DNA of 64,000 nt, taken from Chloroflexota bacterium. GTDB lineage: Bacteria; Chloroflexota; Dehalococcoidia; Tepidiformales; Tepidiformaceae. Shown here in pieces: positions 1 through 64,000 of this stretch. The notes below the pieces were generated by a model. That model was not told where the DNA came from. It worked only from the letters and a program-made list of their open reading frames with translations, and did no database searches. A program made the position numbers and the translations under genes. The first letter of the stretch is position 1. Each line of letters starts with the position of its first letter. Location of the stretch: the NCBI GenBank assembly GCA_016234445.1, contig JACRBT010000012.1:1-64000 (forward strand), given 5' to 3'.

Positions 1-1
1 C

Positions 2-168
2 GCGCCGGTAGTCCCACCCCCCGTGCCGCCGAGTCGAGCCCCGACCTCACCCACACCGCGCCCCATCCGTACCGCGACCGCGAGGGAGCGGCGCCGGTAG
101 TCCCACCCCCCCAAGCCGCCGAGTTTCACACCACACCCCATCCGTACCGCGACTGGAAAGGAGCGGCG
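2..168. repeat. Degenerate tandem repeat, about two units of 80-90 bp
   Basis: Two units can be aligned by eye. Each begins GCGCCGGTAGTCCCACCCCC (at 2 and 91), continues to GCCGCCGAG, and later carries CCCCATCCGTACCGCGAC (from about 61 and 136). The array runs off the left edge, so its copy number is unknown. The end of unit 2 (GACTGGAAAGGAGCGGCGTC, about 152-171) recurs as its reverse complement near 419-440 and 757-778, so array pieces are scattered in both orientations. There is no credible coding potential. Confidence 0.7.
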
Positions 169-207
169 TCCCCCGTGCCTCCGCCGCCAGTTCCCCGGGA
201 GCCCGCC

Positions 208-235
208 CGGCGCTGAGGTCGGGAACTCAGCGCCG
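208..235. other. Perfect 10-bp stem-loop
   Basis: CGGCGCTGAG (208-217) pairs perfectly with CTCAGCGCCG (226-235) around an 8-nt loop. There is no U-run, so it is not a classical intrinsic terminator. It lies inside the repeat-rich non-coding block. Confidence 0.5.
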
Positions 236-418
236 CTCCCGGAGTCGCGGTATGGATCTACGACTCGGACCCATTTCGCCGTGCCACGACTGTAAAGGAG
301 TGGTCTTCCCGCCCGCCTCCACCGTCCGTTCCCGGGAACCCCCTCCCGGCGCATCATCGGGTTCCGACCAACCACCCCCTCACGTCCGCGACCCCGACCC
401 TGGTGTGATGACACCACC

Positions 419-483
419 GACGCCGCTCCTTTCCAGTCGCGGTGCGGATCGCGCCACCCCTCGGACCTCGGACCTCGGAACTC
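419..483 (+). repeat. Dispersed direct repeat, copy 1
   Basis: The element starts GACGCCGCTCCTTTCCAGTC, passes through GCGCCACCCCTCGG and ends in a short (CGGACCT)n tract followed by AACT. It is nearly identical to 757-834. The first 20 bases are the reverse complement of the end of the left-edge tandem unit. Confidence 0.65.
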
Positions 484-568
484 GGAACCCGGAGCTCCCC
501 CCTGCCACCTCCCCCTTCCACCTCCCCCACCCACCCCACGACCATCGATTCATGTCTGCGTCCCCCCG

Positions 569-600
569 CACTCGGACCTCGGACCTCGGACCTCGGAACT
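569..600 (+). repeat. Heptamer microsatellite (CGGACCT)n
   Basis: About four tandem copies of a 7-bp unit CGGACCT end in CGGAACT. Similar shorter tracts end both dispersed repeats (near 460-483 and 796-832), and a decayed version follows rsfS near 28255-28290. Confidence 0.6.
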
Positions 601-608
601 GGCCCCCG

Positions 609-631
609 ACGCGTTCAACGCGTGTTTTTTT
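609..631 (+). terminator. Possible intrinsic terminator
   Basis: ACGCG (609-613) and CGCGT (619-623) flank TTCAA and are followed by a seven-T run at 625-631. The stem is short, so this is tentative. A second T-run preceded by a similar TTCAA context lies near 684-692 without a stem, suggesting another duplicated segment. Confidence 0.35.
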
Positions 632-756
632 CTTCCGCAGCGCGGCTCGGCACCTCCCATGGGGCGTCGAGACGACTTCAACTCATGTTTTTTTCTCGCG
701 CGGCCGCTTCGACCCCAGATCGGCGGCCGTCGAGAGAAAAACTGGCGGGCGGGGGC

Positions 757-834
757 GACGCCACTCCTTTCCAGTCGCGGTGCGCATGGCGCCACCCCTC
801 GGGCCTCGGACCTCGGACCTCGGACCTCGGAACT
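757..834 (+). repeat. Dispersed direct repeat, copy 2
   Basis: This is the second copy of the 419-483 element, with a longer (CGGACCT)n tail of about four units and ending AACTGG. It lies about 340 bp downstream of copy 1. It precedes the start of the first gene by about 80 bp, so any promoter for that gene must lie within or just after it. Confidence 0.65.
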
Positions 835-912
835 GGTGGCACCCGCCAGCCGCCAGCCGTATGGAACCTCCCGGCGCTGTCCGGCGTTATTCTGGGCAGG
901 AGGTGTAACCCG

Positions 913-2577
913 GTGACTAACGGCGGCGCCTTCGACCCGGAAGTGGATGGACTGACCCCGGGGGAGCAGCACGTCCTTGCGATGATCCGCGAGGGGCGGC
1001 TCGACGCGGAGATCGCCGTCCGCCTCGGCGTCTCCGTCGGGGACGTCAAAGAGCGCATCCAGCGGATCCTCCGGAAGCTGGAGCTGGACGAGCGCCGCGA
1101 CCTGCTTAACCCCAACGCCGAGCGCCGGGTCTCGATCGTCGAATCCGAGGTGATCATCGGCGGGCCGGAGGAAGTCATCATCGGGGGATCCGGGCCGGTG
1201 CAACCGCCTGGGCGCGTGGCCTGGACGGTGCTCGCGGCGAAGGTCGCCGGCGGCGCGGTGCTCCTCGGCGCGGGCATCTTCGCGGCGGGCTGGGCGTGGT
1301 CGATGGACGAGCCGTCCCCGGGCGGGAACGGGCGGGACGCGTCCGCGCCGGCCGAAACGAGTACACCCGCCCCGGCGGACGCGACGAAGGACGCGGTCAT
1401 CGTCGACGGGCCCCTGGCGGTGACGGCAACTCCAACCGTGTTCGTCGTGAACGGCATCCCGGCGCCGGAGATGAAGGTCACCGAATCCGCGATCTTCCCC
1501 GAGAGCCTCGTGCTTTACGTCCTGAACACGGGAATCGCGCCCGACCCCGGGCAGGGCACCGGGTTGTTCCGGGTCTACCGCCTCGGCGGGAAGACCTATT
1601 CCGACCGCGTCTTCCCTCCAGCCGGCGTCACGGGCCAGGTCCTTATGGCGGCGGCGCAGGCCGACGGTTCGGACATCGTCGTCGCCGTCTGCACGCGGGG
1701 GACTTGCCTGGGGCGGGGGGTCGACCCGGACTCCGAGGCAACGTACTACCGCTCGCGGGACGGCGGGATCACCTGGGCTGTCGACTTCGTGTTGGCCCGG
1801 GGCTTCAGCGTGATGGGCGTCAGCCAGGGCCGCGTCCTCGTCCAGCAAGCGATGGTGACGTCGACGGCGCGCTGGCTGGTGGTCGAAAACGGGGTCTTCA
1901 GGGAGCTCACGCCGCCGACGCTGAACCTGCGCTACACGCCCCAACGCCCCTACCTTGGGAGCGACGGCAAGGTGGTCTGGTTGGCGGACACGGCTGTCCT
2001 GGACGAAGACGGCCGGTTCCTGTTCGGCGTTCCGATGACGCTGGTTGTCTCGCTGACCCCGTATCCGCGTGGGTGGGTGGTGAGCGGGACTTCGCCGGGT
2101 GCAACGCCGCCAGCCATCCTGACGTGGGGACCGGGCAGCGAGGCTCAGCGCGCGGCGGCGACACCGGGACTGCTATTCCCGGCGGCATTCTCGGACGTTG
2201 ACCTGGGTGCGGGCACGGCCGACGCGAGTTCTTCGTCGGCGATCGGCACCGGGCGATCGGGCCAGCAGTTCCCGGTCCTCATCCACATGTCCTCCGGGAC
2301 ACTGCAGGTGCTGACGGACCCGTTCGTCGAGCCGCCCTTCCGGGGGCTGGCGAACCGGGTGATCGCCGCCAGGTTCGCCTCGTTCGCGCGGGTAAACACG
2401 CCGGGCGACTGCCTCAACATCCGGGAGGGACCGAGCACTGCCGAGCCGGTCATCACCTGTGTGCCCGACGGGGTCCTGCTGACCCTCAGCGGAACCTCCG
2501 CGCCGCCGGCGTTCCTGCACGCCCAGGCGCCGGATGGGCGCTGGGGGTACGCCGCCATGGAGTACCTGATCCGCTGA
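913..2577 (+). CDS. Transmembrane one-component regulator: LuxR-type HTH, TM helix, Asp-box and SH3-like outer part
   Basis: The 554-aa protein probably starts at GTG 913 behind AGGAGGTGT; the frame stays open far upstream, but that DNA is repeats. Residues about 13-65 form a GerE/LuxR-type HTH (LTPGEQHVLAMIREGRL, DAEIAVRLGVSVGDVKERI). One hydrophobic segment follows (about 97-120, VAWTVLAAKVAGGAVLLGAG), then a Pro/Ala-rich linker and a large outer domain. That domain contains an Asp-box (SRDGGITW), typical of beta-propellers of the BNR/sialidase class, and ends in a bacterial-SH3-like segment (CLNIREGPSTAEPVITCVPD). I infer a ToxR/CadC-style direct membrane sensor-regulator using a LuxR-type HTH. 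The next gene, 31 bp downstream, is a paralogue of the outer part. The ligand is unknown. Confidence 0.8.
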   Translation: MTNGGAFDPEVDGLTPGEQHVLAMIREGRLDAEIAVRLGVSVGDVKERIQRILRKLELDERRDLLNPNAERRVSIVESEVIIGGPEEVIIGGSGPVQPPGRVAWTVLAAKVAGGAVLLGAGIFAAGWAWSMDEPSPGGNGRDASAPAETSTPAPADATKDAVIVDGPLAVTATPTVFVVNGIPAPEMKVTESAIFPESLVLYVLNTGIAPDPGQGTGLFRVYRLGGKTYSDRVFPPAGVTGQVLMAAAQADGSDIVVAVCTRGTCLGRGVDPDSEATYYRSRDGGITWAVDFVLARGFSVMGVSQGRVLVQQAMVTSTARWLVVENGVFRELTPPTLNLRYTPQRPYLGSDGKVVWLADTAVLDEDGRFLFGVPMTLVVSLTPYPRGWVVSGTSPGATPPAILTWGPGSEAQRAAATPGLLFPAAFSDVDLGAGTADASSSSAIGTGRSGQQFPVLIHMSSGTLQVLTDPFVEPPFRGLANRVIAARFASFARVNTPGDCLNIREGPSTAEPVITCVPDGVLLTLSGTSAPPAFLHAQAPDGRWGYAAMEYLIR

Positions 2578-2608
2578 TTCCTGAACCCTAACCCGGCGCC
2601 GTCGTACC

Positions 2609-3964
2609 ATGCGGTGCGTGACGGAGCAGCCTTCGAAGCCACGGTCCCGGAAGCTGATGGCGGCGTTCCTCCTGGGTGTGCTGGCGTTGACGGCGGCCCT
2701 GGTCGGCGTGGCCTACCTCACCGGCGGCGATGACGGCCGGCCCGGCGGCGACGGCGACTCGGCGAAGCCCGTGACGGTCGACGGGGTGACCTTCCTCCCC
2801 TGGAAGGTCGGCGACCCCGCGCGCTTCCCCGACAACCTCGCGGTGATCGTCAAGCAGGGCTGCTTCGACTGCGCGCCGCCGGGCAACCGGGTGCGCTGGG
2901 TCGGCCGCGTGAGCCGCGACGCCATCGGCACCATCCGCACCGAGACGCTCTTCGCCGCCCGCCCGTCCCAGGCGCTGACGTCGGGCACGCCGATCCCCGA
3001 GGGCGCCTACATCCTCGAAGTCGCCGCCCGTGACGACGCCAGCGAGATCGTCGTCACGGTCTGCGTCACCGGCGGCTGCAGCCCCGAAGACCGGCTGGTC
3101 CCGAACCCGGAGACGGTGCTCTACCACTCGACCGACGGCGGCGCGACGTGGTCGGAGTTCGGGCGGCCGGGGGGCACGGCGCGGGCGGTGCTCGTGGCGC
3201 GCGATGGCGTGGTCCTGGCCACGTACGGCGCCGCGAACCCGACCTACTCGCTCTTCCCCGGGAACCAGCCGCTTTCGCCCCCGAACGGGATCAAGGACGC
3301 GCGGATCCAGGTGACCCCCACGGGCGAGATCGCCTGGGTGGGGACTGACGCCGCGGGGACGCTCCGGCTGATGACGGCGACGACGGGCACGCCGCTCCCG
3401 GCGCTGCTGGCGAAGGCGACGCCGGTCCCGCCGGTCTACTTCCTCGACGACGGCCACCTGGTCACGATCTCGGAGATCCAGAGCCAGCGCGACGCGGACG
3501 ACTGGCCGCGCTACAACGCCGTCTCCACGCTGGAGGGGAAGGTCGACCGCGGCTTCACGGGCGCGCGGGTGGTGCCGATCGCGGCGATTGGGGGCGGTGT
3601 CGTGATCGGCGACATCACCCTGCCGCCCGGGAACCGGACGACCGTCCCCGTCGCGGATCTCCCGGGGCTCATCGACTACAACACCGGGACGTTCAGCCCG
3701 ATCACGGTCCCCTTCGCGGGGCCGGGAGAGCACACGCCCGCACGGGTGATCGCGGCGATGAGAGGGCCGTTCGTGCGCGTGGTCCGTCGCGACGGCTGCG
3801 CGGAGGTGCGGGCCGAGTCGTCGCCGCAGTCGAAGGTGTTGGCCTGCTACCCGGCGAACGTCCTCCTGAAGCGGGCGGCGAGCGGCGACATCCAGGGGTG
3901 GTACGCGGTGACGACGCTCGACGGCAAGCCGGGCTTCGTCGCGCTCGAGCAGGTGGAGCGGTAG
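2609..3964 (+). CDS. Membrane-anchored Asp-box/SH3-like protein, paralogue of the upstream sensor
   Basis: The protein has 451 aa from ATG 2609; an in-frame GTG at 2618 is an alternative start. After a basic N-terminus (SKPRSRK) comes one TM anchor (LMAAFLLGVLALTAALVGVA) and a long outer region. An Asp-box (STDGGATW) and a C-terminal SH3-like segment (CAEVRAESSPQSKVLACYPA) match the order of motifs in the gene before it, but there is no HTH. The short gap suggests one transcript. The outer domain could bind cell-wall material or a shared ligand, but no enzyme motif is visible. It is convergent with ribH. Confidence 0.75.
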   Translation: MRCVTEQPSKPRSRKLMAAFLLGVLALTAALVGVAYLTGGDDGRPGGDGDSAKPVTVDGVTFLPWKVGDPARFPDNLAVIVKQGCFDCAPPGNRVRWVGRVSRDAIGTIRTETLFAARPSQALTSGTPIPEGAYILEVAARDDASEIVVTVCVTGGCSPEDRLVPNPETVLYHSTDGGATWSEFGRPGGTARAVLVARDGVVLATYGAANPTYSLFPGNQPLSPPNGIKDARIQVTPTGEIAWVGTDAAGTLRLMTATTGTPLPALLAKATPVPPVYFLDDGHLVTISEIQSQRDADDWPRYNAVSTLEGKVDRGFTGARVVPIAAIGGGVVIGDITLPPGNRTTVPVADLPGLIDYNTGTFSPITVPFAGPGEHTPARVIAAMRGPFVRVVRRDGCAEVRAESSPQSKVLACYPANVLLKRAASGDIQGWYAVTTLDGKPGFVALEQVER

Positions 3965-3975
3965 CGGCGGAGACC

Positions 3976-4446
3976 TTAGCTCCCGGAGATGAGGCGGCGG
4001 AGGTTGGCCATCTCGATGGCAGCCTGGGCAGCTTCCTCGCCCTTGTGCCCGTCCTTGCCACCGGCACGGGCCATCGCCTGCTCCACGGAGTCGACCGTGA
4101 GGACGCCGAAGATGACGGGGACGCCGGTCTCCTGCGCGACCTGGCGGATGCCCTCGGTGGCGCCGCCGGCGACGTACTCGAAGTGGGCGGTCTCGCCACG
4201 GATGACAGCGCCGAGGCAGACGACGGCGTCGAACCTGCCGCTTTCGGCCGCCCACTTCGCCGCGGTCGGGACTTCGAAGGCGCCGGGGACGCGGGCGACG
4301 GTCACGTCCTCGTGGTGGAGGCCGCGTTCGCGGAGGCACGAGACGGCGCCTTCGAGCAGCTTCTCGGTGACGAAGCCGTTCCAGCGGGCGACAACGACGC
4401 AGACGCGGAGCCCGGCGCCGTCGAGGGAACCTTCGAGTTCGGGCAC
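3976..4446 (-). CDS. ribH: 6,7-dimethyl-8-ribityllumazine synthase
   Basis: The 156-aa protein is full length for RibH. It condenses 3,4-dihydroxy-2-butanone 4-phosphate with the ribityl-aminopyrimidine to give lumazine, the penultimate step of riboflavin synthesis. Family signatures are present: VVARWNGFVT near the N-terminus, VPGAFEVP, CLGAVIRGETAHFEYV and FGVLTVDSVEQAMARAG, with the expected His after ETA. The start is GTG at 4446, two bases after the ribBA stop, so translation is probably coupled. It is the last gene of the FMN-riboswitch operon. Confidence 0.95.
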   Translation of the reverse strand: MPELEGSLDGAGLRVCVVVARWNGFVTEKLLEGAVSCLRERGLHHEDVTVARVPGAFEVPTAAKWAAESGRFDAVVCLGAVIRGETAHFEYVAGGATEGIRQVAQETGVPVIFGVLTVDSVEQAMARAGGKDGHKGEEAAQAAIEMANLRRLISGS

Positions 4447-4448
4447 GG

Positions 4449-5684
4449 CTATTCGCCCCCGCCGAGGGATTCGAGGCCGTCGAGGATGTGGCCCATGCGG
4501 CGGCGCTTGGTGTCGAGGTAGCGGATGTTGAAGGGGTTGGGCTCAGTCTCGATGGCGACGCGCTCGACGACTTCGAGACCGTAGGCTTCGAGGCCAGCGC
4601 GCTTGGCCGGGTTGTTGGTGATCAGCCGCATCTTGCGGACGCCGAGGTCGACGAGGATCTGCATGCCGATGCCGTAGTCGCGGCGGTCGGCGGGGAAGCC
4701 GAGAGCGATGTTGGCCTCGACCGTGTCCATGCCCTGGTCCTGGAGCTCGTAGGCGCGGAGCTTGTTGTGGAGGCCGATCCCGCGGCCTTCCTGCCGCATG
4801 TAGAGGAAGACGCCGCCTTCTTCGCCGATCATCTTGAGGGCGCGGTCCTTCTGTTCGCCGCAGTCGCAGCGGAGGGAACCGAAGACGTCGCCGGTGACGC
4901 ACTGGTCGTGGACGCGGACGAGGACGGGCCGGTCGCCGTCGATTGGCCCCTTGACGATGGCGACGTGCTCGTCGGGGCCGGTCTCGGCCTTGTAGGCGAG
5001 GATCATCATCTCGCCGTAGGGGGTCGGGAGCTTCGTTTCGGCCACGCGGCGGATGAGGCGCTCGGTGCGGAGCCGGTACTTGATCATGTCGGCGACGGTG
5101 ACGATGCGGAGGCCGTGGCGGCGGGCGAAGCGCTTGAGGTCGGGCATGCGCGCCATTTCGCCGTCCATCTTCATGATTTCGCAGAGGACGCCGGCGGGGT
5201 AGAGGCCGGCCATCTTGGCGAGGTCGACGCTGGCTTCGGTCTGGCCGGCGCGGACGAGGACGCCGCCGTCGCGGGCGCGGAGGGGGAACATGTGGCCGGG
5301 CCGGACAAGGTCTTCGGGGCCGGCTTTGGGGTCGATGAGGACCTGGACGGTGCGGGCGCGGTCGGCGGCGCTGATCCCGGTGGTGACGCCGGTCCGGGCT
5401 TCGACGGAGACGGTGAACGGCGTCCCGAACTGGGAGCTGTTGTCCTGCGCCATCATCGGGAGCTTGAGGGTGGCGACGCGCTCTTCGGTAATCGGGCAGC
5501 AGACGAGGCCGCGGCCATACTTGGCCATGAAGTTGATGGCGTCGGGGGTCACGAACTGGGCGGCCATGACGAGGTCGCCTTCGTTCTCGCGGTCCTCGTC
5601 GTCGGTGATGATGACGAACTTGCCGCGGCGGTACTCTTCGATCGCCTCGGGGACGGTCATCATGACGTTGTCGCGTTCAGGCAT
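4449..5684 (-). CDS. ribBA: Bifunctional 3,4-DHBP synthase / GTP cyclohydrolase II
   Basis: The 411-aa protein joins an N-terminal RibB domain (DDEDRENEGDLVMAAQF acidic motif, HMFPLRARDGGVLVRAGQTE) to a C-terminal RibA domain (HDQCVTGDVFGSLRCDCG zinc site with three Cys, then RQEGRGIGLHNKL). It makes both early precursors of riboflavin, from ribulose-5-phosphate and from GTP. The ATG overlaps the ribE stop as ATGA, which supports this start over the much longer open frame. No ribD, for the deaminase/reductase step, lies in the window. Confidence 0.96.
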   Translation of the reverse strand: MPERDNVMMTVPEAIEEYRRGKFVIITDDEDRENEGDLVMAAQFVTPDAINFMAKYGRGLVCCPITEERVATLKLPMMAQDNSSQFGTPFTVSVEARTGVTTGISAADRARTVQVLIDPKAGPEDLVRPGHMFPLRARDGGVLVRAGQTEASVDLAKMAGLYPAGVLCEIMKMDGEMARMPDLKRFARRHGLRIVTVADMIKYRLRTERLIRRVAETKLPTPYGEMMILAYKAETGPDEHVAIVKGPIDGDRPVLVRVHDQCVTGDVFGSLRCDCGEQKDRALKMIGEEGGVFLYMRQEGRGIGLHNKLRAYELQDQGMDTVEANIALGFPADRRDYGIGMQILVDLGVRKMRLITNNPAKRAGLEAYGLEVVERVAIETEPNPFNIRYLDTKRRRMGHILDGLESLGGGE

Positions 5685-6271
5685 CAGTGTTCCCCCCGTC
5701 CCGCGACGAACTGTTCGACGTAGCGGGCGATGATGTCGGTTTCGAGGTTGATGCGGTCGCCGGGCTTCCGCGTGTGAAGGTTCGTGTGTTCCTGGGTGTA
5801 CTGGACGAGCGAGACCGAGAAGGAGGCTTCGTCCTTCGCGATGATCGTGAGGCTGATGCCGTCGATGCAGACGGGGCCCTTGACCACCATGTAGCGCAGC
5901 AGCTCGGCCGGGGCGTTGAAGCGGGCGATGATCGCTTCGCCTTCGGGGGTCATCGAGTGAAGGCTGCCGACGCCTTCGACGACGCCGCGGACGATGTGGC
6001 CGCTGAGGCGATCCGAGGGGCGGACGCTGCGCTCCAGGTTGACGAGGTCGCCGGCCTTGAGTTCGCCCAGGTTCGAACGGCGGTACGTCTCGGGCATCAG
6101 GTTGGCGAAGAAGACGTCGCCGTCGATCTCGGCGACGGTGAGGTCGACGCCGTTGATGGCGATGGAGTCGCCGAGGTGGGCGTCGGAAAGGACGTGGGGA
6201 GCGCGGATGTAGAGGTACCCTTCGCCGGCGCGGGTGACGGCGCCGACCTCTTCGATGATGCCGGTGAACAT
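5684..6271 (-). CDS. ribE: Riboflavin synthase, alpha chain
   Basis: The 195-aa protein is a normal length. Two repeated lumazine-binding barrels are visible: MFTGIIEEVGAV at the start and SGHIVRGVVEGVG near residue 90. SIAINGVDLTV and VCIDGISLTI are the matching motifs of each half. It dismutates two lumazine molecules into riboflavin. The start is the MFTGI ATG; the open frame extends upstream into the riboswitch leader but without a family signature. It is the first gene of ribE-ribBA-ribH, and the leader holds an FMN riboswitch. Confidence 0.95.
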   Translation of the reverse strand: MFTGIIEEVGAVTRAGEGYLYIRAPHVLSDAHLGDSIAINGVDLTVAEIDGDVFFANLMPETYRRSNLGELKAGDLVNLERSVRPSDRLSGHIVRGVVEGVGSLHSMTPEGEAIIARFNAPAELLRYMVVKGPVCIDGISLTIIAKDEASFSVSLVQYTQEHTNLHTRKPGDRINLETDIIARYVEQFVAGRGEH

Positions 6272-6375
6272 CAGGCGTGCCCCCTCTGTGGGAGGAGAGT
6301 ACCCGGCTGGGAATGGAGAGAGTGCACGCGCGGCCCCCGTCGGAGAAATCGGTGCTCGCGGGGGACGAGGGGAGA

Positions 6376-6396
6376 GTGCGCGAATGCGCCGCGCAC
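6376..6396 (-). promoter_or_regulatory. Stem-loop in the rib leader, possible expression-platform part
   Basis: GTGCGCG (6376-6382) pairs with CGCGCAC (6390-6396) around 7 nt, between the FMN aptamer and ribE. There is no U-run, so control at translation initiation or by another factor is as likely as intrinsic termination. The assignment is tentative. Confidence 0.3.
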
Positions 6397-6425
6397 CCGC
6401 CGGCAATGCGGCAGGAGCGCGTACT

Positions 6426-6540
6426 GTCCTCTCCCATCCGGACTGTACCGTCGGCCCCGGAATCTCACCGGGTCAGTCCGCTTGCGCGGAGTCGCGGGCT
6501 TTCACCGCCGGTGGGGAATTGCACCCCGCCCCGAGAACAT
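6426..6540 (-). promoter_or_regulatory. FMN riboswitch (RFN element)
   Basis: Read on the minus strand, the conserved RFN blocks appear in order: TCGGGGCGGGGTGCAATTCC, ACCGGCGGTGAAAGCCCGCG, GACCCGGTGAGATTCCGG, GCCGACGGTACAGTCCG and GATGGGAGAGGA. These form the six-stem FMN aptamer. It lies about 155 nt upstream of ribE and should lower expression of the whole rib operon when FMN is plentiful. Confidence 0.96.
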
Positions 6541-6547
6541 CATGCGT

Positions 6548-6576
6548 ATCGTTAGGCAGGGGCTAAGGGCTGTCAA
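6548..6576 (-). promoter_or_regulatory. Probable sigma-70 promoter of the rib operon
   Basis: On the minus strand a perfect TTGACA (6571-6576) is followed after 16-17 nt by TAACGAT (6548-6554), a weak -10. Transcription would start just before the FMN riboswitch, exactly where it is needed. Confidence 0.6.
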
Positions 6577-6656
6577 GCGGGGGGTGGGAAGCCCACAGGT
6601 TACCAGCGGGCCGGCGATGCGGCGACGGTCGGGTGCGGCCGTCGGCCGGGGCGCCG

Positions 6657-7283
6657 TCAGGCCCGGGCGATGAGCTTCACGAGGACGTCGTAGGTGGCGT
6701 AGGCGTCGGCGAGGGCGCCGTGTTCGCCCATGCGGCCAATGCCGAGGCGGTCGGCGACGTGGCCGAGGTTGAAGCGATCGACGTGGCTGTCGTTGAGGAT
6801 CGTGCGGGCGACCGGCTGGACGTCGAGGGCGATGGTCGCGAAGGGCCAGGGTTGGCCGAGGCGGCGGAAGGATTCGGCAAGGAAGGCCATGTCCTGGCTG
6901 ATGCCCCAGCCGGTGATGACGGCGTCGCGGCCGAGGTCGGCGAACTTCTCGAATCCGCGCTCCAGGTCGAGGGCGTCTTTCCACCCCTTGGGGCTGTAGC
7001 CGACCACCTTCAGGGCGCCGGGCACGGCGTTCCCGATGTGCTTCGGTTTGACCCGCGCGCCCCACGCTTCCTTTTCCGGGAGGCCGGGCGCCAGGGAGGC
7101 GAGGACCCCGCCGAGGTCAAGGACTTCGTGGAGCTGGGCGTTCGAGCCGCTCATCTCCAGGTCCACGACGAAGAGGTGCTCGGTGCCGGCGAGCTCGTCG
7201 GCGGGGGCGGGCTCGGGCATCAGCTTGCCATCGGGTTCGAGGCGGCGGAGTCCGCGGGCGAGGAGTTCGCGGAGGGCATCCAT
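6657..7283 (-). CDS. DEDDh-family 3'-5' exonuclease-like protein
   Basis: The 208-aa protein has the exonuclease motifs of the DnaQ/RNase T superfamily: motif I VVDLEMSG (Asp and Glu), motif II around GWGISQDMAFL, and motif III EHGALADAYAT with the His-x4-Asp spacing of DEDDh enzymes. It would remove nucleotides from DNA or RNA 3' ends using two metal ions; the substrate cannot be told from sequence. The ATG lies one base after the MFS gene's stop, so the two genes are co-transcribed. The rib promoter begins about 80 bp downstream. Confidence 0.75.
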   Translation of the reverse strand: MDALRELLARGLRRLEPDGKLMPEPAPADELAGTEHLFVVDLEMSGSNAQLHEVLDLGGVLASLAPGLPEKEAWGARVKPKHIGNAVPGALKVVGYSPKGWKDALDLERGFEKFADLGRDAVITGWGISQDMAFLAESFRRLGQPWPFATIALDVQPVARTILNDSHVDRFNLGHVADRLGIGRMGEHGALADAYATYDVLVKLIARA

Positions 7284-7284
7284 G

Positions 7285-8541
7285 TCAGATTCGCCTCAGT
7301 TCCCGGGAAGTGATGAGAAAGACGATGGTAAGGGCTGAGGCGGCGGCCATGAAAGCACCGACGACATGGGGCGCGCCCCAGCGGTCGATCATCTGGCCCA
7401 TGACGAGGGCGGCGAAAGGAGTGAGCCCCCAGGTCATGGTCTGGAGTGACATCACGCGGCTGCGGTATTCGGGGTCGGCCTTGAGCTGCATGAGGGAGGC
7501 GTTGAGGGCGGAGTAGATGCTGTGGAAGATGCCGGCGACGGCGAGGACGGCAACCCCAAGCCAGAGATTGCGGGTGAGGGTGAAGGCGCCGACGGCGAGG
7601 CAGTAGAAGAGGCAGGTCCAGATCATCCCGGGGCCCATGCGCCCCTTGCCGGCGGTGAAGGCGACGATGGCGCCGCCGAGGAGCGAGCCGAGCCCGACGG
7701 AAGCGGCGAGGTAGCCGTAGCCCTTTTCGTCCGAGTTCAGGACATCGCGGGCAAAGACGGGGAGGAAGGTGACGTAGGGATAGACGAGGATGCTGGGGAG
7801 GAGGGCCATGGCGACGATGACCAGCATCCGGCGGTCGCGCACGATGTAGGCAAGGCCGCCGGCGATGCTCCGGAACATGCCGACGTGTTCGCTGATCTCG
7901 GGCGGGCTGGGCTTGAGCCGCCAGGTGAGGATGGCCGCCAGGACCAGGCACGCGGCCTGCATCTGGAAGGCGCCCTGGGTGCCGGTCGCGCCGATGAGGG
8001 CGCCCCCGATGGCGGGGCCGATGACGCGCATCGCGTTCCCCCCGAGGGCGTTGAGGGCGACGGCGTTAGTGAGGTCTTCGCCACCGACGCTGTCGTAGAC
8101 GAGCAGCTGGCGTATGGGGCCGGCGAGGGCGTCGACGACCCCGGCGGCAAGGGCGGTGGCGTAGACCATCCAGATCTCGATCGTGCCGGTGGCGGTGAGG
8201 ACGGCGAGAAGGGCGGCGACGCAGGCGCTCAGGGAGGTGTAGACCACGAGCTGGCGGCGGCGTTCGAGTTTGCCCGCGAGATACCCACCGACAGGCGAGA
8301 GAAGGATGAGCGAGGCCCCGCGGAGGAGCGCGACGAGGCCGAGGTCGGTGGCGGAACCGCCAAGGTCATGGAGGATAAGCCAGCCCTGGGCGATGGTCTG
8401 CACCCAGGAGCCGACCTGGAGGGCCATGCTGCTGCCGAGGAGGACGCGGAAGTCGCGGTGGCGGAGAGCGGCGAGGGGTCGGCCGGAAGCGGTAAGGCCG
8501 CTCCCGGTGGAGGCAGGGGTCGAAATCGTGCCAGCGGACAA
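7285..8541 (-). CDS. MFS transporter, EntS/MFS_3-like
   Basis: The protein has about 418 aa and some 12 hydrophobic segments. The first half carries FRVLLGSSMALQVGSWVQTI and GGYLAGKLERRR (the loop 2-3 signature of MFS); the second half carries YPYVTFLPVFARDVL, as in the EntS/DUF894 exporter group. It is probably a drug or siderophore exporter, but the substrate is unknown. The start is uncertain: the frame is open to 8583 (TTG), and I prefer TTG 8541 behind a weak GGGAA. It is divergent from tldD and directly upstream of the exonuclease gene. Confidence 0.75.
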   Translation of the reverse strand: MSAGTISTPASTGSGLTASGRPLAALRHRDFRVLLGSSMALQVGSWVQTIAQGWLILHDLGGSATDLGLVALLRGASLILLSPVGGYLAGKLERRRQLVVYTSLSACVAALLAVLTATGTIEIWMVYATALAAGVVDALAGPIRQLLVYDSVGGEDLTNAVALNALGGNAMRVIGPAIGGALIGATGTQGAFQMQAACLVLAAILTWRLKPSPPEISEHVGMFRSIAGGLAYIVRDRRMLVIVAMALLPSILVYPYVTFLPVFARDVLNSDEKGYGYLAASVGLGSLLGGAIVAFTAGKGRMGPGMIWTCLFYCLAVGAFTLTRNLWLGVAVLAVAGIFHSIYSALNASLMQLKADPEYRSRVMSLQTMTWGLTPFAALVMGQMIDRWGAPHVVGAFMAAASALTIVFLITSRELRRI

Positions 8542-8652
8542 CGCGTTCCCTGGACGCGGGAGCGTCTTTCTGACCGTACACAACGGTGGGCGTTGGAACC
8601 AGAATCGGCGGGCGGCGCGGCGGCCTTACCCCGGTCTGAGCGGGGAGGGCGC

Positions 8653-8658
8653 TACAAT
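8653..8658 (+). promoter_or_regulatory. -10 box of tldD, leaderless type
   Basis: TACAAT is followed by exactly 7 nt and then the tldD ATG at 8666. There is no Shine-Dalgarno. Transcription would begin at or beside the A of ATG. Confidence 0.6.
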
Positions 8659-8665
8659 CGATCGC

Positions 8666-10111
8666 ATGCCAAACCCATCAACGGAAGCCCAGGCGCTTTT
8701 CGCCGGCCGTTACAACATCGACCCGGCAGTGATGTCGGGCATCCTCTCCGTGGCGCTGAGCCGGGGCGGGGACTTCGCCGAATTGTTCTTCGAACACCGC
8801 ACGAACGGGACGATCACCTGGGAGGACCAGCGCGTGAAGTCGGCGTCGCGGCACGTCGCCCAGGGCGTGGGGATCCGCGTGGTCAAGGGCGACGCGATCG
8901 GCTACGCCTACACGGAGTCGCTCGACCTGGCGGCGATGCGGCGCGCCGCCGAGACGGCGAGCCGGATCAGCGGCGACCCGGAGCGGCCGCGGCCAATCGA
9001 TGCGACGCCTTCCGGCTCGGTGGGCGCCTACTACGAGGCCGGAGACCCGCTGACGGCGCGGCCGCCCGCCGAGAAGGTGGCGCTGCTGGAGCGGGCAGAC
9101 CTGGCGGCGCGGGCCTATCACCCGAGCATCACGCGCGTCGACGCCTCGGTGAGCGACGAACTGAAGATCATCCTCGTCGCCCGGAGCGACGGCAAAGTCA
9201 TCGGGGACATCCAGCCCCTGATCCGCGTCAACGTGAGCGCGCTTTCTGAACGCGACGGGTCGCGGCGGCTGGCGCGGACCGGCGGTGGGGGACGACTGGG
9301 GATGGAGTACTTCGAGGCGGTGACGCCGGAAGAGACCGCCCGCGACGCGGCCCGCCAGGCGCTGCTCCAGCACGACGCGGTTGAGGCGCCCGCGGGGACG
9401 CTGCCGGTGGTCCTCGCTGCCGGGGACTCGGGCATCCTCCTTCACGAGGCGATCGGGCACGGGCTGGAGGCAGACTTCAACCGGAAGGGCACGAGCAACT
9501 ATTCGGGGCGCATCGGCGAACTGGTGGCGAGCCCGCTGGTGACGGTCGTGGACGACGGGACGATCCCGAACTCGCGCGGTTCGATCAACATCGACGACGA
9601 AGGGAACGAGACCGGCCGCACGGTGCTCATCGAGAACGGCATCCTCCGCGGATACCTCCAGGACCAGATGAGCGCGGGGCACTTCGGGGTACGGCCCACG
9701 GGGTCCGGGCGGCGGGAGACGTTCAAGGACTACATCATGCCGCGGATGACGAACACCCTGATGCTGGCGGGGCAGGAGAGCCCGGAGGACATCATCCGGG
9801 GCGTCGACCGGGGCATCTACTGCATCTCGTTCTCCGGGGGCCAGGTGAACATTTCGAACGGGGACTTCGTCTTCTCCGTGACCGAGGCCTACATGATCGA
9901 GAACGGGCGGCTCACGGCCCCAATCCGGGACGTGAACCTGATCGGGAACGGCCCGGACGTGCTTTCGAAAGTGAGCCGGGTGGGCAGCGATTACCGGCTT
10001 TCGGACGGGCGTTGGACCTGTGGCAAAGACGGACAGTCGGTGCCGGTGGGCGTCGGGCTGCCGACGGTCCTCATCTCCGGGATCACCGTTGGAGGGACCA
10101 GCGTTGGCTGA
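8666..10111 (+). CDS. tldD: TldD metalloprotease
   Basis: The 481-aa protein is full length for TldD. It carries the zinc motif HEAIGH (about residues 260-265) in GILLHEAIGHGLEADFN, followed by the conserved VVDDGTIPNSRGS and IENGILRGYLQD. TldD forms a heterodimeric protease with TldE that degrades unfolded peptides and, in other bacteria, matures modified peptides and the CcdA antitoxin. The start at ATG 8666 is supported by TACAAT 7 nt upstream; the open frame extends further but reads through the divergent MFS promoter region. It overlaps tldE by 8 bp. Confidence 0.95.
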   Translation: MPNPSTEAQALFAGRYNIDPAVMSGILSVALSRGGDFAELFFEHRTNGTITWEDQRVKSASRHVAQGVGIRVVKGDAIGYAYTESLDLAAMRRAAETASRISGDPERPRPIDATPSGSVGAYYEAGDPLTARPPAEKVALLERADLAARAYHPSITRVDASVSDELKIILVARSDGKVIGDIQPLIRVNVSALSERDGSRRLARTGGGGRLGMEYFEAVTPEETARDAARQALLQHDAVEAPAGTLPVVLAAGDSGILLHEAIGHGLEADFNRKGTSNYSGRIGELVASPLVTVVDDGTIPNSRGSINIDDEGNETGRTVLIENGILRGYLQDQMSAGHFGVRPTGSGRRETFKDYIMPRMTNTLMLAGQESPEDIIRGVDRGIYCISFSGGQVNISNGDFVFSVTEAYMIENGRLTAPIRDVNLIGNGPDVLSKVSRVGSDYRLSDGRWTCGKDGQSVPVGVGLPTVLISGITVGGTSVG

Positions 10112-11477
10112 GGCGAATCCCGGCGCGGCAAGGAACCTCGACCTCGCCCGCCACGTTGTCCAGCTCGCGCGCCGGGCGGGGGCGGAGCAGTGCGACGTCT
10201 TCCTCTCGGCCTTCACGGAGTCGAGCGTGACGGTGAGGCTGGGCGAGGTGGAGAAGCTGATCGAGGCTGGCTCGCGCTCGCTCGGGCTGCGGGTGATAAG
10301 CGGGGGACGGACGGCGATCTCCTCGACATCCGACCTCTCGGAGGCGTCTCTCGAAGCGCTGGCGAAGGACACCGTGGAGCTGGCGCGGATCTCCGAAGCC
10401 GACGAATTCGCGGGCCTTCCGGAGCCGGACCTGATCTCGCGGGCGACGGCACAGGGGCTGCAGCTCTACGACGAACGGATCGAGACGATGACGACGGAGG
10501 AGAAGATCCGCTCCGCCCGCGCTTGCGAAGCGGCCGCCCTCGCCTTCGACCCCCGGATCACGAACTCCGACGGGGGCATGTTCGTGACCCGGTCAGGGGA
10601 GGTGGCGCTGGCGAACTCCCTCGGGTTTGCCGGGAGCTACCCGGGGACGAGCGCCTACATCGCCGTCGAAGTGATGGCGGACGACGAGGGCGGGAAGAAG
10701 CGCAACGCGGCGTGGTACAGCGTCGAACGGGCGCTCCACCGATTGGCGGACCCGGCCGAGGTGGGCCGGATCGCGGCGCGGCGGGCGCTCGACCAGGTTG
10801 GGGCGCGGAAGGTGGGGACGAAACAGGTGCCGGTGGTGCTTGAGCCGCGGATGACGATGCGGCTGATGGGCGACCTCGCCGGGTGCGTCTCGGGGAGCGC
10901 GCTCTACCGCGGGGCAACGTTCCTCGCGGGGAAGGCGGGCCAGGCGATCGGTTCGCCGCTGGTGACGATCGTCGACGACCCTTCGCTGCCGGGGCGGCCC
11001 GGTTCGCGGCCCTGGGACGGCGAGGGCGTGACCTCATCGCCGCGGCCGCTGGTCACCGCCGGGCGTTTCGAGGGGTTCCTCTTCGACGTCTACACGGCTC
11101 GCCGCACGGGCAACCGGACGACGGGGAGCGCCAGCCGGGGAGTCGGCTCGGGGCCGGCGCCGGGGACGTCGAACCTGGTCTTCGAGGTGGGGACGGCGGA
11201 TCCGGCGGCGATCGTCGCGGACGTCGCCGACGGGCTCTACCTGACGGAGATGATCGGCTTCGGATTCAACCCGACGACGGGGGACTTTTCCCGTGGGGCC
11301 GCTGGCTTCTGGATCGAAAACGGGCGGCTGGCGTTCCCGGTCACGGAGGTGAACATCTCGGGGACGATGGAGGGGATGCTCGGCGGGATCGACGCGGCCG
11401 GGGCGGACCTGACGTGGCTTGGCGGCTCGGCCGCGCCGACGATCCGGATCCGGGAGATGACGGTCTCGGGGCTGTAG
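10104..11477 (+). CDS. tldE: TldE/PmbA, partner of TldD
   Basis: The 457-aa protein starts at TTG 10104 behind GGAGGG (10091-10096) and overlaps the tldD stop by 8 bp, so the pair is translationally coupled. The PmbA/TldE fold is shown by LGLRVISGGRTAISSTSDLS, the EPRMTMRLMGDLAGCVSG block, SRGVGSGPAPGTSNLVFEVG and the C-terminal FNPTTGDFSRGAAGFWIENG. As expected for TldE it lacks the HExxH zinc motif and depends on TldD for catalysis. No peptide precursor gene is obvious next to it. Confidence 0.94.
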   Translation: MAEANPGAARNLDLARHVVQLARRAGAEQCDVFLSAFTESSVTVRLGEVEKLIEAGSRSLGLRVISGGRTAISSTSDLSEASLEALAKDTVELARISEADEFAGLPEPDLISRATAQGLQLYDERIETMTTEEKIRSARACEAAALAFDPRITNSDGGMFVTRSGEVALANSLGFAGSYPGTSAYIAVEVMADDEGGKKRNAAWYSVERALHRLADPAEVGRIAARRALDQVGARKVGTKQVPVVLEPRMTMRLMGDLAGCVSGSALYRGATFLAGKAGQAIGSPLVTIVDDPSLPGRPGSRPWDGEGVTSSPRPLVTAGRFEGFLFDVYTARRTGNRTTGSASRGVGSGPAPGTSNLVFEVGTADPAAIVADVADGLYLTEMIGFGFNPTTGDFSRGAAGFWIENGRLAFPVTEVNISGTMEGMLGGIDAAGADLTWLGGSAAPTIRIREMTVSGL

Positions 11478-11511
11478 CGCCGGCAGCGCCCGGCGTGCGG
11501 TCGAGGGAGGG

Positions 11512-12315
11512 TTAGCGGCCGGTGAAGGTGGGCTCGCGCTTTTCGACGAAGGCCCGGGCGGCGTTGCGATGGTCTTCGGTGCGGCCGCTGGCGAGCATGT
11601 TGTCAGCTTCCTTCGTGAGGGCGTCCGCGAAGGTGGCGGTGGCGCCGTAGGCGAAGTTCTCCTTCATCCGGCCATAGGCGAGGGTGGGGCCGGACGCGAG
11701 CCGCCGGGCGAGGGCCATGGTTTCGTCCATCAGCGAATCGGCGGGGACGACGCGGCTGACGAGGCCGAGGGCGCGGGCCTGCTCGGCGGTGAGGATGTCG
11801 GCGAGGAAGTAGAGTTCCTTCGCCTTCGCCGGACCGACGAGGCGCTGGAGGAGCCAGGTGCCGCCGAAGTCGCCACTGAAGCCGACGCGGGCGAAGGCGG
11901 TGCCGAACTTCGCGTTTTCGCTGGCGATGCGGATGTCGGCGGCGAGGGCGACGCTGAGGCCGGCGCCGACCGCATGGCCGTTGACGGCGGCGATCGTCGG
12001 CTTCGGCATTTCGTACAGGAGGCGGGAGATCTCTTCCTGGTCGCGGAGGCGGCCGAGGCCCGACCCGGCGCCGGAGCCACCCTGGCGCGGCGCGGAGTTG
12101 TCGGCGGCCATGCCCTTGACGTCGCCACCGGCGCAGAAGGCCCGGCCGGCGCCCGTAATGACGACACAGCGGACGGTGGGGTCTGCCGCGGCGGCGGTAC
12201 CAGCTTCGACGAGGCGGTCCAGCAGTTCGGCGCTCATCGAGTTGAGCGACTCGGGGCGGTTGAGGGTGATGGTGGCGACGGCGTCCTGGACGTCGTAGAG
12301 GACGACTTCTGACAT
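11512..12315 (-). CDS. Enoyl-CoA hydratase/isomerase family protein, PaaG-like
   Basis: The 267-aa protein has the crotonase core: ITLNRPESLNSMSAELLD, the oxyanion-hole AFCAGGDVKGMA and NGHAVGAGLSVALAADIRIA. The active-site segment reads VGFSGDFGGTWLLQRLVG, with Asp where hydratases often carry Glu. That resembles PaaG-type isomerases, so it may isomerise rather than hydrate. A TACAAT -10 (12347-12352, minus strand) and a GGAGGAG Shine-Dalgarno precede ATG 12315. It is one of three crotonases in the window. Confidence 0.85.
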   Translation of the reverse strand: MSEVVLYDVQDAVATITLNRPESLNSMSAELLDRLVEAGTAAAADPTVRCVVITGAGRAFCAGGDVKGMAADNSAPRQGGSGAGSGLGRLRDQEEISRLLYEMPKPTIAAVNGHAVGAGLSVALAADIRIASENAKFGTAFARVGFSGDFGGTWLLQRLVGPAKAKELYFLADILTAEQARALGLVSRVVPADSLMDETMALARRLASGPTLAYGRMKENFAYGATATFADALTKEADNMLASGRTEDHRNAARAFVEKREPTFTGR

Positions 12316-12373
12316 TTAGGGACTCCTCCGGGGTGCGGTGCCGAGGATTGTAGCCGGTTCGCCGGGAAGGTGG

Positions 12374-13702
12374 TCAGTGGCGGGCAGGCCCCGGCCGTCC
12401 CCCGTCGCGGCGGAGGACCGCGGGTTCGCGGATGAAGAGCGAGCCGCCGGCGGCAGCCACGAGGAGGATGACGCCGATGACCACGTAGACCGCTTCGATC
12501 CCGAGCAGACCGCTGGTGAACCCCCCGGCGAGCGGGCCGACGAGCAAGGCCATCGACTGCATGCTGGCGGCGAGGCCAAAGGCGCTGCCCTGTTTACCTT
12601 CGGGGGTGCTGGCGGCGATGAGGGCGTTTGTGCCGGGCACCATCGCCCCCTGGAAGAGCCCGACCGCGCCGAGGAGGAGCATGAAGCTGGTGAAGCTGCC
12701 GGCGAAGGCGACGGTCATGTAGAGGCCACCGGAAAGGGCGGCGGCGCCGGCGACGCACTTGCGGTAGCCGATGCGGGCGCCAAGGGGGGCGACGACGAGG
12801 GCGGCGATCGTGCTGGTCAGGCCGATGATGCCGAAGACGACGCCGGTAGCGGCCTCCTCCTTCAGCTCCCAGCGGCGGCCGAGGATGTGGAGGTTTACCC
12901 GGTCCAGTTCCTTGCCGCTGCTGTCCGTGGTGGCATGGGAGAAGTCGTCGATGCTGATGGGCATGACGGGCCGGACGTAGGTGGTGCTGAGCCAGAGGGC
13001 GAAGAGGAGGCTGAGCATGAGGACGATCTGACGCTCGGCGACGACGACCTTCAGGTTCGCGACGAGGCCGCCTCCGTGTTCCTTGCCATCCTCTTCCGGG
13101 GGGAGGGCGCCTTTCGGTTCGCGGACGAAGACGTAGGCGAGGACGGCGGCGAGCACGTAGAGGGCGGCGCAGAAGAAGAAGGATTCGCGGATGCCGAGGT
13201 TCGCGGCGACGATGCCGCCGATGAAGGGGCCAAGCATGTTCGCCGTGAAGACGCCGGTCTGGAGCAGGCCGAGGGCGTAGCCGACGCGCTCCCGGGGGGT
13301 GGTGGCGGCGACGAGGGCGGCGGCGGCGCCCATGGTCCCGGCGAAGGCGCCCATGGCGAAGCGGAGGAGGACGAGCTGCCAGACAGCCTGGACCACCCCC
13401 ATGATGCCGATGAGGATGCCGGCGCCGATGAGGGCGCGGAGGAACATCGGCTTGCGGCCGTAACGGTCGGCGAGCGCGCCCCAGATCGGGGCGGTGAGGG
13501 TGAGGGAGAGGCCGGTGGCGCTGCCCGTGAGGCCGGTGAAGTAGGCGATCCGGGCCTTGTCCTCGACGCCGAGTTCCTTGATGTAGAAGGGGATGAAGGG
13601 GAAGACGAAGTTGGCGCCGAGGAGCCCGACGAAGACGCCGATCCAGATGAAGGCGAGGTTCCGCTTCCAGCCGGCGTAGGGGACGGCGGGGGCCGCCGTC
13701 AT
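12374..13702 (-). CDS. MFS transporter, multidrug-efflux-like
   Basis: The 442-aa protein has about 12 TM segments. MFS signature A is clear as WGALADRYGRKPM, with motif C-like GPFIGGIV in TM5, typical of drug/proton antiporters. An unusual feature is a long hydrophilic insert between the two halves: EPKGALPPEEDGKEHGGG, then further on DDFSHATTDSSGKELDRVN. The substrate is unknown. It lies upstream of the crotonase gene on the same strand with a 58-bp gap. Confidence 0.85.
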   Translation of the reverse strand: MTAAPAVPYAGWKRNLAFIWIGVFVGLLGANFVFPFIPFYIKELGVEDKARIAYFTGLTGSATGLSLTLTAPIWGALADRYGRKPMFLRALIGAGILIGIMGVVQAVWQLVLLRFAMGAFAGTMGAAAALVAATTPRERVGYALGLLQTGVFTANMLGPFIGGIVAANLGIRESFFFCAALYVLAAVLAYVFVREPKGALPPEEDGKEHGGGLVANLKVVVAERQIVLMLSLLFALWLSTTYVRPVMPISIDDFSHATTDSSGKELDRVNLHILGRRWELKEEAATGVVFGIIGLTSTIAALVVAPLGARIGYRKCVAGAAALSGGLYMTVAFAGSFTSFMLLLGAVGLFQGAMVPGTNALIAASTPEGKQGSAFGLAASMQSMALLVGPLAGGFTSGLLGIEAVYVVIGVILLVAAAGGSLFIREPAVLRRDGGRPGPARH

Positions 13703-13811
13703 GGGCGACCGGCCTGGAGCCGCCGGGCTGGGGGAGAGGAGTGAGAAGCGGGCATCGTGGGCCGGTCGATTGTCGCATTGCGGCGGCTGACGCGCACCGC
13801 CGGGGGGCGCC

Positions 13812-14285
13812 TCAACCGGCGCGGATCTTCGCTATTTGGCCGAGGTGGTCTTCGACGTGCCAGGCGGCCTCTTCGAGCATGGCGGCGAGGGTGACTTGGC
13901 CGGCGGTGGGATGGAGGCCAGTGCGCGCCCAGGCGGCGGCCTCGCACTGCTGGAGGATCTCGCCGGAGGAGAAGCGCACCTGCTGGAAGAGGGAGAGCGC
14001 GGTTTCGGGGCTGCGCCAGAGGTAGTGGAGCCTGCGCTTCCAGGCCTCGCCGTCGTACCCGGGGAGGGCGGGCGCGTCTTCGGAGAGGACCATGCGGAAG
14101 CGGACGGCGGCGACGAGCTCGCTGTCGGCGAGGTGGACGATGACGTCGCGGATGGACCAGTCCTCGCCGGGGAGGCGGCGGTTGAGGCCGCCGGCGCCGA
14201 GCCCGCTGACGGCTTCGTTCAGGAGCGTGGGCTGGGCGGTGAAGCGGGCGAAGGCTTCCTGGAGATGCGCGGGAAAGCGTGACAC
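13812..14285 (-). CDS. DinB-family (four-helix) protein
   Basis: The 157-aa protein starts at GTG 14285. DinB/YfiT features are the early [16 protein letters not shown], where the His is a usual metal ligand, and the C-terminal [18 protein letters not shown], with further His residues. These folds bind a metal and often act as thiol-dependent S-transferases or damage-induced proteins, but the activity is not predictable. CACAAT six nt upstream hints at leaderless expression. It is divergent from dnaJ, with 66 bp between them, and is the first of three DinB-fold genes in 5 kb. Confidence 0.75.
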
Positions 14286-14333
14286 ACCGGCATTGTGGGT
14301 CCGGGGCGGGAATGCCGCCACTGGCGGATGGTT

Positions 14334-14342
14334 TGCTACACT
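14334..14342 (+). promoter_or_regulatory. Extended -10 of dnaJ
   Basis: TGC directly before TACACT (14337-14342) fits an extended -10. It lies 9 nt before ATG 14352, too close for a Shine-Dalgarno leader. Confidence 0.45.
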
Positions 14343-14351
14343 GTGGGATAC

Positions 14352-15491
14352 ATGCCCACCGGACAGAAAGACTACTACGACGTGCTCGGGGTGCCCCGGG
14401 ACGCCTCGGCGCAGGACCTGAAGAAGGCTTACCGCAAGCTCGCGATGGAGTTCCACCCGGACCGGAACCCGTCGGACGACGCGCACGAGAAGTTCAAGGA
14501 AGTAAACCGGGCCTACGAAGTGCTCTCCGACCAGGAGAAGCGTTCGCTCTACGACCGTTTCGGCCACGCCGGGGTTGAGGGCGCGGGAGGCGCGGGGCCC
14601 CAGGGATTCGACGGTTTCCAGACGTTCGACGGCTTCGGGGACATCTTCGACGCCTTCTTCGGGGGCGGACAGCGGGGACGGCGCGGGCGCCGGGGGCCAG
14701 CGCGCGGCTCCGACCTTCGCTACAACCTCCGGCTGACCTTCGAAGAGGCCGTTTTCGGCACCGAAAAAGAGATCGAATACAACCGCCTGGAGCGCTGCGA
14801 CCGCTGCGCCGGGAAGGGCGCCGAACCGGGAACCGACCTCCAGACCTGCCCCGAATGCAACGGCGCCGGCGAGATCCGGCGGGCGCAGCAGAGCATCTTC
14901 GGCCAGTTCGTGAACGTCGCCGCGTGCGGGCGCTGCCAGGGCGAAGGGCGGATCGTGACGAACCCATGCAGCCAGTGCCGCGGGAGCGGTCGCGAACGGA
15001 AGCCGCGGCGGATCCAGGTGAAGGTGCCGGCGGGCGTCGACGACGGGACCCAGATCCGCCTGACGGGCGAAGGCGAGGCGGGGGCCCGGGGCGGCGAGGC
15101 GGGCGTCCTCTACGTCGTCCTCCAGGTGGCGGCGCACGAGCGCTTCGAGCGCGTCGACGACCACATCGTCCTCGAACTGCCGGTGAACATCGCCCAGGCG
15201 GCGCTCGGCGCGAGCGTGACCATCCCGACCCTGGACGGCGAGATGCAGTTCGAGATCCCGGCGGGGACGCAAAGCGCCGAGGACTTCATCCTGCGGTCGA
15301 AGGGCGTGCCCCACCTTCGTGGCGGCGGGCGCGGCGACATGGTGATCCGGGTGACGGTGGTGACGCCGGAAGACCTGGACGACGAGCAGCGGGCGTTGCT
15401 GGAGCAGCTGGCCGCGATGATGGGGACCCCGGTGCTGCCGAAGAAGGGCAAGGGGTTCTTCGAGCGCATCCGTGACGCGGTTGCCGGGTAG
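14352..15491 (+). CDS. dnaJ: Chaperone DnaJ
   Basis: The 379-aa protein is full length. The J domain ([13 protein letters not shown], then [10 protein letters not shown] with the HPD motif) stimulates DnaK ATPase. A Gly/Phe-rich linker follows ([20 protein letters not shown]). Four zinc-binding repeats are intact: [24 protein letters not shown] and CSQCRGSG. The C-terminal substrate-binding domain includes [15 protein letters not shown]. No grpE or dnaK is adjacent, so this may be a second, unlinked DnaJ. prmA follows 33 bp downstream. Confidence 0.97.
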
Positions 15492-15524
15492 GGTGGCGCT
15501 GGCGGCCGCCGGGACGACAGCCCC

Positions 15525-16415
15525 ATGACCCTGTGGTTCGAAATCACGGCAAAGACGCCGCCCGCCGACGTGGAAGCGGTGAGCGACCTGATGCGCGCGG
15601 TCTCCCCCGGCGGGATCACGGTCGAGGAGCCGGTGGACATCCTCGGGCCGGAGAAGGGGTTCCGCGTGCGGGGCGGCGAACCTGTGCTGGTCCGGGCCTA
15701 CCTGCCGAGCAGCGAACTGGGCGCCGTGCTGACCGACGACCTCCGGCGGTCGATGCAGGCGTTCCCATCGGTAGAGCTGATCGCGCGGCCGTTCTACGAA
15801 GAGGACTGGGCGGTGAGCTGGCGGGAGTTCTTCGGGGTCGTGGACACGGGCGGGCGCGTCGTCATCGTCCCGACGTGGATGGAGCACGAAGTGTCGCCCG
15901 GGCAGCTCCCGATCCGGCTCGACCCCGGGCAGGCGTTCGGGACCGGCCACCACGAAACCACGCGGCTCTGCCTGTCGGCGCTGGAGGACCTCGTGACGCC
16001 GGGGGTGGAGATGCTGGACGTGGGCACCGGTTCCGGCGTGCTGGCGATCGCGGCGCTGAAGCTGGGCGCCGCGCGGGTGGAGGCGATCGACATCGACCCG
16101 ATCGCGGCCGAGATCGCGCGGGCGAATTGCGACCAGAACGGCGTGGGCGAAGAGGTGCGGGTGAGCGCGGGGACGCTGACGCCGGAGCACGCGGGGCGCT
16201 ACCGGCTGGTGGTGGCGAACATCAGCACCGACGCGAACATCGGGCTGGCGCGGGCGTTCGGGACGGTAGTGGCGCCGGGCGGCGTGCTCGTCCTCAGCGG
16301 GATCCTGGCGGTGGATGCGCGGCGGGTGGCGGCTGCAATGGCGGCCGAGGGCTTCCGGCTAACGGCGATGCGGCACGAACGCGACTGGTGCCTGCTCGAA
16401 ATGCGGCACGCCTGA
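15525..16415 (+). CDS. prmA: Ribosomal protein L11 methyltransferase
   Basis: The 296-aa protein has an N-terminal substrate-binding part and a class I SAM domain. DPGQAFGTGHHETTRLCL and DVGTGSGVLAIAALKLGA form the SAM pocket, IDIDPIAAEIARAN ends motif II, and VVANIS replaces the usual NPPY loop as in PrmA proteins. It trimethylates L11. The dnaJ-prmA order is common in bacteria and supports the call. Confidence 0.93.
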   Translation: MTLWFEITAKTPPADVEAVSDLMRAVSPGGITVEEPVDILGPEKGFRVRGGEPVLVRAYLPSSELGAVLTDDLRRSMQAFPSVELIARPFYEEDWAVSWREFFGVVDTGGRVVIVPTWMEHEVSPGQLPIRLDPGQAFGTGHHETTRLCLSALEDLVTPGVEMLDVGTGSGVLAIAALKLGAARVEAIDIDPIAAEIARANCDQNGVGEEVRVSAGTLTPEHAGRYRLVVANISTDANIGLARAFGTVVAPGGVLVLSGILAVDARRVAAAMAAEGFRLTAMRHERDWCLLEMRHA

Positions 16416-16478
16416 GGGTTGCGCGGAAGCACCGGGAGCCTTCAACTTCGAACCCATACCAGGACAGGCGGAACACCG

Positions 16479-16964
16479 ATGGACACACCCTCGCGGCCGG
16501 CCCCGGCCACTTCCTTCAAGGCGGCAGGTTCCGGGCGGAAGGTCGTCCTCAACAGCGTGGGCGTGCCGGCGGTGGTCTGCTGCATGACGCAGGGGTCGTC
16601 GGAACAGGGACGCGCGCTGGCGGTGAAGGTGCGGGAGCACTACCCGCTCGCTTCGCAGGTGGTGACGCTGAACCTGGTCGACCTTCGCAGCATCCCGAGG
16701 CTGCTCCGGAAGGTTGCGGAAAACGCAATGGGCGGGCGCTACAACGAGACTGCGAAAGACGTCCAGGCGGGGAAGGACCCGGCCGACTATGTCTTCATCC
16801 TCCCGGACTGGGATGGGAAGACGATCAAGGCGCTCGGGTTCGACCAGGTGGAGACGGCAATGGGCGTTGCCGTGATCGACCGCGCGGGCATGGTTATCGG
16901 CACGCACCAGGGGGACGGCGCGCTGGAGGCAGTCCTGGGCCTGCTGGAGCGCGCGGGGGCCTGA
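16479..16964 (+). CDS. Thioredoxin-fold-like protein of unknown function
   Basis: The protein has 161 aa from ATG 16479. It resembles a redoxin or AhpC-type layout: VVLNSVGVPAVVCCMTQGSS at the start, VFILPDWDGKTIKALGF in the middle and VAVIDRAGMVIGTHQGDG near the end, matching the beta strands of a thioredoxin fold. There is no CxxC; a CC pair sits where the active site would be, so redox activity is uncertain. It is convergent with pth, with only two bases between stop codons. Confidence 0.5.
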   Translation: MDTPSRPAPATSFKAAGSGRKVVLNSVGVPAVVCCMTQGSSEQGRALAVKVREHYPLASQVVTLNLVDLRSIPRLLRKVAENAMGGRYNETAKDVQAGKDPADYVFILPDWDGKTIKALGFDQVETAMGVAVIDRAGMVIGTHQGDGALEAVLGLLERAGA

Positions 16965-16966
16965 AC

Positions 16967-17593
16967 CTACTTCCGGTTGAAGCGGTTGCCCGCGACCTCG
17001 ACGCCTTCGGTCATGATCGCCTCGATGGCATCGGCGGCGAGGGTGGTGGCCTCGTCGAGGAGGCGCTTGTCCTCGCCGTAGGGGTTGCCCAGCACCCAGT
17101 CGGCGACAACATCCGGTTCCCAAGAGGGTTCGCCGCCGGCGACAGGGCGGCCGATGCCGATGCGGACGCGGACGAAATCGAGGCCGACGGACGCGCCGAT
17201 GCTCTTGAGACCGTTGTGGCCGCCGTGGCCGCCGCCGGCCCGTATGCGAAGGGCGCCGGGGGCCATGTCGAGTTCGTCGTAGACGACGATGGTGTGGGGG
17301 AGGTCGCAGCCGGTCCACTGGAGCGCCTGGGCGACGGCCTTACCGCTGACGTTGACGAAGGTCTTGGGCTTGACGAGGGCGACCTTCTGGCCGGCGAGGG
17401 CGCCGACGCCGATGGCCATGAGGCTGCCGGTGGCCTTCGGCTGGGTGCCGGCGCGCTTCGCGACTTCGTTGACGACCCAGAAGCCGACGTTGTGGCGGTT
17501 GCGGGCATAGGCCTCCCCGGGGTTGCCGAGGCCGACCACGAGCCAATCCGCCGCGAAACGGGGCCCTCCGCCGAAGACTTTCTTGAACGCCAT
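16967..17593 (-). CDS. pth: Peptidyl-tRNA hydrolase
   Basis: The 208-aa protein contains all active-site residues of bacterial Pth: Asn in VVGLGNPGEAYARNRHNVGF, the catalytic His in RHNVGF, Asp in YDELDMAPGALRIR, and Asn/Gly in GGHGGHNGLKSI. It releases stalled peptidyl-tRNAs. The ATG at 17593 gives a short N-terminal extension (AFKKVFGGGPRFAAD) before the usual start of the fold. The longer frame upstream is spurious. Confidence 0.95.
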   Translation of the reverse strand: MAFKKVFGGGPRFAADWLVVGLGNPGEAYARNRHNVGFWVVNEVAKRAGTQPKATGSLMAIGVGALAGQKVALVKPKTFVNVSGKAVAQALQWTGCDLPHTIVVYDELDMAPGALRIRAGGGHGGHNGLKSIGASVGLDFVRVRIGIGRPVAGGEPSWEPDVVADWVLGNPYGEDKRLLDEATTLAADAIEAIMTEGVEVAGNRFNRK

Positions 17594-17692
17594 CGCAGGG
17601 ACACTTTCGCACGGGGTTGGGTTAGCGGTTAGCGCGGGGCGGGCGACCGAAGGTAGACTGCGGCCATCACGCCACGCGTGGGAGAAGTGACC

Positions 17693-18124
17693 ATGGCCGC
17701 CACTGTGCGCGAAGCGATCCGCGAACTGCTTGAGTCGACGCTCCAGACCGTCGACGCGCTGCTGGCGGCGCCAGAGGGCGAACTGGCGATGCCGTCGTCG
17801 CACGTCTGCGCCCTGGGGCGGGACGCGTGGACGCTGATCACGAACGACATCGACCACGAGAAGGTGCATGTGGGGCAGGTGGCGCAGGCGCGGTACGAGG
17901 CGGCGATCACGCCTTCGCCGATGGAGCGCCTGGTGGCCGAGTGGCTGGAAGAGCGGGCGCGCTTCATCGGGTCGCTCATCGGGCTGACAGACGAGCAGTT
18001 CAACAGCGAAACGGAGCCTGGCGGCTGGACCTATCGGGTGGCGGCGAAGCACGTCCTCGCGCTGGAACTGGATTCGCTCAAGACGATCCACGCCGACCGG
18101 GAGGCGAGGGGCGGGCAGGCCTGA
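17693..18124 (+). CDS. DinB-fold protein
   Basis: The protein has 143 aa from ATG 17693, chosen over GTG 17678 because GGGAGAAG sits at the right distance. Helical segments and His positions fit a DinB/DUF664-type bundle: NDIDHEKVHVGQVAQARYEA carries two His, and WTYRVAAKHVLALELDSL comes near the C-terminus. The function is unknown. The stop TGA overlaps the next ATG (TGATG), so the small membrane gene is coupled to it. Confidence 0.65.
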   Translation: MAATVREAIRELLESTLQTVDALLAAPEGELAMPSSHVCALGRDAWTLITNDIDHEKVHVGQVAQARYEAAITPSPMERLVAEWLEERARFIGSLIGLTDEQFNSETEPGGWTYRVAAKHVLALELDSLKTIHADREARGGQA

Positions 18125-18282
18125 TGTTCGTCGCCGACTGGTTGGTGGAGTTGCTGTTCGGGACGCTCTACGGCGGCGTGGTGATGGTCATCGCGCTGCT
18201 GGCGGCGATCCCGTATGGTCTCTGGCAGGGCTGGAAGCGGCTCTGGAGCCGCCGGCCGGGGGGTCATCGTGGCAACAGTTGA
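18124..18282 (+). CDS. Small single-TM membrane protein, 52 aa
   Basis: This short gene begins inside the previous stop (TGATG at 18122-18126) and ends 14 bp inside the next gene. The protein is one long hydrophobic helix (LVELLFGTLYGGVVMVIALL) followed by a basic tail (WKRLWSRRPGGHRGN), so the C-terminus should be cytoplasmic. It has no recognisable family. Tight coupling on both sides argues that it is real and acts with the two flanking DinB-fold proteins. Confidence 0.55.
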   Translation: MFVADWLVELLFGTLYGGVVMVIALLAAIPYGLWQGWKRLWSRRPGGHRGNS

Positions 18283-18835
18283 ACAGGTCGCGGAACTCAA
18301 GGAGAAGATGGCCGAGGAGCGGGCCGGGCTGATCGCGGCGGCGCGGTCGCTTTCGCCGGCGGAGGCGCTTCGCGTGCCAAAGGACGCCACCGGCGAGGAA
18401 CAATGGACCGCCCTGGAGCAGCTGGCCCACCTCTGGGAGATGGAACGCAGCTACGACTCCTGGGTCCGGGCGGCACTGGGAGAAGAGAACCCCGACCTCC
18501 GCACGGTCGCGGTGGAGCCGGTGGCGATCCCGATCGAGGCGGCGAACGGGCACACGATCGAGGAGATGCTCCAGGCGCTGGGCCTGGAGCGGGCCTACAC
18601 GCTCGGGCTGATCGACGGGATCGCGCTCGAGGGGTTCGACCGGGTGGCGACGAGCCCGATCTTCGGGACGCTGACGGTGCTCCAGTGGCTGCGATCGTTC
18701 TACCGCCACGACCGCCAGCACGGCGCCCAGATTGCGGGCCGCCAAAGCGACTACAAGCCCAACTTCAAGGGTACGGAGCCGAACCAGCGGAAGGCGCGGA
18801 TCGAAGCGGTGGCGAAGCGCCAGGCCGGGGGATAG
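18269..18835 (+). CDS. DinB-superfamily protein
   Basis: The protein has 188 aa from GTG 18269, inside the end of the small membrane gene. The DinB features are WTALEQLAHLWEMERSYDSW (His in helix 2) and FYRHDRQHGAQIAGRQSDYK, whose H-D-x2-H pattern supplies metal ligands. It could be a metal-dependent transferase or damage-inducible protein; no substrate can be named. It is the third DinB-fold gene of the region and forms a coupled trio with 17693-18282. Confidence 0.7.
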   Translation: MATVEQVAELKEKMAEERAGLIAAARSLSPAEALRVPKDATGEEQWTALEQLAHLWEMERSYDSWVRAALGEENPDLRTVAVEPVAIPIEAANGHTIEEMLQALGLERAYTLGLIDGIALEGFDRVATSPIFGTLTVLQWLRSFYRHDRQHGAQIAGRQSDYKPNFKGTEPNQRKARIEAVAKRQAGG

Positions 18836-18860
18836 GCCGACGCCGCGCTTCTTCGTCGCC

Positions 18861-19400
18861 ATGGTCCTGGTCGGGCTGCTGGCCGGGGGCTGCGAACCCT
18901 CGCCGTCCGGACCCGAAGCTGAATCCGCCTCGCCTGGGAGCACTTCCCGGGCGAGCCCGACGGCCACCGCCACTCCCGGCCCGCTGCCGGGGGTCACGCT
19001 GCCGCCATGCACGTGGGCGAAAGTAACACGCGTGGTCGACGGTGACACCGTGGATGTGGACCTGGGTGGGGAGACGAAGCGCGTTCGTTACATCGGCATG
19101 GACACGCCCGAGGTGTACGGCGGGGTGGAGCCGTTCGGGAGGGAGGCAAGCGCCTTCAACGCCGCTATCGTCTCCGGGAGGTTCGTCTGCCTGGAGAAGG
19201 ACGTGAGCGAAGTCGATCGCTACCAGCGGCTGCTGCGGTACATCTGGCTGGCGGACGGCCGGATGGTGAACGAAGAACTGCTGCTGGCGGGGCTGGCGAC
19301 GGTATCGACGTATCCGCCGGACGTGAAGTACACGCAGAGCCGGTTCCTGGCGGCGCAGAAGAAGGCGCGGGACGAACAGCGGGGGATGTGGGCGCCGTGA
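18861..19400 (+). CDS. Thermonuclease-like (SNase) lipoprotein
   Basis: The protein has about 179 aa from ATG 18861. A short hydrophobic leader ends LLAGGC, a loose lipobox, and is followed by a Ser/Pro/Thr linker. The SNase domain shows VVDGDTVDVDLGGETKRVRY, YIGMDTPEV, and LRYIWLADGRMVNEELLLAG with Arg and Glu at active-site-like places, then QKKARDEQRGMW. It probably cleaves DNA or RNA outside the membrane for nutrient use. The start is uncertain because the signal peptide would be unusually short. Confidence 0.8.
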   Translation: MVLVGLLAGGCEPSPSGPEAESASPGSTSRASPTATATPGPLPGVTLPPCTWAKVTRVVDGDTVDVDLGGETKRVRYIGMDTPEVYGGVEPFGREASAFNAAIVSGRFVCLEKDVSEVDRYQRLLRYIWLADGRMVNEELLLAGLATVSTYPPDVKYTQSRFLAAQKKARDEQRGMWAP

Positions 19401-19408
19401 GGGGTGCG

Positions 19409-19819
19409 TCACCCGGCCGACGGATCGATGACCAGCAGGCCCGGGTAGTAGGTCCGGTGGACGCCGCGGTCGCGCGTAAGCAGGGCGTCCGCGTGCGCCA
19501 GGGCGTGGGCGCCGATGAGGAAGTCGCCGATGATCCGCGACCGCTGCCCGCCAGCTGCGCGGTATGCACGCCAGGCACGGCCCGCCTCCCGGGCAGCGTC
19601 CTCGCTCATCGGGACGAACTCCAGCGGCAGTTGGCGGAGCAGCGACACCACCGTGACATCGTCGTCGACACCGGCAACAACTTCCGCCCAGACCACGTCG
19701 CAGGCCACGACCCGGCCCGAGGTGAGGGCTCCCGCGAGCGCGTCGCGAGAGGCCGGCCCGAAGCGAGGGTCGCCGCGGATCACATCCACGAGGACGGAGG
19801 TGTCGACGGCGATGGTCAC
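19409..19819 (-). CDS. VapC-type toxin, PIN-domain ribonuclease
   Basis: The 136-aa protein has the acidic PIN centre: VDTSVLVDVIRGD (first Asp), WAEVVAG (Glu) and GDFLIGAHALAHADALLTRD (the Asp cluster). VapC toxins cleave tRNA or rRNA with Mg2+ or Mn2+. The start is GTG 19819, overlapping the antitoxin stop as GTGA. It is convergent with the SNase gene. Confidence 0.9.
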   Translation of the reverse strand: MTIAVDTSVLVDVIRGDPRFGPASRDALAGALTSGRVVACDVVWAEVVAGVDDDVTVVSLLRQLPLEFVPMSEDAAREAGRAWRAYRAAGGQRSRIIGDFLIGAHALAHADALLTRDRGVHRTYYPGLLVIDPSAG

Positions 19820-20046
19820 GGGATGTCGACCGGCCCTCGCAGCGCGTCGATGAACTCGTCTGTGGTCTCGGCCGACGGGAAGCGGCCGTAGAGTTCATCG
19901 AGGGGGTCGCGCTTGCGGACGCACCGCCCCACCAGCGCGCCGTCGGCCACATCGAACTCGATTGCCTGGCCGGGCCGAATCCCGAGTCGATCACGGATGG
20001 CCTTGGGGATGGTGACCTGCCCCTTTTCGGACACGACTGCTTTCAT
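19816..20046 (-). CDS. AbrB/VapB-type antitoxin
   Basis: The 76-aa protein begins with a SpoVT/AbrB swapped-hairpin DNA-binding domain (SEKGQVTIPKAIRDRLGIRP, then IEFDVADGALVGR). Its C-terminal tail (LYGRFPSAETTDEFIDALRG) should wrap the toxin. It is expected to bind its own promoter with the toxin, and a perfect 14-bp palindrome lies at the -10. Antitoxin-first order and 4-bp overlap are typical. Confidence 0.9.
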   Translation of the reverse strand: MKAVVSEKGQVTIPKAIRDRLGIRPGQAIEFDVADGALVGRCVRKRDPLDELYGRFPSAETTDEFIDALRGPVDIP

Positions 20047-20052
20047 ACTTGC

Positions 20053-20069
20053 ATGGTAGGAATTCCTAC
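20053..20069 (-). promoter_or_regulatory. Leaderless -10 plus palindromic operator of the VapBC module
   Basis: On the minus strand TACCAT (20053-20058) is 6 nt before ATG 20046. The perfect palindrome GTAGGAATTCCTAC (20056-20069) overlaps its upstream edge. Bound antitoxin would block RNA polymerase directly. Confidence 0.65.
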
Positions 20070-20213
20070 TCTGCCTGTAAACCCGCCCGAAGGCATCGCC
20101 CGCACCTGTTCGACGGCGGCCACCCGGTCCCCCGTGCGACGGCCGTTCGGTCGTGGTGGAGACACGACCGGCCCGGTACGGTGGGACCACATCCCCCTTC
20201 CCTGGAGGCACCG

Positions 20214-20630
20214 ATGACCACGACGGCAATCGAACAGCGCGCATATGGCCTTCGCCGAAGGCTGGACCTTCCCTTCGACCAGGCCATGCACCGAACCCGG
20301 GAAGCGCTAAAGGAGCAGGGCTTTGGCGTCCTCACCGAGATCGACCTGCAGGCGACGTTGAAGGCGAAGCTGGGCGTCGAGATGGAGGCGTACACGATTC
20401 TCGGCGCCTGCAACCCGCCGCTCGCGCACCGGGCGATCACGGCCCAGCCGGAAGTGGGGCTCCTCTTGCCATGCAACGTCGTCGTCCGGGAAGCCGAGGG
20501 CGGCACGCTGGTGGAGGCGATGGACCCGGAGGCGGCGATGAGCCTGGTCCAGGACCCGGCGGTGCATGCGGTGGCGGTGGAAGCGAAAGAGCGGCTGTCG
20601 AAGGCTCTGAACTCGCTGACCGAAGGCTGA
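20214..20630 (+). CDS. DUF302 domain protein
   Basis: The protein has 138 aa, with GGAGG 6 nt before ATG 20214. The DUF302 signatures are present: ALKEQGFGVLTEIDLQATLK, YTILGACNPPLAHRAI and LLLPCNVVVRE. The conserved Cys residues lie in GACNPP and LPCNVV. The family is widespread, often near heavy-metal or redox genes, and its biochemical role is unknown. The next gene is an alpha/beta hydrolase 64 bp downstream. Confidence 0.85.
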   Translation: MTTTAIEQRAYGLRRRLDLPFDQAMHRTREALKEQGFGVLTEIDLQATLKAKLGVEMEAYTILGACNPPLAHRAITAQPEVGLLLPCNVVVREAEGGTLVEAMDPEAAMSLVQDPAVHAVAVEAKERLSKALNSLTEG

Positions 20631-20694
20631 TCGCGCTTGCCGGTGTCCGGGATCGGGTGTACGAATCGCGGCGTACATCCCCCGGAGGTCCGCC

Positions 20695-21486
20695 ATGCCC
20701 ACCCTTGAACGCCCCACGGTCACCGTTTCCTACCGCGACGAAGGGGAGGGCGGGCCGCCCCTCGTTTTCCTCCACGGCTGGTGCGACGACTCGGGGAGCT
20801 GGGGCGCGACGGTCGCGGAGTTCAGCCACAGGCACCGTTGCATCGCCCCGGACATGCGGGGTCACGGGCAGTCGGGGCAGCCGCGCGACCACTCCTACTG
20901 GCCGGAGTCGCTTTCGAACGACGTCGTCGCGATCTGCGAGGCGGCCGGGGTAGAGCGCCCCGTGCTCGTCGGCCACAGCTTTGGAGGCTTTCTCGCGGCG
21001 ACGATCGCCCAGCGCTTCCCGGGGTTCGCGCGGGCGATCGTGGTGGAGGACCAGCCCCTCGACCTGCGCGGGTTCACGGGCCAGATGCGGGCGGTGGAAG
21101 CGATCATCCGCTCACCGGAACATCACATGGCGTTCCGGGACCAGCTTTTCGAGTCGATGATCACGGACGCGCTGGGGGCGGCCGGCCGGGAGCTCATTTC
21201 GAAGTCGAAGCTGGCGACGCCGGTGGAGGTGGGCCAGGCACTCTGGGCGCCGCTGTTCGACCTGACGGAGGGAGAGATCGCGGCCCGGAGCGACGCTCTT
21301 GTGGACGCGCTGGGGACCCAGCCTTCGCTGGTGATCGACGGCCAGCCGCAGCCGGAGTACCACGCGCTGGTCGCGCGGCGGGCGCCGTCGGCGCGGACGA
21401 TGGTCATCCCCTCGGGGCACTGGATCCACCTGGAACACCCGGCCGAGTTCCGGGCGGCGCTGCGAGAGTTCCTGGCGGGGGTGTAG
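20695..21486 (+). CDS. Alpha/beta hydrolase
   Basis: The 263-aa protein has the alpha/beta-hydrolase core: oxyanion segment LVFLHGWCDDSGSW, nucleophile elbow VGHSFGG (Ser), and catalytic His in PSGHWIHLEHP. DMRGHGQSGQP is the usual post-strand loop. It could be an esterase, lactonase or C-C hydrolase; the cap region is not diagnostic. GGAGGTCCGCC supports ATG 20695. A C-rich hairpin repeat begins directly after the stop. Confidence 0.88.
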   Translation: MPTLERPTVTVSYRDEGEGGPPLVFLHGWCDDSGSWGATVAEFSHRHRCIAPDMRGHGQSGQPRDHSYWPESLSNDVVAICEAAGVERPVLVGHSFGGFLAATIAQRFPGFARAIVVEDQPLDLRGFTGQMRAVEAIIRSPEHHMAFRDQLFESMITDALGAAGRELISKSKLATPVEVGQALWAPLFDLTEGEIAARSDALVDALGTQPSLVIDGQPQPEYHALVARRAPSARTMVIPSGHWIHLEHPAEFRAALREFLAGV

Positions 21487-21535
21487 ACCCTCACCCCCCG
21501 GCCCCCTCTCCACCGTTCGGTGGAGAGGGGAGGTG
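21487..21535. repeat. C-rich intergenic hairpin repeat, copy A
   Basis: The family consensus is roughly CCCTCACCCCCCGGCCCCCT followed by a hairpin. Here CCCCTCTCCACCG (21503-21515) pairs perfectly with 21518-21530. It begins one base after the hydrolase stop and may serve as a terminator or a REP-like element. Confidence 0.75.
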
Positions 21536-21582
21536 GCGACTCCTTCGGAGCGCCGTCTCTCGTGCCTCGGGGCGCGGGCCAC

Positions 21583-21588
21583 TACTAT
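21583..21588 (+). promoter_or_regulatory. -10 box of proB, leaderless type
   Basis: TACTAT is followed by 6 nt and then ATG 21595, with no Shine-Dalgarno. Confidence 0.6.
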
Positions 21589-21594
21589 GCAGGC

Positions 21595-22704
21595 ATGCGA
21601 TACCGGCGCGTGGTCGCGAAGTTCGGGACAAGCCTGCTGACTGCGGGGTCCGACCGGCTGGACCTGGAGGCGATGTCGCGCCTCGTCGGGCAGGTGGTGC
21701 GGCTGCGGGCACAGGGCTGCGAGGTCGTGGTGGTGTCGTCGGGGGCGCAGGCGGCGGGGCGGCACCGGCTGCGGAACCGGCTGCGCGAAGGGCAAACCCC
21801 CAGCCGCCAGGCCTACGCGAGCGTCGGCCAGAGCCACCTGATGCAGAGCTGGGACGAGCTTTTCGACTGGCACGACACGGTCGTCGCCCAGGTGTTGCTG
21901 ACGCGGCGGGACCTGAGCGACCGCCTCGGGTATCTCAACGCGCGGAACACGCTGCGGGACCTCCTCGAAAGCGGCACGGTCCCGATCGTCAACGAGAACG
22001 ACGCGGTGGCCCTCGACCAGGTGCTGGCGACGCGGATCGGGGAGAACGACAGCCTCTCCGCGTACGTCGCGAACCTGATCGACGCGGACGTGCTGATCAT
22101 CCTGACGGACGTCGAAGGGCTCTACGACTCGGACCCGCACACGAACCCGGAGGCGGTGCTGATCCGGCGGGTTGAGCGCGTCGACGCGGCGATCGAAGCT
22201 TCGGCGGCGGGGGCGCGGGGGCCGGGCACGGGCGGGATGGTGACGAAGCTGAGCGCGGCCCGGGTCGCTACGCAGGGCGGCGTCGACGTCGTGGTCGCGA
22301 ACGGGAGGTCGGCCGACGCGCTGGTGGCCATCGCCGGGGGCGAAGAGCGCGGGACCTTCTTCCCGGCGGCGGCCGGCAAGCTGGAAGGCCGGAAGCGCTG
22401 GATCCTCGGGAGCATCACGCGGGCGGGGCACATCGTTGTGGACGTGGGGGCGACGGCGGCGCTACGGGAACGCGGCCGGAGCCTGCTCCCGGCCGGGGTC
22501 GCGGCTGTCGAGGGGACGTTCGACCGGGGCGAGACGGTGGAAGTGCGCGACGCAGCGGGGCAGCGCGTGGCGGCGGGGATGACGAACTACGGCAGCGGCG
22601 AACTCGAGCGGATCCGGGGGCTCCGGAGCGACCGCATCGCCGAGACGCTGGGCTACGCCTACGGAGAAGAGGTCATCCACCGGGACAACCTGGTGCTGCT
22701 GTAG
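21595..22704 (+). CDS. proB: Glutamate 5-kinase with PUA domain
   Basis: The 369-aa protein phosphorylates glutamate, the first step of proline synthesis. The amino-acid-kinase fold shows VVAKFGTSLLTAGSDRLD, VVVVSSGAQAAG, VPIVNENDAVAL and GTGGMVTKLSAARVAT. A C-terminal PUA domain starts at about residue 280 (GHIVVDVGATAALRERGRSL). The start at ATG 21595 is fixed by the leaderless -10; the longer frame is spurious. proA is not next to it. The 3' side is a tandem-repeat region. Confidence 0.95.
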   Translation: MRYRRVVAKFGTSLLTAGSDRLDLEAMSRLVGQVVRLRAQGCEVVVVSSGAQAAGRHRLRNRLREGQTPSRQAYASVGQSHLMQSWDELFDWHDTVVAQVLLTRRDLSDRLGYLNARNTLRDLLESGTVPIVNENDAVALDQVLATRIGENDSLSAYVANLIDADVLIILTDVEGLYDSDPHTNPEAVLIRRVERVDAAIEASAAGARGPGTGGMVTKLSAARVATQGGVDVVVANGRSADALVAIAGGEERGTFFPAAAGKLEGRKRWILGSITRAGHIVVDVGATAALRERGRSLLPAGVAAVEGTFDRGETVEVRDAAGQRVAAGMTNYGSGELERIRGLRSDRIAETLGYAYGEEVIHRDNLVLL

Positions 22705-22711
22705 GGGGGCC

Positions 22712-22798
22712 GGAGTCCTTTAAGGCCCTCGGAGCGTTCTTTAGAGGGACCCAGGAGCATTCTTTAAAGACCTCGGGAGCACTCTTTAGAGGCGGGAA
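22712..22798. repeat. Short tandem repeat, four units of 19-23 bp
   Basis: Units start at GGAG (22712, 22731, 22754, 22776), and each carries a CTTTARAG-like core, as in GGAGCATTCTTTAAAGACCT. The AT-containing cores stand out in GC-rich DNA. A related CCCTTAAAG follows at about 22802. Confidence 0.75.
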
Positions 22799-22810
22799 GC
22801 CACCCTTAAA

Positions 22811-22831
22811 GCTGTTAGCTGTTAGCTGTTA
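22811..22831. repeat. Three perfect GCTGTTA heptamers
   Basis: GCTGTTA is repeated head to tail three times (22811, 22818, 22825) directly after the proB tandem repeat. The rest of 22705-22955 shows only the weak start region of the SDR gene. Confidence 0.8.
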
Positions 22832-22955
22832 GAAGGGGCATCGGGACCCGCTCGTGGGGAAGTGGGCCGCGGGCCGCTCCAGCCCGGCGAGACGAGGCGT
22901 TGGGGTTCGCGTAAGCTTGGCGCGCATCATCACCAGCATCCGGGGGGACCAAGTC

Positions 22956-23843
22956 GTGGCAGGCAAACTCGAAGGCAAGACCGCAATCATTACCGGCGCG
23001 GGCCGCGGGATCGGGCGCGAAGTCGCGCTCCTCTTCGCCAAAGAAGGCGCGAAGGTGGTGGTCAACGACCTTGGCGTGTCGGTGTCGGGCGAGACCCCGG
23101 ACGCGACCCCGGCCCAGCAGGTGGTCGACGAGATCAAGGCGGCGGGCGGCGATGCCCTCGCCAACTACGCCGACGTCGCGGACATGGAGCAGGCGGAAGA
23201 CCTCATCCGGGCGGCCCTGAACGAATGGGGCCACATGGACATCCTCGTGAACGTCGCCGGCATCCTCCGCGACCGGATGGTCTTCAACATGACGGAGGAG
23301 GAGTGGGACGCGGTGGTGCGGGTGCACATGAAGGGCACGTTCGCGACCTCGCGTTTCGCGTCGATCCACTGGCGGCAGGCCCGGCAGGGCGGACGGCTTA
23401 TCAACTTCACCTCCGGTTCGGGGCTTTTTGGCGCGCCGGGCCAGCCCAACTACGCGGCGGCGAAGATGGGGATCTGGGGCTTCACCCTGAGTTGCGCGCG
23501 GGCCCTGGGGCGCTACGGCGTCACCGCGAACAGCATCGGCCCCGGCGCAGCGACGCGGATGACCGCGACCGTGCCGACGGAGCGCCGCCGGGCCGGCTTC
23601 CCGGCCGACGTCGACCCGGAGCGTTCGCCGGCGAACATCGCGCCGCCGCTGGTCTACCTGGCGAGCGACGAGGGCGGCTGGGTGAGCGGCCGCTGCTTCG
23701 GGATCAGCGGCTACCGGGTGACGCTCTACAGCAACATCGAGTCGCAGATCGTGCTCCAGGGCAACGAGCCGTGGACGACGGACGCACTGTTCGAGCGGTT
23801 CAAGTCGACCTTCGGGGGCGCGATCAAAGCGATCGAGAGTTAG
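22956..23843 (+). CDS. Short-chain dehydrogenase/reductase, HSD17B4-like
   Basis: The protein has 295 aa from GTG 22956 behind a G-rich Shine-Dalgarno; the frame is open to 22854 but without fold signatures. The NAD site is [20 protein letters not shown]. The catalytic residues are Ser in [14 protein letters not shown] and Tyr-x3-Lys in NYAAAKMG. The long spacer after the first strand ([20 protein letters not shown]) is typical of the 3-hydroxyacyl-CoA dehydrogenase SDRs related to HSD17B4. I infer a beta-oxidation step, consistent with the other acyl-CoA genes here. Confidence 0.85.
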
Positions 23844-23890
23844 GCCCCTCACCCCCCGGCCCCCTGCTCCCGCTTCGCGGGAGAGGGGGA
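23844..23890. repeat. C-rich intergenic hairpin repeat, copy B
   Basis: It begins directly after the SDR stop. CTCCCGC (23867-23873) pairs with GCGGGAG (23877-23883). It lies between the convergent SDR and MFS genes. Confidence 0.75.
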
Positions 23891-23937
23891 GCGCGCGCCG
23901 GCGCCCACCTCGTGGGCGAGCGGGAGCGGCCGATCTT

Positions 23938-25197
23938 CTACGCCGGGTGCTGGTGGTGGGGGCGGGCGGCGCCGGCGATGAAGATGGCGAGACCGGCGAC
24001 GGCGGCGGCCATGGCGACGAGGAAGGCGGCCGGGTAGCTGGCGCTTTCGACGACCAGTCCGAGGGCGAACGCGCCCATGCTGAGGCCGAGGTCGTTGCCG
24101 AGGGTGAAGGTGCTCATCGCGCGGCCGCGTTCGCTGGGGCTTGAGCGGTCGACCATGAAGGCCATCATGGCGGGCTGGAAGGTCCCGGCTCCGGCGCCGT
24201 AGATGGCGGCGGAGAGGTAGATCATCGCCGGGCCGGTGGCCAGGGAGAGGACCGCCATGCTCACCACGAGGGCGCCGATGCCGGGGATGATGACGGTGGC
24301 GCGGCTGCGTTTGTCGATCTGCCGGCCGAGCGCGAGGCGCATGAGGATGACGAAGAGGGCATAGACGGCGAAGACGCCGCCTGGGTTGGCGATGCCGTGG
24401 TCGCGGGCGAAGAGGGGCATGAACGTGACCATCGCGGCGAAGACGAACGAGGTCGCGAAGTTGACGAGGGCCGGGAAGAGGGCTGCGCGGGCGAAGAGCT
24501 GGCGGGGGTCCAGGCCTCGCGGCGGGCCCTGGGCGGTGACGCGGGTCTCGGGGAGGCGGACGGCGAGGACCGCGGTCAGGAGGGCGGCGACGGTGGCGAC
24601 GAGGAAGAGGGTGGCGAAGTGGAGGTCGCCGGTGCGGGCGCCGCTGAGCCAGGTTGCGCGGGAGGTCATCGCCGAGTCGAAGCCGTCAAGGAGGCCGGCG
24701 TGGATGATCCAGCCTCCGAGGGCGGGGCCGGCGGCGAAGGCGAGGCTGTTGGCGAGGCCGTAGTAGCTCATGACTTCGCCACGGCGCGCGGCGGGGGCGA
24801 CGTCGGCGATGTAGGTGCCGGCAGAGGTGACGAACAGGGCGAGCGAAGCGCCGGTCAGGAGCCGCAGGGGAAGGACGCCGGCGGGCGAGCGGACGAGATG
24901 GTAGAGGGCGGCGTTGACGGCGAAGGCGAGGAGGCCGGCGACCATCACGGGCTTGCGGCCGATGCGGTCGACGGCGAGGCCGACAAAGGGCCGGGCGAAG
25001 AGCGCGGTGAGGCTGGAGATGCCGATGAGGAGGCCGATTTCGCCCTCGGCGCCGCCCAGTTCTTCGATGAAGAAGGGGAGGGTGGGGAAAAAGAAGAGGT
25101 AGGTGGTGAAGAAGACGAAGTTGATGAGGGTGACGGCGACGACTGCCCGGGTGAAGACGGGGGGACGCGGTTCAACGGTTAGGGCAGCATTCACCAT
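23938..25197 (-). CDS. MFS transporter
   Basis: The 419-aa protein has 12 predicted TM segments. The loop 2-3 signature is FVGLAVDRIGRKPVM, repeated as RLALGRQIDKRSR in the second half. GTYIADVAPAARRGEVMSYYG and FMVDRSSPSERGRAMSTF are typical of sugar- or drug-efflux-like MFS proteins. The substrate is unknown. ATG 25197 follows GAAGGA; the frame extends to 25311 but lacks a ribosome-binding site there. Between this gene and 25401 I see only promoter-size DNA. Confidence 0.85.
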   Translation of the reverse strand: MVNAALTVEPRPPVFTRAVVAVTLINFVFFTTYLFFFPTLPFFIEELGGAEGEIGLLIGISSLTALFARPFVGLAVDRIGRKPVMVAGLLAFAVNAALYHLVRSPAGVLPLRLLTGASLALFVTSAGTYIADVAPAARRGEVMSYYGLANSLAFAAGPALGGWIIHAGLLDGFDSAMTSRATWLSGARTGDLHFATLFLVATVAALLTAVLAVRLPETRVTAQGPPRGLDPRQLFARAALFPALVNFATSFVFAAMVTFMPLFARDHGIANPGGVFAVYALFVILMRLALGRQIDKRSRATVIIPGIGALVVSMAVLSLATGPAMIYLSAAIYGAGAGTFQPAMMAFMVDRSSPSERGRAMSTFTLGNDLGLSMGAFALGLVVESASYPAAFLVAMAAAVAGLAIFIAGAARPHHQHPA

Positions 25198-25400
25198 TCG
25201 TCCTTCGGGGCGGATTGTGAGGGGCGGGGGAAGGGCTGTCCACCTCGGCGCTAAACCGTTGCTCAGCAGCGGATTGCCGGCCGCGCCGCGATCTCCACGG
25301 GCTGTAACCAAAGCGCCACCGTTTGGACCCTCCCCAGGCGCACCCGGGGGGCGACATCCTGAGTGTGGGAGAGAGCCGCTCCCTTGCAGGAGTTGCTCGC

Positions 25401-26699
25401 GTGTGCATTGCCTTTCGAAAAATGATCAGGCAGGGGGGGAGCCGTGAGCAGGGGCAGGCCCTGCCGTTCTTCGCGATGATGCTGGTCATCGCCATCGGAG
25501 CGGTGGCCCTCAGCGTGGATGTGGGGAATCTCGTCCACGAGCGCCGGAAGACCCAGAACGCAGCCGACTCGGCGGCCCTGGCGGCGGTCGCGGTGATACG
25601 GGAAGGCGGGACGCGCTCGGCCGCGATGGCTGAGGGCGCGAGCTTCGCCGCCGCCAACGGCTACTCGGCGGAAGTGACGATCAACAACCCGCCGCTCACC
25701 GGCCCGGCCACGGGGAACCCCAACGCGTTCGAGGTGATCATCCACCACACGGTCCCGAAGTACTTCCTCGGCGTCGTCTACAAGGGCGACTGGTCGACCA
25801 CGTCGCGGGCGGTGGCCAGGATCACCACCGAGTCGAAGGGGTTCGGGGTGGTGACGCTGAACCCGACGCGGTGCAACTCGCTGCACATGAACAGCAACGC
25901 GCTGCTGCAAGTCACCGGGGGCGGGATCTACGTCAATTCGAACTGCAACACGGCGCTGGTGATGGAGAGCAACGCCACGGCGACGGCGAACGCGATCAGC
26001 GTCGTTGGCGGCTTCGACGGGAAGGCGAACTACCACGCGACCCCGGAGCCGGCGACGCACCAGCCCGCGGTCCCGGACCCGTTCGCGTCGATCCCGGTGC
26101 CCGTGGTCACGGGGCTGACTCGCTCGGTGCCCTGTGAATACACCCACGGGACGGTGTACTTCGACCCCGGCATCTACAACTGCAAACTGGTATTCAACGC
26201 GAACACGGTGGCGATCTTCCGGCCGGGGAACTACTCGTTCGCGGGCGGGATGCAGCTGGACAGCAACGTGACGCTGAACTTCGGGCGCGGGATCTACGTG
26301 ATGAAGGGCGGCGGGTTCCAGATGAACTCGAACGCCGTGGTCAACGGGCCGGACGGGGTGCTGATCTACAACACGTGCGCGGCGAGCTGCGGCGCCTCCG
26401 GGACGTTCCAGCTCAACAGCAACGCCCGCCTGAACATCAAGCCCTACGGGGCCCCGTATGCCAACATCTCCGTCTTCCAGGATCGCGCCTCGAACACGCC
26501 GCTGCAGTTCAATTCGAACGCGACGACGCTTTCAGGCGCCATCTATTCGAAGACCGCGGACATCCAGTACAACAGCAACGCCGAGGTGCCGCTCCAGTTC
26601 GTGGCGAACACGGTCCAGATGAACAGCAATGCCCGGATCGTTGTGGACGTGGCCGGGATGTCGACGATCGAGACGACGGCGGTGGCGCTGACCGAGTAG
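25401..26699 (+). CDS. TadG-like surface protein with a ladder of Asn-Ser-Asn repeats
   Basis: The protein has about 432 aa, with GTG 25401 supported by GCAGGAG 7 nt upstream (ATG 25422 is possible). The N-terminus is a TadE/TadG-type segment: EQGQALPFFAMMLVIAIGAV as TM, then VDVGNLVHERRKTQNAADSA. The rest contains about ten repeats of the type hydrophobic-x-NSNA (MNSNALL, VNSNCN, QMNSNAV, QLNSNAR, QFNSNAT, QYNSNAE and others), suggesting a beta-solenoid with an internal Asn ladder. I recall similar proteins under DUF7305. No other tad genes are nearby. Confidence 0.75.
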   Translation: MCIAFRKMIRQGGSREQGQALPFFAMMLVIAIGAVALSVDVGNLVHERRKTQNAADSAALAAVAVIREGGTRSAAMAEGASFAAANGYSAEVTINNPPLTGPATGNPNAFEVIIHHTVPKYFLGVVYKGDWSTTSRAVARITTESKGFGVVTLNPTRCNSLHMNSNALLQVTGGGIYVNSNCNTALVMESNATATANAISVVGGFDGKANYHATPEPATHQPAVPDPFASIPVPVVTGLTRSVPCEYTHGTVYFDPGIYNCKLVFNANTVAIFRPGNYSFAGGMQLDSNVTLNFGRGIYVMKGGGFQMNSNAVVNGPDGVLIYNTCAASCGASGTFQLNSNARLNIKPYGAPYANISVFQDRASNTPLQFNSNATTLSGAIYSKTADIQYNSNAEVPLQFVANTVQMNSNARIVVDVAGMSTIETTAVALTE

Positions 26700-26710
26700 G
26701 TCTCGCGGGC

Positions 26711-27799
26711 CTACCGGCTCTGCGAGACGCGCTCGATGGTGCCCCCGCCGAGGACCTCGTCGCCGTCGTAGAAGGCGATGGCCTGGCCGGGGGTGAGGGC
26801 GCGCTGGCGGCGGTCGAAGCGCACGGTGGCGGTCCCGCCCTCCAGTCCAAGCAGCACGGCGCCGGCGGGTTCGGCGCGATAGCGGGCCTTCGCCTGGAGC
26901 CTGGTCCCCGGCGCGGGGGGGGTGCCGAGGACCCAGCGGACTTCGCCCACTTCGACGGTGTCGGCGAAGAGCGCTTCCTCCGGGCCGATCGTGACGACGT
27001 TGGCGGCGGGGTCGATCGAAGTGACATAGCGGGGCTCGCCGAGGGCGACGCCGAGGCCCTTGCGCTGGCCGACGGTGAAGGAGGCGATGCCGCGATGTTC
27101 CCCGATGGCGGCGCCGGTTTCATCGCGGAGTTCCCCGGGGGCGCCGGCCGTCCGCGCCTCGACGAAGGCACGGTAGTCGTTGCCGGGGACGAAGCAGATC
27201 TCGTAGCTGTCGGGCTTGGCCGCCACGTCCATGCCGAGGCGGGCGGCGTGGGAGCGGACCTCGTCCTTGGTGAATTCGCCCACGGGCAGGAGGAGGCGGG
27301 CGAGCTGGTCCCGCTGGAGCATGTAGAGGACGTACGACTGGTCCTTGGCGGGGTCCTTCGCGCGCAGGAGACGGCGGCCACCGCCGGGCCCGCCGGCGAC
27401 GCGGGCGTAGTGGCCGGTGGCGATGTAGTCGGCGTCGAAGACGGGGAGGCGGTCGAAGAGGGCGCGGTACTTGATGTGCTCGTTGCAGCGGACGCAGGGG
27501 TTGGGGGTGCGGCCGGCGGCATAGTCGGCGACGAACTGGTCAACCACGCGCTCGCGGAACTCGTCTTCGAAGTTGACGACGTAGTGGCGGATGCCGAGGC
27601 GCTGGGCGACGCCGCGGGCATCGTCGACGTCTTCGACGCTGCAACACTGCTGGCGGCCGTTGAGTTCGTCCGGGCGGGGTTCGGTCCAGAGCCGCATGGT
27701 GACGCCGACGACGTCGTAGCCCTGCTCGAGGAGGAGGGCAGCGGCGACGGAGCTATCCACACCGCCGGACATGCCGACGACGACACGGGGCCGATTCAT
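26711..27799 (-). CDS. mnmA: tRNA 2-thiouridylase
   Basis: The 362-aa protein is full length. It has the PP-loop [18 protein letters not shown] for tRNA U34 adenylation, the catalytic Cys pair ([11 protein letters not shown] near residue 100 and [10 protein letters not shown] near 200), and IATGHYARV. It thiolates U34 of Lys, Glu and Gln tRNAs. Its ATG (27797-27799) overlaps the first possible rsfS start on the other strand, so the two share a very small promoter region. Confidence 0.96.
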
Positions 27800-28199
27800 G
27801 GCTGTGGTAAGATCCTTTCGACCCGCGCGTTTGCGGGGTGGAGCGAACTCCCTGGATTCCGAATCCCTGGCTCAACGCGCCGTCGACATCCTTTCGGACC
27901 GGCAGGCACTTGATATCGCCCTGCTCGACATTTCGAAGACGGCGACGTTCACCGACTACTTCGTGATCGCGACGGCACAGTCGCCTCTCCAGTTTAGCGC
28001 CCTCGCCGAACACCTGGAAAAAGGCCTCGAACCGGAGGGGATGACCCTTCGCCACCGGGAAGGCTCGGCCGACAACGGCTGGATGCTGCTGGACTTCGGC
28101 GACCTTATCGTCCACATCTTTTCGCCGGAGAAGCGCGAGTACTACCGGCTGGAAGAGCTCTGGGGGCGGACGACGCCGATCGTGCGGTTCACGGGCTGA
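27798..28199 (+). CDS. rsfS: Ribosomal silencing factor
   Basis: The RsfS domain begins at [20 protein letters not shown] and includes [20 protein letters not shown] and [14 protein letters not shown]. It binds L14 and blocks subunit joining in starvation. ATG 27798 gives 133 aa, longer than usual, and overlaps the mnmA start. A TAAGAT at 27808-27813 looks like a -10, which would place that ATG upstream of the transcript. TTG 27831, or a rare CTG 27852 behind GGTGGAG (115 aa, family-like), are alternatives. Product certain, start not. Confidence 0.9.
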
Positions 28200-28250
28200 C
28201 CCCTCACCCCCCGGCCCCCTGCTCCCCGCTTCGCGGGGCGAGGGGGAGGT
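28200..28250. repeat. C-rich intergenic hairpin repeat, copy C
   Basis: It starts immediately after the rsfS stop. CCCCGC (28024 offset aside, 28224-28229) pairs with GCGGGG (28233-28238). It is followed by a decayed GGACTCGGACCTCGG tract like the one at the left edge of the window. Confidence 0.7.
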
Positions 28251-28333
28251 TGGGACTCGGACCTCGGGACTAAGTCCTCAGTCCTCCCCGCGACCCCGTA
28301 GTTCCTTGGGCGGTTCGGGGGCATCCTAAGGGC

Positions 28334-29551
28334 ATGCTCGTGGTGCAGAAGTACGGTGGCACGTCGGTCGCGGACGCAGACCGGATCAAGCATGTCGCCG
28401 GGCGGGTCCTCCGGCGGGTGCATGCGGGGGACCAGGTGGTGGTCGTGGTTTCGGCGATGGGCAACGCGACAGACGAGCTGATCGACCTCGCCCTTTCGAT
28501 CACGGAGAACCCGGACCCGCGCGAGCTGGACATGCTGATCTCGACCGGGGAGCAGGTGTCGATCGCGCTCCTCGCGATGGCGCTGCGGGCGATGGGGCAA
28601 GAGGCGGTCGGGCTGACGGGGCAACAGGCGGGCATCTACACGCGCGCGCAGTACGGTTCGGGGCGAATCGCCCGCGTCGACGCCGACCGGGTGAAGGCGG
28701 AACTGGCGGCCGGGCGGGTGCCGATCGTCGCCGGCTTCCAGGGGGCGACCGAGGACGCGGAGATTGTGACCCTCGGCCGGGGTGGCAGCGACCTCAGCGC
28801 GGTGGCGCTGGCGATCGCGCTCGGGGCCGACCGTTGCGAGAACTGCAAGGACGTGACTGGCGTCTATACCGCCGACCCGCGGCTGGTGCCGGAAGCTCGG
28901 CAGCTGAAGGACCTGACCTACGAAGAGATGCTGGAGCTGGCCACGCAGGGCTCGCAGGTGATGCACAACCGGGCGGTGGAGCTCGCTTCGGTCTACAACC
29001 TCCCAATCCTGGTGACGTCGAGCATGGTTGACGCGCCCGGCACCCTCATCCACGGAGAATCGCAATTGGAAGAGCGCAACAGGGTGCGCGGGATCGCGCA
29101 CGATACCGACGTCGCCAAGATCACGGTGCGGCAGGTGCCCGACAAGCCGGGGATCGCCACGAACATCTTCGAACCGCTGGCCGAGGCGGGGATCAGCGTG
29201 GACACGATCGTCCAGAACGCGAGCGCCGGGAAGCTCACCGACCTGACGTTCACGCTTTCGCGGAAGGACCTGCGCAAGGCCGAGGAGCTGATGCCGGCGA
29301 TCTGCGAGACGGTGGGCGCGAATGGGTTCGTCTCCGACGGGAACCTGGGCAAGGTGAGCATCGTGGGGGTCGGCATCCAGACGGCGCACGGCTACGCGGC
29401 ACGGATGTTCCGGGCGCTCTTCGACGCGGGGATCAACATCGAGCTGATCTCGACGAGCGAGATCCGGCTGACCTGCATCATCGACGCCGGCCGGGTGCCG
29501 GAGGCGGTGCGGGCGCTGCATGCCGCCTTCGAACTGGAGACGGCCGAGTAA
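28334..29551 (+). CDS. lysC: Aspartate kinase
   Basis: The 405-aa protein makes aspartyl phosphate for lysine, threonine and methionine synthesis. Kinase signatures are VVQKYGGTSVADADRI, VVVVSAMGNATDELIDLA, STGEQVSIALLAM, GRGGSDLSAVALA and YTADPRLVPEAR. Two ACT domains end the protein (KPGIATNIFEPLAEAGISVD and GYAARMFRALFDAGINIELI), so feedback by lysine and/or threonine is likely. Its length fits the actinobacterial/Bacillus LysC class. Confidence 0.95.
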   Translation: MLVVQKYGGTSVADADRIKHVAGRVLRRVHAGDQVVVVVSAMGNATDELIDLALSITENPDPRELDMLISTGEQVSIALLAMALRAMGQEAVGLTGQQAGIYTRAQYGSGRIARVDADRVKAELAAGRVPIVAGFQGATEDAEIVTLGRGGSDLSAVALAIALGADRCENCKDVTGVYTADPRLVPEARQLKDLTYEEMLELATQGSQVMHNRAVELASVYNLPILVTSSMVDAPGTLIHGESQLEERNRVRGIAHDTDVAKITVRQVPDKPGIATNIFEPLAEAGISVDTIVQNASAGKLTDLTFTLSRKDLRKAEELMPAICETVGANGFVSDGNLGKVSIVGVGIQTAHGYAARMFRALFDAGINIELISTSEIRLTCIIDAGRVPEAVRALHAAFELETAE

Positions 29552-29584
29552 GAGGCCTCGCCGTCGATCAGATGTGGCGAAGGC

Positions 29585-29612
29585 TGTCAGATCCGGTATA
29601 GGATGTCTGACA
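29585..29612 (+). promoter_or_regulatory. Operator and leaderless -10 of the second toxin-antitoxin module
   Basis: TGTCAGA (29585-29591) and TCTGACA (29606-29612) are perfect inverted repeats 14 nt apart. They flank TAGGAT (29599-29604), which is 7 nt before ATG 29612. The layout fits autorepression by the antitoxin. Confidence 0.6.
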
Positions 29613-29869
29613 TGACGATGAAGCCAAAGGCGGTCTACGTCCGGGTGGGGAAGCGCGCCCAGGTGGTGATCCCCGCGCAGCTGCGCCGGGAGATGGGGAT
29701 CGACGAGGGCGACACGCTCCTGGCCAGCGTGGACGATTGCGGGCAGCTGGTGCTGAAGCCGGTGCCGAGCGACCCGGTCGAGCGCTTCCGGGCGGCCTGG
29801 AAGGGCGTGTTCGAGGGCGTGGACGCGGACGCCTACATCCGCGAACTCCGCGATGAGTGGGAGCGGTGA
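29612..29869 (+). CDS. AbrB-type antitoxin
   Basis: The protein has 85 aa from ATG 29612; ATG 29603 is also in frame but lies within the -10/operator. The AbrB/MazE-like domain reads VYVRVGKRAQVVIPAQLRRE followed by MGIDEGDTLLASVD. The acidic tail (FEGVDADAYIRELRDEWER) probably neutralises the toxin. Its stop overlaps the toxin start as GTGA, matching the first VapBC module. Confidence 0.88.
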   Translation: MTMKPKAVYVRVGKRAQVVIPAQLRREMGIDEGDTLLASVDDCGQLVLKPVPSDPVERFRAAWKGVFEGVDADAYIRELRDEWER

Positions 29870-30291
29870 GCCCGGCGGACCTGCCGGGATTCCTCGGGCT
29901 GGACACGAATTGCCTGATCTACCTGCTTGAGGGGCAATCGGCCCAGCGCCAGGCGGTGATGGAGCGCGTGATCCATACGGGCAGGCGGTCGGTGGTTTCC
30001 ACGCTCGCCGTCGCGGAGATGCTGGTCGCTCGCTTCCGTCGCACAGATGAGAATTCTTCCGACGCCCTGGCGGCAATCGAAGCGCTACCGGGGCTGGAGA
30101 TCGTTGCAGTTGACGTGGCGGTAGCCGCCCGCGCCGCCGCGATCCGCGCGGAGACGGGACTCAAGCTCCCGGACGCGGTGCACGTTGCCACGGCTCTGTA
30201 CTCCGGCGCCGAGGGGTTCCTGACGAACGATATCGCGGTTGCCCGGGCGGACGTCGGGCTACCGGTGTTCCTGGTCGACTCGCTGACCTGA
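29866..30291 (+). CDS. PIN-domain ribonuclease toxin (VapC-like)
   Basis: The protein has 141 aa, with GTG 29866 supported by GGGAG and the 4-bp overlap with the antitoxin. PIN residues are Asp in LGLDTNCLIYLLEG, Glu in TLAVAEMLVARF and Asp in LKLPDAVHVATALYSGAEGF followed by TNDIAVAR. It is predicted to cleave RNA with a divalent metal. It shares the fold but little sequence with the toxin at 19409. Confidence 0.88.
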   Translation: MSPADLPGFLGLDTNCLIYLLEGQSAQRQAVMERVIHTGRRSVVSTLAVAEMLVARFRRTDENSSDALAAIEALPGLEIVAVDVAVAARAAAIRAETGLKLPDAVHVATALYSGAEGFLTNDIAVARADVGLPVFLVDSLT

Positions 30292-30312
30292 GTCCGTCCT
30301 CCGGCCAGGCCC

Positions 30313-31485
30313 CTACCCCCGGGGGAGGCCGAGGCCGCGGGTGGCGATGATGCCGCGCTGGATCTCGCTGGTGCCGGCGGCGATGGTCCCGGAGACGGAG
30401 CTGAGGTAGCCGGTCGCGAGGTCCACGATTTCGCCGTCCGAGCCGTTGCGGAGTTCGCCGTGGAGGCCGAGGAGGTGCATGCCGGTGAGGGCGATGCGCT
30501 GGCCCATCTCGCTGCCGAAGAGCTTGCTGGCGCTGGCTTCGTGGTTCGGGACCATGCCCTTCGCCTGCATCGTCGCGACGCGGTAGGCGAGGAAGGTGCC
30601 GACGTTCACGTCGACGGCGCGGTCGGCGAGTTCCATCCGGACGGAGGGGCGCTTCGCGACGAGGTCACGGTGCTGCCTTGCGAGCGTGGTGAGGCGCTCG
30701 ACGCTGCGGCGGCCGCCGGCGAAGGCCTGGATGCCGCTGCGTTCGAAGTCGAGGGCGACCGCCATGTGGTACCAGCCGCGGTTGACTTCGCCCACGACCT
30801 GCTTGGCCGGCACGCGCACATCTTCGAAGAAGACCTCGTTGAAGCTGTGGTGGTCGGCGATGTTCACGAGCGGCCGGACCGTCACGCCTGGCGACTTCAT
30901 GTCGACCATGAACATCGTGATGCCCTTGTGCTTGGGGGCGTCAGGGTCGGTGCGGGCGGCGAGCCAGCCCCAGTCGGCGAGGTGTCCGCCGGAGGTCCAG
31001 ATCTTCTGGCCGTTGATGACGAAGTCGTCGCCATCGCGGACGGCGCGGGTCTGGAGGGCGGCGAGGTCGCTCCCGGCGCCGGGCTCGGAATAGAGCGTGC
31101 ACCACCAGTCGTCGGCGCCGGTGATGCGGGGGATGAAGCGAGTCTTCTGTTCTTCGGTGCCGTAGAGCATGAGGCTGGGGCCGACCCAGGCGATGCCCAT
31201 GTTCATCGAGGGGGCGGCGTTGTATGCCATCTCTTCGTTGTAGACGAGCTGGCGCATGTGGCTGGCGCCGCCGCCGCCGTATTCCTTCGGCCAGGCCATC
31301 GCGAGCCAGTCGCGGGCGGCGAGCTTCTTCTGGAAACCCATGGTGTAGGCGTACTGCTCTTCGTTGCTGCGGTCTTCGCCCCAGTCGCCGCTGAGGCGCT
31401 CTTCGAGGGGGGGCAGCTCGGCCTTGATGAACTGCTGGACTTCCTTGCGGAAGGATTCGACGTCGGGATCGTACTTGAACTTCAT
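30313..31485 (-). CDS. Acyl-CoA dehydrogenase, FadE-like
   Basis: The 390-aa protein starts at ATG 31485 behind AGGAG. FAD/acyl-CoA signatures are WPKEYGGGG, the YSEPGAGSDLAALQTRAVRD block, IWTSGGHLADW and the C-terminal GTIAAGTSEIQRGIIATRGL. It introduces the 2,3 double bond of an acyl-CoA and passes electrons to ETF. The sequence is close to the second dehydrogenase at 35806 (same EPGAGSDLA and GTSEIQR blocks), which suggests duplication. Chain or sterol specificity cannot be told. Confidence 0.92.
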   Translation of the reverse strand: MKFKYDPDVESFRKEVQQFIKAELPPLEERLSGDWGEDRSNEEQYAYTMGFQKKLAARDWLAMAWPKEYGGGGASHMRQLVYNEEMAYNAAPSMNMGIAWVGPSLMLYGTEEQKTRFIPRITGADDWWCTLYSEPGAGSDLAALQTRAVRDGDDFVINGQKIWTSGGHLADWGWLAARTDPDAPKHKGITMFMVDMKSPGVTVRPLVNIADHHSFNEVFFEDVRVPAKQVVGEVNRGWYHMAVALDFERSGIQAFAGGRRSVERLTTLARQHRDLVAKRPSVRMELADRAVDVNVGTFLAYRVATMQAKGMVPNHEASASKLFGSEMGQRIALTGMHLLGLHGELRNGSDGEIVDLATGYLSSVSGTIAAGTSEIQRGIIATRGLGLPRG

Positions 31486-31570
31486 CCGGGGGCTCCTGTG
31501 GGAGGTCTTTCGTGTGGGGCGAAGGATACCAGAACTCGGGGACATCCATGCACGCGGGGGGCGGGTGGTG

Positions 31571-31576
31571 AATAAT
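31571..31576 (+). promoter_or_regulatory. -10 box of radC, leaderless type
   Basis: AATAAT, preceded by TG, lies 6 nt before ATG 31583, with no Shine-Dalgarno. Confidence 0.45.
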
Positions 31577-31582
31577 CGCGCG

Positions 31583-32314
31583 ATGGCTGACGCCGAAGGG
31601 CCCGACGGCCCCGTCTATCGCACGATCCGGGAACTGGCCGGCGACGAACGCCCCCGGGAGAAGCTGCTCAACCACGGCCCCCACGTCCTGAGCGACGCGG
31701 AGTTGATCGCCATCGTCCTGGGCTCGGGGCTACAGGGAGAGAACGTGCTCGACCTGGCGCGGCGCCTCCTGGCGGACAAGGGCGGGCTGGCGGGGCTCTT
31801 GCGGGCCGACGGCCGGACGCTGCAGGGGACCCGGGGAGTCGGCCCGGCGAAGGCTGCCCAGCTGGCGGCCGCGGTGGAATTGGGCCGCCGGGCACGGGAG
31901 GTCGACCCGAACGACCGGCCGCAGCTGACGACCCCGGAGGCGGTCTTCGCCCACGTGGGGTCGCGCTTCCTGGGGAAGACGAAGGAACAGCTGTACGTGC
32001 TCAGCCTCGACACGCGGGGGAGGCTCCTGGGATCGCCGTCGCTGGTGGGCGGGAGCGTGAACTCGGTGGTGGCGCGGGCAGCGGAGGTCTTCCGGGAGCC
32101 AATCCTGCTGGAGGCGACGTCGATCGTGCTCGTGCACAACCACCCGTCGGGGGACCCCAAGCCCAGCCCGCAGGACGTCATCGTGACGAAGGGGCTTTCG
32201 GCGGCGGGAGAACTGCTGGAGATCGCGGTGCTGGACCACCTTGTTGTCGGGCAGAACAGCTTCGTGAGCATGCAGCGCGAGGGCTACGACGCGTTCATCA
32301 AGGCGCGCAAGTAG
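31583..32314 (+). CDS. radC: RadC family JAB/MPN-domain protein
   Basis: The protein has 243 aa from ATG 31583. The N-terminal HhH part (REKLLNHGPHVLSDAELIAI, GTRGVGPAKAAQLAAAVELG) precedes the JAMM metal motif: Glu upstream, then VLVHNHPSGDPKPSPQD with the His, His, Ser and Asp ligands. Despite its name, a direct DNA-repair role is not established; the domain is predicted to be a metallopeptidase or nuclease. Confidence 0.94.
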   Translation: MADAEGPDGPVYRTIRELAGDERPREKLLNHGPHVLSDAELIAIVLGSGLQGENVLDLARRLLADKGGLAGLLRADGRTLQGTRGVGPAKAAQLAAAVELGRRAREVDPNDRPQLTTPEAVFAHVGSRFLGKTKEQLYVLSLDTRGRLLGSPSLVGGSVNSVVARAAEVFREPILLEATSIVLVHNHPSGDPKPSPQDVIVTKGLSAAGELLEIAVLDHLVVGQNSFVSMQREGYDAFIKARK

Positions 32315-32409
32315 CGGGGGCGGCAAGGCGTGTCGACGGGCGTCGCCGCGCGCTGCTACGATCTCCGCTGCTGCGCCGCATCCCGGCAGCGTGAAGGACG
32401 AACCCACTC

Positions 32410-32985
32410 TTGTCCCAACCCAACGGCCCAGAGAGCGACCGCATCCAGGCGGCGATCAAAGAACTGCTTCGCGCGATCGGCGAAGACCCGGAGCGCGAGG
32501 GGCTGCGCGACACGCCCCGCCGGATCGCCGACATGTACGAGGAGATCCTCGGGGGGCTCGCGATCGACCCCCGGGAATACCTGAAGGTCGGCTTTGAAGT
32601 CTCGCACGACGAGATGGTGATCCTCCGCAACATCCCCTTCTACAGCATGTGCGAACACCACTTCCTCCCTTTCCACGGGGAAGCACACGTCGGCTACATC
32701 CCGGACGGGAGGGTCGTGGGGATCAGCAAGCTGGCACGGGTGGTCGAGGCCTACGCGCGGCGGCCGCAGATCCAGGAGCAGCTGACCAGCCAGGTGGCGG
32801 AAGCGATCATGGAGGCGCTCTCGCCGGACGGTGTCGCGGTGGTGATCGAGGCGGAGCACCTCTGCATGACGATGCGCGGGATCAAGAAGCCCGGGAGCCG
32901 GATGGTGACGAGCGCGATGCGGGGCCAGTTCAAGGCCTCGCATGTAACCCGGGCGGAGTTCCTCTCGCTGGTGCAGGGGCGCTAG
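32410..32985 (+). CDS. folE: GTP cyclohydrolase I
   Basis: The protein has 191 aa from TTG 32410 behind AAGGA. Zinc and active-site motifs are complete: [20 protein letters not shown] (Cys, His, His), [20 protein letters not shown] and [20 protein letters not shown] (second Cys). It opens GTP to dihydroneopterin triphosphate for folate. The acyltransferase gene starts two bases after its stop, so the two genes are coupled. Confidence 0.97.
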
Positions 32986-32987
32986 GG

Positions 32988-34001
32988 ATGAGCGCGGAAC
33001 CGGAAGCGGAAGACGGCGAGGCCGCCCCGGCGATCACCTCGGAGGACTTTGAGGCGCTCGAACCGGAATGGGCGGTGCTCCATGCAGCCATGCCCGGGGC
33101 GACGCCATTCAGCCACCCGGCCTGGGCGAAGACGTGGTTGCGGCACTTCGGGGCGGGCGCCGCGCCGGTGTTCCTTTCGATCCGGGAAGGGGAGGCGCTG
33201 ATCGGCGTGGCCGCGCTCGACCCCGGCCAGCAGGTCGCGCGGCAGCTTGGCGACCACAACGTCTCGGACTACACGAGCCTGTTGGCCGCCCCCGGGAAAG
33301 AGGCCGCGGTCGCCGCAGGGGTGGTCGAATGGCTGATGGAGGACCTCACCGCGGGGCTGGACCTCTGGGGCATCCCCGAAGATTCGCCCTGGCGTGGCGC
33401 TTTCGCGGACGCGGCAGCCGGGTTCGGCTGGTCTTGCGAGGAGGCGCTGGAGGCGGTCGCGCCGCGGGCGGAGCTTCCGGGCGACTTCGAAGCGTTCGTC
33501 CAGGGGCTCGGGAAGCACGACCGCCACGAACTGCGGCGAAAGCTCCGGCACCTGGCGGCGGCGGGGGAGGTGGCCTACGAAGTCGTCTCGGAGCCGGCGG
33601 CGGTTGAGGCGCGGATGGAGCGGTTCCTCGCCTTCATGCGGATGAGCCGTGAGGACAAGGACGAGTTCCTGACGCCGGCGATGGAAGCCTTCTTCCGCGA
33701 CCTGGCGGCGACGTTCAGCGCGCTTGGGATGCTCCGGCTGGGCACCCTGAGCCTCGACGGGGCCCCGGTGGCGATGCTGCTTTCGTTCGAAAACGAGACC
33801 ACGGCGTTCCTCTACAACAGCGGCTACGACCCTGCCCACGCGCACCTCGCGGTGGGGCTGCTTTCGAAGGCGCGGGCTATCGAGGCCGCGATCGGGAAAG
33901 GGCTCCGGGTGTTCGACTTCCTTCGCGGGGAAGAGGAGTACAAGCGGCGGCTGGGCGGGGCGCCCCGGGAGATCTTCGCGCTGACGCTGCGGCGGGGTTA
34001 A
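32988..34001 (+). CDS. CelD/BioF2-like GNAT acyltransferase
   Basis: The protein has 337 aa from ATG 32988. It shows the tandem-GNAT layout of the CelD (Acetyltransf_6) family: ATPFSHPAWAKTWLRHFGAG near the start, FLAFMRMSREDKDEF in the middle, and the hallmark FDFLRGEEEYKRRLGGAPRE at the C-terminus. Relatives act in polysaccharide or lipid modification, but the substrate is unknown. The stop overlaps the pyrG stop on the other strand by 4 bp (TTAA). Confidence 0.8.
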   Translation: MSAEPEAEDGEAAPAITSEDFEALEPEWAVLHAAMPGATPFSHPAWAKTWLRHFGAGAAPVFLSIREGEALIGVAALDPGQQVARQLGDHNVSDYTSLLAAPGKEAAVAAGVVEWLMEDLTAGLDLWGIPEDSPWRGAFADAAAGFGWSCEEALEAVAPRAELPGDFEAFVQGLGKHDRHELRRKLRHLAAAGEVAYEVVSEPAAVEARMERFLAFMRMSREDKDEFLTPAMEAFFRDLAATFSALGMLRLGTLSLDGAPVAMLLSFENETTAFLYNSGYDPAHAHLAVGLLSKARAIEAAIGKGLRVFDFLRGEEEYKRRLGGAPREIFALTLRRG

Positions 34002-35629
34002 CGGCCGCGGAGGACGCGGTCGGCGCTGTGGACGGCGCCGAGGGCAACAGCCGCGCCGACGAAGTCCCGGAAGAGCGGATGGGGGCGGTTCGGCCGGCTC
34101 TGGAGTTCGGGGTGGAACTGCGTGCCAAGCATGAACGGGTGCCCGGCGACTTCGGAAATCTCGACGAGTGAGCCGTCGGGGGAGGTGCCACTGACGCGCA
34201 GGCCGGCGGCTTCGAGGATCCCGCGGTAGAAGTTGTTGAACTCCCAGCGGTGGCGGTGCCGTTCCTGGATGAGGTCGTCGGGGTAGCAGCCCGCGGCGAG
34301 GGTGCCGGGGACCAGCTTGCAGGGGTAGGCGCCGAGGCGCATGGTGCCGCCCTTGTTGGTCACGCCCTCCTGTTCGTCGAGGAGGCTGATGACCGGGTAG
34401 GGGCTCTCGGGGTCGACCTCGGTTGTGTTGGCGCCGGCCATGCCGCAGACGTTGCGGGCGAACTCGGTCACCATCACCTGCATGCCGAGGCAGAGACCGA
34501 GGTAGGGGACGTTGTTGGTCCGGGCGAACGTCGCGGCCTTGATCTTGCCTTCCCAGCCGCGTTCGCCAAAACCGCCGGGGACGATGATCCCCTGGACGCC
34601 TTCGAGCAGATCCTCGGCCGGGCGCGTTTCGAGGTCTTCAGCGTGGACCCAGCGGATGTCGACGTCGACGCCGTTGGCGATGCCGGCGTGGGCGAGCGAC
34701 TCCTTCACGGACATGTAGGCGTCGTGGAGGGAGACGTATTTGCCGACGACGGCCACTTCGACGGCGCCGCTGGGGTGGCGGAGACGGTCGACCATCTGGC
34801 GCCACTCCGTCAGGTCGCGGCTGCCGTGGAGGTGGAGGCGCTCGAGGACGTAATCGCCCATGCCCTTTTCTTCCAGGAGGATGGGCACTTCGTAGATGGT
34901 CCGGGCGGTCTCCATGGGGATGGTTGCGCGCGGCTCGGTGTCGCAGAAGAGGGCGACCTTGTCGGCGATCTCCTGGGGCACGGGATGGTCGCTGCGGAGG
35001 AGGATGATGTCGGGCTGGATGCCCTTGGAGCGCAGTTCGCGGACGGAGTGCTGGGTTGGCTTCGTCTTCAGTTCGCCGGTCGCGCCCACCCAGGGGAGGA
35101 AGCAGACGTGGACGCTGAGGCAGGTGTCGCGGGGCTGTTCGTGGCGAATCTGGCGGATCGCTTCGATGAAGGTTTCGCCTTCAATGTCGCCGACGGTGCC
35201 GCCGACTTCGCAGATCAGGACCTCGGCGCCGCTCGCCTGGGCCAGCGCGTAGATGCGGGACTTGATCTCGTTCGTGAGGTGGGGGACGGCCTGGATGGTG
35301 CCGCCCAGGTAGTCGCCGCGGCGCTCGCGTTCGAGCACGGAGAGGTAAACCTGGCCGCTGGTGACGGAGGAAAGCTGGGTGAGGTCCTGGTCGACGAAGC
35401 GTTCGTAGTGGCCGAGATCGAGGTCCGTTTCGGCGCCGTCGGTGGTGACGAAGACCTCGCCATGCTGGTAGGGCGACATGGTCCCGGGGTCGACGTTGAG
35501 GTAGGGGTCCAGCTTCTGAATGGTGACGGAGATGCCGCGGGATTTGAGAATTCGACCGAGGCTGGCGGTGGTGATGCCTTTGCCAACCGAGCTAACCACG
35601 CCACCGGTTACGAAGATGAACTTTGGCAT
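33998..35629 (-). CDS. pyrG: CTP synthase
   Basis: The 543-aa protein is full length. The synthase domain begins MPKFIFVTGGVVSSVGKGIT and contains YQHGEVFVTTDGAETDLDLG and EVGGTVGDIEGETFIEAIRQ. The glutamine amidotransferase domain has the Cys nucleophile in YLGLCLGMQVMVTEFARNV and the His-Glu pair near GTQFHPELQSRP. It aminates UTP to CTP. A textbook promoter (35658-35686) precedes it. Confidence 0.97.
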   Translation of the reverse strand: MPKFIFVTGGVVSSVGKGITTASLGRILKSRGISVTIQKLDPYLNVDPGTMSPYQHGEVFVTTDGAETDLDLGHYERFVDQDLTQLSSVTSGQVYLSVLERERRGDYLGGTIQAVPHLTNEIKSRIYALAQASGAEVLICEVGGTVGDIEGETFIEAIRQIRHEQPRDTCLSVHVCFLPWVGATGELKTKPTQHSVRELRSKGIQPDIILLRSDHPVPQEIADKVALFCDTEPRATIPMETARTIYEVPILLEEKGMGDYVLERLHLHGSRDLTEWRQMVDRLRHPSGAVEVAVVGKYVSLHDAYMSVKESLAHAGIANGVDVDIRWVHAEDLETRPAEDLLEGVQGIIVPGGFGERGWEGKIKAATFARTNNVPYLGLCLGMQVMVTEFARNVCGMAGANTTEVDPESPYPVISLLDEQEGVTNKGGTMRLGAYPCKLVPGTLAAGCYPDDLIQERHRHRWEFNNFYRGILEAAGLRVSGTSPDGSLVEISEVAGHPFMLGTQFHPELQSRPNRPHPLFRDFVGAAVALGAVHSADRVLRGR

Positions 35630-35657
35630 GGCCCCCTACAACGCGTGTGCTCGTCAA

Positions 35658-35686
35658 ATGCTACGAGCGCCCCGGGGGGGTGTCAA
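35658..35686 (-). promoter_or_regulatory. Sigma-70 promoter of pyrG
   Basis: On the minus strand TTGACA (35681-35686), a 17-nt spacer, then TAGCAT (35658-35663). The start point would be near 35651, leaving about 20 nt of leader before ATG 35629. Confidence 0.7.
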
Positions 35687-35695
35687 CGAACATTT

Positions 35696-35713
35696 GTGTT
35701 ACATGAGTGTTAC
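35696..35713. promoter_or_regulatory. Heptamer direct repeat, OmpR/PhoB-type layout
   Basis: GTGTTAC is repeated exactly with a 4-nt gap, an 11-bp period. It lies between the pyrG -35 and the divergent acyl-CoA dehydrogenase promoter. The 7+4+7 layout resembles sites of winged-helix response regulators. Confidence 0.4.
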
Positions 35714-35743
35714 CCCGGGGCGGGGGGTGCGCCCGCCCGAGCT

Positions 35744-35772
35744 TTGCATCCCCCGGCTGGATTGGCTAGTGT
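35744..35772 (+). promoter_or_regulatory. Promoter of the acyl-CoA dehydrogenase at 35806
   Basis: TTGCAT (35744-35749), a 17-nt spacer, then TAGTGT (35767-35772). It leaves a leader of about 27 nt with GAGGT before the start codon. Confidence 0.55.
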
Positions 35773-35805
35773 GCAGGCACCCAGTCCCGCGCCGAGGTCC
35801 CTGCC

Positions 35806-37008
35806 ATGGAATTCCGCGACAACCCTTCCGAAGCCAGCTTCCGCCGCGTAGTCAGCTCCTTTCTTGATGCCGAGTTCCCCAAGGAAATGGGCGAACGCCC
35901 GACCGAATGGGGGCTGTTCAACGGCGCCGGGCGGGCAACCGCCGGGTTCGTCGACTTCATGCGTTCGTGGAACAAGAAGCTGAACGCCCGGGGCTGGGGC
36001 GCGCCAGCCTGGCCGAAGGAGCACGGCGGCGGCGGCCTGAGCGTGAAGGAGCAGTTCATCCTGAGCGAGGAGTTCGCCTGGCGGCGGGCGCCCCGGCCGG
36101 GAGGGATCGGCCACGGCTGGGCGGGCCCGACGATCATGGTCTACGGGACGCAGGAGCAGAAGGACCGCCTCTTGCCGCGGATCATCAGCGGCGAGGACAT
36201 GTGGTGCCAGCTCTTCAGCGAGCCGGGCGCCGGGAGCGACCTCGCCAGCCTCCAGACGCGCGCCATCCGCGACGGGGACGATTATGTCGTCAACGGCCAG
36301 AAGATCTGGACCTCCGGGGCGCACCACGCCGACATGGGCATCCTCATCGCCCGGACGAACCCGGACGCGCCCAAGCACCGCGGGATCAGCTACTTCCTCG
36401 TGGACATGAAGACACCGGGGATCACGGTCCGGCCGCTCGTGAACATGCTGAACAGCCACGAATTCAACGAAGTCTATTTCGAAGACGCGCGCATCCCCGC
36501 AAGCTCGCTCCTCGGCGAAGAGAACCGGGGCTGGTACCTGGCGACGACGACGCTGGACTTCGAACGCAGCGGGATCGCGACGAGCGTGGCCCACCAGCTG
36601 ATCGTCAAGGACCTGGTGAAGTACGCGAAGGAGGCGCCCGCGGACGAATCGACGCTGGCCCGGAACGGGAGCATCCGGGCGGAACTCTCGGACCGGGCGA
36701 TCGAGGCGCAGGTAGAGGCGTTGGTCTGCTACCGGATCATCAGCATGCAGGAGCGGGGGCAGATCCCGAACCGGGAGGCGTCGATCGCCAAGCTGTTCTC
36801 AAGCGAACTGGACGTGCGGCTGGCGGTGACGGGCATGCACATCGCGGGGATGTACGGCCAGCTGAACGACCGCGAGTCCCCGGCGGCGATGGGGGGCCGG
36901 CTGCCGCGGTTCTACATGCACAGCACGACCGCCCCGATCGGCGGGGGGACGAGCGAGATCCAGCGGAACATCATCGCGATGCGGGGGCTGGGGCTGCCGC
37001 GAGGGTAG
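35806..37008 (+). CDS. Acyl-CoA dehydrogenase, FadE-like
   Basis: The protein has 400 aa from ATG 35806. It has the same blocks as the dehydrogenase at 30313: AWPKEHGGGGLSVKEQFI, LFSEPGAGSDLASLQTRAIR, IWTSGAHHADMGIL, VDMKTPGITVRPL and GGGTSEIQRNIIAMRGLGLP. It is an FAD enzyme of fatty acyl or sterol side-chain oxidation feeding ETF. The direct heptamer repeats upstream of its promoter suggest a dedicated regulator. Confidence 0.92.
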   Translation: MEFRDNPSEASFRRVVSSFLDAEFPKEMGERPTEWGLFNGAGRATAGFVDFMRSWNKKLNARGWGAPAWPKEHGGGGLSVKEQFILSEEFAWRRAPRPGGIGHGWAGPTIMVYGTQEQKDRLLPRIISGEDMWCQLFSEPGAGSDLASLQTRAIRDGDDYVVNGQKIWTSGAHHADMGILIARTNPDAPKHRGISYFLVDMKTPGITVRPLVNMLNSHEFNEVYFEDARIPASSLLGEENRGWYLATTTLDFERSGIATSVAHQLIVKDLVKYAKEAPADESTLARNGSIRAELSDRAIEAQVEALVCYRIISMQERGQIPNREASIAKLFSSELDVRLAVTGMHIAGMYGQLNDRESPAAMGGRLPRFYMHSTTAPIGGGTSEIQRNIIAMRGLGLPRG

Positions 37009-37011
37009 AAT
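37006..37011 (+). promoter_or_regulatory. -10 box, leaderless type
   Basis: TAGAAT, overlapping the dehydrogenase stop codon, is 6 nt before ATG 37018. Confidence 0.55.
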
Positions 37012-37017
37012 AGGCCC

Positions 37018-37221
37018 ATGCCCCGCGTAAGTGTTGAGATTGACGCCGCGACCCTGCACCGGCTCCTGCAGGAGGCGGAGGCGCGGGATGTGACGGTAGA
37101 GACCCTCCTCGCGGAGGTTGCGGCGGAGCACGCCGGGCGGGCCGACCCGTCACGGGCGCCGGCGATGGCACGCGCCCACCTCCAGCGCTTTCCGGAGCTG
37201 TTCCCGAAGCTGGCGGAATGA
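37018..37221 (+). CDS. Small hypothetical protein, 67 aa
   Basis: It is a short charged helical protein (VSVEIDAATLHRLLQEAEAR, VTVETLLAEVAAEHAG). The N-terminal strand followed by two helices could be a ribbon-helix-helix antitoxin-like fold, but this is a guess. Its own TAGAAT -10 and a normal codon pattern support it as a gene. It borders the lower-GC island that follows. Confidence 0.6.
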   Translation: MPRVSVEIDAATLHRLLQEAEARDVTVETLLAEVAAEHAGRADPSRAPAMARAHLQRFPELFPKLAE

Positions 37222-37229
37222 GCTGGCTC

Positions 37230-37255
37230 TACTACTTGACAGCCTGTAGTACATT
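37230..37255 (+). promoter_or_regulatory. Palindromic operator and -10 of the phosphoribosyltransferase-DprA pair
   Basis: TACTAC (37230-37235) and GTAGTA (37246-37251) are perfect inverted repeats 10 nt apart, with TTGACA between them (37236-37241). TACATT (37250-37255) overlaps the right arm and is 6 nt before ATG 37262. Confidence 0.55.
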
Positions 37256-37261
37256 TGTTCT

Positions 37262-38059
37262 ATGCCTAGGCCTTGGGAAGTCGTGTGGTTCCCGGAACAT
37301 GACGTGGTCATCGAGCCCGGGTTCGTCCGGGCACGGTTCATCACGGAGCATTGCTGGCTGCCGACGGACATGGCGGAGTCCATTCTGCAGGGCGCAGCCG
37401 GGACGCGGGTGTCCGTGACTTACGGGCCAGATGGTTGGTACAACGCGATTGCCGTCCCGCAAGGGGATCCCGGCGACCTGATGGCCCAGCTCGAAAGTTT
37501 GTTCTCTGGGCTTGTCATGCTCCCGGAGCACATGGGTGGGCCAGACATGGCATTTGCGCTCGACTGGTACACCGAGCTCGGATCCGCCCTTGACTACACC
37601 GACACCGGGCGACTCGAACGCAGAGCGAAGTGGAGTGACAACAGCCAGGCGGCGGGAACACTCGCGGCCAAGATGGCCAGCTACGCCGCACATCACGAGA
37701 GAATAGCCGCTAGCGGGATGGTCCTGGTCGTCGAGTCATCTCACTCGCTCTCTAAGGATCTCGGCACAGCGGTAGCCAGTCGGCTGGGAGTCCCTCTTGC
37801 GGTGTGCACCAAGATAGACCGCCAGCACAGGCAACGGGATGCGACCTCCGAACGGGAGTTCCAGGACATTTTTCAGAGCCCTCGGGGCCGCTGGGAACTT
37901 CCATCCGGCCGGCTTCCGAGCACCGTAGTTGTGATCGATGACCTCTGCAGATCTGGCGGCACCCTCGCAGAGGTTGCAAGATGCCTAAGGGAAAGGGGGG
38001 TGGACCGGGTTTGGGCACTGGTTGCCGTCAAATCCGTGAAACACCAACGGCAAACATGA
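37262..38059 (+). CDS. Phosphoribosyltransferase-fold protein paired with a DprA-like gene
   Basis: The protein has 265 aa. The C-terminal half has a type I PRTase core: the PRPP loop VVVIDDLCRSGGTLAEVARC near residues 224-243, with upstream VVESSHSLSKDLGTAVASRL as a plausible pyrophosphate-loop region. The N-terminal 130 residues match nothing I know and lack the zinc finger of ComF. The gene is lower in GC than its surroundings (about 60-62% in two 60-bp samples, against about 68% for one in gdhA). Its stop overlaps the DprA-like start (ATGA). It may act on a nucleotide or on DNA; the function is unknown. Confidence 0.75.
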   Translation: MPRPWEVVWFPEHDVVIEPGFVRARFITEHCWLPTDMAESILQGAAGTRVSVTYGPDGWYNAIAVPQGDPGDLMAQLESLFSGLVMLPEHMGGPDMAFALDWYTELGSALDYTDTGRLERRAKWSDNSQAAGTLAAKMASYAAHHERIAASGMVLVVESSHSLSKDLGTAVASRLGVPLAVCTKIDRQHRQRDATSEREFQDIFQSPRGRWELPSGRLPSTVVVIDDLCRSGGTLAEVARCLRERGVDRVWALVAVKSVKHQRQT

Positions 38060-38901
38060 ACGTACCCACCACTATCGCCGACTGGCTCTCCGTCTACGAC
38101 GGCGGTGAGACAGACGCCAGCACCCTCCGTCGTCTGAGTGAAGTCGCTACCCCTCCCGCTCCGGTGGAAGCCGACCCGGCCATCTGGTCAGCTGCCGCCA
38201 CCCTGGAGGTGGTTAGCTGGCTGTCTCCGCGATTTCCAAGCGCGCTCAAGAAGCTGAAGTCCCCTCCGGCAGTCTTATGGGCTCTTGGCGATGTCGAACT
38301 GCTGACGGCGCCTGCGGCCAGCCTCTGCGGATCCCGGAATGCTTCCGACCGAGGGCTCCGATGGGCGCGACTCGTCGGTGAGTCCGTGGCAGCAGCGAAC
38401 CTCACGTTAGTAACCGGGATGGCAAGAGGTGTGGATGCGGAGGCCGCTCGCGCTGCCATCGACGCCGGAGGCCGGTGCATAGGGGTTCTGGCAGAAGGAG
38501 CGAAGGCTTGGGCGGGGCGTCGATGGGCACGCGACATCGAACAGGGGCGTCTCCTGATCGTCTCGGAGTTCGCACCTTCAACGCGCTGGGCGGTCCCACG
38601 AGCGATGCAACGGAACTCAACGATCTGCCTCTTGGGCGGACTCATGTTGGTCATCGAGGCGGGCGAACGCGGTGGGACTCTGGCCGCGGGTCGTACGGCC
38701 TTGCGGCTCGGAGTTCCGCTCTACGCGCTGAGATCCCAAGATCCCGTTCCCGGAAACGAGATCCTCGTCCGGGAAGGGGCTCGCCCTCTTGAGACGACGG
38801 GCCAGTTGACGAGCGTGCTCCGTGAGGCGCCAACTGGGCCTCTCTTGGCCGCGACCAGCGATGCCCAAGAACCTGTCCGCCAGCCGGCACTACTCCGGTA
38901 G
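38056..38901 (+). CDS. DprA/Smf-like protein (SLOG/LOG-type Rossmann domain)
   Basis: The protein has 281 aa from ATG 38056. The DprA core is complete: SLCGSRNASDRGLRWA, LVTGMARGVDAEAARAAIDA, SEFAPSTRWAVPRAMQRNS, VIEAGERGGTLAAGRTAL and PGNEILVREGARPL. There is no C-terminal winged helix as in some DprA proteins; about 80 unrecognised residues precede the core. Canonical DprA loads RecA on ssDNA during transformation. Pairing with a PRTase in a foreign-looking island suggests a specialised, possibly defence or nucleotide-sensing, version (inference). Confidence 0.8.
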   Translation: MNVPTTIADWLSVYDGGETDASTLRRLSEVATPPAPVEADPAIWSAAATLEVVSWLSPRFPSALKKLKSPPAVLWALGDVELLTAPAASLCGSRNASDRGLRWARLVGESVAAANLTLVTGMARGVDAEAARAAIDAGGRCIGVLAEGAKAWAGRRWARDIEQGRLLIVSEFAPSTRWAVPRAMQRNSTICLLGGLMLVIEAGERGGTLAAGRTALRLGVPLYALRSQDPVPGNEILVREGARPLETTGQLTSVLREAPTGPLLAATSDAQEPVRQPALLR

Positions 38902-38926
38902 ACCGACCCCTGCTACCGACTCGCGC

Positions 38927-39133
38927 TCACCGATCGTCGCGCGCAGTTTGGCTGTCCAGCGGCATCGGGTGGCCGTAGGGGTTCCGCGCCCAGCTCGCCC
39001 GGATCTGGCGCGCCCAGGCGACGACATCGGCGTCGGTGGCCCATTCGGGGTGTGCTTCCGCCGAGATCGAGCCGGCGAACGCTGTAATCGCTAGCTCCAA
39101 CGAACGGCGTTTGGCATCTCTTCTGGCTGGCAT
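38927..39133 (-). CDS. Small hypothetical protein, 68 aa
   Basis: ATG 39133 follows GGAGAG at good spacing. The protein is basic at its N-terminus (PARRDAKRRSLELAITAFAG) and has a Trp-rich helix (WATDADVVAWARQIRASWAR). I do not recognise a family; the size and charge would fit an orphan antitoxin or DNA-binding protein. It lies convergent to the DprA-like gene, just inside the lower-GC island. Confidence 0.5.
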   Translation of the reverse strand: MPARRDAKRRSLELAITAFAGSISAEAHPEWATDADVVAWARQIRASWARNPYGHPMPLDSQTARDDR

Positions 39134-39194
39134 GTCGCACTCTCCGGCGAGCAGTGTACCGCGCCCCGCGGGCACCCCGACGCCCTTTGCGCCC

Positions 39195-39200
39195 TATACT
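39195..39200 (+). promoter_or_regulatory. -10 box of the MDR dehydrogenase, leaderless type
   Basis: TATACT is followed by 7 nt and ATG 39208, with no Shine-Dalgarno. Confidence 0.6.
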
Positions 39201-39207
39201 GCTGGCC

Positions 39208-40242
39208 ATGAAGGCCCTCCGCTTCTTCGAACCCGGACGTGTCGCCGTCGTCGAAGTCCCCGATCCCGCCCCCGGCCCCGGCGAAGTGCTCCTGCGGGTC
39301 CATGCGACCGGGCTCTGCAACAGCGACGTCCGGGTGTACCAGGGCGAGAAGAAGGCGGCGGCCGGCGTGGTCCCGGGGCACGAGATCACGGGGGAGATCG
39401 CCGCGCTGGGGGCAGGTGCGCCGGGGAGCGTGGGCGAGGTGGTCTCGGTCTGCCCGATCCTCTGTTGCGGGCGGTGCTCGTTCTGCCGCGAGGGCTACCG
39501 CAACCGCTGCCCGTCGCGCAAGACGCTCGGCTACGACCTCGACGGCGGGATCGCGGACTACGTGGTCATCCCCGCGGCGCTGGCGGCGATGGGCCACCTG
39601 ATCCCGGTCGACCCGGCCACGCCCCCGTACATCCGCGCGCTCGTGGAACCGCTGGCCTGCGTCCTCAACTCGCTGGAGTCGCTCGATGTCCGGCCGGCGT
39701 CGCCGCTAGCAATCGTCGGCGGCGGGCCGATGGGCCTCATCCACCTGATCGCAGCGCGATTCATGGGCGCGGGACCGATCATGGTGGTCGAACCGGATGC
39801 CGCCAGGCGCGGCGTCGCGAAAGAACTCGGCGCAAGCGCGGCGGTGGCGCCGGAGGATGCCCTCGCGGCGGGCCGCGAACTCACCGGCGGCGAGGGCTTC
39901 CCGGCCGTGGCGGTAGCCGTCGGACTTGCGCCGGCCGTCCCCCTCGCGCTCGACCTCGCCCGGCGGCTGGGGAGGGTGAACCTCTTCGCGGGCTTCCCGC
40001 CGGGGGCTTCGCACACCCTCGACCTGAACCGCGTGCACTACGACGAGGTGCGGATCTTCGGGACCCAGAACGCGCCGTTCCCGCTCTACTGGCGGTCGGC
40101 GCGGATGGTGGGGGAACTGCCGCTGCTGGAGCGCATCGTCACCAACCGCTACACGCTGGCCGAGGCGGCCTCCGCCTATGCCGCCCGGTTAGGGCACGAA
40201 GGGCTGAAGTCGGCGGTGGTGATGGGACCGCGGGGCTCGTGA
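39208..40242 (+). CDS. Zinc-dependent medium-chain alcohol/polyol dehydrogenase
   Basis: The protein has 344 aa from ATG 39208. The catalytic zinc site is shown by GLCNSDVRVYQGEKKA (Cys) and VPGHEITGEI (His-Glu). The four structural-zinc Cys lie in CPILCCGRCSFCREGYRNRC. The cofactor fold is AIVGGGPMGLIHLIAARFMG. It resembles sorbitol and threonine dehydrogenases; the exact substrate is open. The later FFAGFPPG-like region (NLFAGFPPGASHTLDLNRVH) is typical of sugar-alcohol enzymes. Confidence 0.85.
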   Translation: MKALRFFEPGRVAVVEVPDPAPGPGEVLLRVHATGLCNSDVRVYQGEKKAAAGVVPGHEITGEIAALGAGAPGSVGEVVSVCPILCCGRCSFCREGYRNRCPSRKTLGYDLDGGIADYVVIPAALAAMGHLIPVDPATPPYIRALVEPLACVLNSLESLDVRPASPLAIVGGGPMGLIHLIAARFMGAGPIMVVEPDAARRGVAKELGASAAVAPEDALAAGRELTGGEGFPAVAVAVGLAPAVPLALDLARRLGRVNLFAGFPPGASHTLDLNRVHYDEVRIFGTQNAPFPLYWRSARMVGELPLLERIVTNRYTLAEAASAYAARLGHEGLKSAVVMGPRGS

Positions 40243-40345
40243 GGCGGGAGTCCCCTGCCGATATTCACGGGTAGGGACTGGTTCACAGGAACCCCCCGGC
40301 GGGCGTAGAGTGTTGGCTCCGGAGATTCCGCTGGAGGAAGACACC

Positions 40346-40999
40346 GTGCGCCTCCGCCTGCACAGACACCACACGACCCCCACGACGCCGGCCCGTCCGG
40401 CGCCCGGAGGAGACGCGCCGATGGCTTCCGAATGGCCAACCGAACTGCCCACGCCCTGGCCCATCCGCAACGGGAACGGCCACGCGGCCTTCCCCGAACC
40501 GGAGCCGGAGCCCGCTCTCAGTAACGGCATCTCCTTCGGGGCGATGAAGGGCCAGGCGACCCAGGCCGACGCTCGCGCCGAGCGCCTGATGCGCCAGGTC
40601 CGGGTCGAAGTCGACGAGCTGCGGACGTTGCTCGACGGCCTCAACGAGAGCCAGCACGAGATGACCGTCATCGACCTCCAGGCGTTCCTTCGCAACCCGG
40701 ATGCCGCCGCGACGCTCCCGGCGGCGATGCTCGTGCGGACGCTGGTGAGCGCGGCCGAGCGCCTCAACGAAGCCGAAGCGGAGCTGGCGAGGGCGCGGGA
40801 TGAATCGCTCTCCTGGGAGCGGCAGGCCTATTCCCTGCGGGAAGAGCGTGCGGCCCTTCGCGCCCGTTCGGACACGTTCTCCGAAGTCGCGGCTGCGCTC
40901 CACGCGAACCTCGAAGACCTCCGCTTCGCGCGGGATTCCGCCCGGGCAATCCAGCCGGGCGCCTATCATCCCCAACTCAACGCCGGGCCGGACCGCTAG
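40346..40999 (+). CDS. Coiled-coil protein, DivIVA-like in style
   Basis: The protein has 217 aa from GTG 40346 behind GGAGGAAG; TTG 40310 and ATG 40421 are alternatives. A Pro-rich disordered start (TTPTTPARPAPGG) precedes long helices rich in Glu, Arg and Leu (MRQVRVEVDELRTLLDGLNE, SAAERLNEAEAELARARDES) that should form a coiled coil. There is no TM segment or enzyme motif. It lies 143 bp upstream of a second, smaller coiled-coil gene, so the two may partner. Confidence 0.6.
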   Translation: MRLRLHRHHTTPTTPARPAPGGDAPMASEWPTELPTPWPIRNGNGHAAFPEPEPEPALSNGISFGAMKGQATQADARAERLMRQVRVEVDELRTLLDGLNESQHEMTVIDLQAFLRNPDAAATLPAAMLVRTLVSAAERLNEAEAELARARDESLSWERQAYSLREERAALRARSDTFSEVAAALHANLEDLRFARDSARAIQPGAYHPQLNAGPDR

Positions 41000-41046
41000 T
41001 GGCTCTCCAGCTTCACATTGGGGAATCCCGCTCGCAGCAGCGCAAG

Positions 41047-41090
41047 GCCCCTCACCCCCTGCCCCCTCTCCCACTGCGGTGGGCGAGGGG
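41047..41090. repeat. C-rich intergenic hairpin repeat, copy D
   Basis: CCCCTCACCCCCTGCCCCCT is followed by an imperfect hairpin (CCCAC 41070-41074 with GTGGG 41079-41083, extended with mismatches). It lies 47 bp after the coiled-coil gene, the only copy not abutting a stop. Confidence 0.65.
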
Positions 41091-41142
41091 AATGCGGGCT
41101 TCGACGCCCTTCAGCCAGGTCAAACGGGAGGCGGACTAGGCC

Positions 41143-41394
41143 GTGGACAGCTACCGGGGGATGGTTGTGGTGCCGCCGGGGGAGGACCTCCGGGCCGAGA
41201 TCGCGCGGGTCCGCAGCGAAGCCCGGGCGCGGGTCACCGAAGCCGACCTCCTCGTGGCGGCCCTTCGTGACCACGTGAAGGACCTCCGGCAGGAGCGCGA
41301 CCGGCTGCTGGCCGAACTCCAGGCGATGCGGGAAGAGCGGCGGATCGAACGCGCGGCGCTGTTTATCGCGCGGGGGAGCAAGGGGCAGCGGTAG
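41143..41394 (+). CDS. Small coiled-coil protein, 83 aa
   Basis: It starts at GTG 41143 with GGGAGGCGG upstream. After VVVPPGEDLRAEIARVRSEA nearly the whole protein is one amphipathic helix (DHVKDLRQERDRLLAELQAM), probably a coiled coil. No family is recognised. Location and composition suggest a partner of the 40346 protein. A hairpin repeat starts right after its stop. Confidence 0.6.
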   Translation: MDSYRGMVVVPPGEDLRAEIARVRSEARARVTEADLLVAALRDHVKDLRQERDRLLAELQAMREERRIERAALFIARGSKGQR

Positions 41395-41435
41395 GCCCCT
41401 CACCCCGCCCTCTCCCGCTTCGCGGGAGAGGGAGC
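41395..41435. repeat. C-rich intergenic hairpin repeat, copy E
   Basis: CCCTCTCCCGC (41408-41418) pairs perfectly with GCGGGAGAGGG (41422-41432). It begins one base after the stop of the small coiled-coil gene and faces the end of the GNAT gene. Confidence 0.75.
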
Positions 41436-41490
41436 ACCGGGCGCCACGGACCGGGGTGACGCCTTGCGGTGTCGACCTGCCTGCGAACTA

Positions 41491-42051
41491 CTACTCGAGC
41501 ACTATGGTTGGGCCGGGTAGAGCCGGGCTTAGGGGCCGCACCATGTGGATATCCGTCGGCTCCAGCTCGAACATCTGTGGATTCGGGGTGTCGGTCGGTC
41601 GAAAGCCCTGGCTGAGATAGAAGCCCACGGCTGATTCAGATTCCGTTGCTGAGACATAGAGCTCATCGGCCCCGCGCTCTTCGGCCATCGCAACAACCGT
41701 TCGTACCAACTGACGGGCGAGACCCTTTCGGCGATGCGCCCGGTCGATATGCAACGTGGTCAATTGGGCTAATCGGGGCGCAAGCTGATAGCGCAGAGAG
41801 GCGATGCCAGCCATCTGCTCTCTCACAAACGCGCCCAGCCAGGCATCCGGCTTGAGATTGGTGCGCCATTCTGCCAATCGTTCCTGCCAGTGCGCCTGGT
41901 CCCATCGCGGGCGCTGCCCGTCGTGAGGTTCGGGCCGGAGCTGACCATCGACCCATCGATAGATCAGCGTGATGTGCTCGGAGAGGTCGATCTCGTGCAG
42001 CCGGTCGAAGTCTGATTCTTCGAGGAGGCGAATGACGAGCCGATCAGTCAT
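41491..42051 (-). CDS. GNAT N-acetyltransferase
   Basis: The 186-aa protein has the acetyl-CoA loop LHIDRAHRRKGLARQLVRTV and, after it, ELYVSATESESAVGFYLSQG, the usual strand-helix before the last beta strand. The substrate is unknown. Codon use is less GC-biased than in the neighbours (it contains TTG, CAA and ATA-type codons), hinting at transfer. The 223 bp upstream to the crotonase stop hold no gene that I can support. Confidence 0.82.
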   Translation of the reverse strand: MTDRLVIRLLEESDFDRLHEIDLSEHITLIYRWVDGQLRPEPHDGQRPRWDQAHWQERLAEWRTNLKPDAWLGAFVREQMAGIASLRYQLAPRLAQLTTLHIDRAHRRKGLARQLVRTVVAMAEERGADELYVSATESESAVGFYLSQGFRPTDTPNPQMFELEPTDIHMVRPLSPALPGPTIVLE

Positions 42052-42274
42052 GGGTGCATACGCCCTGGCGCCCTATGGCCACCTTCGCTCGGCGGAACCA
42101 CTGATGGCCAGCAGACTCGACGGCGACGCGGTGCGCGACGCGTGCTCGCTGCGCATCCCTTCGGGCCTCTTCTTTGGTTGAGGAAACGTGGGACACCCGC
42201 ACGCTCCTGGCCAGGGCGCCGTGCCCCTGCACCCCATCTTCCCTCTTCCCCACCGAAGTCATCGTGGCCATGTA

Positions 42275-43123
42275 CTACGAGAACTTGCGCTCCTCCCACC
42301 AGGGGAACCAGGCGGGCATGTCGCTGCTGACGCGGTTCGGGAACTCGGGCGCGCGCTTTTCGAGAAACGAGGCGACACCTTCGCGGGCGTCGGCTGTCTT
42401 CCCGAGGGTGAAGATGGCGCGCGAGTCGATCTTGTGCGCTTCCATGGGGTGGTCGGCGCCGAGGAACTTCCACATCATCTGGCGGGCCATGGCGACCGAG
42501 ACTGCCGAGGTGTTTTCGGCGATCTCGTGGGCGATGGCGCGGGCCGCGGGGAGCAGTTCGTCGGGCTTGTGGACGCTGCGGACCAGTCCGGCGTCGAGGG
42601 CTTCGGAGGCGGGCAGGATGCGGCCGGTATAGACCCACTCGGCGGCGCGATTGATGCCGACGACGCGGGGGAGGAACCAGGTGCTCGCCGCTTCGGGGAC
42701 GAGACCGCGGCGGGCGAAGACGAACCCGAAGCGGGCGTTTTCCGAGGCCAGGCGGATGTCCATCGGCAGGGTCATGGTCACGCCGACGCCAACCGCAGGG
42801 CCGTTGATCGCGGCGATGACGGGCTTCCTCGATTCGAAGATGCGGAGCGTGAGGAGGCCGCCGCCGTCGCGGTGGACGTCGATCGTTTCAGCCCGGTTGG
42901 CGAAGGTGTCGGGCCCGCGGGAGAGGTCGGCGCCCGCACAGAAGCCGCGGCCCCGGCCGGTGACGATGACGGCGCGGACGCTGTCGTCGGAGTCGGCGCG
43001 GTCGAAGGCGTCGATCATCTCGTCCTTCATGCGCTCGGTGAAGGCGTTCAGCTTTTCGGGGCGTTCGAGGGTGATGGTGAGGATGCGGTCTTCGACGTCG
43101 ACGCTGATCTGCTCGTAGTTCAC
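42275..43123 (-). CDS. Enoyl-CoA hydratase
   Basis: The protein has 282 aa from GTG 43123 behind GGAG. Crotonase signatures are ITLERPEKLNAFTERMKDEM, the oxyanion part FCAGADLSRGPDTF and NGPAVGVGVTMTLPMDIRLA. The active-site helix RRGLVPEAASTWFLPRVVG keeps a Glu, consistent with hydratase activity. It lies downstream of the LLM oxidoreductase on the same strand, 91 bp away, and may share its transcript. Confidence 0.88.
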   Translation of the reverse strand: MNYEQISVDVEDRILTITLERPEKLNAFTERMKDEMIDAFDRADSDDSVRAVIVTGRGRGFCAGADLSRGPDTFANRAETIDVHRDGGGLLTLRIFESRKPVIAAINGPAVGVGVTMTLPMDIRLASENARFGFVFARRGLVPEAASTWFLPRVVGINRAAEWVYTGRILPASEALDAGLVRSVHKPDELLPAARAIAHEIAENTSAVSVAMARQMMWKFLGADHPMEAHKIDSRAIFTLGKTADAREGVASFLEKRAPEFPNRVSSDMPAWFPWWEERKFS

Positions 43124-43214
43124 TCGTGGCTCCAGTGTGGGCGGCGGGCGGGCGGCCTCGCCGGTGGTCGGGCAAGCGTAGCGTGAGGCGGGCGGGGCGG
43201 CGAGTCGAGGGAGC

Positions 43215-44408
43215 TCAGCCCAGGCTGTCGACGATTTCGGCGTAGAGGGCGAGGGACTTTGCGATCGCCGCCCGGGGCATCAGGCCGTTGTACTGCCAGG
43301 CCATGACGTACTTCAGGGGCAGCCGGTCGAGGGTGCGCTTGATCTGCTTGCGGACCGTGTCCGGGCTGCCCACCCAGATGAGGTCGCGTTCGTGCATGAC
43401 CTCCGGCGTGATGCTGCGGGGGTCTTCGCCGGGGCGGGGGATGGCTCCGCCGAAGCCGAACGGCGAGAACCAGGCGGCGCCGACGAACGCGCCCGAATTG
43501 CGCCACATCGCCCATGCCTCTTCGTCGGTGTCGGCGATGACGACGTCGCGGAGGACACCGATGCCCTCGCCGGGGCGAAGGTCACGGCCGGACGCGCGCG
43601 CTTCTTCGTGGTAGACGCCGAAAAGGAACTCCTCCAGCTGGTCGTTCACGGGGGCGAGGATGGGCTGGACGGAATTGCGCGCGCACCACCTGATCGTGGG
43701 TTCGCTGAAGCTGAAGGGCTGCATGATCGGCGGGTGCGGCTGCTGGAGCGGCTTCGGGACGACGCCGATTTCGGTGACGATGCCGTTTTCGACGCCGCGG
43801 CCCATGCGCCGGGTGGTCTCCAGCGTCCAAGGGATGTCCGGCGGCGGCACCTGCCAGAAGGCGCCCTTGTAGCTGAAGGTGTCCTGCGTCCAGGCGAGGC
43901 GGACGATGTTGAAGAACTCTTCGAAGGCGGCCCGGTTGACGCGGTCGACCTCGGCGTCGCGTTCGCCGGAGGGGGCGGCGTGGACCGAGTGGTACTGCTG
44001 GGCGAGGGTGTCGACCCAGCGGCGCTGGTAGCCGCGCGCGAACCCGGCGAAGGCGCGGCCGCCGCTCATGTGGTCAAGCATGGCGATGTCTTCGGCGACG
44101 CGCAGGGGCGAACTGGCCGGGAGGACGATGCCGAGCTGGCCTACGCGGATGCGCTTCGTCGCTGCGGCAACATAGGCGTCGAGGAGGACGGGGTTGTTCG
44201 AAATCTCGAAGCCTTCGATGTGGAAGTGATGCTCGGTGAAGGCGATGGCGTCGTAGCCGAGGTCGTCGGCGGTGACAGCGAGCGAGCGGATGTCGGCCAG
44301 CATCTCCTGGTAGAAGGCAGGGTTGCGCCCGGCCATGCCCGCCTCCATCTGGGCGCGGGTGCCGATGGAGGGGAGGAAGAAGACGCCGGTCTGGAAGGGT
44401 GGGGCCAT
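43215..44408 (-). CDS. LLM-class flavin-dependent oxidoreductase
   Basis: The protein has 397 aa from ATG 44408. The luciferase-like fold shows DLGYDAIAFTEHHFHIEGFE, a bacterial-luciferase alpha-type block, then RVGQLGIVLPASSPLRVAED and GRAFAGFARGYQRRWVDT. The C-terminal part carries LIWVGSPDTVRKQIKRTLDR, typical of LLM monooxygenases. It should use reduced FMN or F420; the substrate is unknown. The start is fixed by a TAGAAT -10 seven nt upstream. Confidence 0.88.
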   Translation of the reverse strand: MAPPFQTGVFFLPSIGTRAQMEAGMAGRNPAFYQEMLADIRSLAVTADDLGYDAIAFTEHHFHIEGFEISNNPVLLDAYVAAATKRIRVGQLGIVLPASSPLRVAEDIAMLDHMSGGRAFAGFARGYQRRWVDTLAQQYHSVHAAPSGERDAEVDRVNRAAFEEFFNIVRLAWTQDTFSYKGAFWQVPPPDIPWTLETTRRMGRGVENGIVTEIGVVPKPLQQPHPPIMQPFSFSEPTIRWCARNSVQPILAPVNDQLEEFLFGVYHEEARASGRDLRPGEGIGVLRDVVIADTDEEAWAMWRNSGAFVGAAWFSPFGFGGAIPRPGEDPRSITPEVMHERDLIWVGSPDTVRKQIKRTLDRLPLKYVMAWQYNGLMPRAAIAKSLALYAEIVDSLG

Positions 44409-44415
44409 GCCGGGG

Positions 44416-44421
44416 ATTCTA
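44416..44421 (-). promoter_or_regulatory. -10 box of the LLM gene, leaderless type
   Basis: On the minus strand TAGAAT is followed by 7 nt and ATG 44408. Confidence 0.6.
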
Positions 44422-44501
44422 GGCGCTTCGGCGACGGGGTGCAGCACCAGCTCCTGTCTGATGCTGGGCGGCCAGCCCACAGAAGCAGTTGCACAGGCGC
44501 G

Positions 44502-44507
44502 TATAAT
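44502..44507 (+). promoter_or_regulatory. -10 box of the LuxR ATPase, leaderless type
   Basis: A perfect TATAAT lies 7 nt before ATG 44515. No convincing -35 or Shine-Dalgarno is visible. Confidence 0.65.
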
Positions 44508-44514
44508 TCGAGAC

Positions 44515-47508
44515 ATGGCACTCTCGTTGGGGGGCCGTGGGACCTTCGTCGGTCGTGAATCTCAACTTGCCGGGCTGATGGAACGGCTGGGCACAGAGGG
44601 GCGTAGGGAGGGTGGTGCGTCCACCGCTCCTGGTCTGTTCGTCGGGCGCGAATTGGAACTCGGGCGGCTGCATGGCGCGTGGGGCCGCGCGCTCCTGGGG
44701 GAGCGCTACGTAGCCCTTGTCAGCGGCGAGCCCGGGATCGGCAAGACGCGGGTCGCTTTCGAGTTCGCGCGCGAGGTCACGCGGGGCGGGGCGCTGAATC
44801 TCTACGGCCGTTGCTTCGAGGACGCCGTCGTCCCCTACGAACCGTTCGTGCAGATGCTTCGGCAGTTGGCCACCGGGCCGGAGCCGGAATCGGTGGTCGT
44901 CGAGTCCGCCCGGGCGATGCTGGTCGATCTCGTCCCCGCTCTCTCGGGCGCGCCGTCTCCGGCCGATTCGCCCACCCGGCGCCTCGTGCTTTTCGAGGGT
45001 GTGCGTTCGCTCCTGCGCGAGGCGGCGAGGACCTGCCCTCTCCTGCTTGTGATCGAGGACCTGCACTGGGCCGATGCCGACACCGTGAGGCTCCTCCGCT
45101 ACCTGGGCCGTGGGACATGGGGTGTCCCCGCGCTCGTGCTCGGGACCTTCCGGGACACGGAGCCCCACCCGGCTGTCCAGCCGCTGCACGCGGCCATCGC
45201 CGACCTCCACGGCGAGGGGATCCTCGATCAGATCGAGCTGGGGCCGCTCGCCGCGAGCGAGGTCGCAGCGTTCGCGGAGCAGAGCCTGGGCCACGAGATC
45301 AGCGCCCTGGAGGCGCGCCGAATCCACGAGGCCAGCGGTGGCAACCCGTTCTTCGTGCAGGAACTCGTCGCGCTCCTGGACGCCGAGGGCGAGACCGGGA
45401 CGGCGTATCCGGTGCCCGTGGCGGCCCGCGAAGTAATCGCCAATCGGCTCTCCGGGCTCTCTCCCGGCTGCCGCGAGGTGCTCGCCCGGGCGTCCATCCT
45501 GGGCGGCGAAGCGGAGGTCGCGCTCCTCAGGGCACTCTGGGACGGCGATGGCGCAACCCTCGCCGCGGGCCTCGGCGAGGCGGTGAGCGCCCGCCTGCTG
45601 CTCGAAGAAGAGACGCACTACCGCTTCTTCCATGCGCTCGTCCAACAGGCCGTCTACCTGGCTCTGCCGCTACCCGACAGGCAACAACTCCACCTCCGCG
45701 CTGCCCGGGCCATCGAGACGCGGCAGGCGCGGCGGGAGGCTGAGGGTCCGATCGCCCTCGCCACCCACTACCGGAAGGCGGGCGACACCGCGGCCCCGGC
45801 GGAGGCGCTACCCCACGCCCTCGCCGCCGCCGAAGCGGCCCTCGCCGCCTTCGCTCTCGACGACGCCATCGCCTGGTGGGAATGGGCGCTCTCGCTGATG
45901 GAGGCTCTTGGCACCGACCCGCCCACAAGGGCACGACTCCTGGAGCGCATGGCCGGCGTGCTCGATGTCGCCCGGGAACAACCCCGCGCCACTGGCTACC
46001 TCCAGCGGGCGCTGCGCCTGCACGAGGAATCAGGTGACCCCGTTGCGATCGGGAGGTCCCGATCGCGGCTCGGCCGCTCCCACGCGAACGGGAACCTGCG
46101 GAGCACCGATCTCGCGACCGCCCGGGTGCACTTCGAGGCCGCGGAGCTGTTGCTCAAGGAAGCTTCGGACAACCGCGGCATTGCCCTGTTGTACGGTGGC
46201 TGGGCGATGATGGGTATAAGTGCGTTCCGCGTGGGAGATCTGCGGCACGCCGAGGCTGCGCGCCAGCTCAACGCGGAACTCGGCTCAGTCGTCAGAGACC
46301 CCATCAGGCCTATCGCCCTGGGCATGCTCGCGTTTCACCTGGGCGACCTCGATCCGTCATTCCGGTCACACGAGGAAGCGCGGCAGGAAGCGCGAGCACG
46401 GGGAGATGTGAGCCAGTCGGGCCTGGCCGCCTGGATGATTGCGATCCAGGCGCAACGGCTTTGCGACCCGCGCGTAGCGGTCGAGTCGCTGCGCCCGGAA
46501 CTGGAGGACTGGCCGGCGCCTGCAGCGGCAGTTCCATGGGGCATCGCTTCCCGGCTCGTGAGCGCCCTCGCCGACGCCGGCGACCTGCCGGCGATGCAGG
46601 CGCTCGCCCGGGAGCACACCGCACGCGACGAAGGGCGAATCGAGGTCATGATCGAGCGAAGCGCCTTCGCCTTCTTCGCCGGGGACTGGGATGGGCCGGC
46701 ATGGGCGGAAGCCGAAGCCGCCGCCCTCACGGCCAGGCGTCGCGAAGACCGCTGTTCCTCCCAAAACCTGGGGCACTGGCTCGTCCGCGCCTACCACGCC
46801 CGCGGCGAGTCCGAGCGAGCGGCCGCCTTCCTTACAGAAGAGCTCTCCGCCGTCGTGGCCGGGGGATCCCTGGCGCAGGAACTCGTCGCGCGGGCGGAGC
46901 TTGCGGTCCTCCAGGCCGAGGCAGGGGCGGCGTCCGAAGCCAGTGCCCACGTCTCCCGTTGCCGCGAGCTCTTCGCCGGCCCCGCGGCCAGGCGTGGGCT
47001 CGAGGGCAAGGTGCTGCTCGCGGAAGCACTCCTTGCTGCCCGGCTCAAAGGCCCGGATGCCGCCACCGCGCTCTTCGAACAAGCCATCGACATCTTCCGC
47101 AGGTACTCGACGCCCTGGCTCGAAGCTCGCGCCTTCGAGGACTGGTCCGGCGTCCTCCGCAACGCCCGCCGCCGCGCCCAGGCCGCGTCGCTGCGGCGCC
47201 AGGCCGAGGCGAGCTACCGGCGCATCGGGGCTGGCCAGCCCTGGCTCGACCGCCTCGCCACGCTCGCTGGACCGAACGGCTCCCGCCCCAATGGCCCAGG
47301 CATCCCGGACGGCCTGACAACGCGCGAAGCAGAGATCCTCCGCCTCATCGCCGATGGCCGCAGCAGCCGGGAGATCGGCGAAATGCTGGTGCTCAGTGTC
47401 CGTACGGTTGAGCGCCACATCGCCAACATCTACCTCAAGACCGGCACCCATGGCCGGGTCGAAGCGGCGTCGTACGCGCACGCCCGTGGCCTCGTCCCGG
47501 CGAAGTAG
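44515..47508 (+). CDS. LAL-type LuxR regulator: AAA ATPase, helical repeats, C-terminal HTH
   Basis: The 997-aa protein has Walker A GEPGIGKTR and Walker B LLLVIEDLHWADAD in the first quarter, a long alpha-helical (TPR-like) centre, and a GerE/LuxR HTH at the end (LTTREAEILRLIADGRSSRE, then LVLSVRTVERHIANIYLKTG). It is probably a signal-gated activator like MalT or other STAND regulators. TATAAT-N7-ATG fixes the start. The N-terminus is odd: FVGRESQLAGL near residue 12 is echoed by FVGRELELGRL near residue 43, as if partly duplicated. Two secreted-protein genes lie downstream. Confidence 0.92.
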   Translation: MALSLGGRGTFVGRESQLAGLMERLGTEGRREGGASTAPGLFVGRELELGRLHGAWGRALLGERYVALVSGEPGIGKTRVAFEFAREVTRGGALNLYGRCFEDAVVPYEPFVQMLRQLATGPEPESVVVESARAMLVDLVPALSGAPSPADSPTRRLVLFEGVRSLLREAARTCPLLLVIEDLHWADADTVRLLRYLGRGTWGVPALVLGTFRDTEPHPAVQPLHAAIADLHGEGILDQIELGPLAASEVAAFAEQSLGHEISALEARRIHEASGGNPFFVQELVALLDAEGETGTAYPVPVAAREVIANRLSGLSPGCREVLARASILGGEAEVALLRALWDGDGATLAAGLGEAVSARLLLEEETHYRFFHALVQQAVYLALPLPDRQQLHLRAARAIETRQARREAEGPIALATHYRKAGDTAAPAEALPHALAAAEAALAAFALDDAIAWWEWALSLMEALGTDPPTRARLLERMAGVLDVAREQPRATGYLQRALRLHEESGDPVAIGRSRSRLGRSHANGNLRSTDLATARVHFEAAELLLKEASDNRGIALLYGGWAMMGISAFRVGDLRHAEAARQLNAELGSVVRDPIRPIALGMLAFHLGDLDPSFRSHEEARQEARARGDVSQSGLAAWMIAIQAQRLCDPRVAVESLRPELEDWPAPAAAVPWGIASRLVSALADAGDLPAMQALAREHTARDEGRIEVMIERSAFAFFAGDWDGPAWAEAEAAALTARRREDRCSSQNLGHWLVRAYHARGESERAAAFLTEELSAVVAGGSLAQELVARAELAVLQAEAGAASEASAHVSRCRELFAGPAARRGLEGKVLLAEALLAARLKGPDAATALFEQAIDIFRRYSTPWLEARAFEDWSGVLRNARRRAQAASLRRQAEASYRRIGAGQPWLDRLATLAGPNGSRPNGPGIPDGLTTREAEILRLIADGRSSREIGEMLVLSVRTVERHIANIYLKTGTHGRVEAASYAHARGLVPAK

Positions 47509-47639
47509 GCCTCTCGCACTCGATCTCCGGAGCCGGCGCCGAGTCCGCAGGGACGCGGCCGTGCCCCCGTCTCCCGGGTCCGCACTCCCCGCCAGCGCTA
47601 CATAGTCCCTGCCATTCCTCGCCCCGGGCGCCGGTCGAA

Positions 47640-47671
47640 CTTCGGGGAAAGTTACGCAGTTCCCCGGAAGC
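47640..47671. other. Stem-loop downstream of the LuxR gene
   Basis: TTCGGGGAA and TTCCCCGGAA pair with one bulge around about 10 nt. It lies in the 400-bp gene-free stretch 47509-47911, which otherwise holds only the leader of the next gene. A terminator or operator role is possible. Confidence 0.35.
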
Positions 47672-47880
47672 TTTCGTGGCGCCCTGGCCGCATCTTCAAG
47701 CCGCCGGCGAGCTCGCCGGACGCGGACTGACGAAAGCCAACGCGCCCGGCGGGTCACCGGTCAGCCCGACAGCGGGAGGAGAGGATGCAAGACGCAGGAT
47801 CGCCGCCTGGCGCGCGCTGTCCATGACGCCGCCATGGCCGCTGCGCCCTCCCGTGGGTGCAGAGCCACGGCCCAGCACCC

Positions 47881-47905
47881 GCGGGAGGGCGATCCCGCAA
47901 GGAGA
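47881..47905 (+). promoter_or_regulatory. Leader hairpin with Shine-Dalgarno, copy 1
   Basis: GCGGGA and TCCCGC pair around GGGCGA and are followed directly by AAGGAGA. The same arrangement precedes the next gene at 48413. The surrounding about 45 bp are also alike. Confidence 0.7.
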
Positions 47906-47911
47906 GAAGCA

Positions 47912-48358
47912 ATGTTTCACAAAGCGTTGACCGCCGCCTTCGCAGCGTTCGTCCTGGGACTCGTGAGCCTTGGCGTCGGGAGCAAGCCTGCCTCGGCCGA
48001 GGTCACCAAGAACGTTTGGCTCCCGGCCGCTTACAGCCCCGACAACCCCTGCGAGCCGGGGACCACCCCAATCAGCCTCTCCGGGCTCCAGCACCTGGTC
48101 TGGTACACCACCCCCGAAGGCACACTCAAGATGAACATCCAGGCCCATTTGACGGGGACGGACAGCGACGGGACCGAATACGTCGCCAACCTCCAGCGCC
48201 ACATGGAGCATTTCAGTTGGCCCTCCGTGGTTCCCTTCAGCGATACGTTCACGACGAATCTGATCAGCAAGGGCTCGACCGTGAACGCGCAGATCGTGGT
48301 GACTTACACGATGTTCCCGGCCAACCCGGTCGTCACCGTCACTGCCTGCCGCGGGTAG
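47912..48358 (+). CDS. Secreted protein of unknown function, 148 aa
   Basis: ATG 47912 follows the leader hairpin and AAGGAGA. A classical signal peptide (FHKALTAAFAAFVLGLVSLG) ends near KPASAEV. The mature part of about 115 residues is beta-rich (HLVWYTTPEGTLKMNIQAHL, VNAQIVVTYTMFPANPVVTV) with two Cys (NPCEPG and TACRG) that could form a disulphide. No family is recognised. It shares its unusual leader with the cupin gene that follows, so the two are probably co-regulated. Confidence 0.75.
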   Translation: MFHKALTAAFAAFVLGLVSLGVGSKPASAEVTKNVWLPAAYSPDNPCEPGTTPISLSGLQHLVWYTTPEGTLKMNIQAHLTGTDSDGTEYVANLQRHMEHFSWPSVVPFSDTFTTNLISKGSTVNAQIVVTYTMFPANPVVTVTACRG

Positions 48359-48412
48359 CGCGACCAGCGAGTTGCCGCCTGCCGGGACCTGGAGCCGCCA
48401 CGGCCAGCCCCC

Positions 48413-48437
48413 GCGGGAGGGTGATCCCGCAAGGAGA
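48413..48437 (+). promoter_or_regulatory. Leader hairpin with Shine-Dalgarno, copy 2
   Basis: It has an identical stem to copy 1, loop GGGTGA instead of GGGCGA, then AAGGAGA. The loop C-to-T change with a perfect stem suggests that structure is conserved. Confidence 0.7.
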
Positions 48438-48444
48438 CCATTTC

Positions 48445-49373
48445 ATGGCAACCCCAAACCTGCGCCCGTTTACAACGAAGCTGCTCCTGGTAGCTGCCCT
48501 TGCACTGCTGGCCGGCATCCTTCCCCTCAGCTCGGCGGCCGGAGCCGAACCCGCCGCGAAGTCAGTCCTCAACGCCCCCTTCCGCGGCGTCAGCACGCCG
48601 GGCCTGACGTTTGACCTCGTCGAGAGCGTCATCGACTTCAGCGCCGGAGCCAGGTCAGCGACTCTGACCGCGGGGACGCCGCATTATGTTTCCGTCATCG
48701 AAGGGGAGTTGACCGTCGAGGTCGACGGCAAGGCGGAGGTCGTCGCTTCCGGCAAGGGCCTTGTGGCGCCCACCGGCTCCAGCCTCACTTTGAGCAACGC
48801 CAGTACCCAGAATGCGCGCCTGTTCGCGACTACCCTCCTTGCCGTCGGCGCGACCGCCGACGTGCACCAGCTTTCGTCCGCCGGGGTCAAGGTCTTCGCC
48901 GTCGGGCGCCGAACCATGGCCAACGCCCCGTCGACCATCGACGTGATCCAGATGGGCGCCCAGTACGACCCTGGATACAGGACTCCGAACCACGTGATGA
49001 ACGAGTTCCATCTCATGCTCCACCTGACTGGTCAGACCAGCTACCACTACCTCGACGGGGGAGCTGAGCAGCATGGTCCGCGTTCGCAGGCCGTCATGTA
49101 CGAGGGCCGCCCGGGTTGGATGGCCAACGATGGCGCGGCCCCGTCGTCGACGGTCTGGACCTGGCTTGGCACGCCCGGAAAGCCTTTGAGCTCGGCCGTC
49201 AGTGCCCCTACCCCCACGCCCGCCCCACCGAGCACGGGGACAGGGCTGGCGCCAACGGGAGCCGCACCGGGGGCCTTCTTCGGCCGCGGCATGCTGGCGC
49301 TCGGGAGCCTGGCGGTGATCGCCGGCGCCATCGGCCTCGCCCTGACCGGCGGCGGAGTGCCACCTTGCGGTGA
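48445..49373 (+). CDS. Secreted cupin-like protein with an LAPTG sorting signal; probable frameshift near the 3' end
   Basis: It begins with a signal peptide (KLLLVAALALLAGILPLSSA) and has a cupin-like double-stranded beta-helix segment (HYVSVIEGELTVEVDGKAEV). Later come a Pro/Thr linker, LAPTG, and a hydrophobic helix (LALGSLAVIAGAIGLAL), the layout of a class E sortase (LAXTG) substrate. The original frame has no stop until 49896, deep inside the opposite-strand mannosidase. A shift of one frame near 49350-49360 gives the tail RRRSATLR and a stop at 49373, exactly what a sorting signal needs. I therefore end it there. Confidence 0.65.
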
Positions 49374-49402
49374 CGGCGGCCCCGGGACTTGGCCGGCCAG
49401 TC

Positions 49403-49441
49403 ATCCGCCAGCCGATGCGGTCTGCCGATCGGCTGGCGGAT
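49403..49441. terminator. Bidirectional terminator-like hairpin
   Basis: ATCCGCCAGCCGAT (49403-49416) pairs perfectly over 14 bp with ATCGGCTGGCGGAT (49428-49441), with an 11-nt loop and TT following. It lies between the convergent cupin and mannosidase genes. Confidence 0.75.
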
Positions 49442-49510
49442 TTCGGCGTCTGCCGTTTCCAGGACGCCCGGTGGGCGGGGCGCCCGCCGAGGCGAGGAAG
49501 AACAAGCCAG

Positions 49511-52282
49511 TCAGCGGTGGCGGCCGAAGCGGAGGGTCGCGATCTCCCAGGGGCGGAGGAGGAAGGACCAGCCGCCGCCCCCGGCGTTCGCGACCTCGCC
49601 GCGAGGGGTGTCGAGGAGGTCGACGAGCCCGGCGCCGGGGCTCGCCGCGGGGACCCGGATCGCGGCCTGCCCGGGCGCATCCGAAGCGTGATAGACACGG
49701 ATCAGGGGCGAGCCGTCGGCGTCGCTGCGGTGGAAGGCGGACGGGACCACGGCGGCGCTGGAGAAGGCGGCCAGCGGGAGCGAACCCTCGGCCGAACCTT
49801 CGTGCTCGTTCGTGGCATATGCGAGGGGAGGGTGGGCGAAGCTGTGGGCCAGGGTCTGGACGCCGGCCTCGCGCCAGGCGCCGCGGTAGGTCGTGAGGGC
49901 GTAGTCGAAGATGTGGACCCCGGGCATCTGGGCGTCGGGCGTGGCGATGGTCGGGCCGGCGCCCCCGCGGCGCGAAACGAGGTCCGGGCGCGAAAGCCAG
50001 CCGACGCAGCGGACGAGGGTGAGGGCGTAGGCCTGGCGCCCCTCGCGGTCGCGGACGACTTCGCCTTCCTGGAGCCCGCGATTGAGCACGGCGACGCCGA
50101 CCCCGCCGCTTTCGAAGGCGGCGAAGGTCTTCTGGGGGAAGGTCGTCGGGGGCTGCTCGGCGCTTTCGCCGTTCCAGGGCGGCACGGCGAGGCCGCGTTC
50201 GGCGACGTGGAACTGGTTTTCGGTGATGGCGTGGTCCGTCGCGAAGGGCAGCGGGAAGATGGCCCGGAGGCGATGGTCCTCCGCCTGGTTGACCACGGCG
50301 ACGCGGAAGTCAACGCGCGGCAGGCCAGCCCAGAGGGTGACGTGGACGACGATCGGGAGCGCTGTCGTCCGCTTCGTCCGGCGTTTCCGCGAGGCCGTGA
50401 GCTTCGCCGGGACGGAGAGCACGGCCATGTAGGAGAGGCTGGCGGAGACGGCGTCGCTTGTCGTGCCCACGAGTTCGACCGACTCGGGCTGGAAAACGGG
50501 GCCGGGGAGGATGTCGGCGTTGTACTCGTCGCCGCGGTCGGCCTCGTCGACGAAGGCGGTGACGTTGCGGAGGTCGATACCGTTGGCCCAGTCGCGCACC
50601 CGGAGGCGGCCCTTGCGGTCGAGGCGGACGTCGTAGAAGCCGTTCGCGATCGAGCGCCGGCCGGCGGCGATGCCCGTGGCCGCCGGAGCAGGTTCCGCGG
50701 AGGGCACGAGCAGCTCCACGCCGACGGTGTCCGAGGCGGGGAGGACCGCCCGGAGGGTCCTCACACCGGAGCGGCGGACGATGACTTCGGCGGTGTCTGC
50801 GAGGTTGTTGGCGGCGACCTGGCGCACCTCTTCCCGGACCGTCTCGTCGTCGACAACGCAGAGCCCATCGCCGACGACGGTTTCGACGCGAAGGTGGCGG
50901 TCTTTCAGTTCCCAGCGCATGTCTTCGACGAAGTGGGCGTCGTAGCGGCCTTCGCGGATGAAGTCGAGGTGGCGGACGGCGCCACGGGGCGAGACCTCTT
51001 CGTGCACAAGTTGCTGGCCGGGGCTGACGGCTCCGAGGGCGACGGGGACGAGTTCGCCCGAGGGGAGACGCAACGATGCGGCCTCCCAGTCGGCGGGGAC
51101 CGTGGTTTCGACCACGGCCGGGGCGAAGGGCACCGGCCGGAAGAGAGCGACGCCGCCGCCACGGGGGACGTTCGTGCGGGTGGCGAGATGGGCCATCGAC
51201 TCGCGCGCGACCTGGCGGGCGAGCTGCTCGGCGCGGTCGTAGCGGGGCATCATCTCGACGTGGGTCTGGTCGACGCTGCAGCCGCAGATGGAGTCGTGGG
51301 GGGAGTTTTCGAGGACGAGGGACCACGCCTGGCGGAGGGCGGGGCTGCCGTCGGGGCCGCCGTGGAGGTGGGCGAGGAGTTCGAGGGGCTCGGCGATGCG
51401 TTCGATGGCGGAGGCGACATGGAAGTCGCGCTGCTTGATGTTCGCCCGCGCGGAGAGGACGCCGACAAGGACGTTCGAGCGGTCGGGGGAGCGCATCTCT
51501 CCCTGGTGCACGTGCTCGCCGATGCCGGCTTCGAACATCGCCCGTTCATAGCCGGCGAGGGTGACGATGCGGTAGTCGTAGCCCTGGCCGGCGGCATTGG
51601 CGATGGCTGTGGGCATGGTCTTCTCGACGCGTGAGTGGTCGGTGCCGTTCATGAGCAGGGCGGGCTCGTCGTCGCGGCGTTCGCGCTCCTGGCGGCGGGT
51701 GCGTTCGAGCATGTCGGCGGGATCGACCGGCAACCGCCAGCCGCTGGAGTAGCTGTTGCGGAGGTAGAGCGTGGGGATGCGGGTGCCGTCGGGGGCTTCC
51801 CAGCGGAACGACCAGCCGGGGACGGAGTCCGGCACCCCGCGCCAGAGGCAAGCGCTCGTGAGGCCGAGCTGGGCCATGACCTGGGGCATCTGGGCGATGT
51901 GGCCGAACTGGTCGCCGCAGAGGCCGATCCGGAGCGAGCCCCCGAGGCGGTCGGCGTAGCGGATGCCCTTCTGGAAGCTTCGGATGTGCGATTCGCCGCT
52001 GGGGAGGAACTCGTCGGGCTGGACCCACCAGGGGCCGATGACGATGCGGCCGGAGGCGATCATGGCGCGGAGGCGGCCTTCGTTCTCGGGCCGGAGGAGG
52101 AGGTAGTCGTCGATGACGATGGACTGGCCGTCGAGGTTGAAGCAGGCGAATTCGGGGTGCGCTTCGAGATGGTCGAGGAGTTCGTCGATCATCTGGACGA
52201 GGCGCCAGCGGAAGAGTTCGTGGGGCTGGTACCACTCGCGGTCCCAGTGGCAGTGGGGGACGACGTAGACGGTGCGCGTCAT
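49511..52282 (-). CDS. Alpha-mannosidase, GH38 (mannosylglycerate hydrolase-like)
   Basis: The 923-aa protein has the GH38 zinc site VVPHCHWDREWYQP at the start, and the nucleophile Asp with downstream ligands in GLCGDQFGHIAQMPQVMAQL. PWWVQPDEFLPSGESHIRSF lines the active site. A large all-beta C-terminal part follows (for example GYERAM, then FFSSAAVVPSAF-like segments). It resembles MngB-type enzymes of mannosylglycerate use more than eukaryotic Golgi types. It has no signal peptide, so it should be cytoplasmic. Transport genes for a substrate are not adjacent. Confidence 0.88.
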   Translation of the reverse strand: MTRTVYVVPHCHWDREWYQPHELFRWRLVQMIDELLDHLEAHPEFACFNLDGQSIVIDDYLLLRPENEGRLRAMIASGRIVIGPWWVQPDEFLPSGESHIRSFQKGIRYADRLGGSLRIGLCGDQFGHIAQMPQVMAQLGLTSACLWRGVPDSVPGWSFRWEAPDGTRIPTLYLRNSYSSGWRLPVDPADMLERTRRQERERRDDEPALLMNGTDHSRVEKTMPTAIANAAGQGYDYRIVTLAGYERAMFEAGIGEHVHQGEMRSPDRSNVLVGVLSARANIKQRDFHVASAIERIAEPLELLAHLHGGPDGSPALRQAWSLVLENSPHDSICGCSVDQTHVEMMPRYDRAEQLARQVARESMAHLATRTNVPRGGGVALFRPVPFAPAVVETTVPADWEAASLRLPSGELVPVALGAVSPGQQLVHEEVSPRGAVRHLDFIREGRYDAHFVEDMRWELKDRHLRVETVVGDGLCVVDDETVREEVRQVAANNLADTAEVIVRRSGVRTLRAVLPASDTVGVELLVPSAEPAPAATGIAAGRRSIANGFYDVRLDRKGRLRVRDWANGIDLRNVTAFVDEADRGDEYNADILPGPVFQPESVELVGTTSDAVSASLSYMAVLSVPAKLTASRKRRTKRTTALPIVVHVTLWAGLPRVDFRVAVVNQAEDHRLRAIFPLPFATDHAITENQFHVAERGLAVPPWNGESAEQPPTTFPQKTFAAFESGGVGVAVLNRGLQEGEVVRDREGRQAYALTLVRCVGWLSRPDLVSRRGGAGPTIATPDAQMPGVHIFDYALTTYRGAWREAGVQTLAHSFAHPPLAYATNEHEGSAEGSLPLAAFSSAAVVPSAFHRSDADGSPLIRVYHASDAPGQAAIRVPAASPGAGLVDLLDTPRGEVANAGGGGWSFLLRPWEIATLRFGRHR

Positions 52283-52346
52283 GGCGGGCCTCGGCGAGAG
52301 TCGGCCTATGGTAGCGGCCGGGAGCGATGTGCGCCGGGGCCGGCCG

Positions 52347-52871
52347 TTACCAGCGTTCCCAGCGGACGTAGTCGTCGAGGGGCATCCGGGGGCGCTGGCC
52401 GGTGACGGGGTCGGCGCCGGCCGGGTAGCCGAAGGCGATGGTGTTCGCGACGACGTGGCCAGGCGGCAGGCCGAGCACCTTCGCGGCGGCCTCGGCGTGA
52501 TGCATCGAGGCGGGGCAGCTGGAGATTCCCGCTTCCCAGGCGGCGAGCATCATGTTCTGGGCGGCGCGGCCGGCGTCGAAGGGCCCCCGGAAGATGGCGA
52601 ACTGTCCGTGCGGCTGGTCGACTTCGGGCACGAGGACAATCGCCACGACCACGGGCGCGGCGAGCAGATGGGGCGTGAAGTTCCCGCAGGCGGCGAGTTC
52701 GGCCCGGCGGGCGGGGTCCTTCAGGACGACGAGGCGGACGGGCTCCGCGGCCTTGGCGCTGCCGGCCATGCGACCCGCCTGGAGGATGCGGGCGAGCACC
52801 TCGTCGGGGATGGGGTCGGGGCGAAGGGCGCGGGTGTCGCGCTTGTTGACGATGGCGCGGTAGGTCTCCAT
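52347..52871 (-). CDS. Nitroreductase family protein
   Basis: The protein has 174 aa, with GGAGGA before ATG 52871. It has the FMN-binding N-terminus VNKRDTRALRPDPIPDEVLA, the dimer/FMN segment FDAGRAAQNMMLAAWEAGIS and the C-terminal IAFGYPAGADP. The family reduces nitro, quinone or flavin substrates with NAD(P)H; the natural substrate is unknown. Confidence 0.88.
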   Translation of the reverse strand: METYRAIVNKRDTRALRPDPIPDEVLARILQAGRMAGSAKAAEPVRLVVLKDPARRAELAACGNFTPHLLAAPVVVAIVLVPEVDQPHGQFAIFRGPFDAGRAAQNMMLAAWEAGISSCPASMHHAEAAAKVLGLPPGHVVANTIAFGYPAGADPVTGQRPRMPLDDYVRWERW

Positions 52872-53021
52872 GGCGTGTCCTCCGGGTGTGGCGGGAGCGT
52901 AGCACAGCGCGGGACTCGCCGAAGGTGGGGTGCCAACCTGCCCGATCGGGTGATCCGCGGGGGGCGAGCGCGCGCGACCCTGCTCTCATCACAACGCGGG
53001 GGCCGCGGGAGGGACAGGGCA

Positions 53022-53939
53022 ATGGCCATCGAGATCACGGAATTCGGGGCAGCGGAGCTTTCGGACGGGCTGGCGGCGGCGGTGGAACGGGCGGGACAGT
53101 CGACGGTCACCGTCCACGCGCGAAGGAGGATCCCGGCGAGCGGCATCGCCTGGACCGCGGACGGGGTCATCCTCACCTGCGACCACGTGGTCGAGCGGGA
53201 CGAAGACATCACGATCGGGCTGCCCGACGGGCGGACGGTGGCGGCGACGATCGCCGGGCGCGACGCCGGGAGCGACCTCGCCGTCCTCCGCGCGGACGTC
53301 ACGGGGCTGACGCCGGCCGACCGGGCCGCCGCGGGCGAGGTGAAGGTCGGGCACCTGGCGCTGGCGCTGGGGCGACCCTCGGAGGAAGGCGTGAGCGCGT
53401 CGCTTGGCGTGGTCTCGGCGGTCCGGGGGCCGTGGCGCACATTCGGCGGGGCCGTGATCGACGGCTACTACCGGACGGACGCGACCTTCTTCCCCGGGTT
53501 CTCGGGCGGGCCGCTGGTGCTCGCCGACGGCCGGGTCGCGGGGATCAACAGCTCGCGGCTGGGGCGCGGGGCGGGCCTGACCATCCCCGCGGCGGCGGCG
53601 GCGAAGGTCGCCGAGGCGCTGCTTGCGGGTGGGCGGCTGAAGCGCGGCTACCTCGGGATCGGCAGCCAGCCGGTGAAGCTCCCGGCGGCGATCGCGGCCG
53701 AACTCGGCGGGCAGGAAACGGGGCTGCTGATCGTGACGGTCGAGCCGGGGAGCCCCGCGGAGGCTGGCGGCGTGATGCTGGGCGACATCCTCGTCGCCAT
53801 CGGCGCGCACACGGTCACCGGGACCGAGAGCCTGCACCTCGCCCTCGGCGCCGACAGTGTCGGGCAGCCGACAGCGGTCACGGTGATGCGCGGCGGGGCG
53901 AAGCGCGAACTGACGGTCACCGTGGGCGAGCGGGCATAA
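53022..53939 (+). CDS. HtrA-like S1C serine protease without signal peptide
   Basis: The protein has 305 aa from ATG 53022. The trypsin-like triad is visible: His in LTCDHVVERDED, Asp in GSDLAVLRADVT, Ser in FFPGFSGGPLVLADG (GFSGGP rather than GNSGGP). A C-terminal PDZ domain follows (GYLGIGSQPVKLP and VEPGSPAEAGGVMLGDILVA). There is no signal peptide or TM helix at the N-terminus, unlike most HtrA/DegP proteins, so cytoplasmic quality control is likely. The LuxR-type gene downstream may be co-transcribed. Confidence 0.85.
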   Translation: MAIEITEFGAAELSDGLAAAVERAGQSTVTVHARRRIPASGIAWTADGVILTCDHVVERDEDITIGLPDGRTVAATIAGRDAGSDLAVLRADVTGLTPADRAAAGEVKVGHLALALGRPSEEGVSASLGVVSAVRGPWRTFGGAVIDGYYRTDATFFPGFSGGPLVLADGRVAGINSSRLGRGAGLTIPAAAAAKVAEALLAGGRLKRGYLGIGSQPVKLPAAIAAELGGQETGLLIVTVEPGSPAEAGGVMLGDILVAIGAHTVTGTESLHLALGADSVGQPTAVTVMRGGAKRELTVTVGERA

Positions 53940-53975
53940 GCGCGCGAGGGACGGGCAGCGTGGGCCGGGCGGTGC

Positions 53976-53981
53976 TAGGGT
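53976..53981 (+). promoter_or_regulatory. Extended -10 candidate before the LuxR-type gene
   Basis: TGC directly before TAGGGT fits TGN-TANNNT. It lies 5-8 nt before the in-frame GTG codons at 53987 and 53990. Confidence 0.4.
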
Positions 53982-53986
53982 CGAAG

Positions 53987-54637
53987 GTGGTGGAACGGCC
54001 AGCTTCTCCCGGCGCCCGGCCAATCCGCGTCATCGTCGTCGCGGGGTATGCGGCCGTGCGCGCGGGGCTGCGGTCGATGCTCGAAGGCGAAGGGCTGGAA
54101 GTCGTGTCCGAGGCGGCGGTGGCGGCGATCGAAGAAGGCGAACCACTCCCGGCGGCGGACGTGGTCGTTGTCGATGCGGGCGACGGCCGGGAGGGCCTGC
54201 CCTCACGCGTGGCGCGGGCGTTCGAAGGCTCGGCGGTACTGGTGCTCTGCGCGGACCCGGGGGAGGGGGCCGCCAGCCTCTCGGGTGCCACGGCCGGCGT
54301 ACTCCTCCGGGACGTGACAGCGGGGGAACTGGCAGCCGCGGTCCGCGCCGTCGCGGAGGGCCTCGTCGTGCTTCACCCGGCCGTGGCGGCGGCGTTGGCG
54401 CGCGAACCCCGGGAGGGGCGGCCTCTCGACGAGGCGGCAGAGTCGCTCACCGTCCGGGAGCTCGAAGTCCTGCGACTGGTGGCGGACGGCCTCCCGAACA
54501 AAGCCATCGCCCTGGCGCTCGGGATCAGCGAGCACACGGTGAAGTTCCACGTCGGCAGCATCCTCGGGAAACTGGGGGCCGGGGGACGGACGGAGGCGGT
54601 GACGGCGGCCATCCGGCGCGGGCTGGTACCCCTGTAG
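53987..54637 (+). CDS. NarL/LuxR-type response regulator-like protein
   Basis: The protein has about 216 aa; GTG codons at 53960, 53972, 53987 and 53990 are all in frame. The N-terminal receiver-like domain (RVIVVAGYAAVRAGLRSMLE) lacks the usual acidic pocket (VVVVDAGDG keeps one Asp), so phosphorylation is doubtful. A GerE HTH ends it (LTVRELEVLRLVADGLPNKA, ISEHTVKFHVGSILGKLGAG). It may act as an unphosphorylated regulator of the protease gene just upstream. Confidence 0.85.
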   Translation: MVERPASPGARPIRVIVVAGYAAVRAGLRSMLEGEGLEVVSEAAVAAIEEGEPLPAADVVVVDAGDGREGLPSRVARAFEGSAVLVLCADPGEGAASLSGATAGVLLRDVTAGELAAAVRAVAEGLVVLHPAVAAALAREPREGRPLDEAAESLTVRELEVLRLVADGLPNKAIALALGISEHTVKFHVGSILGKLGAGGRTEAVTAAIRRGLVPL

Positions 54638-54666
54638 GCGGTAGACTTCGCCCACGGGGAGGCGAC

Positions 54667-55293
54667 GTGGCTGTTCTTGCACCGATCACGCTGGCGGGGC
54701 GGCATGTGAAGCTGGCGCCGCTGGCGCTGGAGCACGTCCCGGCGCTGGTGGCGGCTGCTTCGGTGGACCGCGCGTCGTACCGGTGGACCTTCGTGCCCGG
54801 CGGCGCCGACGCGATGACGACCTACGTGCAGGAGGCGCTGGCGCTGCGGGATGCGGGCCTGGCGCTGCCGTTCGCGACCATCGATGCGGCGACGGGCACG
54901 GTCATCGGCACGACGCGATACGGGAACGTCGAGCGCTGGCCCTGGCCCGAGGCCAACCCCAACCGCCGGGAAGTGGACGCGGTCGAGATCGGCTGGACGT
55001 GGCTGAGTGCCGCCGCCCAGCGGACGCCCATCAACACCGAGGCGAAGTACCTGATGATGCGCCACGCCTTCGAGACGTGGGGCGTCCACCGGCTCGTGCT
55101 CCAGACCGACGAGCGGAACGAGCGCTCACGGCGGGCGATCGAACGGATCGGGGCGCGGCTCGAAGGGATCCTCCGGGCGAACCGGGCATCGTCGATCGGC
55201 GACGTGCGGAGCACCGCGGTCTACTCGGTCATCGCCGCCGAGTGGCCGGGTGTGAAGGCGGCGCTGGAAGCCCGGATGGCAGCGCGGGGCTAG
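54667..55293 (+). CDS. GNAT acetyltransferase, RimJ/RimL-like
   Basis: The protein has 208 aa from GTG 54667 behind GGGGAGG. RimL-type features are ITLAGRHVKLAPLALEHVPA at the start, AVEIGWTWLSAAAQRTPINT, KYLMMRHAFETWGVHRLVLQ and SRRAIERIGARLEGILR. It probably acetylates a protein N-terminus or small amine. Its stop overlaps that of the small membrane gene on the other strand by 4 bp. Confidence 0.88.
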   Translation: MAVLAPITLAGRHVKLAPLALEHVPALVAAASVDRASYRWTFVPGGADAMTTYVQEALALRDAGLALPFATIDAATGTVIGTTRYGNVERWPWPEANPNRREVDAVEIGWTWLSAAAQRTPINTEAKYLMMRHAFETWGVHRLVLQTDERNERSRRAIERIGARLEGILRANRASSIGDVRSTAVYSVIAAEWPGVKAALEARMAARG

Positions 55294-55523
55294 GGTGGGT
55301 CGTCACCGTCGCCGTCGCGGCCAATGAGGAGCGGCGCGAGGAAGAAGGCGAAGACCGTCGCGGCGAGACCGAGGGCGCCGAGCGCCGTCATCGCGCCATC
55401 GGAGGAAAGCAGCCCGATGACGAGGACGACCACCGACGCCGCCGCGAGGACGACCGGGAGCCATCGCTTGAACGGGAATGCCGGCAGCAGCCGCGGCCGC
55501 CGCCCGGTGTCACGGTTGTTCAT
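55290..55523 (-). CDS. Small two-TM membrane protein, 77 aa
   Basis: ATG 55523 follows GGGAGA and lies inside the end of the preceding gene (14-bp overlap). After a basic start (RDTGRRPRLLPAFPFKRW) come two hydrophobic helices (LPVVLAAASVVVLVIGLL and ALGALGLAATVFAFFLAPLL) and an acidic tail. It has no recognisable family. It is the last gene of the DUF488 operon; small membrane proteins in this position can be effectors, but that is only inference. Confidence 0.65.
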   Translation of the reverse strand: MNNRDTGRRPRLLPAFPFKRWLPVVLAAASVVVLVIGLLSSDGAMTALGALGLAATVFAFFLAPLLIGRDGDGDDPP

Positions 55524-56229
55524 GTTCTCCCGGAGCGCGCAGCCGGAGGGCGGGATTCGACTTCAGGTGCAACGCGTTGACCTGGAGCCAGTGTACCTCT
55601 GGTTGGTCCGGGGCACTGGCGAAGGGCCGGCCCACGCCCACGCCGAGGAGGACCTCGTCGCCGTCCGCGAGGGCCGCCTGCGCGCGGGCAATCCGGCTCA
55701 TGTCCGGCGCTGAGAAGGCGTCCTGGAAGTAGCGGGCGTCGGTCAGGCTGAGGTCGAGGCCCTCGCCGGGGAGCCGGATCCGCAAGCTCTTCTTGTCGCC
55801 ATCGTCGCGGAGGACGAGGTCAACCGGTCCCGCCGGGCGGTAGCACCCCAGCGAGGCCGGCCCGGTCCCCAGGGGGAGGAAGCCCCGGCCCCCGCGCCGT
55901 TCCATCTCTTCGCCGAAGATGTCCGCGAGCGTCTCCGCCGCCGACTCTGACAGCACCTGCCACAGCCGCTCCGCGCTCACGTGCCCCAGCTGGCGGGTCG
56001 CCGCGGGGTCGAAGCGGTGGTCCTCCACCTCCGGCGGAGACGGTTCGGGCACCACGCGTCCCAGTTCGACCAGTGCGCCGAAGTCGAAAGGCCCGCCCGG
56101 GACGAGCAACTCGGTGCCGAGCCGGCGGCCAAGCGTGGGCCGGACATGCCGGTGGTCTCCCTCGGTGATGCCGGCGACACAACAAAAGCCCGGCGCCATA
56201 CGGGTGACGTGGGTGATGAGGATCCGCAT
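55510..56229 (-). CDS. Dual-OB-like protein of the DUF488 operon
   Basis: The protein has 239 aa. It begins RILITHVTRMAPGFCCVAGI, a start I associate from memory with dual OB-fold proteins linked to DUF488 in predicted conflict systems; that link needs checking. The protein is beta-rich (VRPTLGRRLGTELLVPGGPF, KKSLRIRLPGEGLDLSLTDA) and ends with a possible second OB-like part (VHWLQVNALHLKSNP). It starts 12 bp after the second DUF488 gene and overlaps the membrane gene. Nucleic-acid binding is plausible; the activity is unknown. Confidence 0.6.
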   Translation of the reverse strand: MRILITHVTRMAPGFCCVAGITEGDHRHVRPTLGRRLGTELLVPGGPFDFGALVELGRVVPEPSPPEVEDHRFDPAATRQLGHVSAERLWQVLSESAAETLADIFGEEMERRGGRGFLPLGTGPASLGCYRPAGPVDLVLRDDGDKKSLRIRLPGEGLDLSLTDARYFQDAFSAPDMSRIARAQAALADGDEVLLGVGVGRPFASAPDQPEVHWLQVNALHLKSNPALRLRAPGEHEQP

Positions 56230-56241
56230 TGGCCGGGGATG

Positions 56242-56679
56242 TTACAGATGGCGGATGGAAATGTCGCCCCAGGCATCGCGCAGATACTCGGCCGCCAACC
56301 GGCGGTGGCAGCGCTCGGGCTCGTGTTCGCTGCAAAGCAAGATGATGCCGGGCTCGAGGGCTTCCCGGCCCAGGGCGACGGCGACATTGCGGTCCGTCAG
56401 CAGTTGGAGGTAGCGCTCGGCGTAGGCGTCCCAGGTGAGTGTGCCTGCCCGGTACGCCTTCAGCATGTCTTCCTCGGGCGCCAATTCCGGCAGTTCCAGG
56501 TATTCGACACCGCAGAGCCGCGACAGGAAGAACACGAGGTCCGGTTTCTTCGCGAAGCTGGCGAGTTGCGAGGTGTTGTTGAGGCGCACGTCGCCCAGGC
56601 GCTTGACGCCACTGGCCGCTACGCGATCGAAGAATGACTCGGCGCTCGACTTGGTGAAACCGATAGTGGCGATCTCCAC
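56242..56679 (-). CDS. DUF488 protein, shorter copy
   Basis: The protein has 145 aa from GTG 56679 behind GGAGG. DUF488 motifs are IATIGFTKSSAESFFDRV, LGDVRLNNTSQLASFAKKPD and LLCSEHEPERCHRRLAAEYL, whose Cys-x7-Cys-His-Arg pattern is the family's conserved cluster. It overlaps the longer DUF488 gene by 61 bp. The family is proposed to act on nucleic acids or as a Cys-based enzyme, but no activity is proven. Confidence 0.85.
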   Translation of the reverse strand: MEIATIGFTKSSAESFFDRVAASGVKRLGDVRLNNTSQLASFAKKPDLVFFLSRLCGVEYLELPELAPEEDMLKAYRAGTLTWDAYAERYLQLLTDRNVAVALGREALEPGIILLCSEHEPERCHRRLAAEYLRDAWGDISIRHL

Positions 56680-57182
56680 GAGTCCTCCAGCATGTTCCCC
56701 TGGAACGCAAGCTTCGTTTCCGGGCGGAGAGAGCCATCCCCGAGGATGTGCTCGATCGACGCAGGGTCGAACCCGCGCTCTCGCAGGGTCCTCGTAACCA
56801 GCAGGAAACGGTGGCAGGCCGTCGGGTCCGCCTCCGAACAGAGTAACGCGAGGCGGTAACGCTCGGCGTTCCGTTCCAGGGTGGCGATCCCTTCGACGAA
56901 CTTCGCCGAACGCGACAGAGGCCCGTAGAGGACGTGCCCGTGCTCGTCGTAGAACTCGTCGCCATCCGGCCGGCCGCCGAGCGAATCGCCCATGAACGCG
57001 TAGCGGATGTCCTCCGCCGCCAGCAGGCGCGCGAGCCGCTCGCGGTTGAAGTGGGGCGAGTATTTCGAATAAGGGGCGCTGCGGACGTCGACCACAGCCT
57101 CGATGCCGTGCTCGCGGAGGAGCTCGACCAGCCGCTCGGGGGTGTGGTTCGAATGGCCGATGGTGAAGATCACAGGCGGCAC
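56619..57182 (-). CDS. DUF488 protein, longer copy
   Basis: The protein has 187 aa from GTG 57182. DUF488 motifs are VIFTIGHSNHTPERLVELLR, VVDVRSAPYSKYSPHFNRER and LLCSEADPTACHRFLLVTRT. It differs from its downstream neighbour by keeping the full IGHSN and RSxPYSKYSP blocks, so this may be the active copy. It is the first gene of the four-gene operon; the 51 bp to the crotonase stop leave little room for a promoter. Confidence 0.88.
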   Translation of the reverse strand: MPPVIFTIGHSNHTPERLVELLREHGIEAVVDVRSAPYSKYSPHFNRERLARLLAAEDIRYAFMGDSLGGRPDGDEFYDEHGHVLYGPLSRSAKFVEGIATLERNAERYRLALLCSEADPTACHRFLLVTRTLRERGFDPASIEHILGDGSLRPETKLAFQGNMLEDSWRSPLSVSPSRAPSHSSIA

Positions 57183-57233
57183 GGGAGCCTCGGGGAACGT
57201 TTGTTCGATGGTAAACGGTTCCCCGCCGTTTTC

Positions 57234-58124
57234 CTAGCGCTTCATCCGGTAGTCGGCGTAAGGGGCATCGCGCTTGGCGAGGGCTTCCTTGAGGCCGCCA
57301 CCGCTTTCCGCGGCCGCGCGCATGTTGTCCTGGAACTTGTAGGACTCGGCGGTGAACTGGGCGGCGGCGTCGAGGTCGGTCGAGCTGCGGACCGAGGAGT
57401 AGATGCCCATGTTCTCGTAGAAGCGGTTCATGTTGACCTTGAGGATGGCCAGGTGGTCGGCGGTCATGTTGGCGAAGCGGTCGGCGAAGGCGATGGTGCG
57501 TTCTTCGAGCTCTTCCTTCGGCCAGGCGTGGTTGATCATGCCGATCCGCTCGGCTTCGACGCCGCTGACGCTGTCGCCGGTGTAGTAGAGCTCCTTCGCC
57601 TTTCGCATGCCGATGACGAGCGGCCAGATGACGCCGGTGCGCGAGGTACCGAGACCGCGAAGGCCGGGGTGTCCGAGCTGGGCGTCCTCCGCCGCGACGA
57701 CGAGGTCAGCCATCATTGCGAGTTCGCAGCCGCCGGCGAGGGCGTAGCCGTGGATCTGGGCGATGGTGATCTTGGCCATGTTCCAGAAGTACATGTGGAT
57801 GTCGGTGATCTGCTGCATGCCGGTGCGGGTGCCCATGAGGAGGCGGCGGCCCTTGTCGTCGGCGCCGCGGTAACGGCGGACGACGCCGTCGGCGCCACCG
57901 CGGGCGGGCGTGAGGTCGTAGCCGGCGCTGAAGGTGCGCCCGGCGCCGCGGAGGATGATGACGCGGCAGGAGTCGTCGGCTTCGAGGTCGTGGAGGGAGT
58001 CGTTCAGTTCGAAGAGCAGCTCTTGGGAGAGGGAGTTCATCTTCTCGGGGCGATTGAGGGTGACGCGGGCGACCCGCCCGTCGGTGCCGACGCGATCGAT
58101 GGCGATGTTTTCGAAGGTAGCCAC
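57234..58124 (-). CDS. Enoyl-CoA hydratase-like protein with an altered active site
   Basis: The protein has 296 aa from GTG 58124 behind GGAG, with TATACT further upstream. The crotonase start is VARVTLNRPEKMNSLSQELL, the oxyanion part TFSAGYDLTPARGG and HGYALAGGCELAMMADLVVA. The helix that normally bears catalytic Glu reads GHPGLRGLGTSRTGVIWPLV, with no Glu in either usual place. It may catalyse a different reaction. The C-terminus is about 30 aa longer than the other crotonases here. Confidence 0.85.
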   Translation of the reverse strand: MATFENIAIDRVGTDGRVARVTLNRPEKMNSLSQELLFELNDSLHDLEADDSCRVIILRGAGRTFSAGYDLTPARGGADGVVRRYRGADDKGRRLLMGTRTGMQQITDIHMYFWNMAKITIAQIHGYALAGGCELAMMADLVVAAEDAQLGHPGLRGLGTSRTGVIWPLVIGMRKAKELYYTGDSVSGVEAERIGMINHAWPKEELEERTIAFADRFANMTADHLAILKVNMNRFYENMGIYSSVRSSTDLDAAAQFTAESYKFQDNMRAAAESGGGLKEALAKRDAPYADYRMKR

Positions 58125-58228
58125 GGTGCAACTCCGGGTGTTTGAGTTTGTGGTTGGAGTATAGGCGGGCGGCGGCGGGGCTGCCGAAGGCCGGCGGCGG
58201 AGCTTTTCTCACGATCCCCTTACGCGCG

Positions 58229-58246
58229 TTCTAACTGTCTTCTAAC
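58229..58246. promoter_or_regulatory. Heptamer direct repeat, PHO-box-like layout
   Basis: TTCTAAC is repeated exactly with a 4-nt gap (11-bp period) between the divergent crotonase and coiled-coil genes. It has the same geometry as the site at 35696. Confidence 0.4.
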
Positions 58247-58363
58247 GGACTCGGCCGCCGCTGCCGCCGTACGCTCACCGTGTGGTCACCAGACTGCTAC
58301 CGGGGTGGCGGACCGGTAGACGAAACCCTGCGCTGCCCTGCGGCGGACCACGGGAGGAACGAC

Positions 58364-59110
58364 ATGGACGCCTACTTCACGCACCCGGCGGGAACCGCGA
58401 ACGCCGGCGGTCACATCGCGACGGCGGCGCTGCCGCTCCAGGCGCGCCCCCGGCGGGCGGTGGTGGGTCCGCCACCCCTCGCCCGCATCCACAGCGAGAC
58501 GGCACCGGTGGGGAGGACCGTCGCCGGCGGGCAGACCGCGGCCGACCCGCGCCCGGAGACCCCGGCATTGAGCCTTGTGGACCGCGAGATGCACCACATC
58601 GCGGCGATGGCCGATGGCAGCGTGGTCACCGAGGCGGCGATCCGGCGGGCGCTGGCAGTCATCGAAGAAGCCGGCGAAGACGCGGCGAAGATGCGGCTTG
58701 AGGCGCTTGCGAGCGCCCGGGCACAGGCAGCGGCGGCCGAGCGGGAAGCCGTCGAGATCATCGCACGGGCGCGAATGGAGGCGTCCCGGATCACGGCGCA
58801 GGCGGCGCTCGAAGCCGAGCTCGCGGCCGCGCGCGCACGGCGCCACGCCGACGAAGTGATGGCGCGCGCCCGCGGGGAGGCCGAACAGATCGTCCGGGGG
58901 GCCCGTGCCACGGCTCGTACTCTCCAGGGAAGGACGGCGGCACCTACCGGCGGCGCCGGGGAGTCAACAGAGGTCCACCAGGGCAAGCGGGGCCTGTTCG
59001 AGGACGTCTGTGACCAGGCCGCCCGGGAAGGGCTTCGCCTCGTGACGGAACCCCGGGCGGCGCGCTCGTGGCGCCCGGTCATTCGCCGCATCCCGGTCGC
59101 CGAGGTCTAG
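58364..59110 (+). CDS. Coiled-coil protein with an Ala/Arg/Glu-rich helix
   Basis: The protein has 248 aa from ATG 58364 behind GGGAGG. About 80 low-complexity residues (TAALPLQARPRRAVVGPPPL) precede a long helix (EEAGEDAAKMRLEALASARA, EREAVEIIARARMEASRITA) with a repeated pattern like ATP-synthase-b or DivIVA-type coiled coils. The C-terminus is basic. No family is certain; a role in cell-envelope or division scaffolding is possible. wecB follows 31 bp downstream. Confidence 0.6.
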   Translation: MDAYFTHPAGTANAGGHIATAALPLQARPRRAVVGPPPLARIHSETAPVGRTVAGGQTAADPRPETPALSLVDREMHHIAAMADGSVVTEAAIRRALAVIEEAGEDAAKMRLEALASARAQAAAAEREAVEIIARARMEASRITAQAALEAELAAARARRHADEVMARARGEAEQIVRGARATARTLQGRTAAPTGGAGESTEVHQGKRGLFEDVCDQAAREGLRLVTEPRAARSWRPVIRRIPVAEV

Positions 59111-59141
59111 CCGCGGCCGTGCCGGGCAGAGGAGATTCGAG

Positions 59142-60341
59142 ATGCCGCCAGTAGCTGAGCGCCGCCGCCTGACCGTGATGACCGTCTTCGGCACGCGTGC
59201 GGAAGCGGTAAAGATGGCGCCGATCGTCCGCGAGCTCCATTCTCGCGGGGGCGCTGTGAGGGCGCTGGTGTGCGTGACCGCGGAGCAGCGCGACCTCCTG
59301 GACCAGGTCCTCGCGGACTTCGGCATCCAGCCCGACCGCGACCTCGACCTGGCGCGGGCGGAGCAGACGCTGCCGGAGCTGACGGCGCGGGTGCTGCTTG
59401 AGACATCCCGGACGCTTGGCGAGGCGAAGCCAGACTTCGTGCTGGTCCAGGGCGGGACGACGACGGCGATGGCGGCAGCGCTTGCCGCCTTCGACGAGCA
59501 CATCCCGGTGGGGCACGTCGAAGCGGGCTTGCGAGCGGCGGACGTCTCCAGCCCGTTCCCGGAAGAGATGAACCGCCGGGCGATCTCGACGCTGGCGACG
59601 CTCCACTTCGCCCCGACAGCACGCGCCGAACAGGCGCTGCTCGCAAGCGGCGTCGCCCCGGCGGCGGTCCACCAGACGGGCAACACGGTCGCGGACGCGC
59701 TCCAGCAGATCCTCCGGTCGAGCCGGGCGCCGGCCTGGTGTGCCCCCGCCGCGGGCCGGAAGCTGGTGGTGGTGACGGCCCACCGGCGGGAGAACTTCGG
59801 CGAACCGCTCCGCGAGATCTGCGCCGCGATCCTGGAACTGGTCGAACGGCACACGGACGTGGAAGTGGTCTTCCCGGTCCACCCTGACCCAAGCGTGACC
59901 GTGACCGTCCGGCGGATGCTCGGCTGGCGCGACCGGATCCGGCTGATCGACCCGCTGGACTACATCTCGTTCGTCCACCTGGTGGCGGGCGCGTACCTCG
60001 TGCTCACGGACTCCGGCGGGGTGCAGGAAGAGGCGCCGATGCTGGGCAAGCCGGTGCTCGTCCTGCGGGAGGAAACCGACCGGCCGGAAGGCATCGAGGC
60101 GGGCGCGGCGAAGCTCGTGGGACATTCGCGGGCGGCCATCCTCGCCGCGGCGGGCAAACTGCTCACGAACGAGTCCGGCTACAAGGCGATGGCACGCCCC
60201 CGCGACCTCTACGGCGACGGGCGGGCGGCGGAGCGCATCGTCGACCTGGTCCTGGGGCACCTCGGCGTCCGGCAAAGCAACAACGGCGCTGCGGTGCGCA
60301 AGGCGAAACCAGAACCGGAACTTATCGAGACGCGGGGCTGA
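59142..60341 (+). CDS. wecB: UDP-GlcNAc 2-epimerase homologue with an altered GDTT motif
   Basis: The protein has 399 aa from ATG 59142 behind GAGGAGA. Fold signatures are VFGTRAEAVKMAPIVRELHS, GHVEAGLRAADVSSPFPEEM (both Glu residues), VVTAHRRENFGEPL (His) and TDSGGVQEEAPMLGKPVLVL. The motif that reads GDTT in most WecB enzymes, with an important Asp, is VQGGTTTAMAA here (Asp to Gly). Epimerase activity may be changed. It makes, or once made, UDP-ManNAc for surface glycans. Confidence 0.9.
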   Translation: MPPVAERRRLTVMTVFGTRAEAVKMAPIVRELHSRGGAVRALVCVTAEQRDLLDQVLADFGIQPDRDLDLARAEQTLPELTARVLLETSRTLGEAKPDFVLVQGGTTTAMAAALAAFDEHIPVGHVEAGLRAADVSSPFPEEMNRRAISTLATLHFAPTARAEQALLASGVAPAAVHQTGNTVADALQQILRSSRAPAWCAPAAGRKLVVVTAHRRENFGEPLREICAAILELVERHTDVEVVFPVHPDPSVTVTVRRMLGWRDRIRLIDPLDYISFVHLVAGAYLVLTDSGGVQEEAPMLGKPVLVLREETDRPEGIEAGAAKLVGHSRAAILAAAGKLLTNESGYKAMARPRDLYGDGRAAERIVDLVLGHLGVRQSNNGAAVRKAKPEPELIETRG

Positions 60342-60357
60342 GGCAAGGCCCTGGCGG

Positions 60358-61365
60358 TCAGCCGCCGATGTGGGACATCTCCACTTTGCGGAGGCCGGCG
60401 GTTTCTTCCGTGCGGATCTCGGAGTAGCGGTCGTCGCGGACGCGCCAGACGCGGGCGACGGCCTCGCGCAGTTCCTCGTCGCTGGCGCCGCCGCGAAGGA
60501 GCGCGCGGAAGTCCTGGCCCTTCGACGCGAAGAGGCAGGTGTAGAGCTCACCTTCGGCCGAGAGGCGGGCGCGGGTGCAATCACCACAGAAGGGCTGGCT
60601 GATCGAAGCGATCACGCCGATTTCGCCGCCGCCGTCCGTGTAGCGCCAGCGCTGGGCGACTTCGCCCCGGTAGTTTGCCTCCGCCGGCTCGAGGGGGAAC
60701 TCGGCGCCGACGCGCTCGACGATCTCGCGGGCGGTGACGACGTCGTTCATCCGCCAGCCGTTGGTGCTCCCCACGTCCATGAACTCGATGAAGCGGACGA
60801 TGTGGCCGCTGCCGCGGAAGTGGCGGGCGAGGTCGACGATCGTGTGGTCGTTGACGCCCTTCTGGACAACGGCGTTGATCTTGATGGGTTGGAGCCCGGC
60901 TTCGGCGGCGGCGTCGATCCCGTCGAGGACGGTGGCGACGGAGACGCCGGCATCGTTCATGCGCTGGAAGACGGCTTCGTCCATCGAGTCGAGGCTGATG
61001 GTGATCCGCGTGAGGCCGGCGGCCTTGAGGCGCGGCGCCTGGGCGCGGAGGAGGGAGCCGTTCGTCGTGAGGGTGAGGTCGCGGAGACCTTCTATCCCCG
61101 ACAGCTGGCCGATGAGTTCGTCGAGGCCGCGGCGGACGAGGGGTTCGCCACCGGTCAGGCGGATCTTTTCGACACCGAGTTCCACAAAGACGCGGGCGAG
61201 GCGGACGATCTCTTCGTAGGTGAGGATCTCGGCGCGGTTGAGGAAGGCGTAGTCGGGGCCGAAGACTTCGCGGGGCATGCAATAGCGGCAGCGGAAGTTG
61301 CAGCGGTCGGTAACGGAGATGCGGAGATCCCGGAGGGGCCGGTCGCGGGTGTCGAGAAGGGACAT
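60358..61365 (-). CDS. moaA: GTP 3',8-cyclase (molybdenum cofactor synthesis)
   Basis: The protein has 335 aa, with the start chosen at ATG 61365 because TAAGAT lies 7 nt upstream; ATG 61374 is also in frame. The radical-SAM cluster is CNFRCRYC, and the second Fe-S cluster is [40 protein letters not shown] and the Gly-rich C-terminal tail (ending MSHIGG) are typical. No other mo genes are nearby. Confidence 0.95.
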
Positions 61366-61372
61366 GGAAACC

Positions 61373-61378
61373 ATCTTA
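61373..61378 (-). promoter_or_regulatory. -10 box of moaA, leaderless type
   Basis: On the minus strand TAAGAT lies 7 nt before ATG 61365. Confidence 0.55.
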
Positions 61379-61437
61379 CCGTCTTCCGGCGACGGCGCGC
61401 GCAATGCCCCGCCCGGCATATCGAGAACCGGTGATAC

Positions 61438-62424
61438 TCAGGCCCAGCGCCGGGGCGACGGCGGCCGATTGACGGCGTTCGGCGGCTCGCGGCCTTCGAG
61501 CACGGCGATGATGTTGGCGGCGGCCATGCGCGCCATCCTCGACCGCGTGGCAAAGCTCGCGCTGGCGATGTGGGGCGTGATGATGACGTTGGGGAAGGCG
61601 AAGAGCTCGTGGTCCGCGGGCAGCGGTTCCGGGTCGGTGACGTCGAGGGCGGAGCCGCCGATGGTCCCGGCGCGAAGGGCGGCGACAAGGGCCGCCTGGT
61701 CAACGATCGTGCCGCGGGCGGTGTTCACGAGCAGGGCCGTGGGCTTCATCAGCCCAAACTCGCGGGCTCCGATGAGGTGGCGGGTCTCCGCGTTCAGGGG
61801 TGTGTGGATGGTGACGAAGTCGGCGGCGGCGAGGAGATCGTCGAGGGAAGCGTATTCGAGGCCAAGTTCGGCTTCGAGCGCGGGCTTGCGGGTGCGGCTG
61901 GCGTAGAGGACGCGCATGGAGAAACCCCGGGCGCGGCGGGCGACGGCCGTGCCGATTTCGCCGAGGCCGACGATACCGAGGGTGGCGCCGTGGACGTCCT
62001 GGCCGAGGAAGGCCGTCGGGGACCACGTCTTCCAGCCGCCGGCGCGGGTGTCGCGGTCGCTGGCGACGACGTGGCGGGCGGCGGCCATGAGCAACGCCCA
62101 GGCGAGGTCGGCGGTGGTTTCGGCGAGGACGCCGGGCGTGTTCGTTAGCCAGACACCGGCTTCCGCGGCGACGGCCGGGTCGACGTTGTCGTAGCCGACG
62201 GCCATGTTGGCGACGACCCGGAGCCTGGGGCAGGCGGCGAGGACTTCCGCATCGAAGCGATCGGTCACCATGGCCATGACCGCGTCGGCGAGCGATGCGC
62301 GGAGGATGAGAGCTTCTCGCGGGGGCGGGAGAGCGCCGGGCCAGACCTGCACGGCGTGGCCGGCAGCTTCGAGGACGGCGACGGCATCGCCCGGGATAGC
62401 GCGCGTGATGAAGACGGTACCCAC
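61438..62424 (-). CDS. D-2-hydroxyacid dehydrogenase (glyoxylate/hydroxypyruvate reductase-like)
   Basis: The protein has 328 aa from GTG 62424; the open frame extends to 62622 without family match. The NAD site is [20 protein letters not shown]. Catalytic residues are Arg in [17 protein letters not shown], Glu in [14 protein letters not shown] and His in [13 protein letters not shown]. It reduces a 2-oxoacid such as glyoxylate or hydroxypyruvate; the GDAV...LEAAG start resembles the GyaR/GhrB group. Confidence 0.88.
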
Positions 62425-62542
62425 GGCTGCCAAGTCTGCATGGCCGCTCGCGGAAGGGAAAGTTCGGGCCGGGGTAGAAGATTGGGGGGCAATCGGCCGA
62501 CAATACGAATGGCGGCGATGCTTCGCCGTGAATGGAGCCCGT

Positions 62543-63826
62543 ATGACGACGCCGACGCCAACCGCGCCCGCCCAGGAAGAGGCCCTCGAAAAAGTGTCGC
62601 CTTCGGCCAGCGTGCTGACCAATGTCTACGACTCGGCCGAGCGGCTGAAGCTGGACGCGGAAGTGGTCGACCTCCTGCGCTCGTCCTGGCGGGAAGTGCG
62701 GGCCCAGGTGCCCGTGCGGATGGACGACCGGAAGCTGCGGATCTTCGAAGGCTACCGGGTGCAGCACAACGGGGCGCGAGGGCCGTACAAGGGCGGCGTG
62801 CGCTTCCATCCCCAGGCCGACCTCGACGAAGTCCGGGCGCTGGCGATGTTGATGACCTACAAGTGCGCGCTGATGGACCTGCCCTTTGGGGGCGCCAAGG
62901 GCGGGGTGATGTGCGACCCCAACCGGATGAGCCAGACGGAACTGAACCGGTTGACCCGGGCCTATACGCAGCACATCGGCATGGTCCTTGGGGTTTCGCG
63001 CGACATCCCGGCGCCCGACATGGGCACGAACGCCCAGACCATGGCCTGGATGATGGACGCCTACGGCCAGCGCTACGGATACACGCCGGGGGTGGTCACG
63101 GGCAAGCCGGTGGAATTGGGCGGCAGCTACGGCCGCGACCAGGCAACAGGACGCGGCGTCGCGACGATCATGCGCGAATACGCCGCCCGTGAGGGCAGCC
63201 ACCCGAAGGACATCCGGGTCGCGGTGCAGGGCTACGGGAACGTGGGTTCGTGGACCTGCCGGATCGCCGTCGAACACGGCTTCAAGATCGTGGCGGTGAG
63301 CGACGTGAAGGGCGGGATCGCCAACCCGGACGGCATCGACATCGCCGCGCTGGACCGCTGGGTGACGGTCGCGGGCTCGGTCGCGGGCTTCAGCGGGGCC
63401 ACGCCGATCACGAACGAGGGCCTGTTGGAGTACGACTGCGACTACCTGGTGCCGGCCGCCCTCGGTGAGGTGATCACGGGCCAGAACGCGGGGACGATCA
63501 AGGCGCGAGCCGTTGTCGAAGGCGCGAACCATCCGGTGACGCCCTCCGGCGACCGGGGCCTCGCGGAGCGCGGGATCGTGGCGCTCCCGGACACGCTGGT
63601 GAACGCGGGCGGGGTGACGGTGTCGTATTTCGAATGGACGCAGAACATCCAGCAGTTCCGGTGGTCGCTGGAGCGGGTGAACGAGGAACTGGAAGCGCGG
63701 ATGGTGAGCACGTTCGAGCAGGTGATGGCGCGGGCGGAGAAGGATGGCACCCGCCCCCGCCAGGCCGCGTTCGACATCGGCCTGGAGCGGGTGGCGAAGG
63801 CCATCCAGCTCCGGGGGTTCGTGTAG
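62543..63826 (+). CDS. gdhA: Glutamate dehydrogenase
   Basis: The protein has 427 aa from ATG 62543. Active-site blocks are complete: [40 protein letters not shown] (catalytic Lys), [20 protein letters not shown], and the dinucleotide fold [20 protein letters not shown]. It interconverts glutamate and 2-oxoglutarate plus ammonia. The length and motifs fit the hexameric GdhA class. Confidence 0.95.
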
Positions 63827-63876
63827 CCCCTCACCCCCCGGCCCCCTCTCCACCGGCGGTGGAGAGGGGGAGGGCG
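63827..63876. repeat. C-rich intergenic hairpin repeat, copy F
   Basis: CCCCCTCTCCACC (63842-63854) pairs perfectly with 63858-63870 (13 bp, GGC loop). It starts directly after the gdhA stop and lies between convergent genes, as a bidirectional terminator would. Confidence 0.75.
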
Positions 63877-63887
63877 CGGGGGTAGGC

Positions 63888-64000
63888 TCAGGCGGGGGTG
63901 CGGCCGTCGAGGAGTTCGACGGTGCCGGCGGCGCCGTCGACGCGGAGCCGCATGCCGTCCGTGATCTCGTGGGTCGCGACCTGGGTGCCGGCGACGCAGG
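63888..64000 (-). CDS. C-terminal fragment of a PEP-utilising (swivelling-domain) enzyme, cut by the window edge
   Basis: The last 36 residues read GTQVATHEITDGMRLRVDG and then AAGTVELLDGRTPA before the stop. This matches the end of the mobile phosphohistidine domain found in PEP synthase, pyruvate phosphate dikinase and rifampicin phosphotransferase. The catalytic His lies outside the window, so the enzyme type is open. Confidence 0.65.
   Translation of the reverse strand, partial: CVAGTQVATHEITDGMRLRVDGAAGTVELLDGRTPA

What the first reader, a model, noticed from the sequence alone, without database searches (positions are those of the whole stretch)
37230..38901. Phosphoribosyltransferase-DprA pair in a lower-GC island
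A PRTase-fold gene with an unknown 130-aa N-terminal domain overlaps by 4 bp a complete DprA/SLOG-type gene. Two 60-bp samples of the PRTase gene gave about 60% and 62% GC, against about 68% for one sample of gdhA. The pair has its own palindromic promoter and sits between housekeeping metabolic genes. ComF-DprA are linked in competence, but this PRTase lacks ComF's zinc finger. SLOG proteins are known nucleotide sensors in conflict systems, so a defence or DNA-entry control role is plausible.
Basis: partly seen in the sequence, partly recalled or inferred. Interest (0 to 1): 0.65.

Follow-up and report, generated by a model that had tools for sequence, protein, structure and literature searches.

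The report
PRTase-DprA toxin-antitoxin pair, helicase-less
Two overlapping genes in this environmental bacterium look like a known kind of self-poisoning anti-phage switch (a nucleotide-metabolism toxin held in check by a DprA-like partner), in a compact form that lacks the DNA helicase usually fused to this type of toxin.

Summary
A 265-aa phosphoribosyltransferase (PRTase) gene (37262-38059 +) overlaps a 281-aa DprA/SLOG gene (38056-38901 +) by ATGA, in the lowest-GC stretch of the window. The genome has a canonical dprA and a zinc-finger comF elsewhere, so this is an extra, accessory pair. The DprA protein falls with full support (100/99) in the clade of PsyrA/RqlI antitoxins, the partners of RecQ-PRTase toxins. 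It lies apart from canonical DprA and from phage ShosA. Gene order (toxin first) is also that of rqlHI/psyrTA. The PRTase keeps the PRPP loop (IDDLCRSGGT) but lacks the RecQ helicase, carrying about 90 uncharacterised residues instead. In Dehalococcoidia the same short-PRTase plus DprA pairing occurs in at least 13 of 294 sampled genomes, inserted singly among housekeeping genes, while ComF-type PRTases there lack an adjacent dprA. Most likely function: a PRPP-using toxin that disturbs nucleotide pools or DNA, neutralised by its DprA-like antitoxin and released during phage attack or DNA stress. Toxicity, antitoxicity and phage defence were not tested. This is a new variant of a known kind.

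The parts
37230..37251 (.). inverted repeat TACTAC-N10-GTAGTA upstream of the operon, candidate operator (weak)
   Evidence: Direct reading and shuffle test: arms of 6 or more in 4.4% of shuffles; no sigma-70 consensus
37262..38059 (+). PRTase-fold gene, proposed toxin (265 aa)
   Evidence: Pfam Pribosyltran 8.2e-10; PADLOC PsyrT 2.9e-9 on its C-terminal PRTase part only (the genome's own ComF also hits PsyrT); tree with DprA-linked short PRTases 95/93, away from ComF
37262..37540 (+). N-terminal region of about 92 aa, predicted b-b-a-b-b-a, no known family; takes the place of the RecQ helicase
   Evidence: AF2 model, low confidence; no Pfam hit; sequence homology to other short toxins' N-termini not significant (11 of 300 shuffles as good)
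37925..37966 (+). PRPP-binding loop VVVIDDLCRSGGTL; D226 and D227 invariant
   Evidence: Alignments
38056..38059 (+). ATGA stop/start overlap (translational coupling)
   Evidence: Sequence
38056..38901 (+). DprA-like gene, proposed antitoxin of PsyrA/RqlI type (281 aa); no winged-helix domain found
   Evidence: PsyrA 167.6 bits against ShosA 108, reverse of the canonical DprA's 92.5 against 220.9; below the TIGR00732 cut-off, 115.6 of 191.15; DprA tree 100/99
38197..38802 (+). DprA Rossmann/SLOG core with GSRNAS, GMARGVD, AMQRN and ERGGTL motifs
   Evidence: Pfam, PADLOC and alignments

Best explanation
A toxin-antitoxin pair of the PRTase-DprA kind, with a PsyrA/RqlI-type antitoxin and a short toxin without the RecQ helicase. 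Shown here: the gene pairing, its conserved linkage in relatives, the clade membership of both proteins, an intact PRPP loop, and accessory distribution. Inferred: the PRTase consumes or misuses PRPP and nucleotides (as reviewed for ShosT), causing nucleotide imbalance, DNA damage and growth arrest. The translationally coupled DprA-like protein binds the PRTase domain and keeps it inactive (as RqlI does with RqlH). Phage replication, single-stranded DNA or replication stress sensed by the DprA-like partner frees the toxin, giving abortive infection.
For: DprA tree: window DprA groups with G011 (99/95) inside a 19-row clade (100/99) that holds RecQ-PRTase-linked PsyrA/RqlI proteins (E. coli plasmid, Meiothermus, G014, G103) and excludes canonical DprA, the genome's own included, and phage ShosA. 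PRTase tree: window toxin in a 10-row clade (95/93) of DprA-linked short PRTases; 16 ComF rows, the genome's own included, form a separate clade (99/100). Linkage: 11 short PRTases in Dehalococcoidia all have a DprA gene next to them, whereas 17 lower-scoring ComF-type loci examined have none; also G011 and G060. PADLOC: all 12 aligned toxins match PsyrT and all 12 antitoxins match PsyrA and ShosA. Gene order toxin then antitoxin as in rqlHI; phage ShosTA-type loci are antitoxin first. RqlHI biology: the PRTase domain is required for toxicity, D663 in the PRPP pocket is needed, and RqlI interaction needs the PRTase domain (PMC4670107). A DprA+PRTase pair defends against T7 and lambda (PMC9122126). 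ShosT/ShosA mechanism per the review PMC12593503. Accessory: only G011 of 40 relatives has a close DprA homologue, with different neighbouring genes.
Against: No experiment on this pair. In E. coli, the isolated PRTase domain of RqlH was not toxic (PMC4670107), so a helicase-less form may need its N-terminal region or act differently. The PsyrT and ShosA profile hits alone are not diagnostic, because the genome's own ComF and canonical DprA hit the same models. No defence genes nearby. In one genus (g49) the pair sits between the same gene families in 5 genomes, so some copies are stably inherited. The window and G011 PRTases have long branches.
Confidence: 0.77

Rival explanations
1. A competence or DNA-processing accessory pair: a diverged ComF-like PRTase and a second DprA that help handle incoming single-stranded DNA.
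For: ComF and DprA act in natural transformation; the PRTase core belongs to the same superfamily as ComF (ComF also hits PsyrT).
Against: The genome has its own canonical dprA with winged helix (TIGR00732 235 bits) and zinc-ribbon comF; both window proteins fall outside those clades; rare distribution in the family.
Confidence: 0.07
2. A non-toxic stress-signalling or nucleotide-salvage pair: the PRTase makes a nucleotide-like signal or salvages bases during DNA stress, and the DprA/SLOG protein senses the product.
For: PRTase active-site loop intact; SLOG folds bind nucleotides (general knowledge); found alone among metabolic genes, and at one conserved setting in a genus; the RqlH PRTase domain alone was not toxic (PMC4670107).
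Against: Patchy, accessory distribution and clade membership with experimentally toxic systems.
Confidence: 0.13
3. A decaying remnant of an RqlHI/PsyrTA system that lost its helicase and is no longer functional.
For: Helicase absent; composition atypical.
Against: Both ORFs intact with an exact ATGA overlap; catalytic D226/D227 and antitoxin motifs kept; the same helicase-less form recurs in 13 genomes.
Confidence: 0.03

Closest known systems
RqlHI / PsyrTA (RecQ-like helicase-PRTase toxin plus DprA-like antitoxin)
   Same: Antitoxin in the same clade (100/99); toxin-antitoxin gene order; homologous C-terminal PRTase with PRPP loop
   Different: No RecQ helicase; toxin 265 aa instead of about 690; antitoxin shorter, without the C-terminal HTH
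ShosTA (PRTase toxin plus DprA-like antitoxin, common in phages)
   Same: Helicase-less PRTase paired with a DprA-like protein; weak ShosT hit (0.0023); ShosA structure 9vzo is a homologue (1e-10)
   Different: Gene order reversed in the phage loci examined; ShosA in another clade; ShosT-type PRTases score poorly against the short-toxin profile
ComF and DprA of natural competence
   Same: Shared folds and families
   Different: No zinc ribbon, no winged helix, different clades; canonical copies present elsewhere in the genome

Membership tests
PsyrTA / RqlHI | DprA-like antitoxin of the PsyrA/RqlI clade | tested here: met
   Tree 100/99; PsyrA 167.6 bits over ShosA 108, the reverse of canonical DprA
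PsyrTA / RqlHI | Toxin is a RecQ-like helicase fused to a PRTase | tested here: not met
   265-aa protein aligns only to PsyrT 538-686 of 689; no helicase in or next to it
PsyrTA / RqlHI | Intact PRPP-binding acidic pair in the PRTase | tested here: met
   D226/D227 invariant
PsyrTA / RqlHI | Toxin gene upstream of antitoxin gene in an operon | tested here: met
   ATGA overlap, PRTase first
PsyrTA / RqlHI | PRTase toxic alone, neutralised by the DprA-like protein | not testable with these tools
   Needs expression assays
ShosTA | Antitoxin of the ShosA clade | tested here: not met
   Phage ShosA rows form a separate 97/98 clade
ShosTA | Helicase-less PRTase partner | tested here: met
   but ShosT profile match weak, 0.0023
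Canonical DprA | TIGR00732 equivalog score at or above 191.15 | tested here: not met
   115.6 bits; the copy on C8 scores 235.3
ComF | Zinc ribbon and membership of the ComF clade | tested here: not met
   No CxxC; outside the 99/100 ComF clade
Anti-phage defence system | Reduces phage infection | not testable with these tools
   Only a related DprA+PRTase pair was shown to protect (PMC9122126)

The most novel reading that the evidence does not exclude
A distinct third branch of PRTase-DprA toxin-antitoxin systems, centred on Dehalococcoidia, in which a small new N-terminal domain replaces the RecQ helicase as the module that targets or activates the PRTase toxin, showing that the helicase is a swappable input module.
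Probability: 0.4. Interest if true: 0.55.

Novelty: new variant of a known kind. Interest (0 to 1): 0.42.

Why it matters
RqlH's PRTase domain is needed but not sufficient for toxicity in E. coli, so what the helicase contributes is open. A natural branch that keeps the same antitoxin clade but has no helicase is a direct way to ask what the PRTase and its N-terminal module do. It also extends this toxin-antitoxin kind to poorly studied Chloroflexota, where general profile libraries label the genes only as 'phosphoribosyltransferase' and 'DprA' and where they could be mistaken for competence genes.

Tried and rejected
Housekeeping comF/dprA copy: rejected, canonical copies found on C10 and C8. 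Phage or plasmid carriage of the PRTase: no tblastn hit; viral-contig scans with the PRTase and the three-row DprA alignment empty; the wider DprA alignment gave one distant ShosTA-type locus. Genome-wide pattern scan with the PRTase alone gave nothing. Clean empty-site comparison: not possible, because the flanking acyl-CoA dehydrogenase and zinc dehydrogenase are not neighbours in the relatives examined. Fold of the N-terminal region: AF2 with 4 sequences gave pLDDT 60, and Foldseek no significant match; weak resemblances to uL23-like or ACT-like domains are below significance and not claimed. N-terminal homology across short toxins: not significant for the window protein. Defence island: no PADLOC match among 15 neighbours. 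Small ORF 37018-37221: only sub-threshold CopG/RHH similarity, not included. PADLOC PsyrT/ShosT/ShosA hits as sole evidence: rejected after the control with the genome's own ComF and DprA. The original paper on psyrTA (Sberro 2013) is not held, and the primary paper on the ShosTA mechanism (Pu 2025) did not turn up in the searches; the latter is cited through a review.

Full report
Observation. The two genes are real and intact: PRTase 37262-38059 (265 aa) and DprA-like 38056-38901 (281 aa), overlapping by ATGA. The pair has 63.9% GC against 69.5% for the window, lower than all but 0.3% of equal-sized windows, and GC3 of 0.68-0.71 against 0.89-0.93 for most neighbours. One other gene nearby, the GNAT gene at 41491-42051, is equally atypical. 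The uncharacterised N-terminus is about 92 residues rather than 130, because homology to other PRTases begins at the ALDWY motif near residue 93. The claimed promoter palindrome is a 6-bp inverted repeat that 4.4% of shuffles match, and no sigma-70 consensus was found.

Setting. The window lies in contig C18 of a 3.5-Mb genome in the same family as G011, a Tepidiformaceae (Chloroflexota) MAG. The same genome carries a canonical DprA with winged helix (235 bits against a cut-off of 191) on C8 and a zinc-ribbon ComF-family protein on C10. The pair is therefore extra, not the housekeeping copy. Only one of 40 relatives, G011 (OY282446.1), has a close DprA homologue (50% identity), with different genes beside it. 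The flanking acyl-CoA dehydrogenase (orthologues at 74-84% identity in 22 other family genomes) and zinc dehydrogenase (9 others) are not neighbours of each other in the relatives examined, so no clean empty site could be read. None of 15 neighbouring proteins matches PADLOC, so there is no defence island here.

What it is. PADLOC profiles point to PsyrT/PsyrA and ShosT/ShosA, which are toxin-antitoxin and anti-phage systems. A control was needed, because the genome's own ComF also matches PsyrT and its canonical DprA also matches ShosA. Three tests do discriminate. First, the window DprA prefers PsyrA (167.6) over ShosA (108), whereas canonical DprA shows the reverse (92.5 and 220.9). Second, a DprA tree places the window protein with G011 (99/95) inside a 19-row clade (100/99) that contains the antitoxins of RecQ-PRTase systems (E. 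coli plasmid NZ_OX030731.1, Meiothermus, G014, G103) and the antitoxins of short PRTases, and excludes canonical DprA and phage ShosA proteins. One RecQ-linked DprA, L020, fell outside this clade. Third, a PRTase tree places the window PRTase in a 10-row clade (95/93) of DprA-linked short PRTases, with 16 ComF rows apart (99/100).

Linkage. In 294 Dehalococcoidia genomes, profile A1 found 11 further short PRTases, each with a DprA gene directly beside it (called at 223-244 aa in ten, 348 aa in the eleventh), while the 17 ComF-type loci examined have no adjacent DprA. With the window and G011, that makes 13 genomes. G060, outside the class, has the same arrangement. RecQ-fused versions with a DprA next door occur in the same phylum (G014, G103), in Meiothermus and on an E. 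coli plasmid inside a type I restriction operon. Phage ShosTA-type loci have the reverse gene order.

Mechanism. The PRTase keeps the PRPP loop VVVIDDLCRSGGTL; its two aspartates are invariant among relatives. In RqlHI, the PRTase domain is required for toxicity, a D663A change in the PRPP pocket abolishes most of it, and co-immunoprecipitation with RqlI depends on that domain (PMC4670107). A DprA-PRTase pair from a P2-like phage protects against T7 and lambda, and the authors propose that DprA senses phage DNA and unleashes the PRTase (PMC9122126). A 2025 review states that ShosT acts as a PRTase and pyrophosphatase that disturbs purine metabolism, and that ShosA binds DNA (PMC12593503). By inference, the window PRTase is the toxin and the DprA-like protein the antitoxin and probable sensor. 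Direct evidence for this pair is lacking.

What is different. The toxin has no helicase. The isolated PRTase domain of RqlH was not toxic in E. coli (PMC4670107), so the N-terminal 92 residues may supply what the helicase supplies there. AF2 (4 sequences, pLDDT 60) suggests a b-b-a-b-b-a arrangement, and Foldseek found no significant match. Sequence similarity of this region to those of other short toxins is not significant for the window protein (11 of 300 shuffles score as high), so a shared domain is suggested only by position, length and predicted secondary structure.

Verdict. The pair works like, and its antitoxin belongs with, PsyrTA/RqlHI, but it fails that family's helicase feature and ShosTA's antitoxin-clade feature, so it is filed as a new variant of the PRTase-DprA toxin-antitoxin kind.

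Noticed in passing
L148 (G531:C118) 2628-6051; L152 (G557:C63) 1-3075: In G531 the related PRTase-DprA pair sits inside the ATP synthase operon, between an atpD-like and an atpC-like gene; in G557, another family, it lies directly upstream of an atpC-like gene with an IS-type transposase on its other side. Gene names are from reading the sequences.
   Followed up: partly
L149, L151, L153, L154, L155: In one genus (g49) five genomes carry the pair between the same gene families (a 386-aa repeated gene and an 880-aa CoA-transferase-like gene), suggesting vertical inheritance there.
   Followed up: partly
window 29603-30291: A MazE/AbrB-type antitoxin gene followed by a PIN-domain gene, a likely VapBC-type toxin-antitoxin pair about 7 kb upstream.
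   Followed up: no
L030 5728-8413: A Chloroflexi MAG has DprA, a HAD-hydrolase-like gene and a PRTase-like gene in a row, a possible three-gene variant.
   Followed up: no
L062 3837-5903: A viral contig encodes a 377-aa ShosT-like protein (122 bits) followed by a ShosA-like DprA, near a phage-type integrase.
   Followed up: partly
L061 (NZ_OX030731.1): An E. coli conjugative plasmid carries a RecQ-PRTase plus DprA pair between the S and R genes of a type I restriction system.
   Followed up: partly
L026 (Tepidiforma flava) 5348-6450: A 201-aa PRTase with almost no N-terminal extension next to a DprA-like match, a further minimal form in the same family.
   Followed up: partly
window 41491-42051: A GNAT acetyltransferase gene 3 kb downstream has equally low GC (61.0%, GC3 0.695), another possible recent arrival.
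   Followed up: no
window 37018-37221: A 67-aa ORF between the acyl-CoA dehydrogenase and the pair, with only sub-threshold similarity to CopG/RHH antitoxins.
   Followed up: no

What the first reader, a model, noticed from the sequence alone, without database searches (positions are those of the whole stretch)
55290..57182. Four-gene operon: two different DUF488 proteins, a dual-OB-like protein and a 2TM protein
The genes are tightly coupled (61-bp overlap, 12-bp gap, 14-bp overlap). Both DUF488 proteins keep the Cys...CysHisArg cluster but are otherwise divergent, so they probably have different roles. The partner begins with ILITHVTRMAPGFCC, which I associate from memory with dual-OB proteins linked to DUF488 in predicted conflict systems. 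A membrane protein at the end would suit an effector. This is my main candidate for an undescribed system.
Basis: partly seen in the sequence, partly recalled or inferred. Interest (0 to 1): 0.7.

Follow-up and report, generated by a model that had tools for sequence, protein, structure and literature searches.

The report
DUF488 pair plus double-OB DNA module
Three neighbouring bacterial genes, two related enzymes and a likely DNA-binding partner, form a compact cassette that is scattered across many bacterial phyla and sometimes sits inside known anti-phage systems, so it is probably a little-studied DNA-acting defence module; the fourth gene first thought to belong to it does not.

Summary
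The genes are as described, but the system is three genes, not four. DUF488-A, DUF488-B and a dual-OB protein (Pfam DuOB) correspond to PADLOC's defence candidate PDC-M45. All three occur together in 74 of 90 distinct homologous loci. The overlap between the two DUF488 genes has the same length in 33 of 49 loci, from 11 named phyla. Both DUF488 active sites are intact. The DuOB model resembles HIN-200 and single-strand DNA-binding proteins, the DUF488-B model cysteine phosphatases. The two-helix membrane gene is not a component: its family lives mostly in relatives without the triad, and the nearest syntenic triad lacks it.

Distribution is patchy. Partners point to DNA and, in part, to defence: triads lie inside one DUF499/Hma operon and one BREX operon and beside a type IIG enzyme; DuOB is fused to RecQ in three loci and DUF488-A to a SNF2 helicase in one. 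Most loci have no such neighbour, general defence-island enrichment was not shown, and a DNA-repair role stays open. My reading: a cysteine-dependent DNA-processing module with an OB-fold guide, probably used against phages. The triad is catalogued; I found no report of the BREX/Hma/RecQ links in the papers I could search.

The parts
56619..57182 (-). DUF488-A, first gene of the triad (PDC-M45B type)
   Evidence: PF04343 2.2e-22; PDC-M45B 6.6e-53; D32, R34, C115, E117, C123-H124-R125 invariant in 50 of 50 rows
56242..56679 (-). DUF488-B, second gene of the triad (PDC-M45C type)
   Evidence: PF04343 1.8e-20, PF22751 DUF488-N3a 7.8e-11; PDC-M45C 4.5e-57; D30, R32, C116, E118, C124-H125-R126 invariant in 51 of 51 rows; PTP-like model
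56619..56679 (-). 61-base out-of-frame overlap of DUF488-A and DUF488-B, same length in 33 of 49 loci
55510..56229 (-). DuOB, dual-OB protein, third gene of the triad
   Evidence: PF22557 29.0 bits, cut-off 27; model pLDDT 94.3; HIN-200, SSB and telomere end-binding matches; no PADLOC match of its own, relatives match PDC-M45A
55290..55523 (-). two-helix membrane protein; overlaps DuOB by 14 bases but is judged NOT part of the system
   Evidence: family in 12 of 61 relatives, only 2 of them with DuOB; no match in 43 + 54 triad or DuOB loci; absent from syntenic L080; a short membrane ORF behind DuOB in 1 of 51 scorable loci

Best explanation
The window holds a three-gene, horizontally scattered DNA-acting module (PADLOC candidate PDC-M45). 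Shown: two intact, distinct DUF488 enzymes encoded by overlapping genes next to a dual-OB protein, conserved as a unit; in some genomes the unit lies inside a BREX or DUF499/Hma operon or is fused to RecQ or SNF2 helicases. Inferred: DuOB binds single-stranded or end-proximal DNA, for example strands opened by a helicase. The two DUF488 subunits, made in a fixed ratio by translational coupling, form a heteromeric enzyme that uses its P-loop-like cysteine for phosphate- or sugar-directed chemistry on DNA ends or nicks. The likeliest purpose is to disable invading phage DNA, either as a stand-alone unit (as in the window) or plugged into modification-based defence systems that supply helicase and self/non-self marking.
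For: Triad in 74 of 90 distinct loci. Overlap of identical length in 33 of 49 loci. All candidate catalytic residues invariant in both DUF488s. Folds: OB for DuOB residues 1-93, PTP/Rossmann-like for DUF488-B. DuOB-RecQ fusions in L061, L063, L091 and a SNF2-DUF488-A fusion in L100; RecQ or RecQ-like genes beside six more. Triad inside HmaA-[triad]-HmaB-HmaC in L036/L123, beside a type IIG enzyme and SNF2 helicase in L047, inside a PglXI-[triad]-PDC-S19-?-BrxH-PglZ operon in L190, a locus fetched after the link was first seen. Patchy: 4 of 61 relatives, 3 of 396 and 5 of 395 genomes in two other phyla.
Against: Most loci, the window included, have no defence gene or helicase of the tested kinds beside the triad (RecQ-type 9 of 90; window contig none). 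PADLOC hits among 102 neighbour genes exceed those among 102 control genes only through a few genes, and controls have hits too. RecQ also fits repair. No phage, plasmid or viral-contig match, so no sign of counter-play with phages. No experiment. The chemistry is inferred from fold and residues; Foldseek and VIA scores are modest (no Foldseek E below 1e-3, no Z of 8).
Confidence: 0.52

Rival explanations
1. A DNA repair or recombination accessory: the DUF488 pair cleans damaged DNA ends held by DuOB and unwound by RecQ, with no dedicated anti-phage role; its place in BREX/Hma operons is occasional recruitment.
For: RecQ fusions and neighbours; a UvrD gene beside a DuOB without DUF488 in L057 and Mfd upstream of the triad in L075; most triads stand outside recognised defence operons.
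Against: Very patchy even within one family (4 of 61); triads embedded between core genes of Hma and BREX operons.
Confidence: 0.28
2. An RNA-, NAD- or nucleotide-directed enzyme system: the OB protein binds RNA (for example tRNA) or a nucleotide product and the DUF488 pair acts on RNA termini or NAD derivatives.
For: VIA and Foldseek rows also include OB domains of aminoacyl-tRNA synthetases; a DEAD gene that looks like an RNA helicase follows DuOB in L109; such chemistry is predicted for the wider clade (recalled from Burroughs and Aravind 2023, not held).
Against: The fused helicases are DNA-type (RecQ, SNF2) and the operon partners are DNA methylases and BREX proteins.
Confidence: 0.14
3. 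First reader's four-gene system with the two-helix protein as membrane effector.
For: 14-base overlap with DuOB in the window.
Against: No match in 43 + 54 loci, independent family in 12 of 61 relatives, absent from syntenic L080, no equivalent short membrane ORF in 50 of 51 scorable loci.
Confidence: 0.03

Closest known systems
PADLOC-DB phage defence candidate PDC-M45 (A/B/C)
   Same: Same three families side by side: B and C match at 6.6e-53 and 4.5e-57; A is the DuOB family.
   Different: The window's DuOB is too divergent to match any PDC-M45A model (PDLC04656 also finds nothing in the genome, though that search rang in no control either). PDC-M45 is a listed candidate; I found no test of it.
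BREX (type-3-like, PglXI/BrxH/PglZ) and DUF499-centred BREX-related = Hma systems
   Same: In L190 and L036/L123 the triad lies between their core genes on one strand.
   Different: The window has none of the Hma, type IIG or related genes on its contig by tblastn; the triad usually occurs without them. The main text of the BREX review PMC12839542 has no 'DUF488', 'RapZ' or 'dual OB' (passages).
Protein tyrosine / dual-specificity phosphatase and rhodanese superfamily
   Same: DUF488-B model aligns with SsoPTP, laforin and PRL phosphatases (Z 6.7-7.1) with Cys at a strand end and Arg at the start of the next helix.
   Different: CbiL-type methyltransferases score as high (Z 7.8); spacing is C-x9-R with a second Cys, not C-x5-R; activity unknown. 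The superfamily placement is also recalled from Burroughs and Aravind 2023.
HIN-200 and SSB/RPA/telomere end-binding OB proteins
   Same: Foldseek ranks 1-11 are HIN-200-type DNA-sensor domains (E 3e-3 to 2e-2); VIA rows led by telomere end-binding protein alpha, human SSB and an archaeal RPA domain (Z 6.8-7.2).
   Different: No sequence relation (no PDB hit at E up to 1); whole-chain TM-scores near 0.3; VIA aligns mainly residues 1-93.

Membership tests
PADLOC PDC-M45 | PDC-M45B and PDC-M45C proteins adjacent | tested here: met
   6.6e-53 and 4.5e-57, overlapping genes
PADLOC PDC-M45 | PDC-M45A model matches the third protein | tested here: not met
   No match at E up to 0.1. Of 10 relatives scanned 3 match at 1.6e-40 or better, 1 at 4.2e-6, 4 not at all, and for 2 the list was cut at 25 rows. 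So membership by the model fails for this one protein, while membership by family (PF22557) holds.
PADLOC PDC-M45 | Protection in a phage assay | not testable with these tools
   bench work
Pfam DuOB PF22557 | Score over the curated cut-off along the domain | tested here: met
   29.0 bits against 27, profile 1-207 of 210
Pfam DUF488 PF04343 | Score over cut-off with the C-x-E and C-H-R residues | tested here: met
   80.4 and 74.2 bits against 22.2; residues
PTP/rhodanese superfamily | Superfamily fold with catalytic Cys at the strand-4/helix loop | tested here: inconclusive
   Z about 7 to PTPs but also to CbiL-type methyltransferases; no Z of 8
BREX or DUF499/Hma system | Core ATPase, methylase and helicase genes beside the triad in the window | tested here: not met
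   tblastn with HmaA, HmaB, HmaC, type IIG, SNF2 and RecQ queries finds none on the window's contig; BREX core models were not scanned there. The window triad is therefore not filed as BREX or Hma.
Four-gene system with membrane effector | Two-helix gene conserved with the triad | tested here: not met

The most novel reading that the evidence does not exclude
The DUF488-A/DUF488-B/DuOB triad is a portable effector cassette shared by several otherwise different modification-based defence systems (type-3-like BREX, DUF499/Hma, type IIG-like) and by RecQ-linked forms: a phosphatase-like heterodimer that chemically alters DNA ends or nicks of incoming phage DNA, a chemistry I do not know to have been shown for any defence system (recalled, not searched exhaustively). 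The stand-alone form in the window would work with host helicases.
Probability: 0.33. Interest if true: 0.78.

Novelty: new member of a known kind. Interest (0 to 1): 0.5.

Why it matters
PDC-M45 is a listed defence candidate for which I found no mechanism. The gene overlap of fixed length, two intact and distinct active sites, RecQ and SNF2 fusions, and triads inside BREX and Hma operons turn it into a specific, testable proposal: a cysteine-based DNA-end enzyme with an OB-fold guide. If right, it would add a chemistry to anti-phage immunity and explain accessory genes in some BREX-type operons. It also shows that current models miss divergent DuOBs such as this one.

Tried and rejected
Four-gene system with a membrane effector: rejected. 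The two-helix protein's family is in 12 of 61 relatives (own genome included), only 2 of which have DuOB and one of those on another contig. It is not found in the 43 + 54 loci nor in syntenic L080.

Phage- or plasmid-borne relatives: no match in phages, plasmids or two scans of viral contigs. The first genome-contig scan with the single protein found nothing; the alignment scan gave 54 loci.

Defence-island enrichment: 102 genes nearest 17 DuOB loci (16 with both DUF488s; L037 has DUF488-B only) against 102 genes from one control region each on the same 17 contigs; one search had listed 134 and 136 genes, of which six per locus were used to stay under the residue limit. At 1e-10, 140 against 22 PADLOC models were hit (25 of the 140 shown), but the visible excess comes from few genes (Hma genes of L036, type IIG and SNF2 genes of L047, one GajA-like gene), and the controls have pAgo, Vsr, mads and AriA hits. 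I do not claim general enrichment. By tblastn, RecQ, SNF2, UvrD or methylase relatives occur in 4 of 17 triad loci and 0 of 17 controls, but L036 and L047 supplied part of the queries, so this overstates the contrast.

Not counted as support: L075's upstream gene, a weak Cas3 hit, is Mfd; L109's DEAD gene looks like an RNA helicase; UvrD beside L057 has no DUF488 pair; the SNF2-like gene in L103 is about 5 kb away on the other strand; L047's DEAD gene 6 kb away is a DeaD RNA helicase.

Phylum labels: the nearest relative L080 is titled Holophagae (Acidobacteriota), but its hydratase is 80% identical to the window's and another gene is 72-76% identical over half its length to genes of the window's family, so it is not used as a cross-phylum transfer. 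In the 49-row tree the phylum labels need 17 changes (minimum 10, shuffled mean 28.4): transfer is likely, but the labels are clustered.

Iterated profiles trained on both sets hardly separated DUF488-A from -B, so A/B calls rest on single-sequence phmmer scores. Rows dropped from alignments: L122 from A5; L122, L128, L132 from A6; L087 from A7 (truncated or partial). Absence from the structure lists excludes no fold.

Literature: no held paper has 'PDC-M45' or DUF488 with RecQ and 'defense'; 25 hold 'DUF488' (listing only, passages of PMC12704722 and PMC9674854); searches gave nothing on the triad.
Full report
What is in the window. Third-position GC of the four is 0.82-0.88, against 0.91 in both flanking genes. 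Pfam assigns DUF488 to the first two and DuOB (PF22557) to the third; the fourth has no family over its cut-off. The flanks are an enoyl-CoA hydratase gene (57234-58124) and a GNAT gene (54667-55293). The genome (97% complete) has no other DUF488 match and no RQC-type RecQ match.

It is a listed candidate. PADLOC-DB matches DUF488-A to PDC-M45B (6.6e-53) and DUF488-B to PDC-M45C (4.5e-57). The window's DuOB matches nothing there, but of 10 DuOB relatives scanned three match PDC-M45A at 1.6e-40 or better and one at 4.2e-6 (four have no match, and two lists were cut at 25 rows), so PDC-M45A models are DuOB proteins. The triad is a divergent member of PDC-M45. No held paper contains 'PDC-M45'. 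I recall that Burroughs and Aravind (2023) placed DUF488 in a RapZ-C/DUF488/DUF4326 clade and predicted DNA-end processing in conflict systems; the paper is not held, so this is a lead and not a test.

The triad is a unit. DuOB occurs in 4 of 61 genomes of the window's family and class, own genome included, and by the Pfam model in 45 of 400 of the phylum. From these I fetched 43 loci (five further genomes of one genus and the window's own were not fetched). Both DUF488s lie beside DuOB in 31 of 43, one in 2 (L067 at a contig end), none in 10 (two at contig ends). The order is A-B-DuOB in 21, DuOB-A-B in 9, B-A-DuOB in 1. A scan of named genomes gave 54 loci; 49 hold all three, 47 of them as A-B-DuOB on one strand and 2 with mixed orientation. 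The other five: L087 and L122 at contig ends, L128 truncated, L129 with B only, L132 with A only. Seven loci are in both sets, so 74 of 90 distinct loci have the full triad. Of five further loci from two other phyla (a sixth, L189, is L113 again) all five have both DUF488s and four have DuOB by single-sequence search; in L191 DuOB is weak (26.7 bits).

The fourth gene is not part of it. The two-helix protein has no match in the 43 + 54 loci. Its family is found in 12 of 61 genomes, only two of which have DuOB, one of those (G008) on another contig. The closest syntenic locus, L080, keeps the hydratase (80% identity) and the triad without it. Only 1 of 51 scorable loci has a short membrane ORF directly behind DuOB.

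A fixed gene overlap. From the stop of DUF488-A to the profile start of DUF488-B the overlap is 55 nt in 33 of 49 loci, carrying 11 phylum labels plus one unlabelled record; 44 of 49 overlap at some length, six by 79 and three by 82 nt, in the same relative frame. The window has 55, which is the 61-base overlap counted from the start codon. This argues for translational coupling and a fixed A:B ratio (inference).

Folds and residues. Candidate catalytic residues D-x-R, C-x-E and C-H-R are invariant in 50 of 50 rows for A and 51 of 51 for B. The B model (pLDDT 92.2) is most like CbiL (Z 7.8), the archaeal phosphatase SsoPTP (7.1), laforin (7.0) and PRL1 (6.9), with C116 at the end of a strand and R126 in the first turn of the next helix. 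Such Z values can reflect a common arrangement, so phosphatase-type chemistry is inferred. DuOB (pLDDT 94.3) finds HIN-200 dual-OB DNA sensors at Foldseek ranks 1-11 (E 3e-3 to 2e-2) and telomere end-binding protein, SSB and RPA domains by VIA (Z 6.8-7.2, mainly residues 1-93); the second half is barely tested. No solved structure is related by sequence to DuOB or DUF488-B; A has one marginal hit (E 0.073) that looks unrelated.

Partners. DuOB is fused in frame to a complete RecQ helicase in L061 and L063 (one genus) and in L091 (WOR-3). DUF488-A is fused to a SNF2 helicase in L100, downstream of an HmaB-like methylase gene. RecQ or RecQ-like genes lie beside the triad in L099, L102, L104, L115 (Planctomycetota) and L077, and beside the contig-end locus L067 (Chloroflexota): RecQ links in 9 of 90 loci. 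In L036/L123, a Dehalococcoidia genome of the window's own family, the triad lies between HmaA (1679.5 bits) and HmaB-HmaC (1402 and 1146 bits), all on one strand; the HmaB start codon shares a base with the DuOB stop codon. In L047 a SNF2 helicase and a type IIG restriction-methylase precede it on the same strand. In L058 a DuOB without DUF488 lies beside a SNF2/PLD helicase and a methylase gene. In L190, fetched after these links were first seen, the triad lies in a BREX operon of type-3 look: BrxC-like ORF (27.8 bits, far below the cut-off of 400), an unassigned gene, a PD-DExK nuclease-like gene, PglXI (1548 bits, its stop overlapping the DUF488-A start), triad, PDC-S19 (391 bits), an unassigned gene, BrxH (1574 bits, model named BrxHI|BrxHII), PglZ (1035 bits). 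Hma was named as a candidate in PMC8565338 (passages) and renamed DUF499-centred BREX-related in PMC12839542 (passages and one section), whose main text has no DUF488, RapZ or 'dual OB'. No held paper has DUF488 with RecQ and 'defense'.

Limits. Most loci have no such neighbour. The matched comparison does not show general defence-island enrichment; a narrower one (4 of 17 against 0 of 17) is partly circular. RecQ suits repair as well as defence. The window copy stands alone on its contig by these queries. The window-type DuOB is rare elsewhere: 3 of 396 and 5 of 395 genomes in two other phyla, centres included. The tree of 49 triads needs 17 phylum changes against a minimum of 10 (shuffled mean 28.4), consistent with transfer, though MAG labels are imperfect and that of L080 looks wrong.

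Verdict. Best supported is a three-gene, DNA-acting, cysteine-enzyme module with an OB-fold binder, probably used against phages and sometimes built into BREX-type operons. Shown: gene unit, residues, predicted folds, contexts. Inferred: DNA-end chemistry, work with helicases, defence.

Noticed in passing
L190 (G932:C18, about 8651-28584): A BREX-type operon that holds, besides the triad, a PDC-S19 candidate gene and a PD-DExK nuclease-like gene between core genes, and two genes without a useful assignment.
   Followed up: partly
L053:7940-9520; L062:3658-4794: DuOB in one frame with an NHL-repeat region (L053) and with a glyoxalase-like domain (L062).
   Followed up: no
L039, L041, L042: Two tandem DuOB genes upstream of the DUF488 pair, in three genomes of one genus.
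   Followed up: no
L069, L070, L071: Stand-alone DuOB genes without DUF488; in L070 a nucleotide-cyclase-domain gene follows. Seven genomes of one genus have such a low-scoring DuOB, so this form may be inherited vertically.
   Followed up: no
L080: Contig titled Holophagae whose genes are 72-80% identical to genes of the window's Chloroflexota family; probably a wrong bin or label.
   Followed up: partly
window 50102-50194: ARAGORN's only tRNA in the window (Pro, GGG) lies inside a long ORF on the other strand (49511-52282) and may be a false call.
   Followed up: no
L128: DUF488-A appears joined to the second half of DuOB, and another DuOB piece lies 4 kb away: a possible decayed or rearranged copy.
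   Followed up: no
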